Shown: piece after piece, positions 1-64,000 of the stretch
Numbering within the stretch: the first letter of the stretch is position 1
Layout: every line of letters starts with the position of its first letter
NCBI RefSeq assembly: GCF_003576315.1
Contig: NZ_QWFZ01000020.1
Span: forward strand, 248,001-312,000
Length of the DNA: 64,000 nucleotides
Reading direction: 5' to 3'
Origin: Henriciella mobilis
GTDB taxonomy: Bacteria; Pseudomonadota; Alphaproteobacteria; Caulobacterales; Hyphomonadaceae
Notes under the pieces: model-generated
Seen by the model: the letters and a program-made list of their open reading frames with translations, nothing else
What the model was told of the DNA's origin: nothing
Databases searched by the model: none
Program-made: the position numbers and the translations under genes

Positions 1-188
1 TCAAGGCCATGGCCGATGGCGACACCAACGCCACGGTCGAGCTGAGCCCGCATATGGGCGGCCCGGCCTTCGACGCAATCGAGGCGCATCTGCGCGGCGA
101 GAGCGTGGAAAAGCTGATCTCGGTGAATGGCGACCTCTTCACCCAGGAGACCGCCGCCGAGGAATACCAGAAGCGGACCGCCGGCTGA
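1..188 (+). CDS. Sugar ABC transporter periplasmic binding protein, C-terminal end (partial)
   Basis: Only the last 61 codons are present; the reading frame enters at base 3 and ends in TGA at 186-188. The tail contains the stretch VELSPHMGGPAFDAIEAHL and ends EEYQKRTAG. This is typical of the last helices of periplasmic sugar-binding proteins (Peripla_BP_4 / YtfQ type), in which a conserved G-x-A-F/D helix closes lobe two. The stop lies 4 bases before the ATG of an ATPase gene, and two permeases follow, so this is the binding protein of that importer. The substrate cannot be read from this fragment. Galactofuranose, arabinose or another pentose are possible by context. Confidence 0.8.
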   Translation, partial: KAMADGDTNATVELSPHMGGPAFDAIEAHLRGESVEKLISVNGDLFTQETAAEEYQKRTAG

Positions 189-192
189 GCCA

Positions 193-1695
193 ATGACTGC
201 TGCCACGTCGCTACTCTCCCTCCGCGGGGTCCGGAAGGAATTTCCGGGCGTCGTCGCACTGGACGATGTCGACTTCGAGGTGAGGCCCGGCGAGGTCCAC
301 GCGCTGCTCGGCGAAAACGGCGCGGGCAAGTCGACACTGATCAAGGTGCTGACAGGCGTCTATCCGCGCGATGGCGGGGAAATGTCGCTGGGCGGCGAGA
401 CGCTGTCGCCGCAATCGGTTGGCGAAGCACAGGCGGCGGGGATCAGTACGGTGTACCAGGAGGTCAATCTCCTGCCCAACCTGTCGGTCGCGCAGAACCT
501 CCTGCTCGGGCGCGAGCCGCGGCGCTTCGGCCTGACCGACTGGAAGCAGATGAATGCCAAGGCGCGCGAAACGCTGAAGCGATTCCGTCTCGACATCGAC
601 GTGACCCGCCCGCTGGGTGCGTTCTCCGTCGCCATCCAACAGCTTGTCGCGATTGCCCGAGGTGTCGACCAGCGCGCGAAAATTCTTGTCCTTGATGAGC
701 CGACGGCAAGCCTGGATGCCAGCGAAGTCGAGGTGCTATTCGACATCCTGCGCGACCTGCGGACCGCCGGGCTGGGCGTGGTCTTCGTCACCCACTTTCT
801 CGACCAGGTCTATGCGCTATCGGACCGGATAACGGTGCTGCGTAATGGCAGGAAGATCGGGACGTTCGAGACAGCCGAACTCCCTCGCCCGAAACTCGTC
901 GAGCACATGCTGGGCTATGAGCTCCAGGGCACGGCCAGCAGCCACGCAAGCCGCGGAACAGTAACAGAGGGAAACGACGCGGCGCTGGAAATGGACAGTG
1001 CCTGCGTATCGGGTTCGGTGCAGGAGATCAGCCTGGCGGCGCAATCGGGCGAGGCGATCGGTCTTGCCGGCCTGCTCGGTTCCGGGCGCACCGAAGTCTG
1101 CCGCGCACTCTTCGGTCTCGACACGCTTTCCAGTGGCCGGATTCGCCGCAATGGCCGCGATGTGCACATCACATCGCCGCGCGGCGCCATTGCAAAAGGC
1201 ATCGCGCTGTGCCCGGAGGACCGCAAGGCAAACGGCATCGTGGGCGAGCTTAGCGTGCGGGAGAATATTGCCCTCGCCTTGCAGGCCCGGCGCGGCTGGT
1301 GGCGGCCCATTCCGGCCCGTGAGAAGCGCGCCATGGCCGAGAAGGCGATTACCGATTTCAAGATTGCGACACCTGACGCCGACAAGCCCGTCCGCCTTCT
1401 CAGTGGCGGCAACCAGCAAAAGGTCATCCTCGCGCGCTGGCTCGCCATCGCGCCGGATGTGCTGCTCCTGGACGAGCCGACACGCGGCATTGATGTCGGC
1501 GCTCATGCTGAAATCCTGCGCCTCATCCACCAGCTCTGCGAGCGCGGAATGGCGTTGATTGTGACGTCTTCGGAACTGGAAGAACTCGTCGCCTTCAGCC
1601 ACCGCGTCATCGTGCTGCGCGACTTCCGCCAGATCGCAATGATCGAAGGCGAGGACATCACAGAGGACGCCGTCTTGCAGGCGATTGCCTCATGA
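193..1695 (+). CDS. Sugar ABC transporter ATP-binding protein (two ATPase domains, YtfR/RbsA type)
   Basis: 500-residue cytoplasmic ATPase that powers import of a monosaccharide. It has the tandem-domain layout of the RbsA/MglA/YtfR family. Domain one carries Walker A GENGAGKST (residues 40-48), a Walker B LVLDEPT and the switch region. Domain two has the degenerate P-loop LLGSGRTE and an intact signature SGGNQQK followed by LLLDEPTRGID. I chose ATG 193 because it lies 4 bases after the binding-protein stop; a longer in-frame start at 127 would run through the binding-protein gene. The stop overlaps the next ATG (ATGA), which indicates translational coupling. The gene order binding protein, ATPase, permease, permease matches ytfQ-ytfR-ytfT-yjfF. 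Family assignment is firm, substrate is not. Confidence 0.93.
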   Translation: MTAATSLLSLRGVRKEFPGVVALDDVDFEVRPGEVHALLGENGAGKSTLIKVLTGVYPRDGGEMSLGGETLSPQSVGEAQAAGISTVYQEVNLLPNLSVAQNLLLGREPRRFGLTDWKQMNAKARETLKRFRLDIDVTRPLGAFSVAIQQLVAIARGVDQRAKILVLDEPTASLDASEVEVLFDILRDLRTAGLGVVFVTHFLDQVYALSDRITVLRNGRKIGTFETAELPRPKLVEHMLGYELQGTASSHASRGTVTEGNDAALEMDSACVSGSVQEISLAAQSGEAIGLAGLLGSGRTEVCRALFGLDTLSSGRIRRNGRDVHITSPRGAIAKGIALCPEDRKANGIVGELSVRENIALALQARRGWWRPIPAREKRAMAEKAITDFKIATPDADKPVRLLSGGNQQKVILARWLAIAPDVLLLDEPTRGIDVGAHAEILRLIHQLCERGMALIVTSSELEELVAFSHRVIVLRDFRQIAMIEGEDITEDAVLQAIAS

Positions 1696-2705
1696 CCGGG
1701 CCGAAGTCGATCATTTCCACACTGCAGCGCCACGGCGCGCTCTGGCCGCTGGTCGCGCTCGGCCTCATCTGGCTGGTCATCATCATCGTCAATCCGGGCT
1801 TCTTTGCTTTCACCATTCAGGACGGGCGAGTGTTCGGCGGCGTCATCGATATCTTCAATCGCGGCGCACCGGTCGCCCTGATCGCCATCGGCATGTCGCT
1901 CGTCATTGCTACTGGCGGAATCGACTTGTCGGTCGGAGCCGTGATGGCGATTGCGGGCGCCGTCGCGGCCAATCTCATTGTCGGGACGGACCTGCCCGCG
2001 CCGCTGATCATCCTCGCCGGCCTCGGCGCAGGCCTTGCCGCCGGGCTGTTGAACGGCACGCTCGTCGCGGGGTTTGGAATCCAGCCGATTGTCGCGACCC
2101 TCATCCTGCTCGTCGCCGGGCGCGGCGTCGCGCAGCTCCTGAACGATGGCCAGATCATCACCTTCCAGAACGAGGCCTTCGCCTTTGTCGGGGTCGGCAC
2201 ACTGCTCGGCCTGCCCATGCCAGTCTGGCTGGTCCTGTTCGTTCTCGCTGCGATGCTGTTGATCACCCGCCGGACAGCGCTCGGCCTGTTCGTTGAGGCG
2301 GTTGGCGCAAATGCCTCGGCGAGCCACTATGCCGGCGTTCCCGTGCGCGCCATCAAGCTGACTGTCTACGCGATTGCCGGCCTCTGCGCGGCGCTCGCAG
2401 GCCTCGTCGCAACCGCCGACATCCAGGGCGCCGATGCGAACAATGTCGGCCTCTGGATCGAGCTCGACGCCATCCTCGCCGTCGTCATCGGCGGCACCAG
2501 CCTGATGGGCGGGCGGTATTCGCTCGTGCTCGCTGTTGTTGGCGCGCTTATCATCCAGTCGCTCAATACCGCCGTCGTGTTGTCGGGCATTCCGCCGAAG
2601 TTCAACCTGGTGATCAAGTCGGCCGTGATTGTCGCCGTTCTGATGCTGCAGTCGCCGGTCGCGCAGGCCCAACTTGCCTCGCTGCGCAGGAGGTTCACCG
2701 CATGA
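1692..2705 (+). CDS. Sugar ABC transporter permease 1 (YtfT-like)
   Basis: 337-residue inner-membrane permease of the BPD_transp_2 family with about nine to ten hydrophobic segments. It contains the family signature around IATGGIDLSVGAVMAIAG (about residues 73-90) and a second GGTSLMGGRYS motif near residue 270 that contacts the ATPase. It overlaps the ATPase gene by 4 bases and the second permease by 4 bases, so the three are translated as one unit. Two non-identical permeases form the heterodimeric pore, as in the YtfT/YjfF pair. Nothing in the sequence fixes the substrate. Confidence 0.92.
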   Translation: MTGPKSIISTLQRHGALWPLVALGLIWLVIIIVNPGFFAFTIQDGRVFGGVIDIFNRGAPVALIAIGMSLVIATGGIDLSVGAVMAIAGAVAANLIVGTDLPAPLIILAGLGAGLAAGLLNGTLVAGFGIQPIVATLILLVAGRGVAQLLNDGQIITFQNEAFAFVGVGTLLGLPMPVWLVLFVLAAMLLITRRTALGLFVEAVGANASASHYAGVPVRAIKLTVYAIAGLCAALAGLVATADIQGADANNVGLWIELDAILAVVIGGTSLMGGRYSLVLAVVGALIIQSLNTAVVLSGIPPKFNLVIKSAVIVAVLMLQSPVAQAQLASLRRRFTA

Positions 2706-3673
2706 TCCCGGCCCGCCACGCGCCCGTCCTCGTCACCGCAGGTCTCTTCGCAGCGCTCTTCATCCTCGGCGCGCTGCAGTATGACGGCTTCGGTACGCTG
2801 CGTGTCTTCCTCAACCTGTTCACCGACAATGCCTTTCTCGCGGTGACCGCCATCGGCATGACCTTCGTCATCCTGTCCGGCGGCATCGACCTGTCGGTTG
2901 GGGCGGTCATCGCCTTCACCGGCGTGCTGACCGCCGTCCTCATACAGGCGGGCTGGCCGCTATGGCTGGTATTTCCGCTCGTGCTGGTCATCGGCGGGAC
3001 GTTCGGCGCCGGCATGGGATGCCTGATCCACTTTTACAGGCTACAACCCTTCATCGTGACGCTTGCCGGCATGTTCCTGATGCGGGGGCTCGCCGTCGTG
3101 GTCAGCGAACGCTCCGTGCCCATCGAGCATTCTGTCTATGACGCGGTAAACGCGGCGGGCGTCATGCTGCCGGGCCGCGCCTTCATAAGCGCTCAGGCGA
3201 TCATGCTCGTCATCGTGCTCGCCGGCGCTCTCATCCTTGCCCACTACAGGCGATTTGGAACCTATGTCTACGCCATGGGCGGCAATGCGGAATCGGCCCG
3301 CCTGATGGCTGTGCCTGTCGCGCGCACCACGATCGGCATCTATGCCCTCAGTTCCTTCCTCGCCGCTCTCGCCGGGATCATGTTTTCCTTCTACACCTCA
3401 TCGGGCTACGCCCTCGCCGCTGTCGGTCTCGAGCTGGATGCGATTGCCGCAGTGGTCATCGGCGGCACGCTGCTCACCGGGGGCTATGGCTATGTGATCG
3501 GCACGCTTGTCGGCGTGATGCTGATGGGTCTTGTGCAGACCTACATCGCCTTCAACGGCTCGCTGAACAGCTGGTGGACCAAGATCGTCATCGGCGTCCT
3601 GGTGCTCATATTTGTCTGTCTCCAGAGGATCCGGATACCCACCAGGGCTGCGACAGGGTCCGCCCGCGAATGA
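2702..3673 (+). CDS. Sugar ABC transporter permease 2 (YjfF-like)
   Basis: 323-residue inner-membrane permease, the partner of the preceding gene, overlapping it by ATGA. It shows the same two family motifs: ILSGGIDLSVGAVIAFTG near residues 58-75 and VVIGGTLLTGGYGYVIG near residue 250. Length and topology fit YjfF-type permeases. It is the last gene of the ABC operon. Only 7 bases separate its stop from the stop of the converging lactonase gene, so the two transcripts must end within or beyond each other. Confidence 0.92.
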   Translation: MIPARHAPVLVTAGLFAALFILGALQYDGFGTLRVFLNLFTDNAFLAVTAIGMTFVILSGGIDLSVGAVIAFTGVLTAVLIQAGWPLWLVFPLVLVIGGTFGAGMGCLIHFYRLQPFIVTLAGMFLMRGLAVVVSERSVPIEHSVYDAVNAAGVMLPGRAFISAQAIMLVIVLAGALILAHYRRFGTYVYAMGGNAESARLMAVPVARTTIGIYALSSFLAALAGIMFSFYTSSGYALAAVGLELDAIAAVVIGGTLLTGGYGYVIGTLVGVMLMGLVQTYIAFNGSLNSWWTKIVIGVLVLIFVCLQRIRIPTRAATGSARE

Positions 3674-3680
3674 CGGTCTG

Positions 3681-4550
3681 CTACACCCGATAGCGATATC
3701 CAGGAAGTCCGCGCGCATTCGTTCGCAGCACGAACAGGCCACCAGATTTCGGAAGCGCGCTCAGGCTTTGCCCATCAAGCCCCTCCCGTGCGGACGTCAC
3801 GAAGACAAGGTTCATGTCTGGACCGCCAAAGGCGGGACAAGTCGGTTGCGGCGCAGGCAAGTCAATCGCACTGAGCGCGTCGCCATCCGGCGAGAAGACG
3901 GCAAGCCTGCCACCGCCCCACAGCGCAGACCAGTAACGCCCTTCGCTGTCGACCGTTGCGCCATCCGGCGCCCCCTGCTGCGGCTTCGCGAAGACAGATG
4001 ATGCGCCTTTTTCATCGCGCCGGCGGATGACGCCTTCCATCGTATCGGCATAATACATTGCATCGCCGGATGGAGACCAGGCCAGGCCATTCGGTATGCC
4101 CAGTCCCGGTATCTCCAGCCTGACGCCAGACGCCCCGGCCAGCCGGTAAAAGCCTGTCTCGCAGGGCGTTTCACCGCCCCCTTCATGCATGGATCCTGCC
4201 CAGAAACTCCCGTCCGGACCAACCTTTCCATCATTCAGCCGCACATTGTGAGCCTCAAGTTCGGGCGGCCGCGCAAGCCAGTCGATCTTGCCGGTTTCCG
4301 GCTCGAAAAGCGCAAACCCGCTCTCGAAGGCGCAGACAAACCGGCTGTCATCGCCTTCAACGAGGCCAAAGGATCCCAGGCGCTCAGGTAGGCCAAAAGA
4401 CTGTACCGAGCCCACCGGCCAGGTCAGGCGAAACATCCGGCTTTCCTGAATATCGGTCCACCAGACCGTCTGGTCGCTCGCCCGCCAGACAACACCCTCG
4501 CCCAACGTATTGGCGACATCGATGATGTCGATCAGCTCAACTTCGATCAT
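3681..4550 (-). CDS. SMP-30/gluconolactonase family sugar lactonase, cytosolic
   Basis: 289-residue six-bladed propeller lactonase that would open an aldonolactone (xylono-, arabino- or gluconolactone) to the acid. Family metal ligands can be picked out: E18 in LGEGVVW, N106 in RLNDGKVGPDG, N154 in IPNGLAWSP and D196 in PDGATVD. There is no signal peptide, so it should act in the cytoplasm, unlike the second lactonase at 16499-17515. It lies 2 bases downstream of the GH67 gene and is probably co-translated with it. Caulobacter XylC is of this family. The nearby ABC transporter could mean an L-arabinose or galactose role instead; I cannot decide. Confidence 0.88.
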   Translation of the reverse strand: MIEVELIDIIDVANTLGEGVVWRASDQTVWWTDIQESRMFRLTWPVGSVQSFGLPERLGSFGLVEGDDSRFVCAFESGFALFEPETGKIDWLARPPELEAHNVRLNDGKVGPDGSFWAGSMHEGGGETPCETGFYRLAGASGVRLEIPGLGIPNGLAWSPSGDAMYYADTMEGVIRRRDEKGASSVFAKPQQGAPDGATVDSEGRYWSALWGGGRLAVFSPDGDALSAIDLPAPQPTCPAFGGPDMNLVFVTSAREGLDGQSLSALPKSGGLFVLRTNARGLPGYRYRV

Positions 4551-4552
4551 GC

Positions 4553-6703
4553 CTATTCGCCTTGGCCCGGCGCATTGGGGAATTCGAGTGCCTTGTAGTA
4601 TCCCAGGTCGTGCGCGGGCGGTTCCGTCCCTGCAGGCAAATCAAGTCCGTTGACGCTCATCCAGTAAGCCAGTGAAGCGTCCCGCCACCAGCGGGCCTCC
4701 TTTGACTGAATGTCGAGATAGGCCGAAACCTCCCGAAACCGCTCGCGATCAATGGCGCCCTCGAGAGACTGCCAGTGCACCTTCAGCTCGCCCACCTGGG
4801 ACACGCCACGATCATAGTGATCGACCAGCGCCTCCCAGAGCGTGCGCCCGGATTTCATCTCATGGTCCCATGGCACGCGGTGGAACCAGAGGAGCAGTTC
4901 CTCAGGGGTCGTGGCGATATCGGACCAATTCTCCCGCAACGGTTCGGCATACTGCGCGATGGCATTGGAGCCCGTCTGCGTCCGGTCGAACCCGATCGCT
5001 TCCTTTGTGGCGCGGTGATAGTAATAGGGCGTCCAGTCCGCCCGGCCGAGATCGTCCACCCAGGGTGCCGGCCCATAATGGTGCCCTGTGCCCATGAGAT
5101 GGGTGAGCCCGAGCGGTGTCATGTAGTTCACCACCGCCTCGCGCGACGCCATCATCATGTCCACGATCACGTCACGCGCCTCGGGCCCCGTACTGAAGGT
5201 CAATGCCGCCCAGTCCCGCGCAATTCTTTCTGCCGACGCCTCCGGATCCCAGGCCAGACGGCCGAAAGCGTACCAATTGGCCTGATCGAAATGCGAACCG
5301 GTCCAGTTCCGGTCACTGCCAATATTCGAAACGCCAGCGATGGCGGTCAGCGGTTCGCCCGTCAGCGCTCCATCGACGACTTTCGCGACCGTCGATCCCT
5401 GACCGTAAGCGTAGGTGTCTGCCGACAGCACCTCCTCCCAAAGCGTGCCGAGATAGGCGAGATGCGTCGAGAAGCCGAGATACTCCTTGGTGACCTGAAG
5501 CTCGAGCGCCAGCGGTGTGACTTCCATTGCGCCAAAAAGCGGATGGAAGGGCTCGCGTGGCTGGAAGTCGAGCGGTCCATTCTTCACCTGGACGATGACA
5601 TTATCGCGGAAGGCCCCGTCCAAGGGTTTGAATTCCGTATAGGCCTGCTTGACCCGGTCCTCCGGCTCCTCGGCCGAATAGACGAAGGCGCGCCACATCA
5701 CGACGCCGCCATGGGGCTCAAGCGCGTCGGCCAGCATGTTGGCGCCCTCGGCATGGCTGCGGCCATAGTCCTGCGGGCCGGGCTGGCCTTCCGAGTTCGC
5801 CTTGACGAGAAAGCCGCCGAAGTCGGGAATGCGGGCATAGATCTCGTCCGCCTTGGCCTGCCACCATTCCTGCACATCTTCGTTGACCGGGTCCGCCGTC
5901 GGCAGCCCGCCCAGCTCCATGGGCGCTGAGAAACGCGCGGTGAGATACACCTTGATCCCATAGGGCCGGAATACATCGGCCAGCGCCGCGACTTTCTCCA
6001 GGTATGGCGGCGTCAGCACGGTCGCGTCGGCATTCACATTGGTCAGGGACACACCATTGATCCCGATCGACGCATTGGCGCGGGCATAGTCCTCATAGCG
6101 CCGGTCGAGAAAATCCGGCAGGAGGTGCCAGTTCCAGATCGATTGGCCCGCATAGCCGCGCTCGACATGACGGTCGAGATCATCCCAATGGTTCAACAGC
6201 CGGAGGTCGACAGAGGGCGCCTCCTCAACGGAGAGGCCGCGCACATCTTCACCGCGCGAGGTCCGCATCAGAAGATCGAAAACGCCATACATCAGGCCGG
6301 CGTCCGACTGGCCCGCAATCAGCACGGCATCACCGTCACCTGTGGCCAGGGTGCTGATGGTGTAGCCATCCCGCCCCAGACCCGAGACGTCCGGGCGATC
6401 GGTTTGCGCAAGGCCATCGGTGCAGGCTGCACTTGCCAGGACAAGCGACCCCCGGCCAGGCGCTTCGCCGCGCGGCAGCTTGTTTCCGGTCAGGGACTCG
6501 AATGCGATATCCAGCTCATCCAGCGATTTCCGGATGGTGGGAGACGGATCATCGCAGCCCGTGACAATGTTCGAAGGCGTATAGGCAACACCGCTCGCAG
6601 GGGCCGTGTATCGCAGCCAGAGCCGGTATCCATCTTCCGCCTGCGCCAGCGGGACGATCAGTACCGTCGCCAGCGCAGCAAGGGCCATAGCTCTGAAGCG
6701 CAT
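4553..6703 (-). CDS. GH67 alpha-glucuronidase
   Basis: 716-residue exported enzyme that removes 4-O-methyl-glucuronic acid from the non-reducing end of glucuronoxylan oligosaccharides. Residues 1-22 are a signal peptide ending LAQA. The catalytic set matches the family: E305 in NSEGQPGP as acid, D379 in NGPLDFQPREP and E407 in VTKEYLG as the base pair. The spacing of 74 and 28 residues agrees closely with the E292/D365/E393 set known from the Cellvibrio enzyme. The gene leads a two-gene unit with the cytosolic lactonase. A LacI-type operator lies about 75 bases upstream, shared with the divergent GH3 gene. Assignment is secure. Confidence 0.95.
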   Translation of the reverse strand: MRFRAMALAALATVLIVPLAQAEDGYRLWLRYTAPASGVAYTPSNIVTGCDDPSPTIRKSLDELDIAFESLTGNKLPRGEAPGRGSLVLASAACTDGLAQTDRPDVSGLGRDGYTISTLATGDGDAVLIAGQSDAGLMYGVFDLLMRTSRGEDVRGLSVEEAPSVDLRLLNHWDDLDRHVERGYAGQSIWNWHLLPDFLDRRYEDYARANASIGINGVSLTNVNADATVLTPPYLEKVAALADVFRPYGIKVYLTARFSAPMELGGLPTADPVNEDVQEWWQAKADEIYARIPDFGGFLVKANSEGQPGPQDYGRSHAEGANMLADALEPHGGVVMWRAFVYSAEEPEDRVKQAYTEFKPLDGAFRDNVIVQVKNGPLDFQPREPFHPLFGAMEVTPLALELQVTKEYLGFSTHLAYLGTLWEEVLSADTYAYGQGSTVAKVVDGALTGEPLTAIAGVSNIGSDRNWTGSHFDQANWYAFGRLAWDPEASAERIARDWAALTFSTGPEARDVIVDMMMASREAVVNYMTPLGLTHLMGTGHHYGPAPWVDDLGRADWTPYYYHRATKEAIGFDRTQTGSNAIAQYAEPLRENWSDIATTPEELLLWFHRVPWDHEMKSGRTLWEALVDHYDRGVSQVGELKVHWQSLEGAIDRERFREVSAYLDIQSKEARWWRDASLAYWMSVNGLDLPAGTEPPAHDLGYYKALEFPNAPGQGE

Positions 6704-6775
6704 CGCATTCCTCCCATTGTCATTTTTTATCTCCGGAATGGCCGGAATCGGCGGGTTGCGGGTTGTCGCCGGTAG

Positions 6776-6796
6776 AAATGTTAGCGTACAACATTT
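6776..6796. promoter_or_regulatory. LacI-family (XylR-like) operator, GH67 / GH3 divergent promoter
   Basis: The sequence AAATGTTAGCGTACAACATTT is an inverted repeat with perfect 7-base arms (AAATGTT / AACATTT) around a 7-base centre. Other copies in the window have a 6-base centre (TGTT-AGCGCT-AACA). It lies between two divergent xylan genes, 73 bases before the GH67 ATG and 82 bases before the GH3 ATG. Binding by the LacI regulator at 35999-37030 is inferred from the repeated motif. Confidence 0.72.
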
Positions 6797-6877
6797 TCAG
6801 CAACAAGCACGCGCAAAATCCATGCGCCCACCGCGGGCTCCCTACGCCCCAACTCGTCCTCGGGAGGATAGAACTCA

Positions 6878-9604
6878 ATGAAAAACGCATTTTCCAGAAG
6901 CAGCTGGCTGGCCACAACATGCGCCATCGCGATGCTGACGGCCTGTAACGCCAATGACGCGACAACGGCCGGACAAACCGGGGCAGCGCCAGCGGCGCAG
7001 GACACACAGGCCGCTGAGGCGCCCGCCGTTCTGCCTTACATGAACCCGGACCTGTCACCGGAAGAGCGCGCGAAAGATCTCGTCTCGCGCATGACGCTGG
7101 AAGAAAAAGCGTCCCAGATGTACGACAAGGCCGCCGCCATTCCGCGCCTTGGCATCCATGAATACAACTGGTGGAACGAAGCGCTGCACGGTGTGGCCCG
7201 CGCCGGTCATGCTACGGTCTTCCCGCAGGCCATCGGCCTTGCCGCAACCTGGGACGAGGACCTGATGCTTGAGGTGGCGACGACCATCTCCGACGAAGGC
7301 CGCGCGAAGCATCATTATTACGCCGCCGAAGACGTCTACGCCATGTATGGCGGCCTCACCTTCTGGTCGCCCAATATCAACATTTTCCGCGATCCCCGCT
7401 GGGGCCGCGGCCAGGAAACCTATGGCGAGGACCCGTTCCTGACGGGCCGCATGGCCGTCAATTTCGTCAATGGCATCCAGGGCGATGACGACAAGTATCT
7501 GAAGGCCGTGGCGACCGTGAAACACTATGCCGTTCACTCCGGCCCGGAACCGTCCCGCCACCGGGACGACTATGTCGCGACCGATGCCGACCTCTGGGAG
7601 ACCTATCTGCCGGCCTTCAAGATGGCGATGGATGAAGCTGACGTGGAATCGGTCATGTGCGCCTACAATGCCGTCTGGGGCGCCCCGGCCTGTGCATCCG
7701 AACGCCTGATGGTCGATCTCCTGCGCGGCGATCTCGGCTTTGATGGCTATGTCGTGTCGGACTGCGGCGCAATCGGCGACTTCTACTATGATGAGGAGAA
7801 AGTCGCAGCGGGCGAAGCGCCCTATGTCGCGCATGATTATGTCGACACGCGCGCCGAAGCAGCCGCCGTTGCCGTGAAGATGGGCACCGACCTCAATTGC
7901 GGTGACGGTGAAGGCAACAAGATGGACGCCCTGCCGGAAGCCGTGGCGCAGGGACTGATCGATGAAGAGACGATCGATCAATCGGTCATCCGTCTGTACA
8001 CAGCGCTCTTCCGCCTGGGCATGTATGACGACCCATCCCTCGTTCCGTATGCAGATACTTCGATTGATATCGTCGCAAGCGATGAGAACATCGCGCTGTC
8101 GGAAGAGACAGCGCGCAAATCCCTCGTCCTGCTGAAGAATGACGGCATCTTGCCGCTCGCGGACGATACGAAAGTCGCCGTGATCGGGCCGAATGCCGAC
8201 AATTGGTGGACGCTGGTCGCCAACTATTATGGCCGCCCCACCCAGCCGGTCACGGCGCTGGAAGGGATAAAGGCCAAGGTCGGCGAGGAAAATGTCACCT
8301 ATGCGCTCGGCTCTACCATCGCTGGCGACATCTACTCCGACTACAAGCCGGTGCCGGCGAATGTGCTCTTCCATGAAGACGAGAGCGGCGAGCTCGTTTC
8401 CGGCGTTCAGGCTGCCTATTACGAGGACAAGTTCATCTCCGGCGAGCCATTGCTCGAACAGGTCGAGGACAACATCGACTTCTACTGGGAGCGCACGCCC
8501 GGGACGAACGGCCTCAACGATGAGTTCGGCGCCATCTGGCAAGGCGTAATCGTCCCTGAAGAAGATGGCGTCTACCGCTTCCAGCCGTCTCGCTGGTCAA
8601 AGGTCGAAATCGATGGCCGCGAAGTCGGCGAAACCGATGATGTCGAAATGAAAGCAGGTGAGCGCTATCCGTTCACGATGACGCTGAATTTCGATAGCGG
8701 CTGGCCGCGCGACCAACTCGACAAATACGCCTATCTCAACTGGACAAACGTCTCGCGTGACCTGGAGGCCGAAGCCCTCGCCGCTACCGAGGACGCTGAT
8801 GTCATCCTGTATTTCGGCGGCATCGACGCCAATCTTGAAGGCGAGGAAATGGGGGTCGAGCTCGACGGCTTCCTTGGCGGGGACCGCACGCATCTGAAGC
8901 TGCCCGCGCCGCAGGAAGCGCTCGTCAAGAAGCTTCACGCAACGGGCAAACCGGTCGTGATGGTCAACTTCTCGGGCAGTGCGATGGCGCTCAACTGGGA
9001 AGATGAAAACCTGCCCGCCATCGTGCAGGCCTTCTATCCCGGTGAAAAGGCCGGCGAGGCGATCGCCGACCTGCTCTGGGGCGAATACAGCCCATCCGGG
9101 CGCCTGCCGGTGACCTTCTACAAGTCCGTCGAAGACCTTCCGGATTTCCTCGACTATTCGATGGAAAACAGGACCTACAAGTATTTCGAGGGCGAGCCGC
9201 TCTACCCGTTCGGGCATGGGCTGAGCTATACCGCGTTCAGCTATTCCGATGTCGGCGTCGCGGGCGATTACGTGCCGAGCGAAGACCTTACCGTCAGCGT
9301 CGACGTGACCAATTCCGGTGACATGGCCGGCCGGGAAGTCGTGCAGGTCTACCTCACTCGCACCGACCGCCCGAACCGGTCGGTGCCGAAGGTCGAACTC
9401 GTCGGATTTGACGTTGTCGATCTCCAGCCCGGTGAAACCGCGAGTGTTGAAGTGACGGTCCCGGCAAGCCAGGTCGGCTATCATGACGAGAACGGCAATC
9501 TCACCTTCCCGGAGGCAGGAAGCTTCACAGTCTCCGCAGGCGGTGGCCAGCCGGGCTTTGCCGAAAATGTCTCATCGGTCGAGGTCGCGGTTGCCGGCGA
9601 CTAG
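6878..9604 (+). CDS. GH3 beta-xylosidase/glucosidase lipoprotein with PA14 insert
   Basis: 908-residue glycoside hydrolase family 3 enzyme that releases terminal beta-linked sugar, here probably xylose from xylo-oligosaccharides. A lipobox LTAC puts the lipidated cysteine at residue 23. The first GH3 domain contains DPRWGRGQETYGEDP (residues 172-186) and KHYAVHS. The nucleophile is D295 in VVSDCGAIGD. A PA14-like insert (about residues 505-625, starting GVQAAYYED) interrupts the second alpha/beta domain. An FnIII-like domain ends the protein. This layout is common among GH3 xylosidases and glucosidases. Start chosen at the ATG preceded by GGGAGGATAGAACTCA. It is monocistronic, ending at a strong terminator. 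Confidence 0.93.
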   Translation: MKNAFSRSSWLATTCAIAMLTACNANDATTAGQTGAAPAAQDTQAAEAPAVLPYMNPDLSPEERAKDLVSRMTLEEKASQMYDKAAAIPRLGIHEYNWWNEALHGVARAGHATVFPQAIGLAATWDEDLMLEVATTISDEGRAKHHYYAAEDVYAMYGGLTFWSPNINIFRDPRWGRGQETYGEDPFLTGRMAVNFVNGIQGDDDKYLKAVATVKHYAVHSGPEPSRHRDDYVATDADLWETYLPAFKMAMDEADVESVMCAYNAVWGAPACASERLMVDLLRGDLGFDGYVVSDCGAIGDFYYDEEKVAAGEAPYVAHDYVDTRAEAAAVAVKMGTDLNCGDGEGNKMDALPEAVAQGLIDEETIDQSVIRLYTALFRLGMYDDPSLVPYADTSIDIVASDENIALSEETARKSLVLLKNDGILPLADDTKVAVIGPNADNWWTLVANYYGRPTQPVTALEGIKAKVGEENVTYALGSTIAGDIYSDYKPVPANVLFHEDESGELVSGVQAAYYEDKFISGEPLLEQVEDNIDFYWERTPGTNGLNDEFGAIWQGVIVPEEDGVYRFQPSRWSKVEIDGREVGETDDVEMKAGERYPFTMTLNFDSGWPRDQLDKYAYLNWTNVSRDLEAEALAATEDADVILYFGGIDANLEGEEMGVELDGFLGGDRTHLKLPAPQEALVKKLHATGKPVVMVNFSGSAMALNWEDENLPAIVQAFYPGEKAGEAIADLLWGEYSPSGRLPVTFYKSVEDLPDFLDYSMENRTYKYFEGEPLYPFGHGLSYTAFSYSDVGVAGDYVPSEDLTVSVDVTNSGDMAGREVVQVYLTRTDRPNRSVPKVELVGFDVVDLQPGETASVEVTVPASQVGYHDENGNLTFPEAGSFTVSAGGGQPGFAENVSSVEVAVAGD

Positions 9605-9631
9605 CCACCGGACCTGCCAGAACTGATTGGC

Positions 9632-9659
9632 GGCGGGCGCGGGAGCGTCCGCCTTTTTT
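9632..9659 (+). terminator. Rho-independent terminator after the GH3 gene
   Basis: Nine-pair stem GGCGGGCGC / GCGTCCGCC (one G-T wobble) with a GGGA loop, followed by six T at 9654-9659. It begins 28 bases after the GH3 stop and directly abuts the stop codon of the converging halogenase gene at 9660. Confidence 0.88.
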
Positions 9660-11162
9660 CTATGCGGGCGTCACGGGGCAGTATTGCCGGACGAAATCCT
9701 CATGCGCGGGCAATTGCTGCACGGCCCGCTCGATCTGCGCACGCTGCCCATCGAGCGCCCCTTTGAGTTTGTCATCGGGGAACATGTGTCCGACCGCATG
9801 CCACCCGGTCGGGTAAAGCCCCTGCCCCATCATGACCTGGACCCAGGAGTCGGTCAGGAACAGCTCGTCGCAATTGTGATAGGCATAGGCGCTCTCCCGG
9901 AACAGCGCGATCCGTTCGGCGAGCGTATCCGGGATATCCATCGCCTTGCGCCCGCGCCAGAAATCGGAATCCTCGCGCTCGGTCAGCTTGTAGTGAAGGA
10001 TCAGGAAGTCGCGCACCTGTTCGAGTTCGCGGTTCATCTTGCGGCTGAAGAGGTTCGCAAGGTCCTCCGTCACGCCGTGATAGGGAAAGAGTGCGACGAG
10101 ATCGGCGACACCGCGCTGGATGAGGTGGATGCTGGTCGATTCCAGCGGCTCCAGAAAGCCGCCCGACAGGCCGAGTGCGACACAGTTCTTGTTCCAGGCA
10201 CGCTTGCGGCGCCCTGTCCGGAAGCGGATCAGACGCGGGTCGGTGCGCAGCGGCCCGTCGATGGCGTCTCGCAGTTTCTTCTCGGCCTCATCCGGATCGA
10301 GGTAATTGCTGTCGAAAACGATGCCATTGCCAACACGGTGCTGAAGCGGGATCCGCCAGCGCCACCCGCCCTCATGGGCAATCGCGCGGGTATAGGGGAT
10401 GGCCGGCCCGGTCGCCTCCGACTGCGCGGCCACCGCAGCATTCATCGGAAGCCAGTCGCTCCAGTCGTCGAAACCGGTCTTCAGCGCCTGCTCGATCAGC
10501 AATCCACGAAAGCCTGTGCAGTCGATGAAGAGATCGCCCTCGATGCGTTCGCCCGATTGCAGCTTCAGCGCTTCGATGAAGCCGGTCTCACCCGATTGCT
10601 CGACATGCTCGATCAGGCCTTCGACGCGCCGCACGCCCTTCTGCTCACTGAAGGCCCGCAGGAATCGCGCATAGGCCGTCGCGTCGAGGTGGTAGGCATA
10701 GTTGAGCACCGACTTGTCCGGCGCGGTGTAGAACTTGTCCGCCCGCGCGGCCTTGAGCTCGAGGCAATAGTCGTCGAGCGAGCCGCCAAACCCATGGCTC
10801 TTCGCATGCAGCCAGAGATGATGAAAAGGCGCCACCCAGGTGTGGCGGCCGAGCGTGCCAAACGAGTGGATGTAGCGATGGCCGGGCTTCAGCCAGCCTT
10901 CGAACTCGATACCAAGCTTGAAGGTCGCGCCGGTGGCCTTCATGAAATCGGCTTCGCGAAGGCCCAGATGCGCATGGAAAGTGCGTTGCGTCGGGATGGT
11001 CGCTTCACCAACGCCGACCGTGCCGATCGTGTCGGATTCAATGAGCGTGATCTCAAGCGCCGGGCCGAGATGGTGCGACAGTCCTGCCGCCGCAATCCAG
11101 CCCGCCGTGCCGCCACCGGCAATCACAACGCGCTTCACCAGATTTGTCTGCGTATCACTCAT
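9660..11162 (-). CDS. Flavin-dependent tryptophan halogenase family protein (TonB-receptor associated)
   Basis: 500 residues, PrnA/RebH-like fold. The N-terminus has the FAD-binding GGGTAGW motif (residues 16-22). The halogenase hallmarks are intact: GVGEATIP (50-57), the lysine that forms the lysine-chloramine in known enzymes (K82 in GATFKLGIEF), WRWRIP (267-272) matching W-x-W-x-I-P, and the glutamate motif FLEPLESTSIH (337-345). It should therefore be able to make hypohalous acid from FADH2, though no flavin reductase is nearby. It is the last gene of the unit receptor, SapC, cupin-8, halogenase. Its substrate is unknown. A role in modifying a receptor, a peptide or a surface protein is a guess. 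Confidence 0.85.
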   Translation of the reverse strand: MSDTQTNLVKRVVIAGGGTAGWIAAAGLSHHLGPALEITLIESDTIGTVGVGEATIPTQRTFHAHLGLREADFMKATGATFKLGIEFEGWLKPGHRYIHSFGTLGRHTWVAPFHHLWLHAKSHGFGGSLDDYCLELKAARADKFYTAPDKSVLNYAYHLDATAYARFLRAFSEQKGVRRVEGLIEHVEQSGETGFIEALKLQSGERIEGDLFIDCTGFRGLLIEQALKTGFDDWSDWLPMNAAVAAQSEATGPAIPYTRAIAHEGGWRWRIPLQHRVGNGIVFDSNYLDPDEAEKKLRDAIDGPLRTDPRLIRFRTGRRKRAWNKNCVALGLSGGFLEPLESTSIHLIQRGVADLVALFPYHGVTEDLANLFSRKMNRELEQVRDFLILHYKLTEREDSDFWRGRKAMDIPDTLAERIALFRESAYAYHNCDELFLTDSWVQVMMGQGLYPTGWHAVGHMFPDDKLKGALDGQRAQIERAVQQLPAHEDFVRQYCPVTPA

Positions 11163-11169
11163 GAGGTTC

Positions 11170-12219
11170 TCAACGGTTCAGTTTGCGCAGCACCTCTGCG
11201 CGAAGGCGGCGCGCCATCATCTCATCGATTTCGCCCAGCGGACCGCGCGCAGCCCCTGGCAGGTGCGCCCCGGCCTGGCCGGCGTCACCGAACACGTAAT
11301 AGTCGAACATCTCGCGCCAGGCGGCCTTCTCGGAAGCAGGACGGTCGCGCAGGCTCAGCAGCCCGTGCAGCAAGGTGTTCATTGGCGAGTCCGCATAGGA
11401 TGGTACCGCATTCCACCAGTAATTCAGGAGGATATTGAACGGCTCCCTGGCTTCAACCTGATGCCACCAGAGCGCGGGATACATCAGCAAGTCACCCGGT
11501 TCGAGATCGGCGATCTGCGCGGCTTGCGCAGCCTCCTCGAATTTTGGATGCGCATCGAGATCGGGATTGTGAATGTCGACCATGCTGATGACCTGCCCGC
11601 CCGGCGTCGGCGCCAGAGGTCCCGGATAGAGATTGTGAACCTGGTCGGGCGGAAACAGGATGAACCGCCGCCGCCCGGCCAGGCAGACGGCGATATTGTT
11701 CGACATGTCGTAATGCGCCCGGGCCGTCGTCTTGCCGCCGAGCCAGAGCGAAACGACGGGCGGCGCCTTGGCGAAGGGCGCAAGCGGCGCCAGATCGATA
11801 CCGTTCTCAGCCTCGAAGCCAGGAAAGAACAGCATCTGATCCGTAGACTGAACATAGTAGCCGGGCGGGTTCGGCTGCCCGAAAGTTTGTCTGACAGCGG
11901 AGAAAAATGCCTCAAGCGAAACCTGCGACCGCTGAAAATTCATCGCGGTAACGGTCTCGTCGTAAAAGGGCTGGCCTTCGGCTTCCGGTGCAAGGGTGTA
12001 GAGGACCAGCGGCCGGCCACTGTAAAACTGGGCGAGGTAGTCCATCGCGGCGTCCGGCCCGTCGAGCCCCGCCTTCACGATCGGCCATTGCCGCCCGACA
12101 CCGCGGACGATGACCGGCCTGTCAGCCTCTATAATTCTCGCAAACGGTATCCCGCCAGGGCCCGAAACCTCCAGGATTTCGGTGCGGCTTGCGTTTTCGA
12201 GAAAGCTGGCCGTGTTCAA
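11170..12219 (-). CDS. Cupin-8 / JmjC-like Fe(II) 2-oxoglutarate-dependent hydroxylase
   Basis: 349-residue cytosolic protein of the cupin_8 (FIH/JmjC-like) family. The iron triad is visible as H169-x-D171 in AHYDMSNN and H253 in ALWWHQV, with RRRFILFPP between them and a final NILLNYWW strand. Known members hydroxylate protein or peptide side chains with 2-oxoglutarate and oxygen. It overlaps the SapC gene by 4 bases and is 7 bases from the halogenase gene, so the three are one operon behind the TonB receptor. Together with the halogenase this makes two oxidative amino-acid-modifying enzymes in a row. The substrate is not known. Confidence 0.82.
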   Translation of the reverse strand: MNTASFLENASRTEILEVSGPGGIPFARIIEADRPVIVRGVGRQWPIVKAGLDGPDAAMDYLAQFYSGRPLVLYTLAPEAEGQPFYDETVTAMNFQRSQVSLEAFFSAVRQTFGQPNPPGYYVQSTDQMLFFPGFEAENGIDLAPLAPFAKAPPVVSLWLGGKTTARAHYDMSNNIAVCLAGRRRFILFPPDQVHNLYPGPLAPTPGGQVISMVDIHNPDLDAHPKFEEAAQAAQIADLEPGDLLMYPALWWHQVEAREPFNILLNYWWNAVPSYADSPMNTLLHGLLSLRDRPASEKAAWREMFDYYVFGDAGQAGAHLPGAARGPLGEIDEMMARRLRAEVLRKLNR

Positions 12220-12956
12220 CCTGAGCCCCCACTTGACTGCGCGGCAACCTTCCTCGCCTTCATCTGGATGAGACGGCTGATATTGTTCAGCGAAGCGACC
12301 ATCATGTAAGCCGCGTAGAGGTAGCCTGCCCGGTTCAGCTGATGCAGGGCCTCGGCATCCAGTTCATTCAGCCGTTCGATGCTGACCGCCGAAAACCCCG
12401 GTATGCTGAAGGTCATGCCCTCACCGAATTCGCCTTCGATATTGACCGGCTCGATGAGGTTGAATTTCTCAAGAGCCGCGAAGAGCGGCTTTCGCACTTC
12501 CACTCCGGCATGCAGTCGCCGGAGGATGCCTGCGACGTGCTCGAGATAGGGAGAATTGCCGCCATGCTTGAGAAACAGGGGTACGCCATTCTCATCGCCG
12601 ACCGCAGGATGATCGAGATCGACATTGATCATGGGCTCAGACTGCGCCTGATCCTCCTGGGAGGCCATCCTGATCGTGAAAGGCCCGCGCGCCAGAATGG
12701 CTGGAATGTATGATGACACCCAGCGGTCGCCGTCGAGATACAGGTTCTCCCCGCTGTCAAAGCCAAGCAACACGACCGCCTGATAGGCGCCGGCCGGATC
12801 CTTCTTCAGCAGGATCGGGAATTCGCGCTGCAGCTCCAGAAACTCGGTCGGGACGACCACGGCCTGATTGACGCCGTCCCCGAACTCTTCTCCACGCGCT
12901 GTGCTGACCTTCAGGTCGGCATGATCGACATTGTTCAGAAGGACGGTATTGGACAC
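12216..12956 (-). CDS. SapC family protein
   Basis: 246-residue protein of the SapC family, a poorly understood family named for a Campylobacter S-layer protein gene. I placed the start at GTG 12956 (protein begins VSNTVLLNNVDHADLKV) because GGAG sits 8 bases upstream. The longer in-frame opening to 13208 would overlap the TonB receptor gene and has unlike composition. Visible features are PAILARGPFTIR near residue 97 and a central ligand-like motif DHPAVGDENGVPLFL. There is no signal peptide or membrane segment. Its 3' end overlaps the cupin-8 gene by 4 bases. Function is unknown; co-occurrence with TonB receptors in Caulobacterales and Xanthomonadales is a recognised pattern. Confidence 0.83.
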   Translation of the reverse strand: MSNTVLLNNVDHADLKVSTARGEEFGDGVNQAVVVPTEFLELQREFPILLKKDPAGAYQAVVLLGFDSGENLYLDGDRWVSSYIPAILARGPFTIRMASQEDQAQSEPMINVDLDHPAVGDENGVPLFLKHGGNSPYLEHVAGILRRLHAGVEVRKPLFAALEKFNLIEPVNIEGEFGEGMTFSIPGFSAVSIERLNELDAEALHQLNRAGYLYAAYMMVASLNNISRLIQMKARKVAAQSSGGSG

Positions 12957-13060
12957 GCCTGGCTCCGTTCTTTGATGCCCGTCAGACTGGCCGGGTCCGC
13001 TTCCCGCTGACAGCCGCAAGCCCTGACACTCTGCACAAATGGCATGTAATTCAATAGCGG

Positions 13061-13093
13061 AAAGGCCGCCGGGGGAGGAAACCGGCGACCTTT
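13061..13093. other. Hairpin between the TonB receptor gene and the SapC gene
   Basis: A 12-base stem AAAGGCCGCCGG / CCGGCGACCTTT (one mismatch or wobble) with a 9-base loop lies 41 bases after the receptor stop on the minus strand and 105 bases before the SapC start. The run of T is on the plus-strand side (13094-13099), so it is a poor terminator for the receptor transcript. It may act as an mRNA-stabilising or attenuating hairpin that lowers expression of the three downstream genes. Confidence 0.55.
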
Positions 13094-13134
13094 CTTTTTG
13101 ACCGCCAACGGACCTGGTGTCCGAGGCGACTTCT

Positions 13135-16100
13135 CTAGAATCTGTAGCGCGCTGACAGAATGTAACGCGGCGACAGTTCGTAGGCGTAGTAGACCTGCTC
13201 AGGCACACGGTGGTAGGTCCGCTGGTCCTCGCCGGTCAGGTTGATCGCCTCGAAGGACACGGCAATCTGGTCGGTGATGTCGTAGCTGACATTCATATCC
13301 CACTGGCCATAGTCCTCGACATAGATACCGGAACGGTCACCGGTCTGGTTTGTCTGCGCGAGGAAGGTGTCACGCCAGTTGTAGGCCAGACGCGCCGAGA
13401 AGCCGTACTTCTCGTAGATGCCGGTGATGTTGTAGGTGTCCGACAGGCCGGTCAGCGCGAACTGGTTCTCGGACGGGCTCGCGCCCGGATCGAGTTCCAC
13501 GTCGCCATTCACGACCGTGTAGCTGCCGGCAATGCCGAAGCCGGTATCGCCGAAGAAGTGCTGACCGGCAAACTCGAAGCCGTCAATCTTGCCTTCCCGG
13601 TTGTTGATCGGCTGCTCCACCGCAAAGGCGAAGAGCGGGTCATCGCCATTTGCAACCACATCGTACTGGCCGAGAATGGCGTCGACATAGCTCTGAGGAA
13701 GCGCATTCGCGGCAGCGCCGTCCGTGCCCAGACGGGACTGGAACTCGGCCTGCGCGGCAGCAACATTGCCACCATTGGCATCGATCAGGGCAACAAGGGT
13801 GAACAGGTTGGCTTCCGACTGGTCAACGCCAAGATCGGAAATGATGTCCAGCGCGTCGCCGGATCGGGAACCCGCTGACCCCGCAGTGGGATCGCGAAGA
13901 TCGAACAGGTTGCGGTCAACGACACCCGTACCGATGAAGTTCTTCACCCGCTTGTCGAAGTAACCAACCGACACATAGCTCGACTCGTCGAAGTACCATT
14001 CCAGCGAGAGATCGAAGTTGTCCGATTCAAGCGGCAGGAGATTCGGGTTCTGCGATGCGCCCGTCACCTGGCCACCAAGGACCGTCGGACGGTTGGGCGC
14101 ATTCGCCGTCGTCGATGCGAACAGGTTCGAGAAGGCCACACGGCCGATCGTCTTCGAGAAGGATGCCCGCGCGACGATGTCGTCGGTGAGGTCCATCTGG
14201 AAGTCCAGGTTGGGCAGCAGGTAATCATAGCTGCCTGACCCGCTCACCGATTCGCGGTCGGTACCGTTCTGGATGACGAAATCATTGTCAGCCGTCCACA
14301 CAATGGCCGTCGGAACGGTCTGGAGCGTATCAGAGCTGACCTCTGTTTCTTCATAACGCAGGCCGGCATTGATGCGGGCAGGACGATTGAAGAATTCGCT
14401 CTCCATCTCGAACTGAGCATAGAGCGATGTGATTTCTTCACTCACCGTGTCGTTCGAACCGCCCCGGATGATGTCGTTCTGCGCATAGGCATCCTGGAAG
14501 ATCGGGAAGAGCTGCGTGGGGCTCGAGCGGAAGGCCGTATCCGCCTTGCCGACCGGCAGATCGTCGAACACGCACTGAAGACAGTAGGTGGTCACAAGAC
14601 CCGGTGCGAACTGCTCCACATCACCAGGATTGCCGATGCCCCAGGAGCCGAGGTCCTGCTGCGTCGTCGCCGTGGCGCGGTCGAAGGTACTGTCGCGGTA
14701 GTTACCGCCCACGACGAGGCGGGAATTGTCGAGTTCCCATTCGAAGCGCAGATCGAGTTCGTCGATGCTGTTCTTCGCCGACGCGGTGCTGGAGCGCTGC
14801 ACCTGGGTGCCGAGGTCGCCGGCATCGAGAATACCGTTGCCGTTGCCGCGCACGCTGTCATCGATGGTGTAGTCCTGGACCGGATAGCCGGACCGGTAGT
14901 CGACCGAGTGGCTCAGGATCACCGGCGCACCGAACGTCACGAAGGTCGCGCTGTGCCCCAGCGGATTGTTGCCGCGGGACTTGGAGATCGAGCTGTGAGC
15001 GTCAAAAATGACCGACATATCGTCGTTCAGTTCCCAGTCGGCATTGAAGCCCAGTGAGCTCAGCGTATCGCGTGTCGCACGATCGGTTTGCTCAAAGCCG
15101 ATATCCTTCGACCCGTTATTGTTCTCCTGCATGAAGGCAGCAGAGGCAACCGGACCGTTATTGTTGAAGATGATCTGATCGAACGGGGTCGCGAACCAGT
15201 TGGTTTGTTCGAAACGGAGCTCTTCGGAGTCGTTGCGGGCGAAGGTGTAGTCACCCGTCAGGGTGAGGTTGTCCATCGGCCGGAATTGCATGACCAGCTG
15301 ACCGTTGATGCGCTCCCGCGAGAGTTCGGACAGGTCGTAGCGGCTGTCCTGCGGAATGGCATAGAGCTGCCCATCCTTCGGCGGATTCGTGATCTGCGTG
15401 CTGCCATCGCCGCGCACATAGCTGCTGTCTTCAAACGGCCCATCGACCGCTGGATCAAAGACAATCCAGTCATTGATCTGCTGCGTCGGCGCGCCGGAAT
15501 CGCGCTTGGCGTAGGAGCCGAAGAGGCTGACGCCGATACGGTTCTCTGCATCCGACCAGCTCGCGATACCGGAGAGTTCCGGGGTCACATCGTCGCCGTT
15601 GACGACGCTGTCATCGATGACGCCCTTGATCTGGCCCGAGCCGACAAAGCCGGACTGACCATTGTCCAGCGGGCGCTGTGTCACGATGTTCACTGTGGCA
15701 CCGATGCCGCCGGTTGGCAGGATGGCCTGACCCGTCTTGTAGACTTCGAGCGCGCTAACGCCCTCGGATGCGAGGTTGGAGAAGTCGAATGCCCGGTCGC
15801 CGCCGGCGCCGTAGTTGCCGCGTTGGCCGACCAGACGTGTTTCCGCGGTCGGCATGGTGCGCCCGTTCAGTGTGACGAGGTTAAAGTCCGGACCGAAACC
15901 GCGGACGGTGATTTCCGAGCCTTCGCCGTTCGTCCGGCTGATCGACACACCCGTGATGCGCTGAAGCGATTCAGCGAGGTTCGTGTCGGGAAACTTGCCG
16001 ATGTCTTCGGCGGAAATCGCGTCGACAACGCCGTTGGCGTTGCGCTTGATGTCCATCGCCTCTTCGAGCGATGACCGGATGCCCGTTACAACGACGACGT

Positions 16101-16248
16101 CCTGCCGGGCCTCTGACTCGGCGTCGGCGTCCTGAGCGTGAGCAGGCATCGCCGCCGCGATGGATACGGCCGATACACCCCCCAAAAGGCTACGCCACGC
16201 GATAGCGCCTGTACGACGGGTATAGCTCCGCTGGTTGCTTGAAGTCAC
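13135..16248 (-). CDS. TonB-dependent outer-membrane receptor (Caulobacter/Xanthomonas type)
   Basis: 1037-residue outer-membrane receptor for uptake of xylo-oligosaccharides (substrate inferred from context). I chose GTG 16248, which has GGGAGG 5-6 bases upstream; the in-frame ATGs further up fall among the operators. A signal peptide ends AHAQ near residue 39. A short TonB-box-like segment VVVVTGIRSS (51-60) is followed by a plug with AEDIGKFPDTNLAESLQRI and VRGFGPDFNLVTLNGR. The remainder is a 22-strand barrel ending in aromatic F (ARYRF). This subtype is the expanded TIGR01782-like family of Caulobacterales and Xanthomonadales. Two operators lie 66-146 bases upstream. It leads the SapC/cupin-8/halogenase genes. 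Confidence 0.94.
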   Translation of the reverse strand: MTSSNQRSYTRRTGAIAWRSLLGGVSAVSIAAAMPAHAQDADAESEARQDVVVVTGIRSSLEEAMDIKRNANGVVDAISAEDIGKFPDTNLAESLQRITGVSISRTNGEGSEITVRGFGPDFNLVTLNGRTMPTAETRLVGQRGNYGAGGDRAFDFSNLASEGVSALEVYKTGQAILPTGGIGATVNIVTQRPLDNGQSGFVGSGQIKGVIDDSVVNGDDVTPELSGIASWSDAENRIGVSLFGSYAKRDSGAPTQQINDWIVFDPAVDGPFEDSSYVRGDGSTQITNPPKDGQLYAIPQDSRYDLSELSRERINGQLVMQFRPMDNLTLTGDYTFARNDSEELRFEQTNWFATPFDQIIFNNNGPVASAAFMQENNNGSKDIGFEQTDRATRDTLSSLGFNADWELNDDMSVIFDAHSSISKSRGNNPLGHSATFVTFGAPVILSHSVDYRSGYPVQDYTIDDSVRGNGNGILDAGDLGTQVQRSSTASAKNSIDELDLRFEWELDNSRLVVGGNYRDSTFDRATATTQQDLGSWGIGNPGDVEQFAPGLVTTYCLQCVFDDLPVGKADTAFRSSPTQLFPIFQDAYAQNDIIRGGSNDTVSEEITSLYAQFEMESEFFNRPARINAGLRYEETEVSSDTLQTVPTAIVWTADNDFVIQNGTDRESVSGSGSYDYLLPNLDFQMDLTDDIVARASFSKTIGRVAFSNLFASTTANAPNRPTVLGGQVTGASQNPNLLPLESDNFDLSLEWYFDESSYVSVGYFDKRVKNFIGTGVVDRNLFDLRDPTAGSAGSRSGDALDIISDLGVDQSEANLFTLVALIDANGGNVAAAQAEFQSRLGTDGAAANALPQSYVDAILGQYDVVANGDDPLFAFAVEQPINNREGKIDGFEFAGQHFFGDTGFGIAGSYTVVNGDVELDPGASPSENQFALTGLSDTYNITGIYEKYGFSARLAYNWRDTFLAQTNQTGDRSGIYVEDYGQWDMNVSYDITDQIAVSFEAINLTGEDQRTYHRVPEQVYYAYELSPRYILSARYRF

Positions 16249-16313
16249 TTTTACCTCCCTTCGCCACCCTCTTTCCAATCGAGGATGATCATCCTTGTGG
16301 TGATGCGCCATAA

Positions 16314-16327
16314 TGTTAGCGCTATCG
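16314..16327. promoter_or_regulatory. LacI-type operator O1 of the TonB receptor gene
   Basis: TGTTAGCGCTATCG has the common core TTAGCGCTA centred at 16320.5. It is 66 bases upstream of the receptor GTG and pairs with a second copy centred 67 bases further upstream. Assignment to the LacI regulator at 35999-37030 is inferred. Confidence 0.72.
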
Positions 16328-16381
16328 TGCTCTAACAGAGCATTGTTTCGAGGGGCTGACAATCCCCTTCCCAAAATTTTT

Positions 16382-16393
16382 GATAGCGCTATC
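16382..16393. promoter_or_regulatory. LacI-type operator O2 of the TonB receptor gene
   Basis: GATAGCGCTATC is a perfect 12-base palindrome centred at 16387.5, 67 bases from the first operator. Two sites this far apart (about 6.4 helical turns) could allow DNA looping by a LacI-family dimer of dimers, but that is inference. Confidence 0.7.
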
Positions 16394-16460
16394 TTAAGTT
16401 CCTGAGTTTTCTACAAAAAACCTTGTGAAACCTGGACCCGCCATGGGGCAGGTGTGACCG

Positions 16461-16488
16461 AACAAACACAGCCCAAACAGGCTGTTTT
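16461..16488 (-). terminator. Likely terminator of the GH3-lactonase unit
   Basis: On the minus strand, ACAGCC and GGCTGT form a six-pair stem with a six-base loop, followed by GTTTGTT (16467-16461). It lies about 10 bases after the lactonase stop and before the TonB receptor operators. Confidence 0.6.
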
Positions 16489-16498
16489 CCGGACAACC

Positions 16499-17515
16499 CT
16501 AGATACCCATGGTCTTCGTCGGCAGTTCGTACAGCACGTCAGACGAAGTGATGAACAGACGCGAACCGTCGCCGCCAAAGGCACAGTTTGCTGTCGCTTT
16601 GGGCATTCTGATCCGTCCGAGGACCTGCCCCTGTGGCGCAACCACAAATATCCCGCCCGGGCCTGTTAGGAATATTCGACCGGCGGCATCGACGGCCATG
16701 CCGTCAGGCAGGCCTGGGCTGCCATCTTCAGCAAAAGGCGCGGCATCGAAAAGAATTCGATCCGACGCAATTGCACCATCCCCATCGAAGGAGAGTTCAC
16801 GCAGGATCGGCGCGGCCGGATCTGACTGGCTCACATAGAGGCGGGTCTGGTCCGGCGACAGCGCAACGCCGTTGGGAAATGTCATGTCATCGAGGAGCAG
16901 CTCCACAGTGCCGCCGGGCCGGAGCCTGTATACACCATTGAACGTCAGGGCCTTCAGCGGCGAGTCGTTCATCCCCGCCAGACCGTAGGGCGGGTCGGTG
17001 AAGTAAATTGTACCATCGGAGGCTTCAATCACATCATTCGGACTGTTGAACGGTTTTCCGTCGAACTGGTCGGCGACGACAGACCGCTCGCGTGTCTCGA
17101 TGTTCAGCCGCTCGACGCGCCTGAGCCCGTGATTGCAGACCAGGAGCGATCCGTCATTCGCATACAGCAAGCCATTGGAACCGGGCTCCCTGAACCCTTC
17201 GGCTTCCGCCGCGCCGGAGGGGTCGAGGAAAAGTTCCTTGCCGCCCGCCTCGCTCCACATCCACGCCTTGTTCTGAGGGACATCGGAGAAGTAGAGCCGC
17301 GCGCGCACAGGGTCCCAGGCCGGCCCCTCGCTCCAGGTGAATCCCTCGGCCCGCTTGATCAGCTTCGCGCCCGGATCGACAGTGTCGCGCAAGCCGTCAT
17401 CGAACACATCGAGCGTGACGGTCGCACCCTCATCGCTCACCAACGGGGCCGGTGCCTGGCACGCCGCTGCGGCGCCCGCGAGGCCAATAAGAACTTGCCG
17501 CCTGTGAAACCTCAT
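16499..17515 (-). CDS. Exported SMP-30/gluconolactonase family lactonase
   Basis: 338-residue lactonase of the same propeller family as the gene at 3681-4550 but exported. The N-terminus MRFHRRQVLIGLAGAAAAC has a twin arginine (5-6), a hydrophobic stretch and a lipobox ending at C19, so it is probably a Tat- or Sec-routed lipoprotein. Family motifs are E63 in WSEGPAW, NSPNDVIEASDG, FPNGVALSPD and LPDGMAVDAAG. Its start overlaps the stop of the upstream GH3 gene (ATGA). A periplasmic lactonase makes sense if aldonolactone is formed outside the cytoplasm, for example by the GFOR-like enzyme at 43797-45014. Xylonolactone is the likeliest substrate from context, with gluconolactone as alternative. 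Confidence 0.87.
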   Translation of the reverse strand: MRFHRRQVLIGLAGAAAACQAPAPLVSDEGATVTLDVFDDGLRDTVDPGAKLIKRAEGFTWSEGPAWDPVRARLYFSDVPQNKAWMWSEAGGKELFLDPSGAAEAEGFREPGSNGLLYANDGSLLVCNHGLRRVERLNIETRERSVVADQFDGKPFNSPNDVIEASDGTIYFTDPPYGLAGMNDSPLKALTFNGVYRLRPGGTVELLLDDMTFPNGVALSPDQTRLYVSQSDPAAPILRELSFDGDGAIASDRILFDAAPFAEDGSPGLPDGMAVDAAGRIFLTGPGGIFVVAPQGQVLGRIRMPKATANCAFGGDGSRLFITSSDVLYELPTKTMGI

Positions 17516-19896
17516 TGGACCGAAACCTCCGTTTCAATCGCAGCCGCCGGAACACGCGTCTGCGCGCCTTCGGTCACCTCGACCGAGACCTCGCCCGCAA
17601 TATCATCCGACGACGACCCGATCATGAAATCGAGACGCCCCGGCTCAATCAGCCAGCCGCCATCACCGTCATAAGTCGCCGATTGCGCAGGCGAAAGCGA
17701 GAACGTGACCGTAACCGACTGTCCGGCCGGGATGCTAACCCGTTTGAAGCCACGTAGCTCCTTCTTGGGCCGTGCGGTGCGCGAAACGGGGTCGCGCATG
17801 TAAAGCTGCACAACCTCTTCCCCGTCGCGTTCACCGTTATTGGTGACATCCACCGAGATATCGAATGCGTCCATCGGCCCGACGGCGCGCTTGCTCAACT
17901 GCGGTTCGCCGTAGGTGAATGTCGTATAGGTCAGCCCGTGACCGAACGCGAATTGCGGCGTGATCGGCAGGTCCATATAGCGATTGGAATCGACCGACAG
18001 ATCGGGATTGGCGGGCCGTCCGCTTGGTGGTTCGGAGTAAGTGAAGGGGAGCTGCCCCGTAGCCCTCGGAAAATCGACAGGCAGGCGGCCGGCAGGCATG
18101 CGGGCCCCGTAAACGACATCCGCAACAGCCGGTCCCGCCTCAACGCCAAGCATCCATGTCAGCAAGACAGCGTCAGCCTTTTCCGCGACATCCGGAATGG
18201 CCATGGCCCGGCCCGTGACCAGAAGCACGACCGCATCCGGCCTGGCCGCCAGCACGGCATCGGCCAGCGCCTTCTGTCCGGCTGGCAGCTCGACCGATGA
18301 GCGGCTGCGGGCCTCGCCCGACAGGTCAAAATCCTCGCCGATGACGAGGATGACTTCGCCTGCTGCTTTCGCGGCCTCAACCGCCGCCGCAATTGCCGTC
18401 TCATCGACCGTCTGGATACCACCGCCGGATTCGTAGCGCACTTTGACGCCGTCCGGTGCGCCATCGGTCAGGCCCTCGAGGATCGAAACAACATCATCCG
18501 CTTCGCCCCGCGCGCGCCATGAGCCGAGCTGGGTCATCCGGTCTTCGGCCAGGGTCCCGATGACCAGGATGTCGCCTGAAGGCTCGTTCAGCGGTAGCGT
18601 CTGATTGTCATTCTTCAAAAGCACCATGCTGCGGACGGCGATCTCGCGCGCGGCAGCCCGGTGCTCAGGGGTCAGGAGGCTCGCCTGTTCGCGCGCGGTG
18701 TCGTGATAGGCCAGCGGATTGTCGAACAGGCCGAGCCGCTCCTTCACCGAAAGGATATGGCCGACCGCCAGGTCGAGATCGGCCTTGAGCGCCGGGTCAC
18801 TTTCCAGCATCGCAGCCAGGTCTTCCCCGAACACACCACTCGTCATGTCCATATCAACGCCCGCCCGAAGCGCGAGCGCGCCTGCTTCGCCGCGGTTTGA
18901 AGCGACACCATGGTTGAGAAGCTCGGCGATGGCATTCCAGTCGGACACGACAAGACCGTCAAATCCCCATTGATCGCGCAGGATGCCATCGACCAGCGCC
19001 TCGGTTCCGGTGACGGGCTCGCCGCCAATATCGTTGAACGCCGTCATGTAGGAACCAACGCCAGCCTCTTCGGCAGCATAGAATGGCGGCAGGTAAACCT
19101 CATGGAAGGTGCGCTCAGAAATGTCGGCAGAGCCATAGTCGCGCCCGCCCAGGGCCGCGCCGTAGGCACCGAGATGCTTGGCGGTCGCCAGTATCGTGTC
19201 GGGCTCGGCAAGCGAGGTCCCCTGATAGCCGCGCACCTGCGCAACCGCCATCTGGCTCGATAGATAGGGATCGGACCCGGCGCCCTCGACAATCCGGCCC
19301 CAACGCGGATCGCGGGCAATGTCGATCATCGGCGCGAATGTCCAATGCAAGCCGGCCGACGTGGCCTCTACAGCAGAAATGCGTGCGGCCTCTTCCCAGG
19401 CAGACGGGTCGAACGAACTGGCAATCGCGATCGGCACCGGGAAAATCGTGCGATATCCGTGCACGACATCCATGGCAAAAAGGAGCGGGATGCCGTGTTC
19501 GCTTTCCTCGACGGCGACCCGCTGAAGCGCGCCGAGCGGTTCGGCGCCCGCGACATGGAGATAGGATCCCACCTTGCCGGCGCGCACCCGGTCGAGCTCG
19601 GCATCGGTGAGCCGTGAATTCAGCGATTTGCTGCGCCCGCCAGCCGCCTGGACGAGTTGCCCGATTTTCTGGTCGACGGTCATTTCATCGAGGAGACTTT
19701 CGACCCGCGGACTGAAGTCGGACGCTGGTTCAGCCTCTGAAACAGGCGGCGCTGGTGCAGCGGTCTGCGCAGGCGGCGCAGCAACACAGGACGCCGCTGC
19801 AAACGCAACCGCCACAGCACTGGCAGCCCTGCCGCGCTGTCCGCGTTCGGCCCGTAAATGCTCGATAATTCGCGCGAAATTCTGCACCACAGCCAT
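17512..19896 (-). CDS. GH3 beta-glucosidase/xylosidase (BglX-like)
   Basis: 794-residue glycoside hydrolase family 3 enzyme, closest in layout to periplasmic BglX: two-domain GH3 core plus C-terminal FnIII-like domain, no PA14. ATG 19896 has GGGAGG 6 bases upstream; a longer in-frame opening to 20385 is antisense to the permease gene and is rejected. The N-terminus has an unusually long charged segment before the hydrophobic stretch and ends in a possible lipobox AASC (C37). Motifs are DIARDPRWGRIVEGAGSDP (192-210), KHLGAYGA and the nucleophile D319 in VVSDWNAI. It is co-transcribed with the exported lactonase and faces the GntP gene across one operator. Confidence 0.92.
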   Translation of the reverse strand: MAVVQNFARIIEHLRAERGQRGRAASAVAVAFAAASCVAAPPAQTAAPAPPVSEAEPASDFSPRVESLLDEMTVDQKIGQLVQAAGGRSKSLNSRLTDAELDRVRAGKVGSYLHVAGAEPLGALQRVAVEESEHGIPLLFAMDVVHGYRTIFPVPIAIASSFDPSAWEEAARISAVEATSAGLHWTFAPMIDIARDPRWGRIVEGAGSDPYLSSQMAVAQVRGYQGTSLAEPDTILATAKHLGAYGAALGGRDYGSADISERTFHEVYLPPFYAAEEAGVGSYMTAFNDIGGEPVTGTEALVDGILRDQWGFDGLVVSDWNAIAELLNHGVASNRGEAGALALRAGVDMDMTSGVFGEDLAAMLESDPALKADLDLAVGHILSVKERLGLFDNPLAYHDTAREQASLLTPEHRAAAREIAVRSMVLLKNDNQTLPLNEPSGDILVIGTLAEDRMTQLGSWRARGEADDVVSILEGLTDGAPDGVKVRYESGGGIQTVDETAIAAAVEAAKAAGEVILVIGEDFDLSGEARSRSSVELPAGQKALADAVLAARPDAVVLLVTGRAMAIPDVAEKADAVLLTWMLGVEAGPAVADVVYGARMPAGRLPVDFPRATGQLPFTYSEPPSGRPANPDLSVDSNRYMDLPITPQFAFGHGLTYTTFTYGEPQLSKRAVGPMDAFDISVDVTNNGERDGEEVVQLYMRDPVSRTARPKKELRGFKRVSIPAGQSVTVTFSLSPAQSATYDGDGGWLIEPGRLDFMIGSSSDDIAGEVSVEVTEGAQTRVPAAAIETEVSVQ

Positions 19897-19934
19897 TTCG
19901 TCCTCCCTTGGTCTGGCGTCTTCGCCATGAATTA

Positions 19935-19948
19935 TGTTAGCGTTCCCA
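19935..19948. promoter_or_regulatory. LacI-type operator between GH3 and gntP genes
   Basis: TGTTAGCGTTCCCA keeps the left half TGTTAGCG but has a degenerate right half. It is 39 bases upstream of the GH3 ATG and 192 bases upstream of the gntP ATG, so it chiefly serves the GH3-lactonase unit. Nothing else recognisable was seen in the 243-base gap 19897-20139. Confidence 0.62.
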
Positions 19949-20139
19949 CTTCCAAAATTGTTAGGCACTGTCAAACTGCTTTTGGAATTCGAAGACCAAG
20001 ACGCTGGATCAACCAGCCATTCGAAATGACCGAGGGACAAGGGAGGAATCGTCCGTGAAACGCTGCCCAGCGATCCAACGCGATCGCCAGACAAATCTTG
20101 AATCCAGCGCGCAGACACACGCCAGTTCGACGGTCTGTC

Positions 20140-21507
20140 ATGGATAGTTCTCTTCTTGGCCTGCTGATCATCATCGGAGGCATCGCAGCACTGCTGGCGA
20201 TGATCATCCTCGCACGTATCCCAGCCTTCATTGCGCTTCTTGTGACCTCGATTGGCGTTGCGCTGGCCGCTGGCATGCCGGCCGACGCCATCATGGGCTC
20301 GATCCGCGACGGCATGGGTGGGACGCTCGGCTTCGTTGCGGTGGTTGTCGGCCTCGGTGCGATGCTCGGCGCCATTCTCGAGCATTCCGGCGGCATCCAG
20401 TCTCTGTCCCGCGCAGCCCTTTCAACAGCCGGACCACGCGGCGCTCAGTGGGCCCTGGCCGGCGTCGGCGTTGCCGTGTCCATTCCTGTCTTCTTCGACG
20501 TTGCCTTCATCATCCTCGCGCCAATGCTGTTCGGCCTGGCGCGACGCTCCGGCCGCCCGGTTCTCTGGTTTGCGATCCCCGCGCTTGCGGGCATGGGCAT
20601 GGCGCACACATTCCTGCCGCCAACGCCCGGGCCGATAGCAGTCGCCGACCTCATCGGCGCCAATCTTGGCTGGGTCTTCCTGACCGGTCTGGCAACGGGC
20701 GTCCCGGCCGTCTTGCTGGGCGGCATCGTATTCGCCCCGATGGCATCGAGACTGGCAGGACCTGTACTGGATGCCGGACCGGCCTCCTTGCCTGAAGCGC
20801 TCGAAGAAGTGGCTCCCGAAACGGACGGCGCGAAACCGCCCTCGGCCCTTGCCGTCCTGCTGATCATTCTCGCTCCGCTTGCGCTCATCGTCCTTGGCGC
20901 CTTCGCAGGAATGTTGCCTGTGCCAGAGGCGGTCCAGGGTGTCCTGACCTTCGTCGGACATCCCTTTGCGGCCCTGCTGGTCGCCTGCGCCGTCGCCTAT
21001 GTCGTGCTGGGCCTTGGCCATGATTTTGAACCGGAAGCCCTGAACAAGGTCATGGGAAAGTCGCTGGAGCCGGCAGGCGTTATCGTTCTTATCACGGGCG
21101 CGGGCGGCGCGTTCAAGCAGGTCCTGGTCGATTCCGAGCTCGGCAACCAGATCGCCGACCTCATGGTCTCCGCCAATCTCGCCCCCATCGTCATGGCCTT
21201 CGCGATTGCAGCCATATTGAGGGTCGCCCAGGGCTCTGCCACCGTCGCCATGATCACCAGCGGCACACTCGTCTCAGCCATGATCGACACGGCAAATGCC
21301 TCGCCCATAGGCCTCGCCCTGATCGTCTCCAGTATCGCATCCGGCGCCATTGTCTGCAGCCATGTGAACGACTCAGGCTTCTGGCTGGTGAGCCGCTATC
21401 TTGGCCTGACCGAAACGCAGACGCTCAAGACCTGGACGGTGATGACGACCATCATCGGCGTATCGGGCTTCCTCATCGCCTGCCTCATTGCGCTCATAGC
21501 GACCTGA
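20140..21507 (+). CDS. GntP-family sugar-acid permease
   Basis: 455-residue inner-membrane transporter of the gluconate:H+ symporter family, about twelve hydrophobic segments. Typical motifs are FVAVVVGLGAMLGAILEHSGG (about residues 65-85), LPPTPGPIAVADLIGANLG (about 165-183), the ITGAGGAFKQVLVDS stretch (about 318-332) and GSATVAMITSG. Family members import gluconate or related aldonates. I chose ATG 20140 for the usual family N-terminus; a start at 20098 adds a basic, non-family extension. It stands between an exported lactonase and the xylX-xylD-dehydrogenase genes, which suggests that it imports xylonate (or arabonate). This substrate is inferred. Confidence 0.92.
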   Translation: MDSSLLGLLIIIGGIAALLAMIILARIPAFIALLVTSIGVALAAGMPADAIMGSIRDGMGGTLGFVAVVVGLGAMLGAILEHSGGIQSLSRAALSTAGPRGAQWALAGVGVAVSIPVFFDVAFIILAPMLFGLARRSGRPVLWFAIPALAGMGMAHTFLPPTPGPIAVADLIGANLGWVFLTGLATGVPAVLLGGIVFAPMASRLAGPVLDAGPASLPEALEEVAPETDGAKPPSALAVLLIILAPLALIVLGAFAGMLPVPEAVQGVLTFVGHPFAALLVACAVAYVVLGLGHDFEPEALNKVMGKSLEPAGVIVLITGAGGAFKQVLVDSELGNQIADLMVSANLAPIVMAFAIAAILRVAQGSATVAMITSGTLVSAMIDTANASPIGLALIVSSIASGAIVCSHVNDSGFWLVSRYLGLTETQTLKTWTVMTTIIGVSGFLIACLIALIAT

Positions 21508-21540
21508 CGGCCAACCGCCTTTGCGACCGCGAATGTTTGA

Positions 21541-21554
21541 TGTTAACGCTATCT
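21541..21554. promoter_or_regulatory. LacI-type operator in front of xylX
   Basis: TGTTAACGCTATCT matches the operator family and ends 16 bases before the xylX ATG, 33 bases after the gntP stop. It means the xylX-xylD-dehydrogenase genes probably have their own regulated promoter inside or after the gntP gene. Confidence 0.72.
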
Positions 21555-21570
21555 TTCAGAAAGTAGCCCC

Positions 21571-22731
21571 ATGGATTTGCCGCTCCGTTCAGATCAGATT
21601 TTGCCAGATGACGCAGACGCGTTTCTGATTGGGCGGGTCTGGTCGCATGAGGAAGGTGGCCCCTGCCCCGTGCTGATCAGCGGCGGCCGTGTGATCAACC
21701 TGATCCCTGTCGCGCCGACCGTGTCTGCCCTGCTGGAATCGACGCTGCCGGACCGTACCGAACTGTCCGGCCTGCCCGATCTCGGACCGCTCGACGCATT
21801 CCTGTTGCCGGACGATGATGAACGCTGCCTCGGCAGCCTGCTCGCGCCGTGCGACCTGCAGGCCATAAAGGCTGCGGGCGTGACCTTCGCTGCCAGCCTG
21901 CTTGAGCGTGTCGTGGAAGAACGCGCTGGCGGAGACCCGGCGCGCGCGGAAGAATTGCGCGCTGAACTGTCAGCGACCATCGCGGGCGACTTTGCGTCGA
22001 TCAAGCCGGGGTCTGCCGAGGCAGACACCCTGCGCACCCGCCTGAAGGCTGAAGGGCTGTGGTCGCAATACCTGGAGGTTGGCTTCGGCGAATATGCTGA
22101 GATCTTCACCAAGGCCCAGCCCATGTCCGCGGTGGGCTGCGGCGCGGAGATCGGCATCCTGTCGGCCTCCGACTGGAACAATCCTGAACCCGAAGTCGCC
22201 CTCGTCGTGACCTCGCGGGGTGACATTGTCGGCGCAACGCTCGCCAATGATGTGAACCTCCGGGACATGGAAGGCCGATCGGCACTGCTGCTCGGCAAGG
22301 CGAAGGACAACAATGCATCCTGCGCCATCGGCCCTTTCATCCGGCTGTTCGATGGGGATTTCGGCCTGGCGGATGTCGGGCGCGCCGAGATCAGCCTGGA
22401 AGTGGTCGGCAAGGATGGCTTCCACCTGGAGGGCGCCAGCGACATGTCAAAGATTTCCCGGCGGCCGGAGGACCTCGTCTCACAGGCAATCGGCAAGCAT
22501 CATCAGTATCCGGACGGCCTGCTTGTCCTTCTGGGAACGATGTTCGCCCCGGTGGAAGACAGGCGCGCGCCAGGTCAGGGCTTCACGCACGAAGCTGGCG
22601 ATTGCGTAAAGATATCAACGCGCTCTCTCGGCACCCTGATCAACTGGACGACCGCTTCGGAAACGACTGCGCCTTGGACATTCGGAACCGGCGCGCTGAT
22701 GACCAACCTTGCAAAGCGAGGAGTGCTCTGA
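21571..22731 (+). CDS. xylX: FAH-family 2-keto-3-deoxy-xylonate (or arabonate) dehydratase
   Basis: 386-residue protein of the fumarylacetoacetate hydrolase fold, matching the XylX type that dehydrates 2-keto-3-deoxy-pentonate to 2-oxoglutarate semialdehyde, the second-last step of the Weimberg pathway. The Mg-site region is recognisable in NPEPEVAL (about residues 207-214) and in VGATLANDVNLRDMEGRSA. It starts just after an operator and overlaps the dehydratase gene (TGATG). In Caulobacter the xyl operon has this gene as xylX with xylA, xylB, xylC and xylD; here xylB is missing. L-arabonate is the alternative substrate, because both acids give the same type of intermediate. Confidence 0.85.
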   Translation: MDLPLRSDQILPDDADAFLIGRVWSHEEGGPCPVLISGGRVINLIPVAPTVSALLESTLPDRTELSGLPDLGPLDAFLLPDDDERCLGSLLAPCDLQAIKAAGVTFAASLLERVVEERAGGDPARAEELRAELSATIAGDFASIKPGSAEADTLRTRLKAEGLWSQYLEVGFGEYAEIFTKAQPMSAVGCGAEIGILSASDWNNPEPEVALVVTSRGDIVGATLANDVNLRDMEGRSALLLGKAKDNNASCAIGPFIRLFDGDFGLADVGRAEISLEVVGKDGFHLEGASDMSKISRRPEDLVSQAIGKHHQYPDGLLVLLGTMFAPVEDRRAPGQGFTHEAGDCVKISTRSLGTLINWTTASETTAPWTFGTGALMTNLAKRGVL

Positions 22732-24515
22732 TGACCGATACCGGCAAGCGACAATTCAGGCTGCGCTCGCAGGACTGGTTCGACAATCTCGATCATGCCG
22801 ACATGGCCGCACTCTACCTCGAACGCTTCACCAATTACGGCCTGACGCTCGAGGAGCTGCGCGAAGGCCGTCCCATCATAGGCATCTCTCAGTCGGGCTC
22901 GGACCTTGCGCCGTGCAATCGCATTCATGTCGACCTTGTACAGCGCGTGAAGGATGGCGTGCGCGACGCTGGCGGCATCCCGATCGAATTCCCGATGCAT
23001 CCGATCTTCGAGAACTGCCGCCGCCCGACCGCCGCCCTCGACCGTAACCTCGCCTATCTCGGCCTTGTCGAGATCCTGCATGGCTATCCGCTCGACGGCG
23101 TTGTCCTCACCACGGGATGCGACAAGACCACACCGGCCGCGCTGATGGCCGCTGCGACAACCAACCTGCCGGCGATCATCCTCTCCGGCGGCCCGATGCT
23201 CGACGGCTGGTCGAATGGCGAACGCGTGGGGTCCGGCACGGTTCTCTGGCGCGTGCGCAAGGAGTATGCGGCCGGCAAGATCACGCGCGAGACGCTGATC
23301 GAACGCGTCGCCGCATCAACGCCGTCTGCCGGCCACTGCAACCCGATGGGCACGGCGCTGACGATGAACTCGCTCGCCGAAGCGCTCGGCATGTCGCTCA
23401 CCGGCTCGGCCACCATCCCGGCGCCTTACAAGGAACGTCCGCAATGCGCCTACCAGACGGGCAAGCGCGCGGTTGGCCTGGTCGAGGAAAAGCTGAAGCC
23501 GCTCGACGTGATGACGCGCGCGGCCTTCCTGAACGCCATCCGCGTGAACGCCGCGATTGGTGGCTCACCCAATGCCTATCCCCACCTCATGGCGATTGCG
23601 CGCCATGCCGGCGTCGAGCTTACAGCCGCCGACTGGAACGAGTTCGGTTACCACATTCCGCTGCTCGCAAATGTCCAGCCGGCCGGCGAATATCTCGGCG
23701 AACATTTCCATCGCGCTGGCGGCATCCCGGCCATCATGACGGAGCTTGCAGGTGCCGGTCAGCTGGACGAGGCCGCGATGACCGTGACAGGCAAACCCCT
23801 CGGCGAAACTCTCAAAAACCTCCGCCGGGCTGATCGCAAAGTGATCTATGCCTACGACACGCCCGTGCGCCAAAAGGCAGGCTTCAAGGTCCTCACCGGA
23901 AACCTCTTCGACAGCGCCATCATGAAGACGAGCGCCATATCGGACCACTTCCGGAAGACTTATCTCTCGGACCCCGGCAAGACAGACGTCTTCGAGGCCC
24001 GCGCCGTCGTGTTCGACGGATCGGAAGATTATCGCAGCCGGATCAACGACCCCGCGCTGAACATTGACGAGCGCTGCATCCTCGTCATGCGCGGCGCCGG
24101 ACCGGTCGCCTGGCCAGGCTCGGCGGAGGTCGTGAACATGCAACCGCCTGACGCGCTGATCAAAAACGGCGTCGACAGCCTGCCGACCCTTGGCGATGGC
24201 CGCCAGTCCGGTACCTCGGGCAGCCCCTCCATCCTCAATGCCAGCCCCGAAGCGGCCGAAGGCGGCGGCCTCGCCTGGCTAAAGGATGGCGACGTCATTC
24301 GGATCGACCTCAATACAGGCCACTGCGACGCGCTCGTCGACGAGGAGGAGATCGCCCGCCGCAAGCAGGACCTCGCCTATGCCGTCCGGGGCAGCGAAAC
24401 CCCGTGGCAGGCTATGTACCGCGCCTCCGTCACACAGCTCGGCGATGGCGCCGTCATCAAGGGCGCAGACGAATTTCGAAACGTTACCGCGCGGCTACCG
24501 CGCCACAATCACTGA
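22731..24515 (+). CDS. xylD: D-xylonate (or L-arabonate) dehydratase, IlvD/Edd family
   Basis: 594-residue Fe-S dehydratase converting pentonate to 2-keto-3-deoxy-pentonate. The three cysteines that hold the [2Fe-2S] cluster in sugar-acid dehydratases are present at C62 (LAPCNR), C130 (TTGCDKTTP) and C203 (GHCNPMGTALTMN). The length is that of pentonate dehydratases rather than IlvD (about 560) or Edd. ATG 22731 shares a base with the upstream stop (TGATG). The downstream aldehyde dehydrogenase completes the path to 2-oxoglutarate. D-xylonate is preferred from the xylan context; L-arabonate cannot be excluded. Confidence 0.9.
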   Translation: MTDTGKRQFRLRSQDWFDNLDHADMAALYLERFTNYGLTLEELREGRPIIGISQSGSDLAPCNRIHVDLVQRVKDGVRDAGGIPIEFPMHPIFENCRRPTAALDRNLAYLGLVEILHGYPLDGVVLTTGCDKTTPAALMAAATTNLPAIILSGGPMLDGWSNGERVGSGTVLWRVRKEYAAGKITRETLIERVAASTPSAGHCNPMGTALTMNSLAEALGMSLTGSATIPAPYKERPQCAYQTGKRAVGLVEEKLKPLDVMTRAAFLNAIRVNAAIGGSPNAYPHLMAIARHAGVELTAADWNEFGYHIPLLANVQPAGEYLGEHFHRAGGIPAIMTELAGAGQLDEAAMTVTGKPLGETLKNLRRADRKVIYAYDTPVRQKAGFKVLTGNLFDSAIMKTSAISDHFRKTYLSDPGKTDVFEARAVVFDGSEDYRSRINDPALNIDERCILVMRGAGPVAWPGSAEVVNMQPPDALIKNGVDSLPTLGDGRQSGTSGSPSILNASPEAAEGGGLAWLKDGDVIRIDLNTGHCDALVDEEEIARRKQDLAYAVRGSETPWQAMYRASVTQLGDGAVIKGADEFRNVTARLPRHNH

Positions 24516-24539
24516 CCCAACGAATCCGAAAGGATAGAC

Positions 24540-26057
24540 ATGACCGACAAGCTCACCGGACAGCATCTCATCGCAGGCGAATGGCACGCATCTACGAAGA
24601 CCTTCGAATCCAACGGCCTCGACGGAGAGAGCTTTGACGTCTCCAGCGGCGGCGCAGCCGAAGTCGATCGCGCCGCAAAGGCCGCCGACGAGGCCTACCG
24701 AACCTATGGCTGGACCTCGCGCGAAACGCGGGCCGATTTTCTCGACAAGATTGCAGACTGCATAGAGACCCGCGGCGAAGCCATCACCAAGGCTGGCATG
24801 GCCGAAACCGGCCTTCCCGAGGGCCGCCTCAATGGCGAGCGTGGGCGCACGACCGGCCAGCTCCGCCTCTTCGCCGACCATATCCGCAAGGGCGAATACC
24901 TCGACCGGCGCCATGCCGAAGCGCAGCCCGACCGCCAACCTGCCCCGCGCCCGGACCTGCGCCTCATGCAACGTCCCATGGGCCCGGTCGCCGTGTTCGG
25001 CGCATCCAATTTCCCGCTCGCCTTCTCGACCGCTGGCGGCGACACGGCCGCCGTACTTGCTGCTGGTTGCCCCGTCATCGTCAAGGCACACCCGGCCCAT
25101 CCGCGCACCGGCGAACTCGTCGCGCGCGCCATCGCAGAGGCCATTGATGCCTGCGGCATGCCAGCCGGTACGTTCGGCTTCATTCAGGGCGAAACCCATG
25201 AGCTTGGCCAGGCCATGGTCGACCATCCGCTCGTCAAGGCCGCCGCCTTTACCGGCTCTCTCGGTGCAGGGCGCGCCCTTTACGACCGCTGCGCCGCAAG
25301 GCCGGAGCCGATCCCGTTCTATGGAGAATTCGGCTCGATCAACCCGGTCTTCATTCTACCCGGCGCGCTGAAGGAAAGAGGCGTACAGATCGGCGAAGGC
25401 TGGGCCGGATCGCTGACACTCGGCGCCGGCCAGTTCTGCACCAATCCGGGCATTGTCTTCGCTCGCGAAGGCGAAGGTCTCGATGGCTTTGTGGACGCTG
25501 CGAGCAAGGCCATCGCCGCATCCGCGCCCCAGACCATGCTGACCGACTCCATCGCCGCCTCTTACCGCAAAGGCGCGTCGACCTTCAGGCAGAGCGACAA
25601 TGTCAAAGAGCTGGCCTGTTCAGAGGCCGATGGCCGTCAGGGCGGTCCTGCTATCTTCAGGGCGTCGCTCGACACATGGCTCACAAACCCCGCCCTGTCG
25701 GAAGAAGTGTTCGGCCCCGCCGGCATCGTTGTTACCGTCCCCGATGACACCGCCTACAGCCGCGCAGCCGAGGCGCTTGCAGGCCAGCTGACTGCCACCG
25801 TGCAGATGGAGGCGGGCGACCGGGAAACGGCCCGTTCGCTGCTTCCGGCGCTCGAACGCACGGCGGGCCGGATCCTGTTCAATGGCTTCCCAACGGGGGT
25901 CGAAGTGTCGGACGCCATGGTCCATTCCGGCCCCTATCCGGCGACGACCAATTTCGGCGCGACGTCTGTCGGCACGATGGCGATCCGCCGCTTCCTGCGG
26001 CCGGTCTGCTATCAGGATATGCCCGACGCCCTGCTGGACGGCGACCTGCGCTTTTAG
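24540..26057 (+). CDS. 2-oxoglutarate semialdehyde dehydrogenase
   Basis: 505-residue aldehyde dehydrogenase of the alpha-ketoglutaric semialdehyde dehydrogenase group, oxidising the XylX product to 2-oxoglutarate with NAD(P)+. Visible motifs are the cofactor region VFGASNFPLAFSTAGGDTA (about residues 152-170), FTGSLGAGRALYD and the catalytic C300 in GAGQFCTNPG. The latter deviates slightly from the GQ-x-C-T consensus but keeps the cysteine and threonine. A good AAAGGA site precedes ATG 24540. It corresponds to Caulobacter XylA (not to xylose isomerase, which is encoded separately at 28728-30071). Confidence 0.9.
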   Translation: MTDKLTGQHLIAGEWHASTKTFESNGLDGESFDVSSGGAAEVDRAAKAADEAYRTYGWTSRETRADFLDKIADCIETRGEAITKAGMAETGLPEGRLNGERGRTTGQLRLFADHIRKGEYLDRRHAEAQPDRQPAPRPDLRLMQRPMGPVAVFGASNFPLAFSTAGGDTAAVLAAGCPVIVKAHPAHPRTGELVARAIAEAIDACGMPAGTFGFIQGETHELGQAMVDHPLVKAAAFTGSLGAGRALYDRCAARPEPIPFYGEFGSINPVFILPGALKERGVQIGEGWAGSLTLGAGQFCTNPGIVFAREGEGLDGFVDAASKAIAASAPQTMLTDSIAASYRKGASTFRQSDNVKELACSEADGRQGGPAIFRASLDTWLTNPALSEEVFGPAGIVVTVPDDTAYSRAAEALAGQLTATVQMEAGDRETARSLLPALERTAGRILFNGFPTGVEVSDAMVHSGPYPATTNFGATSVGTMAIRRFLRPVCYQDMPDALLDGDLRF

Positions 26058-26071
26058 GCGCCGGGGCGCAA

Positions 26072-26092
26072 GGCCGGGAACCGCTCCCGGCC
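26072..26092. terminator. Convergent hairpin between dehydrogenase and esterase genes
   Basis: GGCCGGGA and TCCCGGCC form a perfect eight-pair stem with a five-base loop in the 50-base space between two converging genes. There is no T-run, so it may need Rho or act as a bidirectional transcript end. Confidence 0.6.
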
Positions 26093-26107
26093 GGCGCAGC
26101 CCTTCTG

Positions 26108-28051
26108 CTACCTGACGTCCAGCTGGAACGGTGTGACCGGGATAATCCCGTCTGCGTAGAGATTGCAGATCGGTGCATCGCCCCAGCAGTGGCGGATGGT
26201 TGCTGGCTCAATGCCGTCCGGCACCGTGGCAACCAGTGTTCTGCCATCGAGACGGGCATCAGCCCAGTCGCATTGGCCAGCCGCGTTGCAGACGGAGACG
26301 CTGATCACCCGGTCGCTCGAGATCGAGGTGTAATCGCCCTCAGGCAGGTCGATCTTTATGGATCCGCCATCCCGAACGGCCGTCACCGGTGAGTAGCCTG
26401 TGGTGCTGGCGTCCGACGCCCCGGACAAGCCATCCAGCACATCGACCGCGCGCATGGCGACGGTGAGCTTGTCAGGCGGGTGGATATCCGTGCGGTGCCC
26501 GACATCCATCGTCGTGACAAGACCCGTTAGCGGGTCGGCCAGCGCGACACGACGCTGGGCATCCTGCACACCCGCCCAGCCAGACTCCGACGGCAACTCA
26601 GGCATCGCGCCATAGCCCGGCAGCTGGACGACGAGGACTGGCAGGTCTGACCCGAAATTCGAGCGCCAGCCCGCAATCAGCTGATCCAGCAGGCCCTCAT
26701 AGGCATCCGCCCGCCCGGTATTGCTTTCGCCCTGATACCAGATGGCGGCGCTCATCGGCGTGCCGTGCAGCGGCGCAATCATCGCGTTGCCAATCGTGGT
26801 GAAGCCAGTCACCGATTCCCAGGGCGGACGCGGACCGCCATCATCGGCCTGCATCACCGCCTTGTAGGACCAGCCCGACGCGAGCGGGACAGCCTCGCCG
26901 ACCTCCGGCTCAAGCTGCATCACCTCGCCCGGCCCCATCATGCCCCCCGGGCCGTAGCTGTTCAGCACGTTGATCAGGATCGTGTTTTCGCCCGCTTTGA
27001 GCACGCCGGGATCGACGGGATAGACGCGATGGTCTGTCCAGCTTGAGGTCGAGCCGATGAATTCGCCATTGATCCAGACCGCATCTGAATCATCGAACAG
27101 GCCGAGCGAGATTGTCGCCGGTCCGGCCGCCTGTTCCTCTGTCAGGTCAAAGCGGCGGGCAAACCAGAGCCGGCCGAGATGGGTCTCGATGTCAGCATCA
27201 CCATAGGCTTTCCAGTCGGCGAACTGTTCGGGGACACGCTTCCAGCTGGAAAGGTCAAGCTTGGCCTCCCACGGCGCGCTTTCATGCTCGGCTGTCCACC
27301 ACCGCTCCCAGACCGCACCATAGGCTTTCATCGCCGCGTCCGGGTCTTCGCGATAGAGGTCGAGCGTGGCAAGGCTTTCGTCAAATCCGCCGGCTGCCTC
27401 AAGGCGCGCCTGTGGCAGCCAGGCTTCGATCTGCGAACCGCCCCATGAGGAATCGATCAGGCCGATCGGTATGCCTCGCTCCGCACGCAGGCCCTCTCCC
27501 ATGAAATAGCAGACGGCGGAAAAGTCCCGCACGTTTTCAGGCGATGCTGGCGCCCAGCTGGCCTCTTCCGGCAGCTGCGATTGCGGCGAAAGCGCCGTTT
27601 CCTGTGGCACGGTCAGAAGGCGCAGGCTGTCATCGGCGCTCTCGGAAATTGCGGAATCCGGATTGAGCGCCCGGTAGACCGGGTATTCCATATTGGACTG
27701 TCCGGAACATAGCAGGACATCGCCAACCAGGATGTCTTCAGCCGTGTACCTCGTCGTGGCGTCGCTGATGGAGAGCTCATACGGCCCGCCTGCCTGCAGC
27801 GGCTCAAAGCTGACAGACCAGGCCCCATCCGGACCGGCCCGTGTCTCCACAGTCTGGCCCGCAAGCGAAGCGGTGATCACAGCGCCCGGATCGGCTTTAC
27901 CCGTAATCTGCAGGTTTGCGCCGCGCTGCACGACCGCATGGTCGGTATACGCCCCGTCGACCAGGAGCTGGGCCGCCGATGGACCAGCCCCCGCCGCCTG
28001 GCAGCCCCCCAGAAGTGCGAGTGCGGCGAGTGTCCTTGCGGCCTGTCTCAT
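26108..28051 (-). CDS. Sialate-O-acetylesterase family carbohydrate esterase (probable acetyl-xylan esterase)
   Basis: 647-residue SGNH-type esterase lipoprotein. The lipobox LGGC puts the lipidated cysteine at residue 17. The catalytic serine lies in LCSGQSNMEYP (S119) and the Asp-His pair in VGHRTDIHPPDK near residue 540. WYQGESNTGR is the second family motif. A jelly-roll GH2-like sugar-binding segment sits in the middle (about residues 265-350). Family members remove O-acetyl groups from sialic acid or from xylan. As the last gene of the xylulokinase-isomerase-transaldolase unit in a xylan island, acetyl-xylan is the likely substrate. The substrate is inferred, the family is clear. Confidence 0.88.
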   Translation of the reverse strand: MRQAARTLAALALLGGCQAAGAGPSAAQLLVDGAYTDHAVVQRGANLQITGKADPGAVITASLAGQTVETRAGPDGAWSVSFEPLQAGGPYELSISDATTRYTAEDILVGDVLLCSGQSNMEYPVYRALNPDSAISESADDSLRLLTVPQETALSPQSQLPEEASWAPASPENVRDFSAVCYFMGEGLRAERGIPIGLIDSSWGGSQIEAWLPQARLEAAGGFDESLATLDLYREDPDAAMKAYGAVWERWWTAEHESAPWEAKLDLSSWKRVPEQFADWKAYGDADIETHLGRLWFARRFDLTEEQAAGPATISLGLFDDSDAVWINGEFIGSTSSWTDHRVYPVDPGVLKAGENTILINVLNSYGPGGMMGPGEVMQLEPEVGEAVPLASGWSYKAVMQADDGGPRPPWESVTGFTTIGNAMIAPLHGTPMSAAIWYQGESNTGRADAYEGLLDQLIAGWRSNFGSDLPVLVVQLPGYGAMPELPSESGWAGVQDAQRRVALADPLTGLVTTMDVGHRTDIHPPDKLTVAMRAVDVLDGLSGASDASTTGYSPVTAVRDGGSIKIDLPEGDYTSISSDRVISVSVCNAAGQCDWADARLDGRTLVATVPDGIEPATIRHCWGDAPICNLYADGIIPVTPFQLDVR

Positions 28052-28066
28052 TGTCTTTCTCCCGGA

Positions 28067-28717
28067 TCAGACCTTGATGCCGGCCTTCTCTGCGTCGGCG
28101 AGGAAGGCCTTGAGGCCCTTGTCGGTCAGGACATGGCCGGCAAGCGAGCGGATCACATCCGGCGGCGCGGTGACGACATCGGCGCCGATAAGCGCGCATT
28201 CCTTCACATGGTTGGCACTGCGGATCGAGGCGGCAAGCACTTCAGTCTCGAAGCCGTAATTGTCATAGATAGTGCGGATGTCCTGGATGAGGTCCATGCC
28301 ATCGATGTTGATATCGTCCAGCCGGCCGATGAAGGGCGAGATGTAGCTTGCCCCGGCCTTGGCTGCGAGCAGCGCCTGATTGGCCGAGAAGCAGAGCGTC
28401 ACATTGGTGCGCGTGCCTTCGGATCTCAGCTTGCGGCAGGCTTTCAACCCGTCGAGCGTGAGCGGCAGCTTCACGACGACATTGGGTGCCAGCGCGGCCA
28501 GCGCCCGGCCTTGCTCGAGCATGCCGGCCTCATCGGTCGCGATGACCTCAGCGCTCACCGGACCATCGGTGACTTCACAGATTTCCACGATGACTTCGCG
28601 GAAATCGCGGCCGGACTTTCCGACCAGGCTGGGATTGGTCGTGACGCCATCCACAAGACCGGTTGCATGCAGGTCGCGGATCGCTGCGACATCGGCAGTA
28701 TCGACGAAAAACTTCAT
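28067..28717 (-). CDS. Transaldolase / fructose-6-phosphate aldolase type (TalC-like)
   Basis: 216-residue cytosolic aldolase of the small transaldolase subfamily. The N-terminus [20 protein letters not shown] (26-31) and the Schiff-base lysine K83 in VVVKLPLT are characteristic, as is [10 protein letters not shown]. It would link xylulose-5-phosphate made by the upstream kinase to glycolysis via the non-oxidative pentose-phosphate pathway. It lies 10 bases after the isomerase stop and 15 bases before the esterase. Whether it acts as a transaldolase or an F6P aldolase cannot be told from length alone. Confidence 0.92.
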
Positions 28718-28727
28718 GGCTCGCCTC

Positions 28728-30071
28728 CTATTTCAGGCTGCGGTTGACGAGGTTTTCCAGATATTCCTGACGGCCGGACGTGTGCTTGCCGTCGAGGCCT
28801 GCGCTCGCAGCGTGGTCGGCAATCGTTTCCAGTGACGCGTCCGGCGACAGCATGCGCTGGCCGAGCTCGCCTTTCCAGCCGGCATAGCGCTCATCCTTGA
28901 AGGCCTGGATCTCGCCGCGCTCGACAATGTCTGCCGCCGACAGGAGTGCCCGCGCCAGCGCATCCACGCCGCCGACATGCGCATAGACCAGATCGATCTC
29001 ATCGGAGCTCTGGCGGCGCACCTTGGCGTCGAAGTTGAAGCCCCCAGTATCAAGTCCGCCGGATGGCAGCAGCTCGACCAGCGCCAGAGTGATGTCGCGG
29101 ATGTCGAGATGAAACTGGTCGGTGTCCCAGCCATTCTGGTAGTTGCCGGTGTTGATGTCGATCGAGCCCATCATGCCGAGCGAGACCGCCGTTGCCACTT
29201 CGTGCGAGAAGCTGTGGCCCGACAGCGTCGAGTGGTTCGGCTCGATGTTCACATGCACCTCGCCAAGCAGGTCGAAGCGTTTCAGGAAGCCATAGATCGT
29301 CGCCACGTCGAAATCGTACTGGTGGTACATCGGCTCGTGCGGCTTCGGCTCGATCAGGATCTTGCCGTCAAAACCGAGCTTATGCTTGTGCTCGACGACC
29401 ATGGAAAGGAAGCGGCCGAAATTCTCCAGCTCGCGGGTAAGGTCGGTGTTGAGCAGCGTGTCATAGCCTTCGCGCCCGCCCCAGAGGACATAGTTTGCGC
29501 CCCCGAGCTTGTGGGTCGCCTCCAGGCAGTCGCGAATCTGGCGGATCGCGCAGGCGGCAACTTCCGGGTCCGGATTGGTCAGGCCGCCGGCGGCATAGCG
29601 CGGATGGCCGAACAGCTTCGCCGTACCCCAGAGCAGCTTGACGCCGGTCTCTTCCTGGTAGCCGGCCAGACGATCGGTCTGGCGCTTGAAATTGTTCGAC
29701 AGCTCGTCGGGCGTGTCGGAGGCTTCGGTGATGTCCTCATCGTGGAAGCAGTAGAATGGCAGGCCGAGCACCTTGAAGAAATCGAAAGCGGCGGCCATGC
29801 GCGCATCGGCGGCGGCGCGGTCATTTCCGGTACGCTGCCAGGGGCGGTTGAAGGTGCCAGCGCCGAACACGTCGAAGCCGTCCCAGCAGAAGGTGTGCCA
29901 GTAGCAGACGGCCATGCGCAGGTGGTCTTCCATCCGCTTGCCGAGGACCATCTGGTCCTTGTCATAGTAGCGGTAGGCCAGCGGGTTGTCGCTGCTTACG
30001 CCCTCGAACTTGACCGGCGCCATGTCGGCGAAGGGTGACCGGCTCCCAAGACTTGCATTCGAATCTGCCAT
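28728..30071 (-). CDS. xylA: D-xylose isomerase
   Basis: 447-residue cytosolic enzyme that converts D-xylose to D-xylulose, of the longer class-II type (about 440 residues). Recognisable features are YWHTFCWDG (about 57-65), the catalytic histidine in FYCFHDEDI (about residue 106), metal-binding [26 protein letters not shown] and [14 protein letters not shown] lies 7 bases before the ATG. The xylulokinase gene ends 1 base upstream, so the two are tightly coupled. Its presence beside a complete-looking lower Weimberg pathway means that two xylose routes are encoded. Confidence 0.96.
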
Positions 30072-30072
30072 T

Positions 30073-31527
30073 TCAATCTCCTGTAAATTCGCCGACCAGC
30101 GCCTGGTAGAGACGGGTGAACTTCACGCGTTTCTCCTGCAGGCGGTCGATGTCGGGGTCGTGTGGTTCGATAACGTTGATCGCGCGGGGCGCGGCGAAGG
30201 CCTCGTCATAAGTGCCCTTCAGCTGGGAGTAGCGGGCAAGCCTTGCTGCGCCGAGCGCGGGCCCGGTTGCCGCGCCGTCGCGATAGACGAGCGGACGCTC
30301 CAGGACGGCGGCAAGGATGCGGCCCCAATAGGCAGACTGGGAGCCGCCGCCAATCACGGAAATCGAATGAACATCGATGCCGGAATCGAGCAGCGCATCG
30401 AAGCCGTCCGCCATGCCGAAGGCGACGCCTTCCAGGACGGCCTGCGCAATCTGGCCCTTGGAGCTGTCATGGTCGAGACCGAACAGGACGCCGCTCGCAT
30501 AGGGGTTGTTATGCGGCGTGCGTTCACCTGAAAGGTAGGGGAGGAAAACCTCCTTGCAGGCTAGGCTTGCGTCCCGTTCGGCCAAGTTGATCATGTCTTC
30601 AGCTGATGGCGTACCGGTCGCCTGGCAGGCCCAGTCGACACAGCTCGCCGCACTCAGCATGACGGACATGAGATGCCAGCGGCCCGGCAGGGCGTGGCAG
30701 AAAGCGTGGGCGGCAGAGTCCGGGTTCGAGCGGAACTCGCTGCCTGCCACGAAGATTACACCGGAAGTGCCGAGCGAGAGCAGCGCATCGCCTTCATCGA
30801 CGATTCCGGCGCCGACAGCGCCAGCGGCATTGTCACCGCCGCCCGCCACGACAGGCACGCGATCCATGCCCCAGGCTTCAGCGGCCTCCTGGCGGAGGAT
30901 GCCGGTTTCCTCGACACCTTCATGCAGGCTCGGCATGTGATCGACGGTCAGCCCGCAGGCGTCCAGCAACGGCTCATGCCATTTGCGGCCTGCAACATCC
31001 ATCCAGAGCGTGCCGGCCGAATCCGACATGTCGGAGGCCAGCTCGCCGGTCATCCGCAGGCGGACATAATCCTTCGGCAGCAGGACCTTGGCGACCTTGG
31101 CGAAAATTTCCGGCTCATGCCGGCGCACCCATTCGAGCTTTGGCGCGGTAAAGCCGGGCATGACGAGATTACCGCCCTTCTCGACAAAGTCCGGCTCTTT
31201 TTCCTGGAGGGCCGAGGCCTCTTCCAGACTGCGGCCGTCATTCCAGAGGATGGCCGGTCTCAGCGGGTTCAAGGCCTTGTCGAGCAGCGTTGCGCCATGC
31301 ATCTGGCCCGACAGGCCGACGGCCTTCACGGCGTGACGATGATTCACGTTCAGGCCGGCAACCGCCATGTTTGTGGCCGTCCACCAGTCGGCGGGCTTCT
31401 GCTCCGACCAGAGCGGCTTCGGCCGCGAAATCGGAAGATCAGCGCTCGCCGTGTCCACGACACGGCCAGCCTCATCCATCAGAACGGCCTTTACGCTCGA
31501 TGTCCCGATATCAATTCCCAGAAACAC
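30073..31527 (-). CDS. xylB: Xylulokinase
   Basis: 484-residue FGGY-family kinase phosphorylating D-xylulose to xylulose-5-phosphate. I chose GTG 31527 (protein begins VFLGIDIGTSSVK) because it puts the phosphate-1 motif at the expected N-terminus and gives the same length as the E. coli enzyme; the ATG at 31596 adds 23 non-family residues. Further motifs are GLSGQMHGATLLD, WNDGRS, LSLGTSGVIF and IGGGSQSAYWG. GGAAGGA lies 10 bases upstream. It leads the unit xylB-xylA-transaldolase-esterase under an operator at 31607-31620. Confidence 0.94.
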   Translation of the reverse strand: MFLGIDIGTSSVKAVLMDEAGRVVDTASADLPISRPKPLWSEQKPADWWTATNMAVAGLNVNHRHAVKAVGLSGQMHGATLLDKALNPLRPAILWNDGRSLEEASALQEKEPDFVEKGGNLVMPGFTAPKLEWVRRHEPEIFAKVAKVLLPKDYVRLRMTGELASDMSDSAGTLWMDVAGRKWHEPLLDACGLTVDHMPSLHEGVEETGILRQEAAEAWGMDRVPVVAGGGDNAAGAVGAGIVDEGDALLSLGTSGVIFVAGSEFRSNPDSAAHAFCHALPGRWHLMSVMLSAASCVDWACQATGTPSAEDMINLAERDASLACKEVFLPYLSGERTPHNNPYASGVLFGLDHDSSKGQIAQAVLEGVAFGMADGFDALLDSGIDVHSISVIGGGSQSAYWGRILAAVLERPLVYRDGAATGPALGAARLARYSQLKGTYDEAFAAPRAINVIEPHDPDIDRLQEKRVKFTRLYQALVGEFTGD

Positions 31528-31606
31528 GTCTCTGGTTTCCTTCCCTCTCCTTGCGACATCCTGCAGTTGTCCTTGCGTGCGAACACCAGCAGCCATCGCG
31601 ATTATA

Positions 31607-31620
31607 TGATAACGCTAACA
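31607..31620. promoter_or_regulatory. LacI-type operator of the xylBA unit
   Basis: TGATAACGCTAACA, extended symmetrically by flanking TA/TA (TATGATAACGCTAACATA). It lies 80 bases upstream of the xylB GTG. The same 14 bases occur at 38389-38402 before the xylanase gene. Confidence 0.75.
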
Positions 31621-31793
31621 TATTGCGCCTGCGTGGACAACACTGCTGTGTGCGGCTTTTTGTTCGATTGCAGTAAGCCGAGGCATGCGCCGCCGGTGAA
31701 GCTCGCTGTGTCGAGGGCATATCTTGTCCCCGAAACGACGAATCCGTGCCAAAACCACTTTAAACTTGCCAGAGTGTGAGTTAGCGTCGTTTA

Positions 31794-31807
31794 TGGTAGC
31801 CCTAACA
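31794..31807. promoter_or_regulatory. LacI-type operator of the MFS porter gene
   Basis: TGGTAGCCCTAACA, 57 bases upstream of the porter ATG. The right half CTAACA is intact and the left half differs at two positions from TGTTAGCG. Confidence 0.68.
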
Positions 31808-31864
31808 TTTTGGGTTGGGTTCAAGAGAAAAGCAGTTCTCCATTGAAGGGGATTGGGAGGAAAA

Positions 31865-33286
31865 ATGACTGATACGACAGCGGCCACCGGCCGGTTCGAA
31901 GGCGACTTTGCGTTCGTCCTTCTCATCAGCTGCGTCGCCACGATTGGCGGCTTCCTGTTCGGATTTGACAGCGGCGTGATCAATGGCACGGTCGACGGGC
32001 TGAGCGCGGCGTTCAATTCCGATGCAGCCGTCACCGGCTTCAATGTCGCGTCCATCCTGCTGGGCTGCGCGGCAGGCGCGGCAGCCGCGGGCAAGCTGTC
32101 CGACATGTTCGGGCGCCGCACGATGATGATCGTCGCCGCGATCTTCTTTATCGTCAGCGCGTGGGGCTCCGGCATTGCGGGTTCGTCCATGGAGTTCGTG
32201 ATCTACCGGATCATCGGCGGCCTTGCTGTCGGTGCTGCCAGTGTCATGGCCCCTGCCTACATTTCCGAAGTCGCACCGGCCCATTTGCGCGGCCGCCTGT
32301 CTTCGATCCAGCAGGTCGCGATCATTGCCGGCCTGTTCGTTGCCTTTCTCAGCAACTTCCTGATTGCGGGCGCTGCAGGCTCTGCCACGAGCGTCTGGAT
32401 GTGGGGCTTCGAAGCCTGGCGCTGGATGTTCTGGATCGAGCTCATCCCGGCGGCGATCTTCCTGATCGCGCTGCTCGCGATCCCGGAAAGCCCGCGCTAT
32501 CTCGTCGTGAGCGGCAAGAAGGATGCAGCCCGCAGCGTGCTTGAGCGTATCACGGGCCAGCGCCGCGCAGCCGGCAAGGTCGCGGAAATCGAGGAATCCC
32601 TCGCGCGTGATCACAAGCCGCGTATCTCTGACATCTTCCGCGGTGGCACGGTGCTTCGTCCCATCATCTGGGTCGGCATCGGCCTTGCGGTGTTCCAGCA
32701 GCTCGTCGGTATCAACGTCGTCTTCTATTACGGCGCCGTGCTCTGGCAGGCGGCCGGCTTCACCGAAAGCGATGCGCTTCTGACCAACGTCCTGTCAGGC
32801 GGCCTCAGTATCGCAGCCGTGGCTTTGGGCCTCATGCTGATTGACCGTATCGGCCGCAAGCCGATGCTGATGATCGGCTCGATCGGCATGGCGGTTACGC
32901 TTGGCCTCGTCGCCTTCGCCTTCTCGACCGGCGCGCTGGTCGATGGCAGCCTGAAGCTCTCCAGCTCGATGGGCCTGCTCGCGCTCGTCGCAGCCAATAT
33001 CTATGTGATGTTCTTCAACTTCTCCTGGGGACCGGTCATGTGGGTGATGCTGGGTGAGATGTTCCCGAACCAGCTGCGTGGCTCCGGCCTCGCGGTTTCG
33101 GGCTTCTTCCAGTGGATCGCGAACTTCGCCATCACGCTGACCTTCCCGATCATGCTGGCCGCACCCGGCATCGGCCTGACGGGGGCTTATGGCGTATACA
33201 CCGTGTTTGCCATCATCTCGATCTTCTTCGTGATGTGGGCGGTGAAGGAAACCAAAGGCAAGGAACTGGAAGACATGCAGGGCTGA
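31865..33286 (+). CDS. MFS sugar porter, probable D-xylose:H+ symporter (XylE-like)
   Basis: 473-residue inner-membrane transporter of the sugar porter family with twelve predicted helices. Family signatures: GGFLFGFDSGVINGT in helix 1, DMFGRRTMM after helix 2, RIIGGLAVGAASVMAPAYISE in helix 4, IPESPRYLV at the end of helix 6, QQLVGINVVFYYG in helix 7, DRIGRKPMLM after helix 8, and KETKGKELE at the end. ATG 31865 has GGGAGG 4 bases upstream. It lies divergent to xylB under an operator and ends at a strong terminator. Xylose is the likely substrate from context; glucose or arabinose are possible. Confidence 0.93.
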   Translation: MTDTTAATGRFEGDFAFVLLISCVATIGGFLFGFDSGVINGTVDGLSAAFNSDAAVTGFNVASILLGCAAGAAAAGKLSDMFGRRTMMIVAAIFFIVSAWGSGIAGSSMEFVIYRIIGGLAVGAASVMAPAYISEVAPAHLRGRLSSIQQVAIIAGLFVAFLSNFLIAGAAGSATSVWMWGFEAWRWMFWIELIPAAIFLIALLAIPESPRYLVVSGKKDAARSVLERITGQRRAAGKVAEIEESLARDHKPRISDIFRGGTVLRPIIWVGIGLAVFQQLVGINVVFYYGAVLWQAAGFTESDALLTNVLSGGLSIAAVALGLMLIDRIGRKPMLMIGSIGMAVTLGLVAFAFSTGALVDGSLKLSSSMGLLALVAANIYVMFFNFSWGPVMWVMLGEMFPNQLRGSGLAVSGFFQWIANFAITLTFPIMLAAPGIGLTGAYGVYTVFAIISIFFVMWAVKETKGKELEDMQG

Positions 33287-33312
33287 TCTGCCCTCTTCCA
33301 GAGCAAAACGAT

Positions 33313-33347
33313 ATGCGGCGGGCCTTCCAGGTCCGCCGCATTTTTTT
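33313..33347 (+). terminator. Rho-independent terminator after the MFS porter gene
   Basis: Twelve-pair stem ATGCGGCGGGCC / GGTCCGCCGCAT (one wobble) with a five-base loop, ending in seven T at 33341-33347. It starts 26 bases after the stop codon. Confidence 0.92.
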
Positions 33348-33426
33348 GCGCGATCAGAATTTAAAGGGGGGCGTCTGGTTGGGGAGCGTCGCCCTTGTCC
33401 ATGTCAGGCCCGGCACAGAGCGTGGC

Positions 33427-33480
33427 GCGCGGCCACACTCACCTTTCAGCCGCGTTCGCGCGCGAAAAGGAGCGTGGCCG
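33427..33480 (-). terminator. Imperfect hairpin after the converging GH3 gene
   Basis: On the minus strand, a G/C-rich arm containing GCGGCCACGCTCC pairs imperfectly with a second arm containing GCGGCCACACTC about 35 bases away. It lies 20 bases after the GH3 stop. It could end that transcript, but there is no T-run. Confidence 0.4.
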
Positions 33481-33499
33481 CCAGAGCCTGGGGCTCGCC

Positions 33500-35920
33500 C
33501 TACTCCACGCTCAGCGTGACGCTTTGCGTGTCGGCAGAGCTTGAGCCCGTCATGATCTCAAACTCACCGGGTTCGACGATCCGCTCCATATCCTTGTTCC
33601 AGAAGCGGAAATCCTTTTCGCCAAGGGTGAAGCTCACGGTCTTCGTCTCGCCCGGCTGGAGCGTGACCCGCTCGAAGCCGCGCAGTTCCTTCACCGGCCG
33701 GGTGACCGAGGCGACGAGGTCGCGAATGTAAAGCTGCACCACTTCGTCGCCGGCCATATCGCCGGTATTGGTCACATCGACCGTCACGGTCACCTCGCCA
33801 TCGACACCGATCGTGGCGGACGAAAGCGTCGGCGCGCTGATGTCGAATGTGGTGTAGGACAGCCCATAGCCGAACGGATAAAGCGGCTCGGTCGTATCGA
33901 AGAGATACCCGCGCAGCGCACTCGGCTTGTGATTGTAGACGAGCGGCAGCTGGCCGACCGAGCGGGCCATCGTCACCGGCAGCTTGCCGCCGGGATTGTA
34001 GTCGCCGAACAGGACGTCGGCCATCGCGGTGCCGCCCTCCTGGCCGAGATACCAGCCCTCGACCAGCGCATTGGTCTTCTCTGCAACCTCATCGACGCCA
34101 AGGGGCTTGCCATTGATCAGCACGGTGACGACAGGCTTGCCGAGCGCGAACATCGCGTCCGCCAGCTCCTGTTGCTCGCCGACAAGTTCGATGTCGGTGC
34201 GGTCGCCGAGGTGCTGATTGTCCCAGCCCTCGCGGCTGGTCGCTTCCGTGCCGCCGATGACGAGGATGATCACATCCGCGCTTTCTGCGACCGATTTGGC
34301 CTCCTCGATCATGGCGAGGTTCGCCTCGCGGTCGGCGAGGATGATCTCATTCTCCCACCAGTCGCCCTGCGAGGTGATCTCGACGCCCGGATGATGAACG
34401 ATTTCTGCGGCGTCGCCGACCTCAGCCTCGATCCCGTCAAGGACGGTGAGGACACGGGTCGGGACGTCAGAATAGCCGCCGAGACGCACCGCGTCTGCAT
34501 TCGGTCCGATAACGGCGATCTTGCCAAACGCACCCTTGTCCAGCGGCAGGACACCGTCATTCTTCAAGAGGACGATCGACTTGCGCGCCGCCTCTTCAGC
34601 AAGCGCGCGCGCGTCTGCATTGTCGGTGATCTCTTCGGCATAGGCGGCGTCCGCATATGGATCCTCGAACATGCCGGAGAGGAATTTGATCTCGAGCATG
34701 CGCCGGACAGCGGTGTCGATTTCCTCTTCGGTGACGAGGCCTTTTTCCAGTGCATCAGGGAGCAGCTTGAACGCATTGCCATCCGGCAGGTCGAAGTCGA
34801 CGCCGGCTTTCAGAGCACGTACGGCGGCTGCTTCCATGTCCGGCTCGACGCCGTGCAGGCGAACGAGATCGTCAATGCCCCAATAGTCGCTGACAACACC
34901 ACCCTTGAAGCCCCACTCGCCGCGCAGGACATCATTCAGCAGCCAGCCATTGGCATGCGAGGGCACGCCGTCGATTTCATTGTACGACGCCATCAGGCTG
35001 CGGATTTCCGAGTTCTCCACGATGTGTTCAAACGGCGGGAAGAAGACCTCGCGCAGGATACGTTCCGAGAGGTTGGACGGGCCGACATTTGTGCCGCTTT
35101 CAGGCTGTCCGTGGCCGGTCATGTGTTTCAGCGTCGCGAAAACCTTGTCGTCTGCCAGCGGCAGGGTGCGTCCCTGGAAGCCATAAACGGCGGCAAGGCC
35201 AATCTCCCCGGCGAGATAAGGGTCTTCGCCATAGGTCTCCTCGATGCGGCCCCAGCGCGGATCGCGCGCCACATCGACCACTGGCGAGAGCACCATGTGC
35301 GGCCCGCGCGCCCGGATCTCGCGGGCAACAACGGAATAGATGTCCTCGATCAGCTCAGGGTCCCAGGTCGAGGCAAGGCCGATCGCTTGCGGGAAGGAGG
35401 TCGCCCCGCGCGCGGCATAGCCGTGCAGGCCTTCTTCGTGGAACAGGACGGGGATGCCGAGACGCGTCTCCTCGACGGCATACTTCTGGATCGCATTGAC
35501 CAGTTCGACCGTCTGCGCCTCATCCCTGAAGGGCTGCTCCAGCGGGCTCGACGGGCCCTGAAGGTCATTCGGCCGGGCAAAATGGCCAAAGCCTGAAGGA
35601 TAGGCTGCCTCGGCCAGCGCGGGATCGAACTTGCCGTCTTCGTCGAACAGCTCGGTCTTGGTAGTCCAGATCGTTGTGATCTGGGCGATCTTCTCCTCGA
35701 GCGTCATGCGTGAGAGCAGGTCTTCCACGCGCGCATCAACGCTGAGGCTCGCATTCCTGTACGGTGCGTCGTCGTCCGAGACTTGCTGCGCCTGAGACGT
35801 GGCCTGAAGACCGGCTGCGTTCTGGCAGGCAACCGCGAGACAAACCGCAGCCGTTGCTGCGCCAAGCCGCTTCAGCAAGCTGTGCTTGAATTGCCCTGTG
35901 CCGCTTCTAGAATCGCGCAT
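33500..35920 (-). CDS. GH3 beta-glucosidase/xylosidase lipoprotein
   Basis: 806-residue glycoside hydrolase family 3 lipoprotein (lipobox AVAC, C32). It has a two-domain GH3 core and a C-terminal FnIII-like domain. Motifs are DVARDPRWGRIEETYGEDP (216-234), KHMTGHGQPESG and the nucleophile D345 in GGVVSDYWGID. The KHMTGHGQPESG region resembles GH3 enzymes acting on xylo-oligosaccharides and other beta-glycosides with exo action. I preferred ATG 35920 over an in-frame GTG 9 bases upstream because GGGAG sits 8 bases before it. It is divergent from no gene; its operator lies 24 bases upstream, after the LacI regulator stop. Confidence 0.92.
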   Translation of the reverse strand: MRDSRSGTGQFKHSLLKRLGAATAAVCLAVACQNAAGLQATSQAQQVSDDDAPYRNASLSVDARVEDLLSRMTLEEKIAQITTIWTTKTELFDEDGKFDPALAEAAYPSGFGHFARPNDLQGPSSPLEQPFRDEAQTVELVNAIQKYAVEETRLGIPVLFHEEGLHGYAARGATSFPQAIGLASTWDPELIEDIYSVVAREIRARGPHMVLSPVVDVARDPRWGRIEETYGEDPYLAGEIGLAAVYGFQGRTLPLADDKVFATLKHMTGHGQPESGTNVGPSNLSERILREVFFPPFEHIVENSEIRSLMASYNEIDGVPSHANGWLLNDVLRGEWGFKGGVVSDYWGIDDLVRLHGVEPDMEAAAVRALKAGVDFDLPDGNAFKLLPDALEKGLVTEEEIDTAVRRMLEIKFLSGMFEDPYADAAYAEEITDNADARALAEEAARKSIVLLKNDGVLPLDKGAFGKIAVIGPNADAVRLGGYSDVPTRVLTVLDGIEAEVGDAAEIVHHPGVEITSQGDWWENEIILADREANLAMIEEAKSVAESADVIILVIGGTEATSREGWDNQHLGDRTDIELVGEQQELADAMFALGKPVVTVLINGKPLGVDEVAEKTNALVEGWYLGQEGGTAMADVLFGDYNPGGKLPVTMARSVGQLPLVYNHKPSALRGYLFDTTEPLYPFGYGLSYTTFDISAPTLSSATIGVDGEVTVTVDVTNTGDMAGDEVVQLYIRDLVASVTRPVKELRGFERVTLQPGETKTVSFTLGEKDFRFWNKDMERIVEPGEFEIMTGSSSADTQSVTLSVE

Positions 35921-35943
35921 CGACGTCACTCCCTGTCATTTTA

Positions 35944-35957
35944 TGATAGGGCTAACA
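35944..35957. promoter_or_regulatory. LacI-type operator of the GH3 gene at 33500-35920
   Basis: TGATAGGGCTAACA within the longer symmetric string TTATGATAGGGCTAACATAA, 24 bases upstream of the GH3 ATG. It lies in the gap between the GH3 gene and the upstream LacI gene, which points the same way. Confidence 0.72.
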
Positions 35958-35998
35958 TAATGACGACAGACGCGACCTGTAAACTGTTTTCGACGCGC

Positions 35999-37030
35999 TC
36001 AGGCAGGCGGCGCGAGACTTTCTCGCTCAACGATGTGGATGCTGTCATTGACCAGGCGCACGGGCTCGCCATTCCAGCTTTCGGCCGTCACATCCGAGAT
36101 GATGTCCACCGAGGCTTGCGCCATTTCGGCGATCGGCTGGCGAACCGTCGTCAGGCGCGGCCAGATCGCGGCGGCAATGGCTGTATCGTCGAACCCGACG
36201 ACGGACAGCTCCTTCGGGATCTGGATCGAACGGCGTTGGGCGGCCGCGATGACGCCCGCGGCCATGTCGTCATTGCTTGCGAAGATCGCAGTGGGACGGT
36301 CGGGCAGTTCCAGGAGGTCATCTCCGCGGTGCATCCCCGTGCGGAAGGTGAAATCGCCTTCCAGGATGAGCTTTTTGTCGATCTGGATTCCCTTGTCGAT
36401 AAGCGCCTGCTCATACCCTTCCTGGCGCTTGCGGCTCCAGGGCAGTTCGTGCGGCCCTCGAATGAAGCCGATCTTCTTGTGTCCAAGGTCGATCAGATGA
36501 CAGGTCATCGTGTAAGCAGCCGCCCTGTCGTCGAACACGACGCTCGACTGCTTGAACCGGTCATCGGTGCTGCCAAGCAGGACGGTCGGAATACCAATGT
36601 CCTGCATCAGCTCCAGCAGCTTGGTATTGCCGCTCAGGGGCGGGGCGAGGATGAGACCGTCCAGCTGGATGGAGCTCAACCGCTTCAGGATCATGGTCGT
36701 GTCGAGGCCGTCTTCGATATCCGAGAGGTCTTCGATGACGAGGTGATGCCCGAGATCGCGGCAGTGCTTGAGGGCGCTGACCACGAGGGCACTCAGATAA
36801 CTCGGACTGGGGTTGTAATAGGCAAGCCCGATCAGTTTCGACCGGCCGCCGGCAAGCCCGCGCGCCATCAGATTCGGTTTGTAGTTCAGCGCTGCGATGG
36901 CCGCTTCGACGCGCTCACGTGTCGATGCCTTCACAAGCTTCTGCTTGTTGAGCACCCTTGAGACAGTCATTTGGGAGACGCCAGCCTTCTCGGCGACTTC
37001 CTTGATTGTAATCGGCTGACGCTTGTTCAA
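35999..37030 (-). CDS. xylR: LacI-family transcriptional repressor of the xylan/xylose regulon
   Basis: 343-residue repressor. The N-terminal helix-turn-helix is ITIKEVAEKAGVSQMTVSRV (about residues 7-26). It is followed by the hinge helix LMARGLAG, which in this family inserts into the central CpG of the operator, and a periplasmic-binding-protein-like sugar domain. It sits in the middle of an island with about a dozen similar palindromes having a central CG step, including one 77 bases upstream of its own ATG, so autoregulation is likely. Caulobacter XylR is a LacI-family repressor of xylose genes, and I use the symbol on that analogy. The inducer is presumed to be xylose or a xylose derivative. 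Confidence 0.85.
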   Translation of the reverse strand: MNKRQPITIKEVAEKAGVSQMTVSRVLNKQKLVKASTRERVEAAIAALNYKPNLMARGLAGGRSKLIGLAYYNPSPSYLSALVVSALKHCRDLGHHLVIEDLSDIEDGLDTTMILKRLSSIQLDGLILAPPLSGNTKLLELMQDIGIPTVLLGSTDDRFKQSSVVFDDRAAAYTMTCHLIDLGHKKIGFIRGPHELPWSRKRQEGYEQALIDKGIQIDKKLILEGDFTFRTGMHRGDDLLELPDRPTAIFASNDDMAAGVIAAAQRRSIQIPKELSVVGFDDTAIAAAIWPRLTTVRQPIAEMAQASVDIISDVTAESWNGEPVRLVNDSIHIVERESLAPPA

Positions 37031-37106
37031 TTTTCTTTCGTCCAGTCCATTTTTTTGCAGGCAAGGTCAGTATCGCCCTGCTTGCTGGAATGGCAAGAAC
37101 CTTCAG

Positions 37107-37120
37107 TGTTAGCGCGAACT
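37107..37120. promoter_or_regulatory. LacI-type operator upstream of the regulator gene
   Basis: TGTTAGCGCGAACT keeps TGTTAGCG and an AAC in the right half. It lies 77 bases upstream of the repressor ATG and 71 bases after the xylanase stop, which fits autoregulation. Confidence 0.6.
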
Positions 37121-37190
37121 ATTTGCGACAATTAGCCCGATTCTTGTGATTGAGCGGACCCTGCCGATAATCGACCCTGGCGCGATCGGA

Positions 37191-38333
37191 TCAGATGGGC
37201 TGGCGATAGTCAGCCGCACGGAGCGCTTCGGCAATGGCGCTGCGCATGGACTTTGCTTTGTAGTTTTCATCGTAAACCGTCGGGCGTTTCAGGACCCCGT
37301 CAGTCCTGGGAAGGAAGCCCTGCAGCCAGTTCTGGTCATCCACCATTCCCCAGATCAGGACTTCCTTCAGCTGGGGATAGGTCAGCATCAGGTCGAAATA
37401 CTCACGCGTGTAATCCGCGATCAGGCGGTCTCGATAAGCGATGTCGGGACGAAGATCGGTGTCGTTGACGTCAAACTCGGTGATGTAGAGCTCAAGCCCC
37501 ATGCCCACGATCTCGTCGCAGAAGGCGATCCAGTTCTTCTGCTTCTGGCGGGTGAACTCGTCCGGCATCTCATAGTTCGAATGGCTCTGGAGGCCGACGC
37601 CATCGATGGGCACGCCCCGCTTGAGCATGCCTTCCAGCAGGCGCAGCACCCCTGCCCGGTGAAGCGTGCTGGTATCTTCCCAGCTCATGAAATCATTGTA
37701 GACAAGCTTTGCATCCGGCGCGTTTTCCTTGGCGACCGCAAAGCAGAAATCCATCAGCCGCTCGCCCATCCTTTTCGATAGAGACGTCTCCCGGAACTCG
37801 CCTGTTTCATCGCTGACGGCTTCGTTCACGACATCCCAGGAGTAGATGAAGGGGTGATAGCGCGAGGCCATCTGTGCGATGCGCGGGCCGACGAATTGCT
37901 CCGTCTCAGCAGCGCTCGCGAAGTCCAGCGCGTTCACCCAGTCGGGCGACCAGATGCTGCGATGCCAGAGCAGCGTATGGCCGCGCATGGTCAGGCCGTT
38001 TTCCTTCGAGAACGCCGCCAGCCGGTCGGCCGGCTCGAAGTTCACGACATCCGGCTCGGGATAGACCGTGTACCATTTGTGCTCATTTTCGGCGACGATG
38101 GTCGCACATTCGCGGCGGATGATGTCGAGATACTGGGGATCGTCCAGCTGGTGCGCCGCCATGGCAGAGCCGAAGCGGATACCTTTTTCCGCCGCAAGCT
38201 CATGCAGGCCCGGGCCTGTTGCCGCATTACCTGCAGCGCTTTCTCCGGCGGCAACGCAACCGCCAAGCCCTGCAAAGGCCGATGCGCCGGCCCCCATTTT
38301 CAACCAGTCACGCCGCGAAAGCCCGTTCATCAT
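37191..38333 (-). CDS. GH10 endo-beta-1,4-xylanase
   Basis: 380-residue exported xylanase that cuts the xylan backbone. The N-terminus MMNGLSRRDWLKMGAGASAF is a twin-arginine signal (R7-R8) ending in a lipobox GLGGC (C26), so it is probably a Tat-exported lipoprotein. The catalytic acid/base is E171 in WDVVNEAV and the nucleophile E286 in LYITEFDVND. Other family motifs are NEHKWY and RGHTLLWH. ATG 38333 has GAGGGA 5-6 bases upstream. It is a single domain with no carbohydrate-binding module. It is divergent from the GH43 gene across an operator. Confidence 0.96.
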   Translation of the reverse strand: MMNGLSRRDWLKMGAGASAFAGLGGCVAAGESAAGNAATGPGLHELAAEKGIRFGSAMAAHQLDDPQYLDIIRRECATIVAENEHKWYTVYPEPDVVNFEPADRLAAFSKENGLTMRGHTLLWHRSIWSPDWVNALDFASAAETEQFVGPRIAQMASRYHPFIYSWDVVNEAVSDETGEFRETSLSKRMGERLMDFCFAVAKENAPDAKLVYNDFMSWEDTSTLHRAGVLRLLEGMLKRGVPIDGVGLQSHSNYEMPDEFTRQKQKNWIAFCDEIVGMGLELYITEFDVNDTDLRPDIAYRDRLIADYTREYFDLMLTYPQLKEVLIWGMVDDQNWLQGFLPRTDGVLKRPTVYDENYKAKSMRSAIAEALRAADYRQPI

Positions 38334-38388
38334 TGTCTCCCTCGAATAGGTCACCGGCCAGGTCTTGCCATGGCTCTCCGAAACTTTA

Positions 38389-38402
38389 TGATAACGCTAA
38401 CA
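38389..38402. promoter_or_regulatory. LacI-type operator, GH10 / GH43 divergent promoter
   Basis: TGATAACGCTAACA, identical over 14 bases to the site at 31607-31620. It lies 56 bases before the xylanase ATG and 68 bases before the GH43 ATG. Confidence 0.75.
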
Positions 38403-38469
38403 ACAAATCGTGGCTGGCGTCCAGTCCGCGAGAAAAATATCCATCCGCCTCAAGGGAGGGGCTCTTCAG

Positions 38470-40185
38470 ATGTCAAGAAATTCGATTGTTTCGGCGATGG
38501 TCCTTCTGGCCCTTTCGGCCTGTTCGTCTGCGCCGGCGACTGATGATGCGCCCGCCCCCTCCACCGCACTGTCGGCCTCATTCGACTGGTTCGAATACAC
38601 CGGAAACGATCCGGCCTTCAGCGATCCGCCCGGCTCCGAAGGCTACCTCAATCCGGTCCTTGCGGGCTTCTACCCCGATCCAAGCGTGACCCGCGGCCCG
38701 GATGGCTATTACCTCGTCCATTCGACCTTTTCATACTTCCCCGGCATCCCGGTCTTCCACAGCAAGGACCTCGTCCACTGGGAGCAGATCGGCAATGTCA
38801 TCGACAGGCCCGGCATGCTCGACTTTGACGGGCTCGGCCTGTCGCGCGGCGTGTTTGCGCCGACCATCGAGTATCATGACGGCGTCTTCCATGTCGCCAA
38901 TACCTGCGTCGATTGCGGCGGCAACTTCATTGTCACCGCGACCGATCCGGCCGGCCCATGGTCAGATCCGGTCTGGCTGCCGGAGGTGGGCGGCATCGAC
39001 CCATCGCTCTTCTTCGAGGAAGACGGCTCGGTCTGGATCATGAACAATGATGAGCCACCGGGCGGTTCGACCTATCCCGGGCACCGCGCCATCTGGTTCC
39101 GCCAGATCGATCCTGACACCTTCCAGTCCATCTCAGAACCGATCGTGCTGATCGATGGCGGCGTGCGCCCCGAGGAAAAGCCGATCTGGATCGAGGGCCC
39201 GCATATCTACCATGTCGGCGACTGGTATTATCTGAGCGCAGCAGAAGGCGGCACCGCCGTCGATCATTCGCAGGTCGTGCTGCGCTCCAAAGCGCTGACG
39301 GGCCCCTACGAGCCGTATGAGAACAATCCGATCCTCACCCAGCGCCACCTGCCGGAAGACCGCCCCAACCCGATCACGTCTGTTGGCCATGCAGACCTTG
39401 TCCAGGACGCCGACGGCAACTGGTGGGCGACCTTCCTCGGCGTGCGGCCCTATGAGGGCGACCTGTACAATACGGGCCGCGAGACCTTCCTGATGCCGGT
39501 CGACTGGAAGGATGGCTGGCCGGTCATCCTCGAAGGCGAGGAAGAGGTGCACTACAGGATGGACACCCGCCCTGCCCCGCTCGGCACGATCGGCGAGCAC
39601 GTGCCGTTGTCCGGCAATTTCACGGTGCGTGAGGACTTCGATGGCGAGACGCTGCCGTTCCACTGGATGACGTTGCGCGTGCCCCAGTCAGACTGGTGGG
39701 CGCTGGACGGCGGCGCCCTGGTATTGGACGCAAGGCCCGTCGAGCTCGGCTCCAGGACGCAGCCTTCCTATCTCGGCCGGCGCCAGCAGCACCAGAACGC
39801 TGTCGCCACGACGAAGGTCGCGTTCAGCCCCGAATCCCCGGGCGATGAAGCTGGGCTCGCCGTGCTGCAAAGCGATGAATATTTCTACGCGCTCGGCCTG
39901 ACCGTCTCGGATGCGGGTGAGCCTCAAATCGTCCTGCGCCAGCGCGCCGGCGCCGACCAGCCCATCGAGGGAACAGTCGTGGCGACAGCGCCGTTTTCCG
40001 GCGAGGCGGCCGAGCTCAGGATCACCGCCCGCAAGGATGCCTATGACTTCGCTTTCCGCGAACCGGGCAACGAGGATTGGACCGCCATCGCCACGGGCCT
40101 TGATGGCAAGATCCTCTCGACCCGGGTCGCAGGCGGCTTTGTCGGCGCCACCTTCGGGCTCTATGCAGGCGCCGCCGCGCGCTGA
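38470..40185 (+). CDS. GH43 beta-xylosidase / alpha-L-arabinofuranosidase lipoprotein
   Basis: 571-residue lipoprotein (lipobox LSAC, C18) of glycoside hydrolase family 43. The five-bladed propeller carries the three acidic residues: D70 in GFYPDPSV (base), D177 in GGIDPSLFF (pKa modulator) and E242 in WIEGPHIY (acid). A C-terminal concanavalin-like domain (about residues 390-571) matches the layout of GH43 beta-xylosidases. I chose ATG 38470 because GGGAGGGG precedes it by 9 bases and it starts a proper signal sequence. It is an inverting enzyme releasing xylose, possibly also arabinose, from xylo-oligosaccharides. Confidence 0.93.
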   Translation: MSRNSIVSAMVLLALSACSSAPATDDAPAPSTALSASFDWFEYTGNDPAFSDPPGSEGYLNPVLAGFYPDPSVTRGPDGYYLVHSTFSYFPGIPVFHSKDLVHWEQIGNVIDRPGMLDFDGLGLSRGVFAPTIEYHDGVFHVANTCVDCGGNFIVTATDPAGPWSDPVWLPEVGGIDPSLFFEEDGSVWIMNNDEPPGGSTYPGHRAIWFRQIDPDTFQSISEPIVLIDGGVRPEEKPIWIEGPHIYHVGDWYYLSAAEGGTAVDHSQVVLRSKALTGPYEPYENNPILTQRHLPEDRPNPITSVGHADLVQDADGNWWATFLGVRPYEGDLYNTGRETFLMPVDWKDGWPVILEGEEEVHYRMDTRPAPLGTIGEHVPLSGNFTVREDFDGETLPFHWMTLRVPQSDWWALDGGALVLDARPVELGSRTQPSYLGRRQQHQNAVATTKVAFSPESPGDEAGLAVLQSDEYFYALGLTVSDAGEPQIVLRQRAGADQPIEGTVVATAPFSGEAAELRITARKDAYDFAFREPGNEDWTAIATGLDGKILSTRVAGGFVGATFGLYAGAAAR

Positions 40186-40297
40186 CCAGACATGCGCCAG
40201 ACCCTCGGCGCGGTGAGCGGCGGCCGTCGCCAGCAACCTTCCGTCCTGCGCTTTCGGCTTTTCCGTTGCGCTTGGATTTAATTTCGTCTAGCGAAAA

Positions 40298-40311
40298 TGT
40301 TAACGCCAACA
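40298..40311. promoter_or_regulatory. LacI-type operator of the GH3-epimerase-oxidoreductase unit
   Basis: TGTTAACGCCAACA inside the near-perfect inverted repeat GAAAATGTTAACGCCAACATTC, 89 bases upstream of the GH3 ATG. It shows that the three genes to 45014 belong to the same regulon and have their own promoter after the GH43 gene. The rest of the 215-base gap 40186-40400 shows nothing else recognisable. Confidence 0.75.
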
Positions 40312-40400
40312 TTCTCGGGTGGGACCCGCGAACCTCAACTGAAAGCGCCCCGCAGAGACATGCGGAGAACAGCGATACGGCGAAAAGGGGAGACACGATC

Positions 40401-42866
40401 ATGCGCCACAAAACTTCATGGTATGCCCTCGCGGCGGCAGCCGGGCTCTTGCTTGCAGGCTGTGCCCGCTCAGCCCCGGATCCAGATAGCGCGACGAGCC
40501 CTGAGCCTGCTGCAGAGGAGTCAGTCTGGCCCGCCGTCGAGAGCAATCTCATCGATCCGGCGATCGAGGCGCGCATTGACGAGATCATGGCCAAGATGAC
40601 GCTGGAGCAGAAAGTCGGCCAGGTCATCCAGGCCGACAATGGCTCGGTCACCCCTGAGGATGTGAAGACCTACCGGCTCGGCTCGGTGCTCAGCGGCGGC
40701 AACTCGGCCCCCAATGGCAAGCCATACGCCAGCGTCGAGGAATGGGTGGCCGCCACCGATGCTTTCTACGCCGCCTCTGTTGATCCCGAAGGTGTCGAGA
40801 TCGCGATCCCGATCATCTGGGGTATCGATGCTGTCCACGGCCACAACAACGTCATCGGCGGCACCGTTTTCCCGCACAATATCGGCCTTGGCGCCGCGCG
40901 TAATCCGGAGCTGATCGAGAAGATTGCGGAAGTGACCGCCACAGAGCTTCGCGTCACCGGCCATGACTGGACCTTCGCGCCCACCGTTGCCGTCCCGCGC
41001 GATGACCGCTGGGGCCGTACCTATGAAGGCTTCGCCGAGGACCCCGAAGTCGTCGCCTCCTATTCCGCAGCCATCGTCGAAGGCCTGCAGGGCGAATTCG
41101 GCGCGGATGACTTCCTGGACGAGACCCACGTCATCTCGACCGCCAAGCATTATCTCGGCGATGGCGGCACGCAGGGCGGCCAGGACCAGGGCGACACGAA
41201 AGTGTCCGAGGCCGAACTCGCACGCATCCATGGCGCCGGCTATCCGCCCGCCATCGAGGCAGGCGCACTGTCCATCATGGCGACCTTCTCAAGCTGGAAC
41301 GGCACGAAGACGACAGGCGACAAGTACCTGCTGACAGATGTCCTGAAAGACAGGATGGGCTTTGACGGCTTTATCGTCAGCGACTGGAACGCGCATGGAC
41401 AGATCGATGGCTGCACCAATGAGGACTGCCCGGAAGCGCTGATCGCCGGCATCGACATGTACATGGCACCCGACAGCTGGAAGGGCCTCTATGAGAACAC
41501 GCTCGAGCAGGTAAAGAGCGGCGAGATTCCGATGGCGCGCCTCGACGATGCCGTCCGCCGCGTCCTCCGCGCCAAGCTCCATTACGGCCTGTTCGAAGAG
41601 GGGCGTCCATCTGAGCGCCCCCTGGCCGGGCGCACAGACCTGCTCGGCTCACCCGAACACCGCGCGGTCGCCCGTCAGGCGGTGCGCGAGTCGCTGGTCC
41701 TTCTAAAGAATGACGGCGTCCTTCCGATTGCGCCAACCGCGAACATCATGGTCGCTGGCGACGGCGCTGACAGCATCTCCAAACAGTCCGGCGGCTGGAC
41801 GCTGACCTGGCAGGGCGGCGGCATCGACAATGAAGAATTCCCGAACGGCGCCTCCATCCTCGATGGCCTGTCTGAAGCCGCGAACAACGTCACTCACAGC
41901 CCTGACGGCAGCTACGACGAGAAACCCGATGTCGCGATCATCGTGTTTGGCGAGGATCCCTATGCCGAGTTCCGCGGTGACGTCGATCATCTGGCCTATG
42001 ATGCCGCCGGCTCGAAGGAAATCGAGCTTCTCCGCAAGCTGCAGGCAGACGGCATTCCGACCGTGAGCGTCTTCCTGTCCGGCCGCCCGATGTGGGTGAA
42101 CCCGGAGCTCAACGCCTCTGATGCGTTTGTCGCCGCCTGGCTTCCCGGCAGCGAAGGAACAGGCGTTGCCGACGTTCTGGTCGCCGCCGAGGATGGCTCG
42201 CCACGTTATGACTTTACCGGCAAGCTCTCCTATTCCTGGCCAAAGCGCCCTGACCAGGGCCCGCTCAATGTCGGCGACGAGACCTACGATCCGCTCTTCG
42301 CCTATGGCTACGGCCTCTCCTATGCCGAACCTGGCGAGGTGGCCACGCTGGACGAAACCGTGCCCGACACCCTGCAGGCCAGCGGCAACACCAATGTCTA
42401 TTTCGCCAATGGCAGCTACAGCGCGAACATGCGCATCTTCAAGTCTGGCACCGTCAGCGAGAGCCGCGTCGACCATCGCGCCCAGGAAGATGCCATCTCC
42501 CTGACCTTCGGAGACACCGGCGGCTGGGTGTCCTTCACAGACGGCTCCGTCAGCGACCTTGTCCGCGAATCCAATGCCGACATCGAACTCCTGCTGACAT
42601 TGCGCTCGACCCTGACATCGCCCGTTTCGATCGGCATGGCGTGCGAAGGCGAAGACTGCCGCAGTTCGCGTGAGCTTTCCCCCGCCGACCTCGGCAATGG
42701 CGACTGGACGGATGTCCGCATCTCGCTGAGCTGCTTCAGCGATATCGATCTCACCTCCATCATTGCGCCCATCTACGTTGAGGCGAGTGGGCCCGGCGAG
42801 CTCGCCATCTCCGAGGCAAGACTCGTCGAGGACGCAGACGCCGCAGAGACCTGTCCGGGTGATTGA
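40401..42866 (+). CDS. GH3 exo-beta-glycosidase lipoprotein (ExoP/CdxA type)
   Basis: 821-residue glycoside hydrolase family 3 lipoprotein (lipobox LLAGC, C21). It has the long GH3 core of exo-1,3/1,4-glucanase/xylosidase type with DDRWGRTYEGFAEDP (201-215) and the nucleophile D328 in FIVSDWNA. A C-terminal beta-sandwich (about residues 660-821) resembles the galactose-binding-like domain of ExoP-type GH3 enzymes. ATG 40401 has GGGGAGA 8 bases upstream. It heads a three-gene unit with a mutarotase and a GFOR-like oxidoreductase. The retaining mechanism would release the beta anomer of the sugar. Xylose is inferred as product from the regulon. Confidence 0.92.
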   Translation: MRHKTSWYALAAAAGLLLAGCARSAPDPDSATSPEPAAEESVWPAVESNLIDPAIEARIDEIMAKMTLEQKVGQVIQADNGSVTPEDVKTYRLGSVLSGGNSAPNGKPYASVEEWVAATDAFYAASVDPEGVEIAIPIIWGIDAVHGHNNVIGGTVFPHNIGLGAARNPELIEKIAEVTATELRVTGHDWTFAPTVAVPRDDRWGRTYEGFAEDPEVVASYSAAIVEGLQGEFGADDFLDETHVISTAKHYLGDGGTQGGQDQGDTKVSEAELARIHGAGYPPAIEAGALSIMATFSSWNGTKTTGDKYLLTDVLKDRMGFDGFIVSDWNAHGQIDGCTNEDCPEALIAGIDMYMAPDSWKGLYENTLEQVKSGEIPMARLDDAVRRVLRAKLHYGLFEEGRPSERPLAGRTDLLGSPEHRAVARQAVRESLVLLKNDGVLPIAPTANIMVAGDGADSISKQSGGWTLTWQGGGIDNEEFPNGASILDGLSEAANNVTHSPDGSYDEKPDVAIIVFGEDPYAEFRGDVDHLAYDAAGSKEIELLRKLQADGIPTVSVFLSGRPMWVNPELNASDAFVAAWLPGSEGTGVADVLVAAEDGSPRYDFTGKLSYSWPKRPDQGPLNVGDETYDPLFAYGYGLSYAEPGEVATLDETVPDTLQASGNTNVYFANGSYSANMRIFKSGTVSESRVDHRAQEDAISLTFGDTGGWVSFTDGSVSDLVRESNADIELLLTLRSTLTSPVSIGMACEGEDCRSSRELSPADLGNGDWTDVRISLSCFSDIDLTSIIAPIYVEASGPGELAISEARLVEDADAAETCPGD

Positions 42867-42873
42867 TCCAGCA

Positions 42874-43800
42874 ATGCCCGGGACGACCGAACTGTCGGAC
42901 AAGGCGGCGCTTTGCTACCTGTCGGCTCACGGCTTCGACATGGCCGTCCAGCCCGGCGTGGGCGGCCGCATCGTCTCCCTCTCATTCGGGGGGGTGGACG
43001 TGTTCCAGCCCGATGCCCGGCCAGACGCCATGAGGGTGTTTGACGCCGGCTGCTTTCCGCTGGTGCCGTTCTCCAACCGGATCAGGGGCGGCACGTTCGA
43101 ATTCGGGGGGTGCCCCCACACCTTGAAGCGCAACTGGGACGGCGATGAGCACGCCATCCACGGCGAGGGCTGGACGAGCGCCTGGACAGTGACCCATCAG
43201 GACGACGCTTCGATCCGGATGTGGATGGCCAGCGCAGGCTGGTGGCCCTGGACCTATGAGTGCAGCCAGCTCATCAGGCTGATGCCGGGCCGGGTCAGCC
43301 TGTCCCTCAAAGTGACCAACCTCGACACCAGCGCCATGCCCGTCGGCCTCGGCTTTCACCCCTATTTTCCGAGGAACGACCAGACGCAACTGCAGTTCAA
43401 CGCGGCCGGCATGATCGAGCCGATGAACCATGGCCCGCTTCAGGTTGAACCGCTGACCCCGACGACCGACTTTTCGCAGGACACAGCCGTGCGCCTTCGC
43501 GATCTGGACCATGGCTATGCTGGCTGGGACGGCGTTGCGATAATCCGCCAGCCGGAGGAGGGCCTCGAGATAACCGTCAGGACAAATGCTTCACCTGCCG
43601 GCGCAGTGGTCTATATCCCTCCGAGCGCGCCCTTTTTCTGTTTCGAACCTGTGTCCCAGATCAATGGCGCGTTCGAAATGGACCAGACCGTCGAGACGGG
43701 TCTGCACGCGCTGAAGCCCGGCGAAAGTCTCGATTTTTCCGTCGCGATCGACGTTGAGAAGCGTCCAGACGCGCCAGACAGAAAGGACAGTTCCGCATGA
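42874..43800 (+). CDS. Aldose 1-epimerase (mutarotase)
   Basis: 308-residue beta-sandwich protein of the aldose 1-epimerase family that interconverts alpha and beta anomers. Motifs: PFSNRIRGGTF (about 56-66), the catalytic histidines in HAIHGEGW and GLGFHPYF, and FCFEPVSQINGAF near residue 260 with the catalytic Glu. Start is uncertain: ATG 42874, or GTG 42859 that overlaps the GH3 stop; neither has a strong ribosome site. No signal peptide is seen, so it should be cytosolic, while the neighbours on both sides are exported. Its stop overlaps the next ATG (ATGA). It probably supplies the anomer needed by isomerase or oxidoreductase. Confidence 0.88.
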   Translation: MPGTTELSDKAALCYLSAHGFDMAVQPGVGGRIVSLSFGGVDVFQPDARPDAMRVFDAGCFPLVPFSNRIRGGTFEFGGCPHTLKRNWDGDEHAIHGEGWTSAWTVTHQDDASIRMWMASAGWWPWTYECSQLIRLMPGRVSLSLKVTNLDTSAMPVGLGFHPYFPRNDQTQLQFNAAGMIEPMNHGPLQVEPLTPTTDFSQDTAVRLRDLDHGYAGWDGVAIIRQPEEGLEITVRTNASPAGAVVYIPPSAPFFCFEPVSQINGAFEMDQTVETGLHALKPGESLDFSVAIDVEKRPDAPDRKDSSA

Positions 43801-45014
43801 CCCGCTTTGATCAGGACCGCAGACGTCTCCTCCAGCTTGCCGGCGTGACGGCCGCCGTGCCGCTCTTTGGCTGCGCTGGCGCGCAGACATCTGACGGGTC
43901 CGGCGTTCGCGCCATCGGCCAGCCCATGCCGGGCAATGTTCGCCTGCCTGATACCCCGCCCGAGAAAGGGGCCGCTGACAGCGTCGGCATCGCAGTCATC
44001 GGACTTGGCGGCTTCGCGCTGAATCAGATGATGCCCAACTTCGTGAACGCCCGGCGCGCCCATATCGCGGCGGTCGTCTCGGGCAATGCCGACAAGGCAA
44101 ACCGGGTCGGGGACGCCTATGGCGTGGCGCCGGATGCGCGCTACTCCTATGACAATTTCGACGAGATCGCCTCCGATGACCGGGTCGATGCGGTCTATAT
44201 CGTTCTGCCGAGCGGACTGCATGCCGAGTGGGCGGAGAAGGCCTTTGCGGCGGGCAAGCACGTCCTCTGCGAGAAACCCATGGCGCTCAACAGCGCCGAA
44301 TGCGAACGCATGATCGCCGCGGCCCGTGCCGCCGACCGCAAGCTGATGATCGCCTATCGCTGCCACTTCGAGCCGTTCAACATGCGCGCGATGGAGCTGA
44401 TGGATGAAGGCGCTGTCGGCGATATCCGGCTGATCCGGACCGGCCAGCATTACCGGATGGGGCCGACCACGCCGGCCGATAACTGGCGCGCCAATCGCGC
44501 CCTCGCCGGCGGCGGCCCGCTTGAGGATTACGGCCTCTACGGCCTGCAGTCCGCGCTCTATCTCTCGAATGAAATGCCAAGCACGATCAGCGCGCGGACC
44601 TTCCAGCCGGAAGGCGATCCGCGCTTTGCGGAAATCTTTGCCTCCGTGCAGACGCAGATGCAGTTCCCGTCCGGCGCCGTTGCCCAGCTGTCGACCTCCT
44701 ATGACGCTTCCGGTTCGAACCGCGCGCTCGTGCGGGGCACGCGCGGCGTCCTCGAAATGGACCCGGCGACCAGCTATGGCGGCCTGCGCATGACGCTTCG
44801 CCGCGATCGCAGCTCGGAAGAGCTCAATCCGGGCGACCCCGCGATACAGTTCGCCGCCCAGCTCGACCACTTCGCGGACGCCATCCGCGACGATATCGAG
44901 ATCCGCACGCCGGGCGCCATGGGCCTGCGCGATATCCGCCTCATCGAAGCGATCTACAAGGCTGCCGAAACCGGCCAGGCCGTCTCCCTGATGCCGGACG
45001 GCCGGATGAAGTGA
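43797..45014 (+). CDS. Tat-exported Gfo/Idh/MocA oxidoreductase, glucose-fructose / aldose-aldose oxidoreductase type
   Basis: 405 residues. The N-terminus MTRFDQDRRRLLQLAG has consecutive arginines 8-10 before a hydrophobic stretch ending LFGC (C26), so it is a likely Tat substrate and perhaps a lipoprotein. Then come a cofactor fold with IGLGGFA (68-74), CEKPMALN with K160, YRCHF (187-191), Y248 in GLYGL and FAAQLDHFADAI. These match the Zymomonas GFOR pattern, including its catalytic lysine/tyrosine pair and the YRCHY and Q-F-x-A-Q-L-D-H segments. GFOR and the Caulobacter aldose-aldose oxidoreductase keep tightly bound NADP(H) and oxidise an aldose to its lactone in the periplasm. Here xylose to xylonolactone is proposed. 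Confidence 0.87.
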   Translation: MTRFDQDRRRLLQLAGVTAAVPLFGCAGAQTSDGSGVRAIGQPMPGNVRLPDTPPEKGAADSVGIAVIGLGGFALNQMMPNFVNARRAHIAAVVSGNADKANRVGDAYGVAPDARYSYDNFDEIASDDRVDAVYIVLPSGLHAEWAEKAFAAGKHVLCEKPMALNSAECERMIAAARAADRKLMIAYRCHFEPFNMRAMELMDEGAVGDIRLIRTGQHYRMGPTTPADNWRANRALAGGGPLEDYGLYGLQSALYLSNEMPSTISARTFQPEGDPRFAEIFASVQTQMQFPSGAVAQLSTSYDASGSNRALVRGTRGVLEMDPATSYGGLRMTLRRDRSSEELNPGDPAIQFAAQLDHFADAIRDDIEIRTPGAMGLRDIRLIEAIYKAAETGQAVSLMPDGRMK

Positions 45015-45022
45015 TGGCGTTG

Positions 45023-45050
45023 AAGACCGGTCTCCCGGGAGACCGGTCTT
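45023..45050 (+). terminator. Perfect 28-base palindrome after the oxidoreductase gene
   Basis: AAGACCGGTCTCCC followed at once by its exact reverse complement, 8 bases after the stop. As RNA it forms a very stable 12-pair hairpin with a four-base loop. There is no T-run, so it may work as a transcript end with Rho or as a 3' stabiliser that separates the island from the symporter gene. Confidence 0.65.
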
Positions 45051-45206
45051 CCGCTTCAACGCATCAAGCAGCCGCTTTAACGCACGATACGCCGTCGCTA
45101 TTGACGCCGGGCGGGATAAGGCCTGAAGGGTTTTTCTCGCACCGGCCAGCCAGACAACAAGAAACGCTGACCGGCACATATCGCTTTGTGCGGGGAGGCA
45201 CACAGT

Positions 45207-46796
45207 ATGGCACTAGAGACGATCGACCTTGTCATTGTCGGGGTTTACGCAATCGCGCTGTTCGCGATCGCAATCCTGGTATCGCGTGAGCCTGCGGGCC
45301 ACCAGAAAGACACCGAAGACTATTTCCTTGCCGGCAAGGCGCTACCCTGGTGGGCCATCGGCGCCTCGCTGATCGCGGCCAATATTTCCGCCGAGCAGAT
45401 CATAGGCCAGTCCGGACAGGGCTTCGTCGTCGGCCTCGCCATTGCCGCCTATGAGTGGCAGGCGGCCATCGTCCTGCTGATCGTCGCCAAATTCTTCCTG
45501 CCAATCTTCCTGGAGCGGAAGATCTTCACCATGCCGCAATTCCTCGAGACCCGCTTCGGGCCGGAGGTCAAATCGATCATGGCGGTATTCTGGATCATCC
45601 TCTACACGGCGGTGAACCTGACCTCGATCCTGTGGCTGGGCGGGCTGGCCATCTCGGCGGTCACCGGCTGGGCGGTCCTGCCGGCGATGCTCGGCCTTGC
45701 CGCATTTGCCGTTCTCTACTCGCTTTATGGCGGGCTGAAAGCCGTCGCGATGACCGACATCATCCAGGTCGTCATCCTGATCCTTGGCGGCTTTGCGATC
45801 CTCTGGATTTCACTCGGCCTCGTTGGCGGTGAAGACGGCGCCATGGCCGGTCTCGCCACGCTGATGGGCGAGATCCCCGGCCACTTCAACATGATCCTCA
45901 AGCCGGACCATCCCAACTATGGCGACCTTCCGGGCATCTGGACCCTGCTTGGCGGGCTCTGGGTGCTGCACTTCTCCTATTGGGGCTTCAACCAGTACAT
46001 CATCCAGCGCGCGCTGGGCGCAGAGAGCTTGCCGGAAGCCCAGAAGGGGCTTGCTTTTGCCGCCTTCCTGAAGCTGCTCATCCCGGTCATCGTGGTGATC
46101 CCGGGCATTGCCGCCTTGTGGCTGGCCCAGAATGGCCAGCTCGACATGGCCAAACTGTCGGCCCGGCCCGACAGCACCTATGGCGTGCTCATGACCCTCG
46201 TGCCCGGCGGCCTGCGCGGCCTCGTCTTCGCAGCGCTGATTGCCGCGATCGTCTCCTCGCTCGCCTCGATGATGAACTCGATCTCGACGATCTTCACCAT
46301 GGACATCTATCGCGACTACATCGCCAAGGAGCGCACGGAAGGCCACTATGTGCTGGTCGGCCGGCTGACGGCGCTGACCGCCATGGTGATCGCGCTCATC
46401 CTCGCCAAGCCCTTCCTTGGCGGCATGGAAAGCGCCTTCCAGACCATCCAGGAATATACCGGCTTCATCGCGCCGGGCGTTGTCGCGGTCTTCCTGCTGG
46501 GCTTCTTCTGGAAGCGCGCCAACGAGGCGGGCGCCTTCGCCCTGCTGATCTCGTCGGTCGTGCTCAGCGTCATCGCCTCGATTGCGCTGCCGGAGCTGCC
46601 CTTCGTCCTGCGGATCTGGATCGTGTTCCTGACCTGCCTCGTCATCGGCGCGATCGTGTCGCTGATGACCAGGGCGCCGAAACCCGAACAACCGGTCGAC
46701 CTTGGCGGCATCGAGTTCCACACACGGACCGGCTTCAACATCGCCGCGGTGCTGATCGTGCTGATCCTCGCCGGGATCTACGTCGCCTACTGGTAA
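45207..46796 (+). CDS. Sodium:solute symporter (SGLT-like sugar transporter)
   Basis: 529-residue inner-membrane transporter of the SSS family with about fourteen helices. Motifs: DYFLAGKALPWWAIGASLIAANISAEQ (about 35-61; written in parts as DYFLAGK and IGASLIAANISAEQ), WLGGLAISAVTG, YSLYGGLKAVAMTD, and a GLRGLVFAALIAAIVSSLASMMN region typical of sodium/glucose cotransporters. GGGGAGG lies 9 bases before ATG 45207. No LacI-type operator was found in the 192-base gap upstream, so it may be regulated separately from the island. Sugar (glucose, galactose or xylose) import is inferred from similarity to SGLT-type members. Confidence 0.88.
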   Translation: MALETIDLVIVGVYAIALFAIAILVSREPAGHQKDTEDYFLAGKALPWWAIGASLIAANISAEQIIGQSGQGFVVGLAIAAYEWQAAIVLLIVAKFFLPIFLERKIFTMPQFLETRFGPEVKSIMAVFWIILYTAVNLTSILWLGGLAISAVTGWAVLPAMLGLAAFAVLYSLYGGLKAVAMTDIIQVVILILGGFAILWISLGLVGGEDGAMAGLATLMGEIPGHFNMILKPDHPNYGDLPGIWTLLGGLWVLHFSYWGFNQYIIQRALGAESLPEAQKGLAFAAFLKLLIPVIVVIPGIAALWLAQNGQLDMAKLSARPDSTYGVLMTLVPGGLRGLVFAALIAAIVSSLASMMNSISTIFTMDIYRDYIAKERTEGHYVLVGRLTALTAMVIALILAKPFLGGMESAFQTIQEYTGFIAPGVVAVFLLGFFWKRANEAGAFALLISSVVLSVIASIALPELPFVLRIWIVFLTCLVIGAIVSLMTRAPKPEQPVDLGGIEFHTRTGFNIAAVLIVLILAGIYVAYW

Positions 46797-46845
46797 GCGG
46801 CCACGGCTGTCTTGATCGTCTTGTCGGGGAGGGAGCCCTGCCCCG

Positions 46846-47190
46846 TCAGGCGGACTTTGCCGCCTCGTCGCCGAAATAGCGGCACAGTGTTTCAATCACG
46901 GCCATGCCGACCCCGCCTGTCGCGCGATAGTAGATCGTCTGGGCATCGCGGCGGGTTTCAACCAGCCCCTCCGCCCGCAGCTTGGCAAGGTGCTGGGACA
47001 CGGCCGACAGGGATTGGCCGACCGCCTCGGCGAGCTGGTTGACCGGCATTTCACCGGCCGCCAGCGAGCAGAGAATCTTCAGGCGCGTCTCATTGGCCAT
47101 GGCCCTCAGCGTCCCGCAGGCTTCCTCGATCTGCGACGACAGGACGTCGAAGGCGTCCGGCGACGCAGGATGATTGGCTGGCTGGCTCAT
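46846..47190 (-). CDS. ArsR-family repressor, BigR/SqrR-like sulfur sensor
   Basis: 114-residue winged-helix repressor. The recognition region is QLAEAVGQSLSAVSQHLAKL (about 52-71). Metal-site motifs of ArsR/CadC are absent. Instead it has cysteines at 25, 41 (KILCSLAAGE) and 103 (ETLCRYFGD). C41 and a C-terminal-helix cysteine near 103-107 are the pair that form a polysulfide bridge in SqrR/BigR. ATG overlaps the stop of the RND gene (ATGA), so the regulator is the last gene of the operon that it presumably controls. The sulfur-sensing role is inferred from the cysteine positions and the SQR neighbour. Confidence 0.85.
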   Translation of the reverse strand: MSQPANHPASPDAFDVLSSQIEEACGTLRAMANETRLKILCSLAAGEMPVNQLAEAVGQSLSAVSQHLAKLRAEGLVETRRDAQTIYYRATGGVGMAVIETLCRYFGDEAAKSA

Positions 47191-50100
47191 ACAGGCGAAG
47201 CTTCCGTGGCTGGATGCGAACCGGTGTCGGTTTCCGCTTCAGGTGCGGGCAACCAATCCGGCCCTCTGAGGGCGACATAGATCGCCGGTATAACAAGCAC
47301 AGTCAGCGCGGTTGAAGAAGCAAGCCCGAACAGTAGCGAGATCGCGAGGCCCTGGAAGATCGGGTCGCTCAGGATCACCGCTGCACCGATCATCGCGGCC
47401 AGCGCCGTCAGCAGGATCGGCTTGAAGCGGATGGCCCCGGCATCAAGCAGGACGTCCTTCAACGGTGTGGTCTCATCCTGGCGGTGCTTGACGAAGTCGA
47501 CCAACAGGATCGAGTTGCGCACGATGATCCCGGCCAGCGCAATGAAGCCGATCATGGAGGTTGCCGTGAAGGCGGCCCCGAAGATCCAGTGCCCGATCAT
47601 GATACCGATCAGCGTCAGCGGAACCGGCGTCAGGATCAGGAGCGGTGTGCGGAAGGTCCCGAACTGGGCGACCACCAGGATGTAGATCCCGATCAGCGCC
47701 ACACCGAAGGCGAGCCCCATATCCCGGAAGGTCACATAGGTGATCTCCCATTCGCCATCCCAGAGCACGGACGGCACTGTCTCGTCTTCCGGCTGGCCGT
47801 AAAGACGCACAGCGGGCTGTTCGAGACCGGCCCCGGCCCAGTCATAGGCCGCGATCCTGTCCTGTACTTCCATCATGCCGTAGATCGGCGCTTCGAACCG
47901 GCCTGCCAGTTCGCCCATGACCATATCGGCGAAATAGCCGTCGCGGCGGAACACATTGGTCGAGCCGGCATCCATGGATGTCGTGATCAGGGTGCCCATT
48001 TCCGCCGGCATGCTTCCGGCAGGCGCGAACCGCCGGGCGACCGGGATGGTCGCGGTGGTTTCAGACCAGACACGCTCGGACTTCGGCAAGCGGATCGTCA
48101 CCGGCAGCGGATCACGTCCGCCGCCGCGCGGGGCGACACCGACGGTGCGTCCCGAATAGACCAGCCCGACCGTGTCGAGCACGTCCTGCTCAGCGACGCC
48201 CTGGTCGTTGGCCACGATCTTGTCGACCGACAGGACGAGGCGCGGCTGGTGGCCACCGAAGGAATTGTCGACATCGACGATGAACGGCGTTTCGCGGAAA
48301 AGCTGCTCCACGACATCAGCCGTGCGCCGGCGTGTCTCGGCATCCGGGCCGTAGATCTCGGCCAGCAGCGTCGACAGGACGGGCGGGCCCGGCGGGACTT
48401 CGACCACCTTTGCACTCGCCCCGTCCGGCAGCGGGATCGCCTTGATCCGCTCACGCAGGTCGAGCGCGATTTCATGGCTGGAGCGCTTGCGCTCGCCCTT
48501 CTCCAGGAGGTTCACCTGCAGGTCACCCAGTTCCGGCGACTTGCGCAGGAAATAGTGGCGCACCAGGCCGTTGAAATTGAACGGCGCGGCGGTGCCGGCA
48601 TAGGCCTGGATCGACTCGACCTCTTCGACATCCTTCATGGCGTCGGCCAGCGCGAACAGGCTGCGTTCGGTGTCCTCCAGCGCGGCACCCTCTGGCAGGT
48701 CAAGGACCAGCTGGATCTCCGACTTGTTGTCGAAGGGCAGCAGCTTGACCGTCACCGCCGTCGTCGCGAACAGGCCGAGCGATGCAATCGTCGCCACACC
48801 GACAACTGCGAGGAAGATCCAGGCATTGCGACGGCTTTCGACGATCGGGCCGGCGACGGTCCGGTAGAAGCGGCCAAGCCGGGTTTCACCATGCTCGGCG
48901 TGTTCGGCAGCGGGCGCCTTGCCGGCGATCTTCATGATCAGCCAGGGCGCTATGCCGACCGCGACGAAGAAGGAAAACAGCATGGCTGCGGACGCATTGG
49001 CCGGGATCGGCGCCATGTACGGCCCCATCAGACCGGAGACGAACATCATCGGCAGCAGGGCCGCGATCACGGTCAGCGTCGCCACGATGGTCGGGTTGCC
49101 GACCTCGGAGACGGCATCGACCGCCGCCTTCACGCGCGAACGCCCGTCCCCCATCGCCCAGTGCCGGGCGATGTTCTCGATGATGACGATTGCATCGTCG
49201 ACCAGGATGCCGATGGAGAAGATGAGCGCGAACAGGCTGACGCGGTTGATCGTGTAGCCCATCATCAGCGACGCAAACAGCGTCAGCAGGATTGTTGTCG
49301 GGATGACGATCAGCGTCACCAGCGCCTCGCGCCAGCCAATCGCAAAAGCGATGAGGACCACGATGGACACGGTCGCAAGGCCAAGGTGGAAGAGGAGTTC
49401 GTTGGCCTTGTGATTGGCCGTCTCGCCATAGTTCCGGGTGACCGCAATGTGCACGCCTTCCGGCAGCATCTCGCGTTCCAGAAGCTCAAGCCGTTCGAGG
49501 ATCTGGTCGGCAACGACAACGGCATTGGCGCCCGGCCGTTTGGCCAGCGACAGCGTCACCGCCGGCAGCGCTTCGAAGCCGTTCGCGCCTTCGCGCCGTT
49601 CCAGCGTCCAGGCGCGCGCTTCGGTCTCGACGCCGGTAACGCGCACCGTTGCGACATCCGAGACATAGACCGTCCGCCCATCCGGGGCGCGCAGCTGCAG
49701 GCGCTGGATCGTGCCGATCCCGTCGACGCGGTCGCCGGCCTGCACAATGATCGAGTCGCCCTCGCCCCGGGCCATGCCGGCCGGACGCGCCTGAACGGCC
49801 TGGCCGACAGTTTCGACCAGCGACTGCAACGGAATGCCATAGGAGGAGAGCGCGGCAATATCCGGCTCGACCCTGAGCTCCATCGGCCGCCCGCCAATCA
49901 CGCTGGTCAGGCCGACATCCTCGATCTTGACCAGTTCCTTGAGCAACTCGTCAGCCAGCATGCGCAGGCTGGTGTCGTTCCAGACATCGCCCGTCCACGG
50001 CTCCGGCGACAGGGTCAGCGTGACAATCGCCACATCATCGATCCCGCGCCCGACAACCTGTGGCATCGGGACTTCGGGCGGAATGCGGTCGATATTCGCG

Positions 50101-50453
50101 CGGATCTTCTCATGGATGCGGAGCACGGCGTCATCGGCGTCGGTGCCGACGACGAACCGGGCCGTGACCATGGTGCCGTCGTCGCGGCTCTGGCTGTAGA
50201 CATGCTCGACATCCGGAATCGCCTTGACGATTTCCTCGAGCGGCTCGGTCACCTGTTCGACGACATCGGTGGCCTTCAGGCCCGGCGCCTGCACCATGAT
50301 GTCGACCATGGGCACCGAGATCTGTGGCTCTTCCTCACGCGGAATGGTCAGCAGGGCAACGAGGCCGACGGCCAGCGCGGCAAGCAAAACGAGCGGCGTC
50401 AGCGGCGACCCGATTGTGGCGCGCGTGATCGACCCGGAAATGTCGGGTTTCAT
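47187..50453 (-). CDS. RND efflux pump inner-membrane permease
   Basis: 1088-residue RND transporter with twelve membrane helices and two large periplasmic loops. The N-terminus starts near the first helix (PLTPLVLLAALAVGLVALL). The proton-relay helix 4 carries GILVDDAIVIIENIAR (about residues 411-426) with the two adjacent aspartates. It is of the hydrophobe/amphiphile type rather than the heavy-metal type (no CzcA proton motif seen). It overlaps the adaptor gene by 4 bases and the ArsR gene by 4 bases. What it exports is unknown. Pairing with rhodanese and SQR suggests a sulfur-containing or persulfidated compound, which is inference only. Confidence 0.93.
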   Translation of the reverse strand: MKPDISGSITRATIGSPLTPLVLLAALAVGLVALLTIPREEEPQISVPMVDIMVQAPGLKATDVVEQVTEPLEEIVKAIPDVEHVYSQSRDDGTMVTARFVVGTDADDAVLRIHEKIRANIDRIPPEVPMPQVVGRGIDDVAIVTLTLSPEPWTGDVWNDTSLRMLADELLKELVKIEDVGLTSVIGGRPMELRVEPDIAALSSYGIPLQSLVETVGQAVQARPAGMARGEGDSIIVQAGDRVDGIGTIQRLQLRAPDGRTVYVSDVATVRVTGVETEARAWTLERREGANGFEALPAVTLSLAKRPGANAVVVADQILERLELLEREMLPEGVHIAVTRNYGETANHKANELLFHLGLATVSIVVLIAFAIGWREALVTLIVIPTTILLTLFASLMMGYTINRVSLFALIFSIGILVDDAIVIIENIARHWAMGDGRSRVKAAVDAVSEVGNPTIVATLTVIAALLPMMFVSGLMGPYMAPIPANASAAMLFSFFVAVGIAPWLIMKIAGKAPAAEHAEHGETRLGRFYRTVAGPIVESRRNAWIFLAVVGVATIASLGLFATTAVTVKLLPFDNKSEIQLVLDLPEGAALEDTERSLFALADAMKDVEEVESIQAYAGTAAPFNFNGLVRHYFLRKSPELGDLQVNLLEKGERKRSSHEIALDLRERIKAIPLPDGASAKVVEVPPGPPVLSTLLAEIYGPDAETRRRTADVVEQLFRETPFIVDVDNSFGGHQPRLVLSVDKIVANDQGVAEQDVLDTVGLVYSGRTVGVAPRGGGRDPLPVTIRLPKSERVWSETTATIPVARRFAPAGSMPAEMGTLITTSMDAGSTNVFRRDGYFADMVMGELAGRFEAPIYGMMEVQDRIAAYDWAGAGLEQPAVRLYGQPEDETVPSVLWDGEWEITYVTFRDMGLAFGVALIGIYILVVAQFGTFRTPLLILTPVPLTLIGIMIGHWIFGAAFTATSMIGFIALAGIIVRNSILLVDFVKHRQDETTPLKDVLLDAGAIRFKPILLTALAAMIGAAVILSDPIFQGLAISLLFGLASSTALTVLVIPAIYVALRGPDWLPAPEAETDTGSHPATEASPV

Positions 50454-51439
50454 GAGTTTTCCGCCTCCGGCAGCATGATGACATCGCCGCGCTTCAGCCC
50501 GGACAGGACCTCGAACTCACCCGTTGTCACGAGCGGTTCGGCCAGCACGACCGGCGCTTCGACGAAACGGTCGCCGACGCTCACCTTCACGAAATCGATG
50601 CCATAGCGGGTGGTGACAAATTCCGCCGGGATGACGATCGCCGTGCGTTCGCCAACCGGAACAAGCACGTCGGCCCGCTCACCGACGAGTGCGTTCAGGC
50701 CGCCTTCGACAACAGCGTCCGCAATCACGGCCCCATCACGCAGCGCCGGATAGACTTTCACGATCTGCGCCGACTGGGCCGCGCCGCTGCGGGCCGGCAG
50801 GCGCAAGGGCAACTCCTTGCCCTCACCGATAAAGGCCAGGTGGCGCTCCGGCAGGGAGAGGCGCACAAGCCCTTCGAGCGTGACCAGCCGGGCGATCGTC
50901 TGTCCCGGCGAAACCACGCTGCCCTCTACGATGAGGACATCGGTCACCCGCCCATCGGCCGGGGCGCGAATGTCGCCTTCGGAGCGGCGCGCCGACACGC
51001 TGCGGCGTTCGTCTTCAGCCGCTTTCAGATTGGATTTCAGGACGTTGAGCGCTGTCTGCTCGCGCTCATAGCGCGCTTTCGGATAGAAACCGTCTGCCAG
51101 CAATTTCTCGGCCCGCGCGAGGTCTTCGGTCTGCTGCTGAATCTGGGCCGACAGGCCCTCAATACGCGAACTCAGTGCGGAGATCTGCGGGGCGATCGTT
51201 TCGTCGGTCACGACAGCGATGACATCGCCAGCCTTCACTTCCTGGCCTTCATCGATCCGCAGGCTGGTCACAACCCCCTGCAGGCGCGAGCGGGCTTCTG
51301 CCGAGTCGGTCGCCTCGATGCGGGCGACGACCGGCCGGTAATCGGTGATGACCGTATCGTCGATCGTGATCGTCTGGGCAGCGGCCGACAGGGCGGCAAC
51401 ACAGGCCGCGAGGCCGAGGGTAAGCGCGCGTATCATCAT
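50450..51439 (-). CDS. RND efflux periplasmic adaptor (membrane fusion protein)
   Basis: 329-residue adaptor that would bridge the RND pump and a TolC channel. A signal peptide ends LSAAAQ (about residue 22). The lipoyl half-motifs (RLQGVVTSLRIDEGQEVKAGD near 54-74, split by the hairpin, and RAPADGRVTDVLIVEGSVVSPG near 160) flank an alpha-helical hairpin (about 80-150) with many charged residues. ATG 51439 (or the next codon, ATG 51436) lies 1-4 bases after the rhodanese stop with GGAAG upstream. It overlaps the pump gene (ATGA). Confidence 0.9.
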   Translation of the reverse strand: MMIRALTLGLAACVAALSAAAQTITIDDTVITDYRPVVARIEATDSAEARSRLQGVVTSLRIDEGQEVKAGDVIAVVTDETIAPQISALSSRIEGLSAQIQQQTEDLARAEKLLADGFYPKARYEREQTALNVLKSNLKAAEDERRSVSARRSEGDIRAPADGRVTDVLIVEGSVVSPGQTIARLVTLEGLVRLSLPERHLAFIGEGKELPLRLPARSGAAQSAQIVKVYPALRDGAVIADAVVEGGLNALVGERADVLVPVGERTAIVIPAEFVTTRYGIDFVKVSVGDRFVEAPVVLAEPLVTTGEFEVLSGLKRGDVIMLPEAENS

Positions 51440-51440
51440 T

Positions 51441-51800
51441 TCAGTACTTCCCGCTATCGATGATCTGGCCCGTCGACGGGTCCAGCCGGATGCATGGCAG
51501 GCCAGCGGTTTTCCATGCGCCGATCCCACCTGCGAGGTGGGCGGCGTCCGCGTCCGTGGCTTTCAGGTATTGCTCAAGCGCCATGCGTGAGCGCTTGCCC
51601 GATCCGCACTGGAAAATGACCTGGCGGCTGCCATCGGTCGGGATGGCTTTTGGCTCGAAGGTCGAGAGCGGATGCAGCAGGGCGCCGTGAATGCGCTCAT
51701 TCGCGAATTCTGAGGGCTCGCGCACATCGACAAGCAGGACTTTGCCGGCCTTCAGGTCTTCGAAAACACGTTCCGGTGCGAGGTCATATTTGTCGCTCAT
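51441..51800 (-). CDS. Rhodanese-domain sulfurtransferase
   Basis: 119-residue single-domain rhodanese. The active-site loop is FQCGSGKRS with the catalytic cysteine C65, and the N-terminal VLLVDVREPSEF is the family hallmark. A short C-terminal tail DPSTGQIIDSGKY is unusual. I chose ATG 51800 because GGAGA lies 5-6 bases upstream; the longer opening to 51860 would run into the divergent promoter. It leads the rhodanese-adaptor-pump-ArsR operon. It would move sulfane sulfur between persulfides and acceptors such as thioredoxin or thiosulfate. Confidence 0.92.
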   Translation of the reverse strand: MSDKYDLAPERVFEDLKAGKVLLVDVREPSEFANERIHGALLHPLSTFEPKAIPTDGSRQVIFQCGSGKRSRMALEQYLKATDADAAHLAGGIGAWKTAGLPCIRLDPSTGQIIDSGKY

Positions 51801-51876
51801 CTCATTCTCCGTTTCTTCGCCGACTTGCCTTGCAGGCGCATCAGGCGGTTCGTCTATCAAATCGTCTCAGGGCTGC

Positions 51877-51924
51877 ATATAAGGTATATTGCGTAGTTGC
51901 TAAAGTTCTAAAATACACTATTTT
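51877..51924. promoter_or_regulatory. Candidate sulfur-repressor operator between divergent rhodanese and SQR genes
   Basis: This AT-rich stretch stands out in a GC-rich region and lies 22-69 bases before the SQR ATG. It contains AAAATA-CAC-TATTTT (51910-51924), a perfect inverted repeat with 6-base arms, and ATATAAGGTATAT (51877-51889), an imperfect one. AT-rich palindromes of this sort are bound by BigR-type ArsR repressors. The link to the ArsR protein at 46846-47190 is inferred. Confidence 0.6.
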
Positions 51925-51945
51925 TCGGCGTGGGAGGAGAGAACC

Positions 51946-53229
51946 ATGTCTAAGATTGTCATTCTCGGTGCAGGCCTCGGCGGCATGATTGCCGCGTTCG
52001 AAACGCGCAAGACGCTGGGCAAGAAACACCAGGTCGCCATCATCAGTGAGACCGACTACTACCAGTTCCAGCCATCGAACCCCTGGGTGCTGGTTGGCTG
52101 GCGTGACCGCAAGGACATTACGCTCGATCTGGCGAAACCCATGAAGAAAAAGGGGATCGAGCTGATCGTTGGCCGGGCCGAAAAGGTCGATCCTGCCGGA
52201 AAATGCGTCCACATGCCGGACGGCTCAAAAGTCGATTACGACTACCTGATCATCGCAACCGGCCCCGAACTCGCCTTTGACGAAATCGAAGGCCTTGGGC
52301 CGCAGGGACACACGCAGTCCGTCTGCCATATCGACCACGCTGTCAAAGGCGCCAGCAATTTCGAGACCTTCTGCGACAATCCGGGCCCCGTCGTGATCGG
52401 CGCCACACAGGGCGCCTCCTGTTTCGGCCCCGCTTATGAAACGGCCATGATCATCGAGACCGAGCTGCGCAAGCGGAAGATCCGCGACCGCGTTCCGATG
52501 ACCTTCATCACCCCAGAACCGTATATCGGCCATCTCGGCCTCGACGGCGTGGGCGACACCAAGAGCCTGCTCGAAAGCGAGATACGCGACCGCCACATCA
52601 AGTGGATCACGAATGCCCGCATCGTTCGCGCCGAGGCTGACAAGGTCATCGCCGAGGAGCTGAACGAGGACGGTTCGGTCAAGCAGACCCACGAAATCGC
52701 GTCGAACTACACGATGCTGATGCCGCCCTTCCGCGGCGTACCAGCTGTGCGCGATGTTGAGGGCCTGTCCAATCCGCGCGGCTTCATCATCACCGATGAG
52801 CACCAGCAGAACCCGACCTGGCCGGAGATTTTCGGGATCGGCGTCTGCATCGCCATCCCGCCTGTCGGCAAGACACCCGTGCCTGTCGGCGTGCCGAAAA
52901 CCGGCTTCATGATCGAATCCATGGTCGAGGCGACAGCCCGCAACATCAAGCAGCTGATCGAGGGCGAAAAACCGACCCACCGCGCGACCTGGAATGCCGT
53001 CTGCCTGGCAGACTTCGGCGATGGCGGCGTCGCCTTCATTGCCCAGCCGCAGATCCCGCCGCGCAACGTCAACTGGTCGGCCTCGGGTGGCTGGGTCCAC
53101 CTCGCGAAAGCCGGTTTCGAGAAATACTTCCTGCACAAGCTGCGCACCGGGCAGTCCGAGACCTTCTACGAGAACGTGGCCCTCAGCCTGCTCAAGACCC
53201 ACAAGCTGAAAGGGGTTGAATCCGAATGA
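51946..53229 (+). CDS. sqr: Sulfide:quinone oxidoreductase
   Basis: 427-residue membrane-associated flavoprotein that oxidises sulfide to polysulfide or persulfide and passes electrons to quinone. The N-terminal FAD motif is ILGAGLGGMIAA. The three catalytic cysteines are at C127 (QSVCHID), C159 (GASCFGPAYE) and C353 (NAVCLADFG), the same numbering as in the Rhodobacter capsulatus enzyme, so it should be an active SQR and not the two-cysteine flavocytochrome c relative. GGGAGGAGAG precedes ATG 51946. Its end overlaps the thioredoxin ATG by 4 bases. It is divergent from the rhodanese operon across an AT-rich control region. Confidence 0.93.
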   Translation: MSKIVILGAGLGGMIAAFETRKTLGKKHQVAIISETDYYQFQPSNPWVLVGWRDRKDITLDLAKPMKKKGIELIVGRAEKVDPAGKCVHMPDGSKVDYDYLIIATGPELAFDEIEGLGPQGHTQSVCHIDHAVKGASNFETFCDNPGPVVIGATQGASCFGPAYETAMIIETELRKRKIRDRVPMTFITPEPYIGHLGLDGVGDTKSLLESEIRDRHIKWITNARIVRAEADKVIAEELNEDGSVKQTHEIASNYTMLMPPFRGVPAVRDVEGLSNPRGFIITDEHQQNPTWPEIFGIGVCIAIPPVGKTPVPVGVPKTGFMIESMVEATARNIKQLIEGEKPTHRATWNAVCLADFGDGGVAFIAQPQIPPRNVNWSASGGWVHLAKAGFEKYFLHKLRTGQSETFYENVALSLLKTHKLKGVESE

Positions 53230-53687
53230 CCTCAGACCGCCAGCATATTGTCTGTGCCTCCTGCGGCGCGGTGAACCGCGTGCCCGCCGGGGCGAACCTG
53301 TCAAAGGGAAAGTGCGGCACCTGCAGCACGGCCCTGGCGTCCAGCATGCCCGTCGATGTCGACGACAAGGTGCTGGCCCGCATGCTGGCCAAGGACGAGG
53401 GCGGGTTCATTCTCGACGTCTGGGCGCCGTGGTGCGGCCCGTGCCGGATGATGGCGCCGGCCTATGCCGACGCCGCGCAGCATTTCGGCGGAACGGTCCG
53501 TTTCCTGAAACTGAATTCGGACGCCAATCCGCAATCCTCGGCGCGGCTGAACATTCGCGGCATTCCGGCCCTTTTCGCCTTCGACAAGGGCAAGATCGCC
53601 GATCAGCGCGCGGGCGCCCTGCCGGCGAAGGATCTCGTCAACTGGGTGAAGAGCACCCGTATCGCACCCCAAACCTCTACAAGCTGA
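53226..53687 (+). CDS. trxC: Thioredoxin 2 (TrxC-like, with N-terminal zinc finger)
   Basis: 153 residues. The N-terminal zinc ribbon has C10-x-x-C13 and C30-x-x-C33; the thioredoxin fold follows with WCGPC at 69-73 and the cis-proline in GIPALF. This layout is that of thioredoxin 2. It overlaps the SQR gene by ATGA. It is a plausible acceptor for persulfide sulfur, reducing it back to sulfide or glutathione-linked forms. The symbol is given for the domain layout. Confidence 0.92.
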   Translation: MTSDRQHIVCASCGAVNRVPAGANLSKGKCGTCSTALASSMPVDVDDKVLARMLAKDEGGFILDVWAPWCGPCRMMAPAYADAAQHFGGTVRFLKLNSDANPQSSARLNIRGIPALFAFDKGKIADQRAGALPAKDLVNWVKSTRIAPQTSTS

Positions 53688-53707
53688 GCCTTGAAAGGAC
53701 CCTGAAA

Positions 53708-53911
53708 ATGAACCTCGATCGTGCTGTTCTCGCTTTTGCCGGCCTCGTCGTGCTGGCTGGTCTCGCCCTTGGCTACTGGGTGACGCCCTGGTTCTACCTG
53801 CTGAGTGCCTTTGCCGGCCTCAACATGCTGCAGGCCGCCTTCACCGGATTCTGCCCGGCAGCGATGATTTTCAAGCTGCTTGGCGTGCGGCCGGGAAACG
53901 CGTTCAAATGA
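53708..53911 (+). CDS. DUF2892 small membrane protein
   Basis: 67-residue protein with two hydrophobic helices (about residues 7-25 and 29-45) and the end TGFCPAAMIFKLLGV. The pattern N-x-D-R ... G-F-C-P matches the DUF2892 family (YgaP-like membrane part), in which a cysteine next to proline lies at the membrane edge. Such domains are often fused to or next to rhodaneses, as in E. coli YgaP. Here it is a separate gene between thioredoxin and the TolC gene, overlapping the latter by 4 bases. Function unknown; C49 could carry sulfane sulfur. Confidence 0.85.
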   Translation: MNLDRAVLAFAGLVVLAGLALGYWVTPWFYLLSAFAGLNMLQAAFTGFCPAAMIFKLLGVRPGNAFK

Positions 53912-55188
53912 GCTGGAGACCGACCGCCTTCCTGACGGCCGTTTCAGTCCTCGCCCTGCCCGCCGCGGCCGATCCTGTCAGCCTGCCGGACGCCGTACGC
54001 CAGGCGCTGACCGTCTCGCCCGGTATCGAGACCGCAGAAGCCGGCCTCGATGCGGCGCAGGCGGGCCTTGCGCAGGCAAAAGGCCAGCGCGGCGTCAGCG
54101 TCGGCGCTCAGGCACAGCTTGGCGCATCGGCGACCGATTTCACGACAGGCAGCGTCAACCAGTATCCCCGGCAGGTCGCCCTGCAGGCAGAACTGCCGCT
54201 CTATGCATCCGGCAGCCTCGCCTCGGCGGAGTCCGCCGCCCGGTTCGGGCTCGACTCCGCGCGCCAGATGAAGCTGGGCACCGAAGAGTCCATTACGCTG
54301 CAGACCGTTCAGGCCTATGCCAATCTGTGGCTCTCGGCGGAGGCCGTGGCGGTCCGCAAGGCGGAGGTGGAAACCCTGCGTCTTCGCGAGGAAGAAACCC
54401 GCGCCAATGCCGAAGAGGGCCTTGCCACCCGGACCGATACCGCGCTGGCCGCCTCACGCCTTGCCTCCGCGCGCGCCCGGCTCGCGGGCGAAGAGGCCCA
54501 GTACGAAGCCGCGAAGCTGCGCTTCGAGCGCTTGACGGGCCAGCCTGATGCAACGCCGCTCGACATCGAGGCTATCAGTCTCGACCTGCCGGAAACGCGG
54601 GCGAGCAGCCTTTCGATTGCCCAGCAGAACAATACCGGCCTCGCCGCCGCGCGCGCAGCACTCTCTGCCGCCCGCTCGCGCGAGTCGCAAGTGCGCGGCG
54701 AGTTCGGCCCGAAAGTTTCGCTGAGAGCGCGGGCGTCGGCCGGTGAGGATGTCTACTTCTTCTTCGAGGACCCGATCTCCGACATCGGCGCCTTTGTCAC
54801 GGTCGAGGTCCCGCTCTTCACCAACGGGGTGAAGCCTGCCGCCATCGACCAGGCCAGTGCCGGGCGGCGCATCGCCGATGCCACGCTGCGGGACCGGCAG
54901 ATGGAACTGAACGAAAGCGTTCAGGCCGTCTGGTTCAGGATCATCGCTGCCGAACAGTCGCTGGAGGCCGCAATCGCCGCTGAGGAGGCCGCAGCGATTG
55001 CTGCCGAAGGCGCCCGGCGCGAGCATGATCTCGGCCTGCGGACGCTGACCGACCTGCTCGATGCCGAGGATGAGTATAGCCGCGCCGCGATCGCGCACCG
55101 CGCGGCCGCCGCCGACCTGCTGGTCACCCGCGCCAACCTGCTGGCGCTCATGTCCGGGCTCAAGGACCAGCTCCTGCAAAACGGATGA
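53908..55188 (+). CDS. TolC-family outer-membrane channel
   Basis: 426-residue outer-membrane efflux protein. A signal peptide ends PAAADPV (about residue 22). Two repeats rich in alanine and charged helices follow, with the usual duplicated OEP pattern (LPLYASGSLASAESAARFG near 90 and VEVPLFTNGVKPAAIDQA near 300). It is the only TolC-type gene here and lies in the SQR operon, while its likely partners (adaptor and pump) lie in the divergent operon. A hairpin overlaps its stop codon. Confidence 0.9.
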   Translation: MSWRPTAFLTAVSVLALPAAADPVSLPDAVRQALTVSPGIETAEAGLDAAQAGLAQAKGQRGVSVGAQAQLGASATDFTTGSVNQYPRQVALQAELPLYASGSLASAESAARFGLDSARQMKLGTEESITLQTVQAYANLWLSAEAVAVRKAEVETLRLREEETRANAEEGLATRTDTALAASRLASARARLAGEEAQYEAAKLRFERLTGQPDATPLDIEAISLDLPETRASSLSIAQQNNTGLAAARAALSAARSRESQVRGEFGPKVSLRARASAGEDVYFFFEDPISDIGAFVTVEVPLFTNGVKPAAIDQASAGRRIADATLRDRQMELNESVQAVWFRIIAAEQSLEAAIAAEEAAAIAAEGARREHDLGLRTLTDLLDAEDEYSRAAIAHRAAAADLLVTRANLLALMSGLKDQLLQNG

Positions 55189-55223
55189 CGCGGCACAGGC
55201 CAAGGCCGTGCCGCGTCAAATTT
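55186..55223 (+). terminator. Terminator hairpin overlapping the tolC-family stop codon
   Basis: TGACGCGGCAC (the first three bases are the stop codon) and GTGCCGCGTCA form an 11-pair stem with an 11-base loop, followed by AATTT. It ends the sqr-trxC-DUF2892-tolC operon and lies before the converging thiolase gene. Confidence 0.75.
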
Positions 55224-55250
55224 CAATCCGCCTGAGGACCGCGAAGCCGT

Positions 55251-56501
55251 TTAGGCGTCGAGGCGCTCGATGATGATGGCCGGGGCCATGCCGCCCGCCG
55301 CACACATGGTGACCAGGCCGTACTTGCCACCGGAGCGCTCAAGCTCGTCGAGGGCGGTGCCAATCAGGATCGAGCCCGTCGCGCCGATCGGGTGGCCGAG
55401 TGCCATGGCGCCGCCATTGATGTTGACCTTGTCACGGTTGAGGCCGAGGTCGCGGATGAACTTCTCTGCGACGACGGAGAAGGCTTCGTTGATCTCGTAG
55501 ACGTCGATATCGTCGGTCGTCATGCCGGCTTTCTCGAGCACCTTCTTCGCCGCCGGGACCGGGGCGTTGAGCATCAGCGTCGGGTCGTCGCCCATATTGG
55601 CGGTGGCCACGATCCGGGCGCGCGGCTTCAGGCCGTGCTTCTTCATGTAGCCTTCGGACGTCAGGAGAATGGCCGCAGCGCCATCGACGACACCGGAGGA
55701 GTTACCGGCATGGTGGACGTGCTGGATCTTGCCCTTCAGCTGCGGGTACTTCTTCTCGATCATGTTGCCATAGGTCGTGCCCTTGTCGTCGACCGGCACG
55801 TCCCAGAACATGTTGAAGACGGTCTTGAGGCCAGCCAGGCTTTCCATCGTGGTGCCCGGGCGCGGGAACTCGTCCTTGTCGAGGGCGAGCGATCCGTCGC
55901 GGTTGTAGACCGGGATGACGGACTTGTCGAAACGGCCTTCATCCATCGCCTTCTTCGCCCGCTCCTGCGAGACGACGGCCAGACGGTCGACCGCTTCCCG
56001 GTCGATGCCTTCCAGCGTTGCGATGGCGTCGGCACAGCAGCCCTGCTGCGACTGCGGGTGCATTTCGCGCAGGTGCAGGTTGCCGGCATCCATCATCGGC
56101 GGGTTTTTCGGGTCGGCGGTCGAAGAGGTGTAGCTCATCATCTCGCAGCCACCGGAGATGATGCAGTCTTCCATGCCGGACATGATCTGGGCAGCGCCGA
56201 GCGCAACCGAGGTGATGCCCGATCCGCAGAAGCGGTCCAGCGTCACACCGGAGGCCTTCACATCGAAACCGGCATCGAGTGCGGCCATGCGGCCCATGTC
56301 GGCACCCTGTGCGCCGCGCTGCGAGCTGGTGCCCCAGATCACATCGTCAATCGTGGCGGTGTCGACCTTGTTGCGGTCGCGGATCGCGCCCAGCACCGTC
56401 GCGCTGAGATGCTGCGGGTGAAGGTGGGCGAGCGAACCCTTGCCGACCTTGCCAATGCCACGCGGCGTGCGCACCGCGTCAATAATGTATGCCTCTGCCA
56501 T
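55251..56501 (-). CDS. Acetyl-CoA C-acyltransferase (thiolase)
   Basis: 416-residue cytosolic thiolase for beta-oxidation or acetoacetyl-CoA formation. The acyl-accepting cysteine is C92 in LDRFCGSGITS. The GHPIGATGS motif (with catalytic His) and the second cysteine in TMCAAGGMAP are present. ATG 56501 has GGGAGG 5 bases upstream, better than an ATG 18 bases further up. It is related to the large FadA/FadI-like group. No beta-oxidation partner is adjacent, so the precise role is open. Confidence 0.92.
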   Translation of the reverse strand: MAEAYIIDAVRTPRGIGKVGKGSLAHLHPQHLSATVLGAIRDRNKVDTATIDDVIWGTSSQRGAQGADMGRMAALDAGFDVKASGVTLDRFCGSGITSVALGAAQIMSGMEDCIISGGCEMMSYTSSTADPKNPPMMDAGNLHLREMHPQSQQGCCADAIATLEGIDREAVDRLAVVSQERAKKAMDEGRFDKSVIPVYNRDGSLALDKDEFPRPGTTMESLAGLKTVFNMFWDVPVDDKGTTYGNMIEKKYPQLKGKIQHVHHAGNSSGVVDGAAAILLTSEGYMKKHGLKPRARIVATANMGDDPTLMLNAPVPAAKKVLEKAGMTTDDIDVYEINEAFSVVAEKFIRDLGLNRDKVNINGGAMALGHPIGATGSILIGTALDELERSGGKYGLVTMCAAGGMAPAIIIERLDA

Positions 56502-56609
56502 GGAAACCTCCCGAAACAACTCGTCCTATTGGCTTGTATCTGTCCGGTAGGCCCCTTCCCTTCGGGAATAGCAATCTCTGCCCTTGCGTCAGGGCCCCGC
56601 GCGCCGTGC

Positions 56610-57419
56610 TCAGAAGCCGAGAACGTCCCGCATGGCGTACAATCCGGCTGGCTGGCGCACCGCCCAGCGCGCGGCAGCGAGCGCCCCGTTCGCAAAGACG
56701 GCCCGGTCGAGCGCGGTATGGGCAAGGCTGACCACTTCCATGTCCGAGCCGAAGGTGACCTCATGCTCGCCAATGACACCGCCGGAACGTCGCACGGCAA
56801 AGCCGATCGCGCCGGGTTCGCGCTTCGCATCCGGCCCGTCATAGGGCGGGCGCCGAAGGGTCCTGAGGTCCGCGCCGCGGCCGGCGGCGGCAGCATCGCC
56901 GAGCATCAGTGCCGTTCCCGACGGGGCATCCACCTTGCGGCGGTGATGCGTCTCGAGGATTTCGATGTCCCAGTCCTCGCCGAGGCTCTCCGCCGCGCGC
57001 CTGGTCAGCTCGCAGAGCAGGTTCACGCCGAGCGAGAAATTGCCGGCCTTCACGATCGGCATCTCTTCGCCCGTCTCAGCGATCTCGGCTTCCTGGCCGC
57101 CATCAAACCCGGTCGTGCCGATCACAGCGGCTTTCACGCCCTGGCCTTTCAGGACGGCCAGCGCGGCGAGCGTGGCCTTCGGCGCGGTAAAGTCGATCCA
57201 GACATCGGCGCCTTTCGAGGCTTCGGCGGGGTCTTCCACCGCCAGCACGCCCATTATTGACGTGTCGAGGATCGCGCCGATATCCTTGCCAAGGTTCGGC
57301 GAGCCCGGCGCTTCGCTCGCCCCGCTGATGCGATGACCTGCCGCCAGCGCCGTGCGCGCAATCTGCTGGCCCATTCGTCCGGCAACCCCGGCAATCGCGA
57401 TGTTCAAAGACGTACTCAT
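56610..57419 (-). CDS. dapB: 4-hydroxy-tetrahydrodipicolinate reductase
   Basis: 269-residue cytosolic enzyme of lysine and diaminopimelate synthesis. The N-terminal cofactor motif is GVAGRMGQQIA, and the active-site segment is ETHHRRKVDAPSGTA (near residue 155), which is unmistakable for DapB. I chose ATG 57419 (MSTSLNIAIAGVAGRMG), although its ribosome site is weak; an ATG 36 bases upstream adds a basic tail not usual in the family. Confidence 0.95.
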   Translation of the reverse strand: MSTSLNIAIAGVAGRMGQQIARTALAAGHRISGASEAPGSPNLGKDIGAILDTSIMGVLAVEDPAEASKGADVWIDFTAPKATLAALAVLKGQGVKAAVIGTTGFDGGQEAEIAETGEEMPIVKAGNFSLGVNLLCELTRRAAESLGEDWDIEILETHHRRKVDAPSGTALMLGDAAAAGRGADLRTLRRPPYDGPDAKREPGAIGFAVRRSGGVIGEHEVTFGSDMEVVSLAHTALDRAVFANGALAAARWAVRQPAGLYAMRDVLGF

Positions 57420-57567
57420 ACGGCGTGTCTTAAACGGTTTTGAGAGAAGGCGCATAGGGGCAAGTGCGCCAAAATTTCGTTCAGGAGGCGAAGTGACTGC
57501 CCGGCCTCAGGCTTTCGTGTTAACGACTGGTTAGCCTTTGGAATCTCCGGGACGAGAGGAATACGTC

Positions 57568-58197
57568 ATGCGCAAACTTATCCTGACAGGCGCCGGCCTG
57601 CTGGCCGCCGCGGCGCTGCCAGCCTTCGCGGATGGGTATCGCAATGCCCCGCCGCCCAATCCCGGTCCGGCGCCACTGTCCCCGCATGAAGCCCGGGTCC
57701 ACCATCCCGACAAGGAGGTGCACGTCGTGCGCATCCGCCGCGAGGTGGAACCAGCCTATACTGTGTCGTCGAGCTGCGGCTGCTGCTGCGCACCGGCCTC
57801 ATATTCGCGCAGCTACACAACCGAGCCTGTCGTCGTGCGCACCTATACGCGGACCTATACCCGCATGGCGCCGCCCAGCTGCGGCTACAGCCCGGCCTAT
57901 CGTCATCACGATGGCGGCCACCAGCACGACCATCATGAACATCACCGGGAGATGCATGGCGACATGCACCATCAGGAGCGCCATGGTGACGGCTATTACC
58001 ATGAGAGCCGCTATCATGACGGGCGGTATGCTCACCAGTCCTGGCAAGACCAGCGCGACCGCTATGCCGGTCCGCACGGCGATGCGCCGGCCTATGGCGA
58101 AAACCGGATCATCTGGACTGATGATGGTGAGCGCAAGGAAAGCACTTACACCGCCCGGCGCGATGGCTATTCCTACTACCAGGCCTGGAGCAACTAG
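57568..58197 (+). CDS. Exported histidine-rich protein of unknown function
   Basis: 209 residues. A signal peptide covers residues 1-21 (ends PAFA). A C-x-C-C-C motif lies at C70, C72, C73, C74 (SSSCGCCCAP). A histidine-rich part spans about 112-150 with HH, HQHDHHEHH and HGDMHHQ. The end is rich in tyrosine and charged residues. ATG 57568 has GAGAGGA 8-9 bases upstream. It resembles no family I can name. Histidine and cysteine clusters suggest metal (nickel, copper or zinc) binding in the periplasm or outside; this is inference from composition only. Confidence 0.75.
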   Translation: MRKLILTGAGLLAAAALPAFADGYRNAPPPNPGPAPLSPHEARVHHPDKEVHVVRIRREVEPAYTVSSSCGCCCAPASYSRSYTTEPVVVRTYTRTYTRMAPPSCGYSPAYRHHDGGHQHDHHEHHREMHGDMHHQERHGDGYYHESRYHDGRYAHQSWQDQRDRYAGPHGDAPAYGENRIIWTDDGERKESTYTARRDGYSYYQAWSN

Positions 58198-58290
58198 GCC
58201 CCGGCCCTCCTTCGCTATTTTTTGTCATCCCGTTCCGATTGGACCGGCCAGCCCCTATCTCCTTTCGGCAAGCCGGAGGGAGGAAGAGGC

Positions 58291-58965
58291 ATGTTCAATG
58301 GAAAAATGATGCATTTGAAAGCGGCGGACGGCTTCGAGTTTGCCGCCTATGACGTTCACCCCAGCGGCCCGCACAAGGGCGGGCTCGTCATGGTGCAGGA
58401 AATCTTCGGGGTGAATGACGACATGAAGCGAGCCGCAGACCGGTTTGCCCGCCATGGCTATCACGTTATCGCCCCGTCCATGTACGACCGGCTCGAGCCG
58501 GGTTTTTCAGTCGACGATCACTCACCCGAGAGCATTCAGAAAGCCGGCGGCCTTGCCCGGCAGAATGGCCTCGAAAATGCGATGATGGATATCAAGGCCT
58601 GCTTCGAGGCGCTCGAACCGGAAGGTTCGGTCTACGTGACGGGCTTCTGCTATGGCGGATCCATGTCCTGGCTGGCGGCCTGCAACATTCCGGGCTTCAA
58701 GGCGGCTTCAGCCTATTACGGGTCCCTGCTCGCCGGGACGAAGGACCAGACGCCGCATTGCCCCGTCATCGCCCATTTCGGCAAGCTCGACCCGCACATC
58801 CCGGTTGCCGACGGCGAAGCCTTTGCCGCCGCCAATCCTGACGTGCCAACCTATTTCTACGAGGCCGGACACGGCTTCGCGCGTGAAGGCTCGGATGACT
58901 ATGACGCCGAAAGCGACAGGCTGGCCCTGGAGCGAACGCTCGCCCTGTTCGAGGCCAATCCCTGA
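58291..58965 (+). CDS. Dienelactone hydrolase family protein
   Basis: 224-residue alpha/beta hydrolase of the dienelactone hydrolase family. The Cys-Asp-His triad is C120 in GFCYGGS, D168 in GKLDPHIP and H194 in AGHGFAR, with E37 in VQEIFGVN near the active site as in the family. ATG 58291 has GGGAGGAAGAG 4-14 bases upstream. There is no signal peptide. No aromatic-degradation genes are nearby, so the substrate is unknown. Confidence 0.92.
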   Translation: MFNGKMMHLKAADGFEFAAYDVHPSGPHKGGLVMVQEIFGVNDDMKRAADRFARHGYHVIAPSMYDRLEPGFSVDDHSPESIQKAGGLARQNGLENAMMDIKACFEALEPEGSVYVTGFCYGGSMSWLAACNIPGFKAASAYYGSLLAGTKDQTPHCPVIAHFGKLDPHIPVADGEAFAAANPDVPTYFYEAGHGFAREGSDDYDAESDRLALERTLALFEANP

Positions 58966-58971
58966 TATCTG

Positions 58972-59847
58972 CTAATCCGATCCAGCCGGCCGGACCGGTG
59001 CGGTGAAGCTGCAGATGTCGAGCACTTCCGGCGGCTTGCGGTAGAAGAACTCATTGTCGCGCACGCGCAGCGAGGTCTTGAAGGCCTCGAACGCATCGCT
59101 CCGAGTGTCCATCTTTTCCCACGCCGGGCGTTCGTCGTCCGGAAGGTCCGAGGCGACGCGGAACCGCTCGATCAGGTCGCCCCGCTCCGGCGGCTGGATG
59201 ACACCGTTCTCGATGGCGCGCTCGCCGCGCTTCAGCGCCTGCACATGCTCCATCCCGTCGATGACGCGGCCGAAAATGGTGAGGTTACGGTCGAGATAGC
59301 GCTGGGCGTCGAGGACGATGTAGAACTCGGTCGAGCCCGAATCCGGATCGGTATCGCGCGCCATCGCCATCGCCCCCGGGCAATGCAGCAGCCACTCCTG
59401 GTCGAGATCGGCGTTCCGGCCGACCGGGAAGCCGTCGATATGGCCAGCCTCCGGCGCGAACAGGTCCTCATTGCCCAGCGGCACGAAACGCTCACCGCCA
59501 TAAGGCCGGTCATTCTCGTTCTCGAGCGTAGCCCATTCCTCGATGGCCGCCTCGTCCTTGAGGCCGCCCTGGGCGACAAAACTCTCGATGACGCGGTAGA
59601 AGCGCTGCCCGTCCATCGTGCCCGCCGCCGACAGGGCCCGCATGCGCGCGGCGTGCTCCGGCGCAAAAGCCGGATTGAGCTCGACGGTGACGGGGCCTTT
59701 CTCGGTGTCGATCAGGAGCAGGTTCTCCGCCGGGATCGGCACCCATTCCGGCGATGCGGCATCCTGCGTGACGCCGTCGGGCGCCGCCCCGCAGGCTGCC
59801 ATGAGAAGGGCCGCTGCCGCGGCCGCCTGATTGATCCGAATACCCAT
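58972..59847 (-). CDS. Peptidyl-prolyl cis-trans isomerase, cyclophilin type, lipoprotein
   Basis: 291-residue lipoprotein (lipobox MAAC near residue 19) with a cyclophilin domain in the middle (LIDTEKGPVTVELNP near 45, FYRVIESFVAQGG near 85, GSTEFYIVL near 160, LTIFGRVIDGMEHV near 180). The last 70 residues are an added tail. The domain has insertions compared with the compact 165-residue bacterial forms. I chose the fourth codon ATG 59847 because AAGGA lies 8 bases upstream. It probably helps fold exported proteins. It is transcribed towards the dienelactone hydrolase gene. Confidence 0.88.
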   Translation of the reverse strand: MGIRINQAAAAAALLMAACGAAPDGVTQDAASPEWVPIPAENLLLIDTEKGPVTVELNPAFAPEHAARMRALSAAGTMDGQRFYRVIESFVAQGGLKDEAAIEEWATLENENDRPYGGERFVPLGNEDLFAPEAGHIDGFPVGRNADLDQEWLLHCPGAMAMARDTDPDSGSTEFYIVLDAQRYLDRNLTIFGRVIDGMEHVQALKRGERAIENGVIQPPERGDLIERFRVASDLPDDERPAWEKMDTRSDAFEAFKTSLRVRDNEFFYRKPPEVLDICSFTAPVRPAGSD

Positions 59848-59921
59848 CACCGACATCCTTTCGCCTCTCGATGCGGCTGACCCTATCCGGCTTTGAAGCG
59901 CTCTGCTATGGGCCTTTCCCC

Positions 59922-60782
59922 ATGTACCAGATCACCGCCAAGGGCCCGCGCGAGGCCATCGAACCTGCCTGGGACGCGCTTGCCTGGGCCGACCCGTCAC
60001 CGGCCGGCGCCGTCGACGCCAAGGAAGACGGCCGCCACGCCTGGCGCCTCGATGCCTATGCCGAGACCGCTGATGATGCCGAAGCGTGCAAGGCGATGAT
60101 CCTGGAGACCTCGCCGTCGCTAAACCCGGTGATCGAGGCACTGGAAGACCGTGACTGGGTGACCCTGTCGCTGGAAGGCCTGCCGCCGGTCGAGGCCGGG
60201 CGCTTCATCGTGGCAGGCAGCCATGCGCTGGCGAAGTCCGCACCCGGCAAGACGCCGATCCTGATCGAGGCCGGCCCCGCCTTCGGCACAGGCCATCACG
60301 GCACGACGCTCGGCTGCCTGCTCGGCTTCGAAGAGGTGCTGAAGCTCGCCCGCCCGCAAAAGGTGCTGGATGTCGGCACCGGCTCGGGCGTGCTCGCCAT
60401 TGCTGCGATCAAGGCCGGGGCGAAGCGCGCCTGGGGCACGGAGATCGACGCCGACAGCGTGCGCGTCGCCAATGAGAACGCCGCCAAGAACCATGTCGCC
60501 AACGCCTTCCACACCTTCGAGACCGGTGGCGGCATGAACACGACGATCCGCGGCGACGGTCCGTACGACCTCGTCTTCGCGAACATCCTGTTCCGCCCGC
60601 TGGTCGGTCTCGCACCCACTATTGCCGGGCTCAGCGCCCCGGGCGGCCATGTCATCCTGTCCGGCCTGCTGAGCCATCAGGAGCCGCTGGTCCGCGAAGC
60701 CTATGCCAGCCGCGGCCTCGGCCTCATCCACCGCGTGCGCAAGGATGGCTGGTCGAGCCTCGTTTTCGAGCGGATGCGCTGA
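59922..60782 (+). CDS. prmA: Ribosomal protein L11 methyltransferase
   Basis: 286-residue cytosolic SAM-dependent methyltransferase. SAM motif I is VLDVGTGSGVLAIAA (about residues 148-162), and the catalytic-loop motif is FANILFRPL (N-x-L-x-x-P-L). GPAFGTGHHGTTLGCL before it is the family hallmark. Start: ATG 59922 gives the family-typical beginning MYQITAKGPRE; an ATG at 59871 is possible but adds 17 residues. No strong ribosome site for either. Confidence 0.92.
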   Translation: MYQITAKGPREAIEPAWDALAWADPSPAGAVDAKEDGRHAWRLDAYAETADDAEACKAMILETSPSLNPVIEALEDRDWVTLSLEGLPPVEAGRFIVAGSHALAKSAPGKTPILIEAGPAFGTGHHGTTLGCLLGFEEVLKLARPQKVLDVGTGSGVLAIAAIKAGAKRAWGTEIDADSVRVANENAAKNHVANAFHTFETGGGMNTTIRGDGPYDLVFANILFRPLVGLAPTIAGLSAPGGHVILSGLLSHQEPLVREAYASRGLGLIHRVRKDGWSSLVFERMR

Positions 60783-60827
60783 CGGCCCGCCTTCCGCTGA
60801 TGCCGCTTTCGCACTAGGTATGGCGGT

Positions 60828-62639
60828 ATGAGACAGAATTTCGATGTGAAGGGCGGCCCGCAGCTTGGCCGCAACAACCTCCCCCGCCTTCGCGCCGCGA
60901 TGAAGGCGCAGGGTCTCGACGGCTTCTACATCCCGCATGAAGACGAATACCAGAACGAGTACCTGCCCGCCTGCAATGACCGGCTGGCCTGGGCGACCGG
61001 CTTCACCGGCTCGGCCGGCGCAGCGATGGTCTTCCAGGACATGGCCGCGATCTTCGCCGATGGCCGCTACACCCTGCAGGTGCGCGACCAGACCGACCCC
61101 GACCTGATCGAGGTGCACGGCCTGCCCGAGCCCGGCCCGTTCGGCTGGCTGGAGAAGCAGTCGCTGAAAGGCAAGACGCTCGGCTACGATCCGCGCCTGA
61201 TGACGCCGAACGATCTCGCCACGCTGGAGGGCGCGGCAAAGAAGGCCGGCGCGGCGCTCAAGGCTGTCGACGACAATCCCATCGACCAGGCCTGGGACGA
61301 CCGCCCGCCCGAGCCGATGACGAAAACCGTGCCGCACAGTGTCGAGCATGCCGGTCAGGATGCCACCGACAAGCGCGCGAAGATCGCCGCAGCGCTCCGC
61401 GAGGATGGCGCCGACGCCGCTGTCATCACCTCGCCCGCCTCCATCGCCTGGGCGTTCAACATTCGCGGCGGCGACGTCGCCTGCTCGCCGCTGCCGCTAT
61501 CGCGGGCCATCCTGAAGGCGGACGGCACGGCCGATCTCTTCATCGATCCGCGCAAGACCTCCGACGCCCTGCGCACGCATCTTGGCAACCAGGTCCGCCT
61601 GCGCCCGATGGAAGAGCTGGAGCCGGCGCTCGCAGAGCTTGGAAAACAATCGGTGAGCCTCGACCCGGCCCTCGCCTCGGCCTGGTTCTTCGGCAAGCTG
61701 GAAGCGGCCGGCGCGGAAATCATCCGCCAGCCGGACCCGGTCCTGCTGCCCAAGGCCTGCAAGAACGAGACGGAGATCAAGGGCACCGAAGCGGCCCATA
61801 TCCGCGACGGCGCCGCCCTGACGCGCTTCCTGCACTGGCTCGACACCGAAGCCCAGTCCGGCGAGGTGACGGAGATCGATGCGGCGCTGAAGCTCGAAAG
61901 CTTCCGTGAGGATCTCGGCGGCCTCAACGACCTCTCCTTCGAGACGATTTCCGGCGCCGGCCCGCATGGCGCGCTGCCGCATTACCGCGTCTCCTCGGCC
62001 TCGAACCTGAAGCTGGACCGCGGCACGCTCTATCTCGTCGACAGTGGCGGGCAATATCTCGACGGCACGACCGACGTGACCCGCACGGTCCCCATCGGCG
62101 CGCCGTCGGCAGACATGAAGCGGCATTACACGCTTGTCCTGCAGGGTCATATCGCCCTTGCCACGGTGCGGTTTCCGGAAGGCACGACCGGCACCCATCT
62201 CGACAGCCTGGCGCGCTACCCGCTCTGGCAGGCCGGCCTCGATTATGACCATGGCACGGGCCATGGCGTCGGGGTCTATCTCGGCGTGCATGAGGGCCCG
62301 CAGCGCATTGCCAAGGCATGGAACAGCATCGCCCTGCGCCCCGGCATGATCGTGTCGAACGAGCCCGGCTTCTATCGCGAGGGCCAGTACGGCATTCGCA
62401 TCGAGAACCTGCAATATGTTACGCCGCCCACGGACATTCCGGGCGGGGAGCGCAAGATGCTGGGCTTCAGGAACCTCACCTGGGCGCCGCTCGCACGCGG
62501 GCTGATCGATCTGGATATTCTGTCTACGGACGAACGGGCCTGGGTCGACGCCTATCATGCCGAAGTGCTTGAGAAGATCGGACCGCTTGTTGAAGGCGAG
62601 GTGGCCGACTGGCTTGTGGCCCAGTGCGCGCCGCTTTGA
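60828..62639 (+). CDS. Aminopeptidase P family (M24B) metallopeptidase
   Basis: 603-residue cytosolic Xaa-Pro aminopeptidase-like protein of the long form with two creatinase-N domains and a C-terminal pita-bread domain. Metal ligands are visible: the two Asp in VDSGGQYLDGTTDVTRT, His in GTGHGVGVYLGVHEG, Glu in SNEPGFY and Glu in IRIENLQYV. The length is typical of the eukaryote-like ~600-residue M24B enzymes common in alphaproteobacteria. It follows prmA by 45 bases. Confidence 0.93.
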   Translation: MRQNFDVKGGPQLGRNNLPRLRAAMKAQGLDGFYIPHEDEYQNEYLPACNDRLAWATGFTGSAGAAMVFQDMAAIFADGRYTLQVRDQTDPDLIEVHGLPEPGPFGWLEKQSLKGKTLGYDPRLMTPNDLATLEGAAKKAGAALKAVDDNPIDQAWDDRPPEPMTKTVPHSVEHAGQDATDKRAKIAAALREDGADAAVITSPASIAWAFNIRGGDVACSPLPLSRAILKADGTADLFIDPRKTSDALRTHLGNQVRLRPMEELEPALAELGKQSVSLDPALASAWFFGKLEAAGAEIIRQPDPVLLPKACKNETEIKGTEAAHIRDGAALTRFLHWLDTEAQSGEVTEIDAALKLESFREDLGGLNDLSFETISGAGPHGALPHYRVSSASNLKLDRGTLYLVDSGGQYLDGTTDVTRTVPIGAPSADMKRHYTLVLQGHIALATVRFPEGTTGTHLDSLARYPLWQAGLDYDHGTGHGVGVYLGVHEGPQRIAKAWNSIALRPGMIVSNEPGFYREGQYGIRIENLQYVTPPTDIPGGERKMLGFRNLTWAPLARGLIDLDILSTDERAWVDAYHAEVLEKIGPLVEGEVADWLVAQCAPL

Positions 62640-62652
62640 TCGCGGCGTCGCG

Positions 62653-64000
<1,348 letters not shown>

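Follow-up and report, generated by a model that had tools for sequence, protein, structure and literature searches.

The lower Weimberg genes of Henriciella mobilis lie next to genes for a predicted exported lactonase and an aldonate importer, an arrangement that raises the question of where, and by which enzyme, xylose would be oxidised. The stretch of DNA analysed (the window) comprises 64,000 nt (assembly GCF_003576315.1, contig NZ_QWFZ01000020.1, positions 248,001–312,000, forward strand); coordinates are window positions, and those prefixed L001 belong to the DNA left of the window. The sequence-only reading of this DNA had proposed a periplasmic branch of the Weimberg pathway, but named no oxidase and was silent on the isomerase pathway; a candidate oxidase is encoded at 43797–45014, and xylose isomerase and xylulokinase genes are present in the same window. 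The present analysis suggests that the locus may provide entry to the Weimberg pathway from the periplasm, alongside a xylose isomerase route in the cytosol, with a probability slightly below one half (about 0.48), and that the sugar-oxidising enzyme for the pathway is probably encoded further along the same window, by a GFOR-type gene. The model is built on homology-based gene identities, operator sites, retention of the genes in a sister genome and linkage in two genera.

Gene content of the divergent block

The divergent block and the receptor gene beside it contain the following features:
13135–16374, minus strand: TonB-dependent receptor (PF00593, PF07715); open frame, the true start is probably later
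16499–17515, minus strand: predicted exported SGL-family lactonase (PF08450, 165 bits)
17512–19896, minus strand: GH3 glycosidase (PF00933/PF01915); probable predicted start at 19896
20140–21507, plus strand: GntP-family aldonate:H+ symporter (PF02447, 428 bits; TIGR00791, 388 bits, cut-off 293)
21571–22731, plus strand: XylX-type 2-keto-3-deoxypentonate (KDX) dehydratase (best solved relatives 9kkt, 406 bits, and 2q18, 82 bits)
22731–24515, plus strand: XylD-type D-xylonate dehydratase, IlvD/EDD (5oyn, 928 bits); probable predicted start at 22731
24540–26057, plus strand: alpha-ketoglutaric semialdehyde dehydrogenase candidate (best solved relatives 3v4c and 1eyy)

The genes are thus those named previously: one arm carries the genes for the exported lactonase and GH3, the other those for GntP, XylX, XylD and the aldehyde dehydrogenase. 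The N-terminus of the lactonase reads as a Tat-like twin arginine followed by a lipobox-like stretch, according to the usual rules for these motifs. Its best solved relatives are 3e5z ('putative gluconolactonase') and 3dr2 ('exported gluconolactonase'), and residues E63, N160, N215 and D271, which we take to be the metal ligands, are invariant in an alignment of eight sequences. The GH3 gene overlaps the lactonase start by ATGA, and among the matches listed the nearest NCBIfam model for its product is BglX, at 620 bits under the cut-off of 666. In relatives, the lactonase and GH3 are found fused.

The symporter belongs to the GntP family by homology, and xylonate is a candidate substrate. No Pfam match at 1e-8 was found for the 21571–22731 product, and its solved relatives place it as a predicted KDX dehydratase of the XylX type. 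The searches with XylD used queries spanning 22722–24515; the protein contains the Fe-S/Mg motifs CDKTTP, PTLGDGRQSGT and PCN, which the available part of PMC5770437 gives for IlvD/EDD dehydratases, and it is predicted to be a D-xylonate dehydratase of this type. The aldehyde dehydrogenase has a catalytic-type Cys in GQFCTNPG, and among the NCBIfam matches listed (25 of 39), none for this protein was over cut-off.

The shared operator and a candidate oxidase

Beyond the block, the window encodes further xylan and xylose genes and carries ten LacI-type operator sites (given without strand):
28728–30071, minus strand: xylose isomerase (TIGR02630, 596 bits, cut-off 533)
30073–31596, minus strand: xylulokinase (TIGR01312, 537 bits, cut-off 380)
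31853–33286, plus strand: XylE-like sugar porter (TIGR00879, 355 bits, over cut-off; XylE model, 378 bits, under its cut-off of 608)
35999–37030, minus strand: LacI-family regulator (PF00356)
40401–42866, plus strand: GH3 with ExoP-type C-terminal domain (PF00933, PF01915, PF18559); open frame from 40266, predicted start
42763–43800, plus strand: aldose 1-epimerase (PF01263, 117 bits); open frame, the true start is later
43797–45014, plus strand: GFOR/AAOR-type oxidoreductase with twin-arginine signal (1ofg, E 3e-96; 5a02, E 1.5e-82)
16314–16327 and 16381–16394: two operators upstream of the TonB receptor (PWM 19.6 and 20.4)
19935–19948: operator in the divergent gap (PWM 16.4; 14.0 when left out)
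21541–21554: operator between gntP and xylX (PWM 19.5, non-seed; identical in the sister genome)
31607–31620: operator (PWM 22.5)
31794–31807: operator (PWM 19.0)
35944–35957: operator upstream of a GH3 gene (PWM 21.1; no sister counterpart at 14)
37107–37120: weak operator upstream of lacI (PWM 14.8; no sister counterpart at 14)
38389–38402: operator between GH10 xylanase and GH43 genes (PF00331, PF04616; PWM 22.5)
40298–40311: operator upstream of the GH3-galM-GFOR genes (PWM 16.9, non-seed; identical in the sister genome)

The operator that had been noticed in both arms of the block proved genuine: ten sites were found in the window at a PWM score of at least 14, including those in the divergent gap and between gntP and xylX, whereas 100 dinucleotide shuffles gave 0.21 on average and never more than 2; the threshold was picked after the scores were seen. 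At a score of 8 the excess over shuffles was too small (19 matches against 5–11 in 10 shuffles), so the threshold of 14 was adopted. Seven of the ten sites were PWM seeds, taken from eight pattern-search matches (1.5 expected); the eighth match, at 8702 within a GH3 gene, was discarded. Omitted singly, the seven seeds scored 14.0–21.8. Eight of the ten have counterparts at a score of at least 14 in the genome of the same-genus sister (G135). The LacI-family regulator at 35999–37030 is presumed to read the operator.

The ExoP-type GH3 gene is presumably the first of the operon that contains the GFOR-type gene, which the aldose 1-epimerase gene overlaps by ATGA and which is separated from the aldehyde dehydrogenase gene by 17.7 kb. 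By homology, the GFOR-type protein is a member of Gfo/Idh/MocA closest to Zymomonas GFOR and Caulobacter AAOR, and is a candidate periplasmic xylose oxidase. All six rows of the alignment share the twin arginine, read as a predicted Tat signal, as well as EK from the EKP motif, and five have the full EKP; the NCBIfam matches include no GFOR model, the best being Gfo6 (215 bits, cut-off 350). The best solved relative is the GFOR of Zymomonas mobilis, for which we know of no Weimberg link; the alignment covers 358 residues, including the N-terminal arm. The Zymomonas enzyme also has a Tat signal (PMC4628093, as available) and converts fructose and glucose to sorbitol and gluconolactone (available part of PMC8304316). 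For the AAOR of Caulobacter, the accessible text of PMC4628093 describes conversion of xylose to xylonate and xylitol, a gene located with the gluconolactonase gene CC1224 and a physiological role called unclear, and that of PMC9795676 tight binding of NADP.

A Tat-exported enzyme of this kind, with tightly bound NADP, would form the lactone in the periplasm by oxidising xylose, and perhaps xylo-oligosaccharides or glucose as well, and would at the same time convert a partner sugar to an alditol by reduction. The lactone would be opened by the exported lactonase, GntP would bring in the aldonate, and XylD, XylX and the aldehyde dehydrogenase would convert xylonate to 2-oxoglutarate, while the LacI-family regulator would switch the xylan-degradation genes together with the periplasmic branch. 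Export, the substrate, GntP specificity, the lactone source and the regulator that binds are predicted elements of this scheme. In a variant of it, the enzyme would oxidise xylobiose, the lactonase would open the oxidised oligosaccharide and the overlapping GH3 would free xylose and xylonate, each of which would be taken up by its own importer, xylose for the isomerase route and xylonate for the Weimberg route. That a periplasmic Weimberg pathway is supplied by a cofactor-recycling enzyme of the GFOR type instead of a respiratory PQQ enzyme, possibly via the reducing end of xylobiose, is a tentative proposal that we consider clearly less probable than periplasmic entry itself.

Gene neighbourhoods in relatives

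XylX was found at E 1e-60 in 77 of 385 class-level genomes, and 117 XylX regions were compared, 41 at the order level (40 genomes) and 76 at the class level, where some stretches end early at contig ends. As a marker of Weimberg clusters, XylX alone was rejected: most loci have no dehydratase nearby, and 74 of the 117 regions were therefore excluded, including those of G221 and G076, which have the SDR and lactonase close by but lack a dehydratase within 10 kb. The 43 clusters with XylX and a dehydratase comprise 31 with an SDR and without GntP, four with GntP and an exported lactonase and without an SDR, eight with neither and none with both (Fisher p 0.004, a value that overstates independence, since the four GntP clusters come from only two genera).

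A tally read by eye over the 40 XylX-positive genomes of the order (GFOR at E 1e-40) gave an exported-lactonase match (E ≤1e-50) in 19/19 genomes with GFOR versus 8/21 without, and the two genes lie within 2.5 kb of each other in 11 of the 19. In two genomes of another family, G104 and G129, GFOR, GH3, lactonase, XylX, dehydratase and GntP form one cluster on one strand, and only in these is GFOR within 10 kb of xylX. No XylB-like SDR was found in either at E 1e-40; the dehydratase is of the L-arabinonate type in both, and in G104 the search within 10 kb of this xylX yielded no such aldehyde dehydrogenase. G135, the one same-genus genome compared for GFOR, lactonase and GntP, keeps the lactonase (82%), GntP (94%), XylX (90%) and GFOR (94%).

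The reported absence of XylB holds for the window, and a search within 10 kb of xylX gave neither a XylB SDR nor a XylC-type lactonase, but the genome search revealed a XylB-like SDR 805 bases left of the window (L001:8421–9197). It scores 317 bits with the XylB model NF053674, under the curated cut-off of 400, versus 427–450 bits for the XylX-adjacent SDRs in six of six tested from the 31 clusters, and in the tree it falls outside the clade of 12 XylX-adjacent rows (support 100/98; long branch). The genome has no second SDR of this kind, the remaining 36 matches having at most 38% identity, and the genes around it encode an L-arabinonate-type dehydratase, GguC/AraD1, arabinofuranosidase-like proteins and an ABC transporter; operator L001:9253 is located just downstream, ahead of the transporter genes. 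The same arabinose-type cluster runs on into the left of the window, where it includes a second lactonase:
3681–4550, minus strand: lactonase with no signal evident by reading (best solved relative 7plb, presumably Caulobacter XylC; 159 bits)
The SDR may oxidise xylose, and with it and the 7plb-type lactonase at 22 and 17 kb from xylX, the lack of a cytosolic dehydrogenase would be too firm a claim for this genome. The periplasmic-branch idea gains from a Tat-type GFOR/AAOR protein with the same operator, from a sister genome that keeps the module and gave no XylB-like SDR at E 1e-40 and from the clusters in another family, but has to reckon with this SDR.

Competing explanations and known systems

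The ExoP-type GH3 ahead of GFOR and the BglX-like GH3 partner of the lactonase suggest glucose, and the module could serve gluconate: GH3 would free glucose from glucans, GFOR and the lactonase would make gluconate for import by GntP, and the Weimberg genes would use xylonate made in the cytosol by the SDR and the 7plb-type lactonase, located 22 and 17 kb from xylX. In several relatives the lactonase–GntP pair indeed occurs in glucan, not xylose, contexts; the GH3-lactonase-GntP trio adjoins a GH9 cellulase gene in G123, and a gluconokinase gene is beside the lactonase in G129. However, gntP ends only 63 bases ahead of xylX in the window and in G135 alike, the SDR is under the XylB cut-off, and G135, where no XylB-like SDR was found at E 1e-40, yet retains xylX, xylD and the aldehyde dehydrogenase, and we regard this explanation as less probable than periplasmic entry, although glucose and gluconate stay serious rivals as substrates.

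Somewhat less probable again is a scavenging route, with xylonate supplied by other organisms, by oxidative cleavage of xylan or by a soluble PQQ aldose sugar dehydrogenase that uses imported PQQ. The genome encodes two strong PF07995 candidates (390 and 379 bits) and a weaker third, and G135 two (394 and 382 bits), but these genes of H. mobilis are outside the cluster, and pqqC gave no match in this genome, a result without a positive control, as 14 control genomes likewise gave none. A membrane PQQ glucose dehydrogenase was also considered as the oxidase and rejected, its best TIGR03074 match in this genome reaching 128 bits versus a cut-off of 833.

An ordinary cytosolic Weimberg pathway, in which the SDR beside the window would act as xylose dehydrogenase and the roles of the exported lactonase and GntP would be no more than accessory, is the least probable, for although this SDR is the only one of its kind and has an operator downstream, its XylB score, its place in the tree, its arabinose-type neighbours and its absence from the sister genome all argue against it.

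The periplasmic entry proposed here most resembles that of Pseudomonas taiwanensis VLB120. The available part of PMC11252243 describes there a periplasmic Weimberg pathway with the PQQ-dependent oxidase Gcd, a lactonase and import by a GntP that transports xylonate, followed, as predicted for the window, by xylonate dehydratase, KDX dehydratase and KGSADH. Unlike in that strain, gntP, xylX and xylD are adjacent in the window, and the linked candidate oxidase is of the GFOR type, no Gcd-like enzyme in the genome being over cut-off. A GFOR-type oxidase instead of a PQQ enzyme would make the locus a new variant of the periplasmic Weimberg pathway and would give GFOR/AAOR enzymes a concrete role, the supply of aldonate for import. 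If true, the first step of this Weimberg entry would require neither PQQ nor cytosolic NAD, and the exported oxidase, lactonase and importer would be native parts for strains converting xylose to 2-oxoglutarate. In the open-access literature, the available text of PMC9795676 and PMC8304316 describes no native host whose Weimberg pathway is fed by GFOR or AAOR.

Caulobacter, where the gene order is xylXABCD, shares XylX and XylD homologues and a nearby LacI-type gene with the window, but the window has GntP and an exported lactonase in place of XylB and XylC near xylX, and xylose isomerase and xylulokinase under the same operator. The CC1224–CC1225 (gluconolactonase–AAOR) locus of Caulobacter also combines a lactonase with a Tat-type GFOR/AAOR enzyme. 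Such pairs occurred in 8 of 80 named lactonase loci, all in Caulobacter and Brevundimonas (a ninth match, L128 at 80 bits, was not counted); GntP and XylX were not found in the stretches read around the pairs, and no clear XylX was found in the 80 loci, some of them short. Unlike these AAORs, the window enzyme has an N-terminal arm resembling that of GFOR, and it does not cluster with the rows from Caulobacter and Brevundimonas.

Gene content and shared operator of the divergent block

The genome (3.97 Mb, completeness 99.99%) contains the window as bases 248001–312000 of its contig 13. Homology searches placed all genes of the divergent block where the sequence-only reading had put them:

16499-17515, minus strand, lactonase
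17512 to about 19896, minus strand, GH3 glycosidase (start inferred)
20140-21507, plus strand, GntP (start inferred)
21571-22731, plus strand, XylX
22731-24515, plus strand, XylD (start inferred)
24540-26057, plus strand, aldehyde dehydrogenase

The lactonase start overlaps the GH3 stop as ATGA. Reading of the sequence revealed a twin arginine and a lipobox-like stretch at the lactonase N-terminus, the twin arginine being seen in five of eight aligned lactonase sequences, including this one. A fructose-6-phosphate aldolase/transaldolase-like gene at 28067-28717 (TIGR00875, 282 bits, cut-off 246) adjoins the isomerase gene.

A 14-base palindrome near TGWTARCGYTAWCA occurs at ten window sites with a PWM score of at least 14; 100 shuffles gave 0.21 such sites on average and never more than 2. 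The sites at 21541, 37107 and 40298 were not seeds of the PWM:

16314, 16381, 19935, 21541, 31607, 31794, 35944, 37107, 38389, 40298, operator sites

The genes near the sites encode a TonB receptor, GH3-lactonase, GntP, XylX, xylulokinase-isomerase, a XylE-like porter, GH3, LacI, GH10, GH43 and GFOR. Further sites lie in the stretch left of the window (L001:4774 and L001:9253), and the right-hand stretch, L002, contains none scoring 12 or above. The same-genus sister genome G135 has eight sites scoring at least 16 (L033 16865, 16933; L034 514, 2121, 12183, 13453, 17507, 19415); within the stretches read, sites 35944 and 37107 have no counterpart there at score 14. The LacI-family protein encoded at 35999-37030 is the presumed binder. 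The identification of the genes is firm, as is the operator.

A GFOR-type candidate for the periplasmic oxidase

The sequence-only reading, which proposed oxidation of xylose to xylonolactone and xylonate in the periplasm, GntP import and conversion by the lower Weimberg enzymes, had missed a Gfo/Idh/MocA protein encoded at 43797-45014. Its closest solved structures are the Zymomonas glucose-fructose oxidoreductase (GFOR, 1ofg, E 3e-96) and the Caulobacter aldose-aldose oxidoreductase (AAOR, 5a02, E 1.5e-82), the next kind of relative being 4had (2e-31). All six aligned rows share the twin arginine and the EK of the EKP motif, with the full EKP in five, and the protein has an N-terminal arm that can be aligned with the one in GFOR. 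Among NCBIfam models the best match, that for the haloarchaeal D-xylose dehydrogenase Gfo6, stays below its cut-off (215 of 350 bits). The start of the gene overlaps the end of an aldose 1-epimerase gene by ATGA, and both are preceded by a GH3 gene with the operator at 40298 upstream.

PMC4628093 reports that Caulobacter AAOR in yeast converts xylose to equimolar xylonate and xylitol, and that this enzyme, whose physiological function is called unclear, has a Tat signal and an adjacent gluconolactonase gene; according to PMC8304316, Zymomonas GFOR converted 42% of added xylose to xylonic acid when fructose was present. As for other oxidases, no membrane PQQ glucose dehydrogenase exceeded the cut-off in this genome (best 128 of 833 bits), and three soluble PQQ-type aldose dehydrogenases (PF07995) are encoded outside the window, a weaker one (109 bits) and two strong ones (390 and 379 bits):

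G000:C36:5862-6854 and C13:11696-12736, strong soluble PQQ-type aldose dehydrogenases of this genome

No pqqC match was found in this genome, a weak absence, as none of the 14 control genomes was positive either.

The periplasmic proposal is partly supported, and better than the sequence-only reading knew, because the GFOR gene was found; we put the odds that such a branch carries xylose carbon at about even. A periplasmic Weimberg pathway with lactonase, GntP xylonate import and PQQ-dependent Gcd is described for P. taiwanensis VLB120 (PMC11252243); the candidate oxidase here, unlike Gcd, is GFOR-type. If true, the new elements would be a GFOR-type oxidase in such a pathway, an exported module tied to xylX-xylD both physically and by regulation, and its presence alongside xylose isomerase.

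XylX clusters and a possible cytosolic dehydrogenase

XylX is present in 40 of the 249 genomes of the order. Among these 40, a XylB-like short-chain dehydrogenase (SDR) was found in 28 (E 1e-40), GntP in 17 (E 1e-10), GFOR in 19 (E 1e-40) and the lactonase family in 37 (E 1e-10), 27 of them strong by eye (E 1e-50 or better). Every one of the 19 genomes with GFOR also has a strong lactonase match, compared with 8 of the 21 XylX genomes without it, and in 11 of the 19 the two genes lie within 2.5 kb. Named Caulobacter loci share a kinase-lactonase-GFOR arrangement with genome G141 of this order, which makes the Caulobacterales the probable order of the present genome.

The survey of XylX regions covered 117 (41 from the 40 order genomes and 76 from a class-level sample of 385 genomes), 43 of which have a pentonate-type dehydratase within 10 kb. 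Of these clusters, 31 contain SDR without GntP, 4 contain GntP and exported lactonase without SDR, 8 neither and none both (Fisher p 0.004, which is too small, because by genus the four GntP clusters are two cases). A 7plb-type lactonase accompanies 30 of the 31 SDR clusters and two of the eight neither-type ones. Two of the GntP clusters belong to this genome and G135, and two to a single further genus (G104 and G129); searches of G135, G104 and G129 revealed no XylB-like SDR at E 1e-40. A tree of 13 rows joins the GFOR proteins of all four genomes in one group, moderately supported (89/88). Both G104 and G129 carry the genes in the order GFOR, GH3, lactonase, XylX, dehydratase, GntP on a single strand, with an aldehyde dehydrogenase present in the G129 cluster and absent from that of G104.

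This genome encodes an SDR at L001:8421-9197, 805 bases left of the window, the sole one of its kind (36 other matches, at most 38% identity). It scores 317 bits on the NCBI XylB model, below the cut-off of 400; all six tested XylX-adjacent SDRs score 427–450, and of four others tested, two score 321 and two fall short of the E 1e-80 listing limit. One of the 321-bit SDRs, that of G513, is counted among the 31 clusters, being 3.5 kb away from its XylX. In a 21-row tree, 12 XylX-adjacent rows form a clade (100/98); the window-side SDR, on a long branch, falls outside it, and so does a further SDR near XylX, that of G249. The neighbours of the window-side SDR encode an L-arabinonate-type dehydratase (closest solved relatives 5j83/5j84, 5j85, 9evv), a GguC/AraD1 protein (510 bits, cut-off 340), arabinofuranosidase-like proteins (by reading) and an ABC transporter. 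For the lactonase at window 3681-4550 the nearest relative is 7plb.

Next to the xylan cluster there is a second oxidation cluster, of L-arabinose type (window 1-4550 and L001:3301-10189), comprising a GH51-like gene and those for GguC/AraD1, dehydratase, SDR, transporter and lactonase, with operator copies at L001:4774 and 9253. In L213-L216 (genomes G201, G076, G221 and G240), a second XylB-like SDR, separate from the XylX-adjacent one, lies beside a XylD-type dehydratase near an SSS transporter; the G201 copy, the only one tested, reaches 321 bits on the XylB model (cut-off 400). Beside the TonB receptor (window 9660-13208) are a SapC gene and genes of tryptophan halogenase-like and cupin-like type; the halogenase-like kind recurs in L053, L064 and L067, all lactonase loci, and close to the second SDRs of L213-L215.

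Possible gluconate role of the exported module

The main rival explanation gives the exported module a role in gluconate use. Among the 80 named lactonase loci examined, which rank highest of 577 confirmed relatives and some of which are short, GntP occurs in 12, GFOR in 8 with a weak ninth, and XylX once, weakly (L094, 90 bits). In several relatives, a BglX-like GH3 accompanies the lactonase-GntP pair, together with a GH9 cellulase in G123; a gluconokinase gene adjoins that of the lactonase in G129. These glucan and gluconate contexts, the ExoP-type domain in the GH3 ahead of the GFOR gene and the rarity of XylX in the named loci suggest that the module may have arisen for glucose and gluconate, with two lineages then linking it to the Weimberg genes; in the window it may serve glucose even now.

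Two named loci (L087:7358-10924, L124:7520-10921) encode GH3 and lactonase as a fusion in a single reading frame, and so apparently do G025 and G089 (L038:11348-14632, L044:6245-9520), which suggests that both activities address one substrate; the two enzymes therefore probably cooperate, oxidised oligosaccharides being a possible target. In a Sphingomonadaceae locus, L060:5590-20663, without XylX in the stretch read, genes for GntP, GH3, exported lactonase, xylose isomerase, xylulokinase, LacI and a XylE-like porter lie together.
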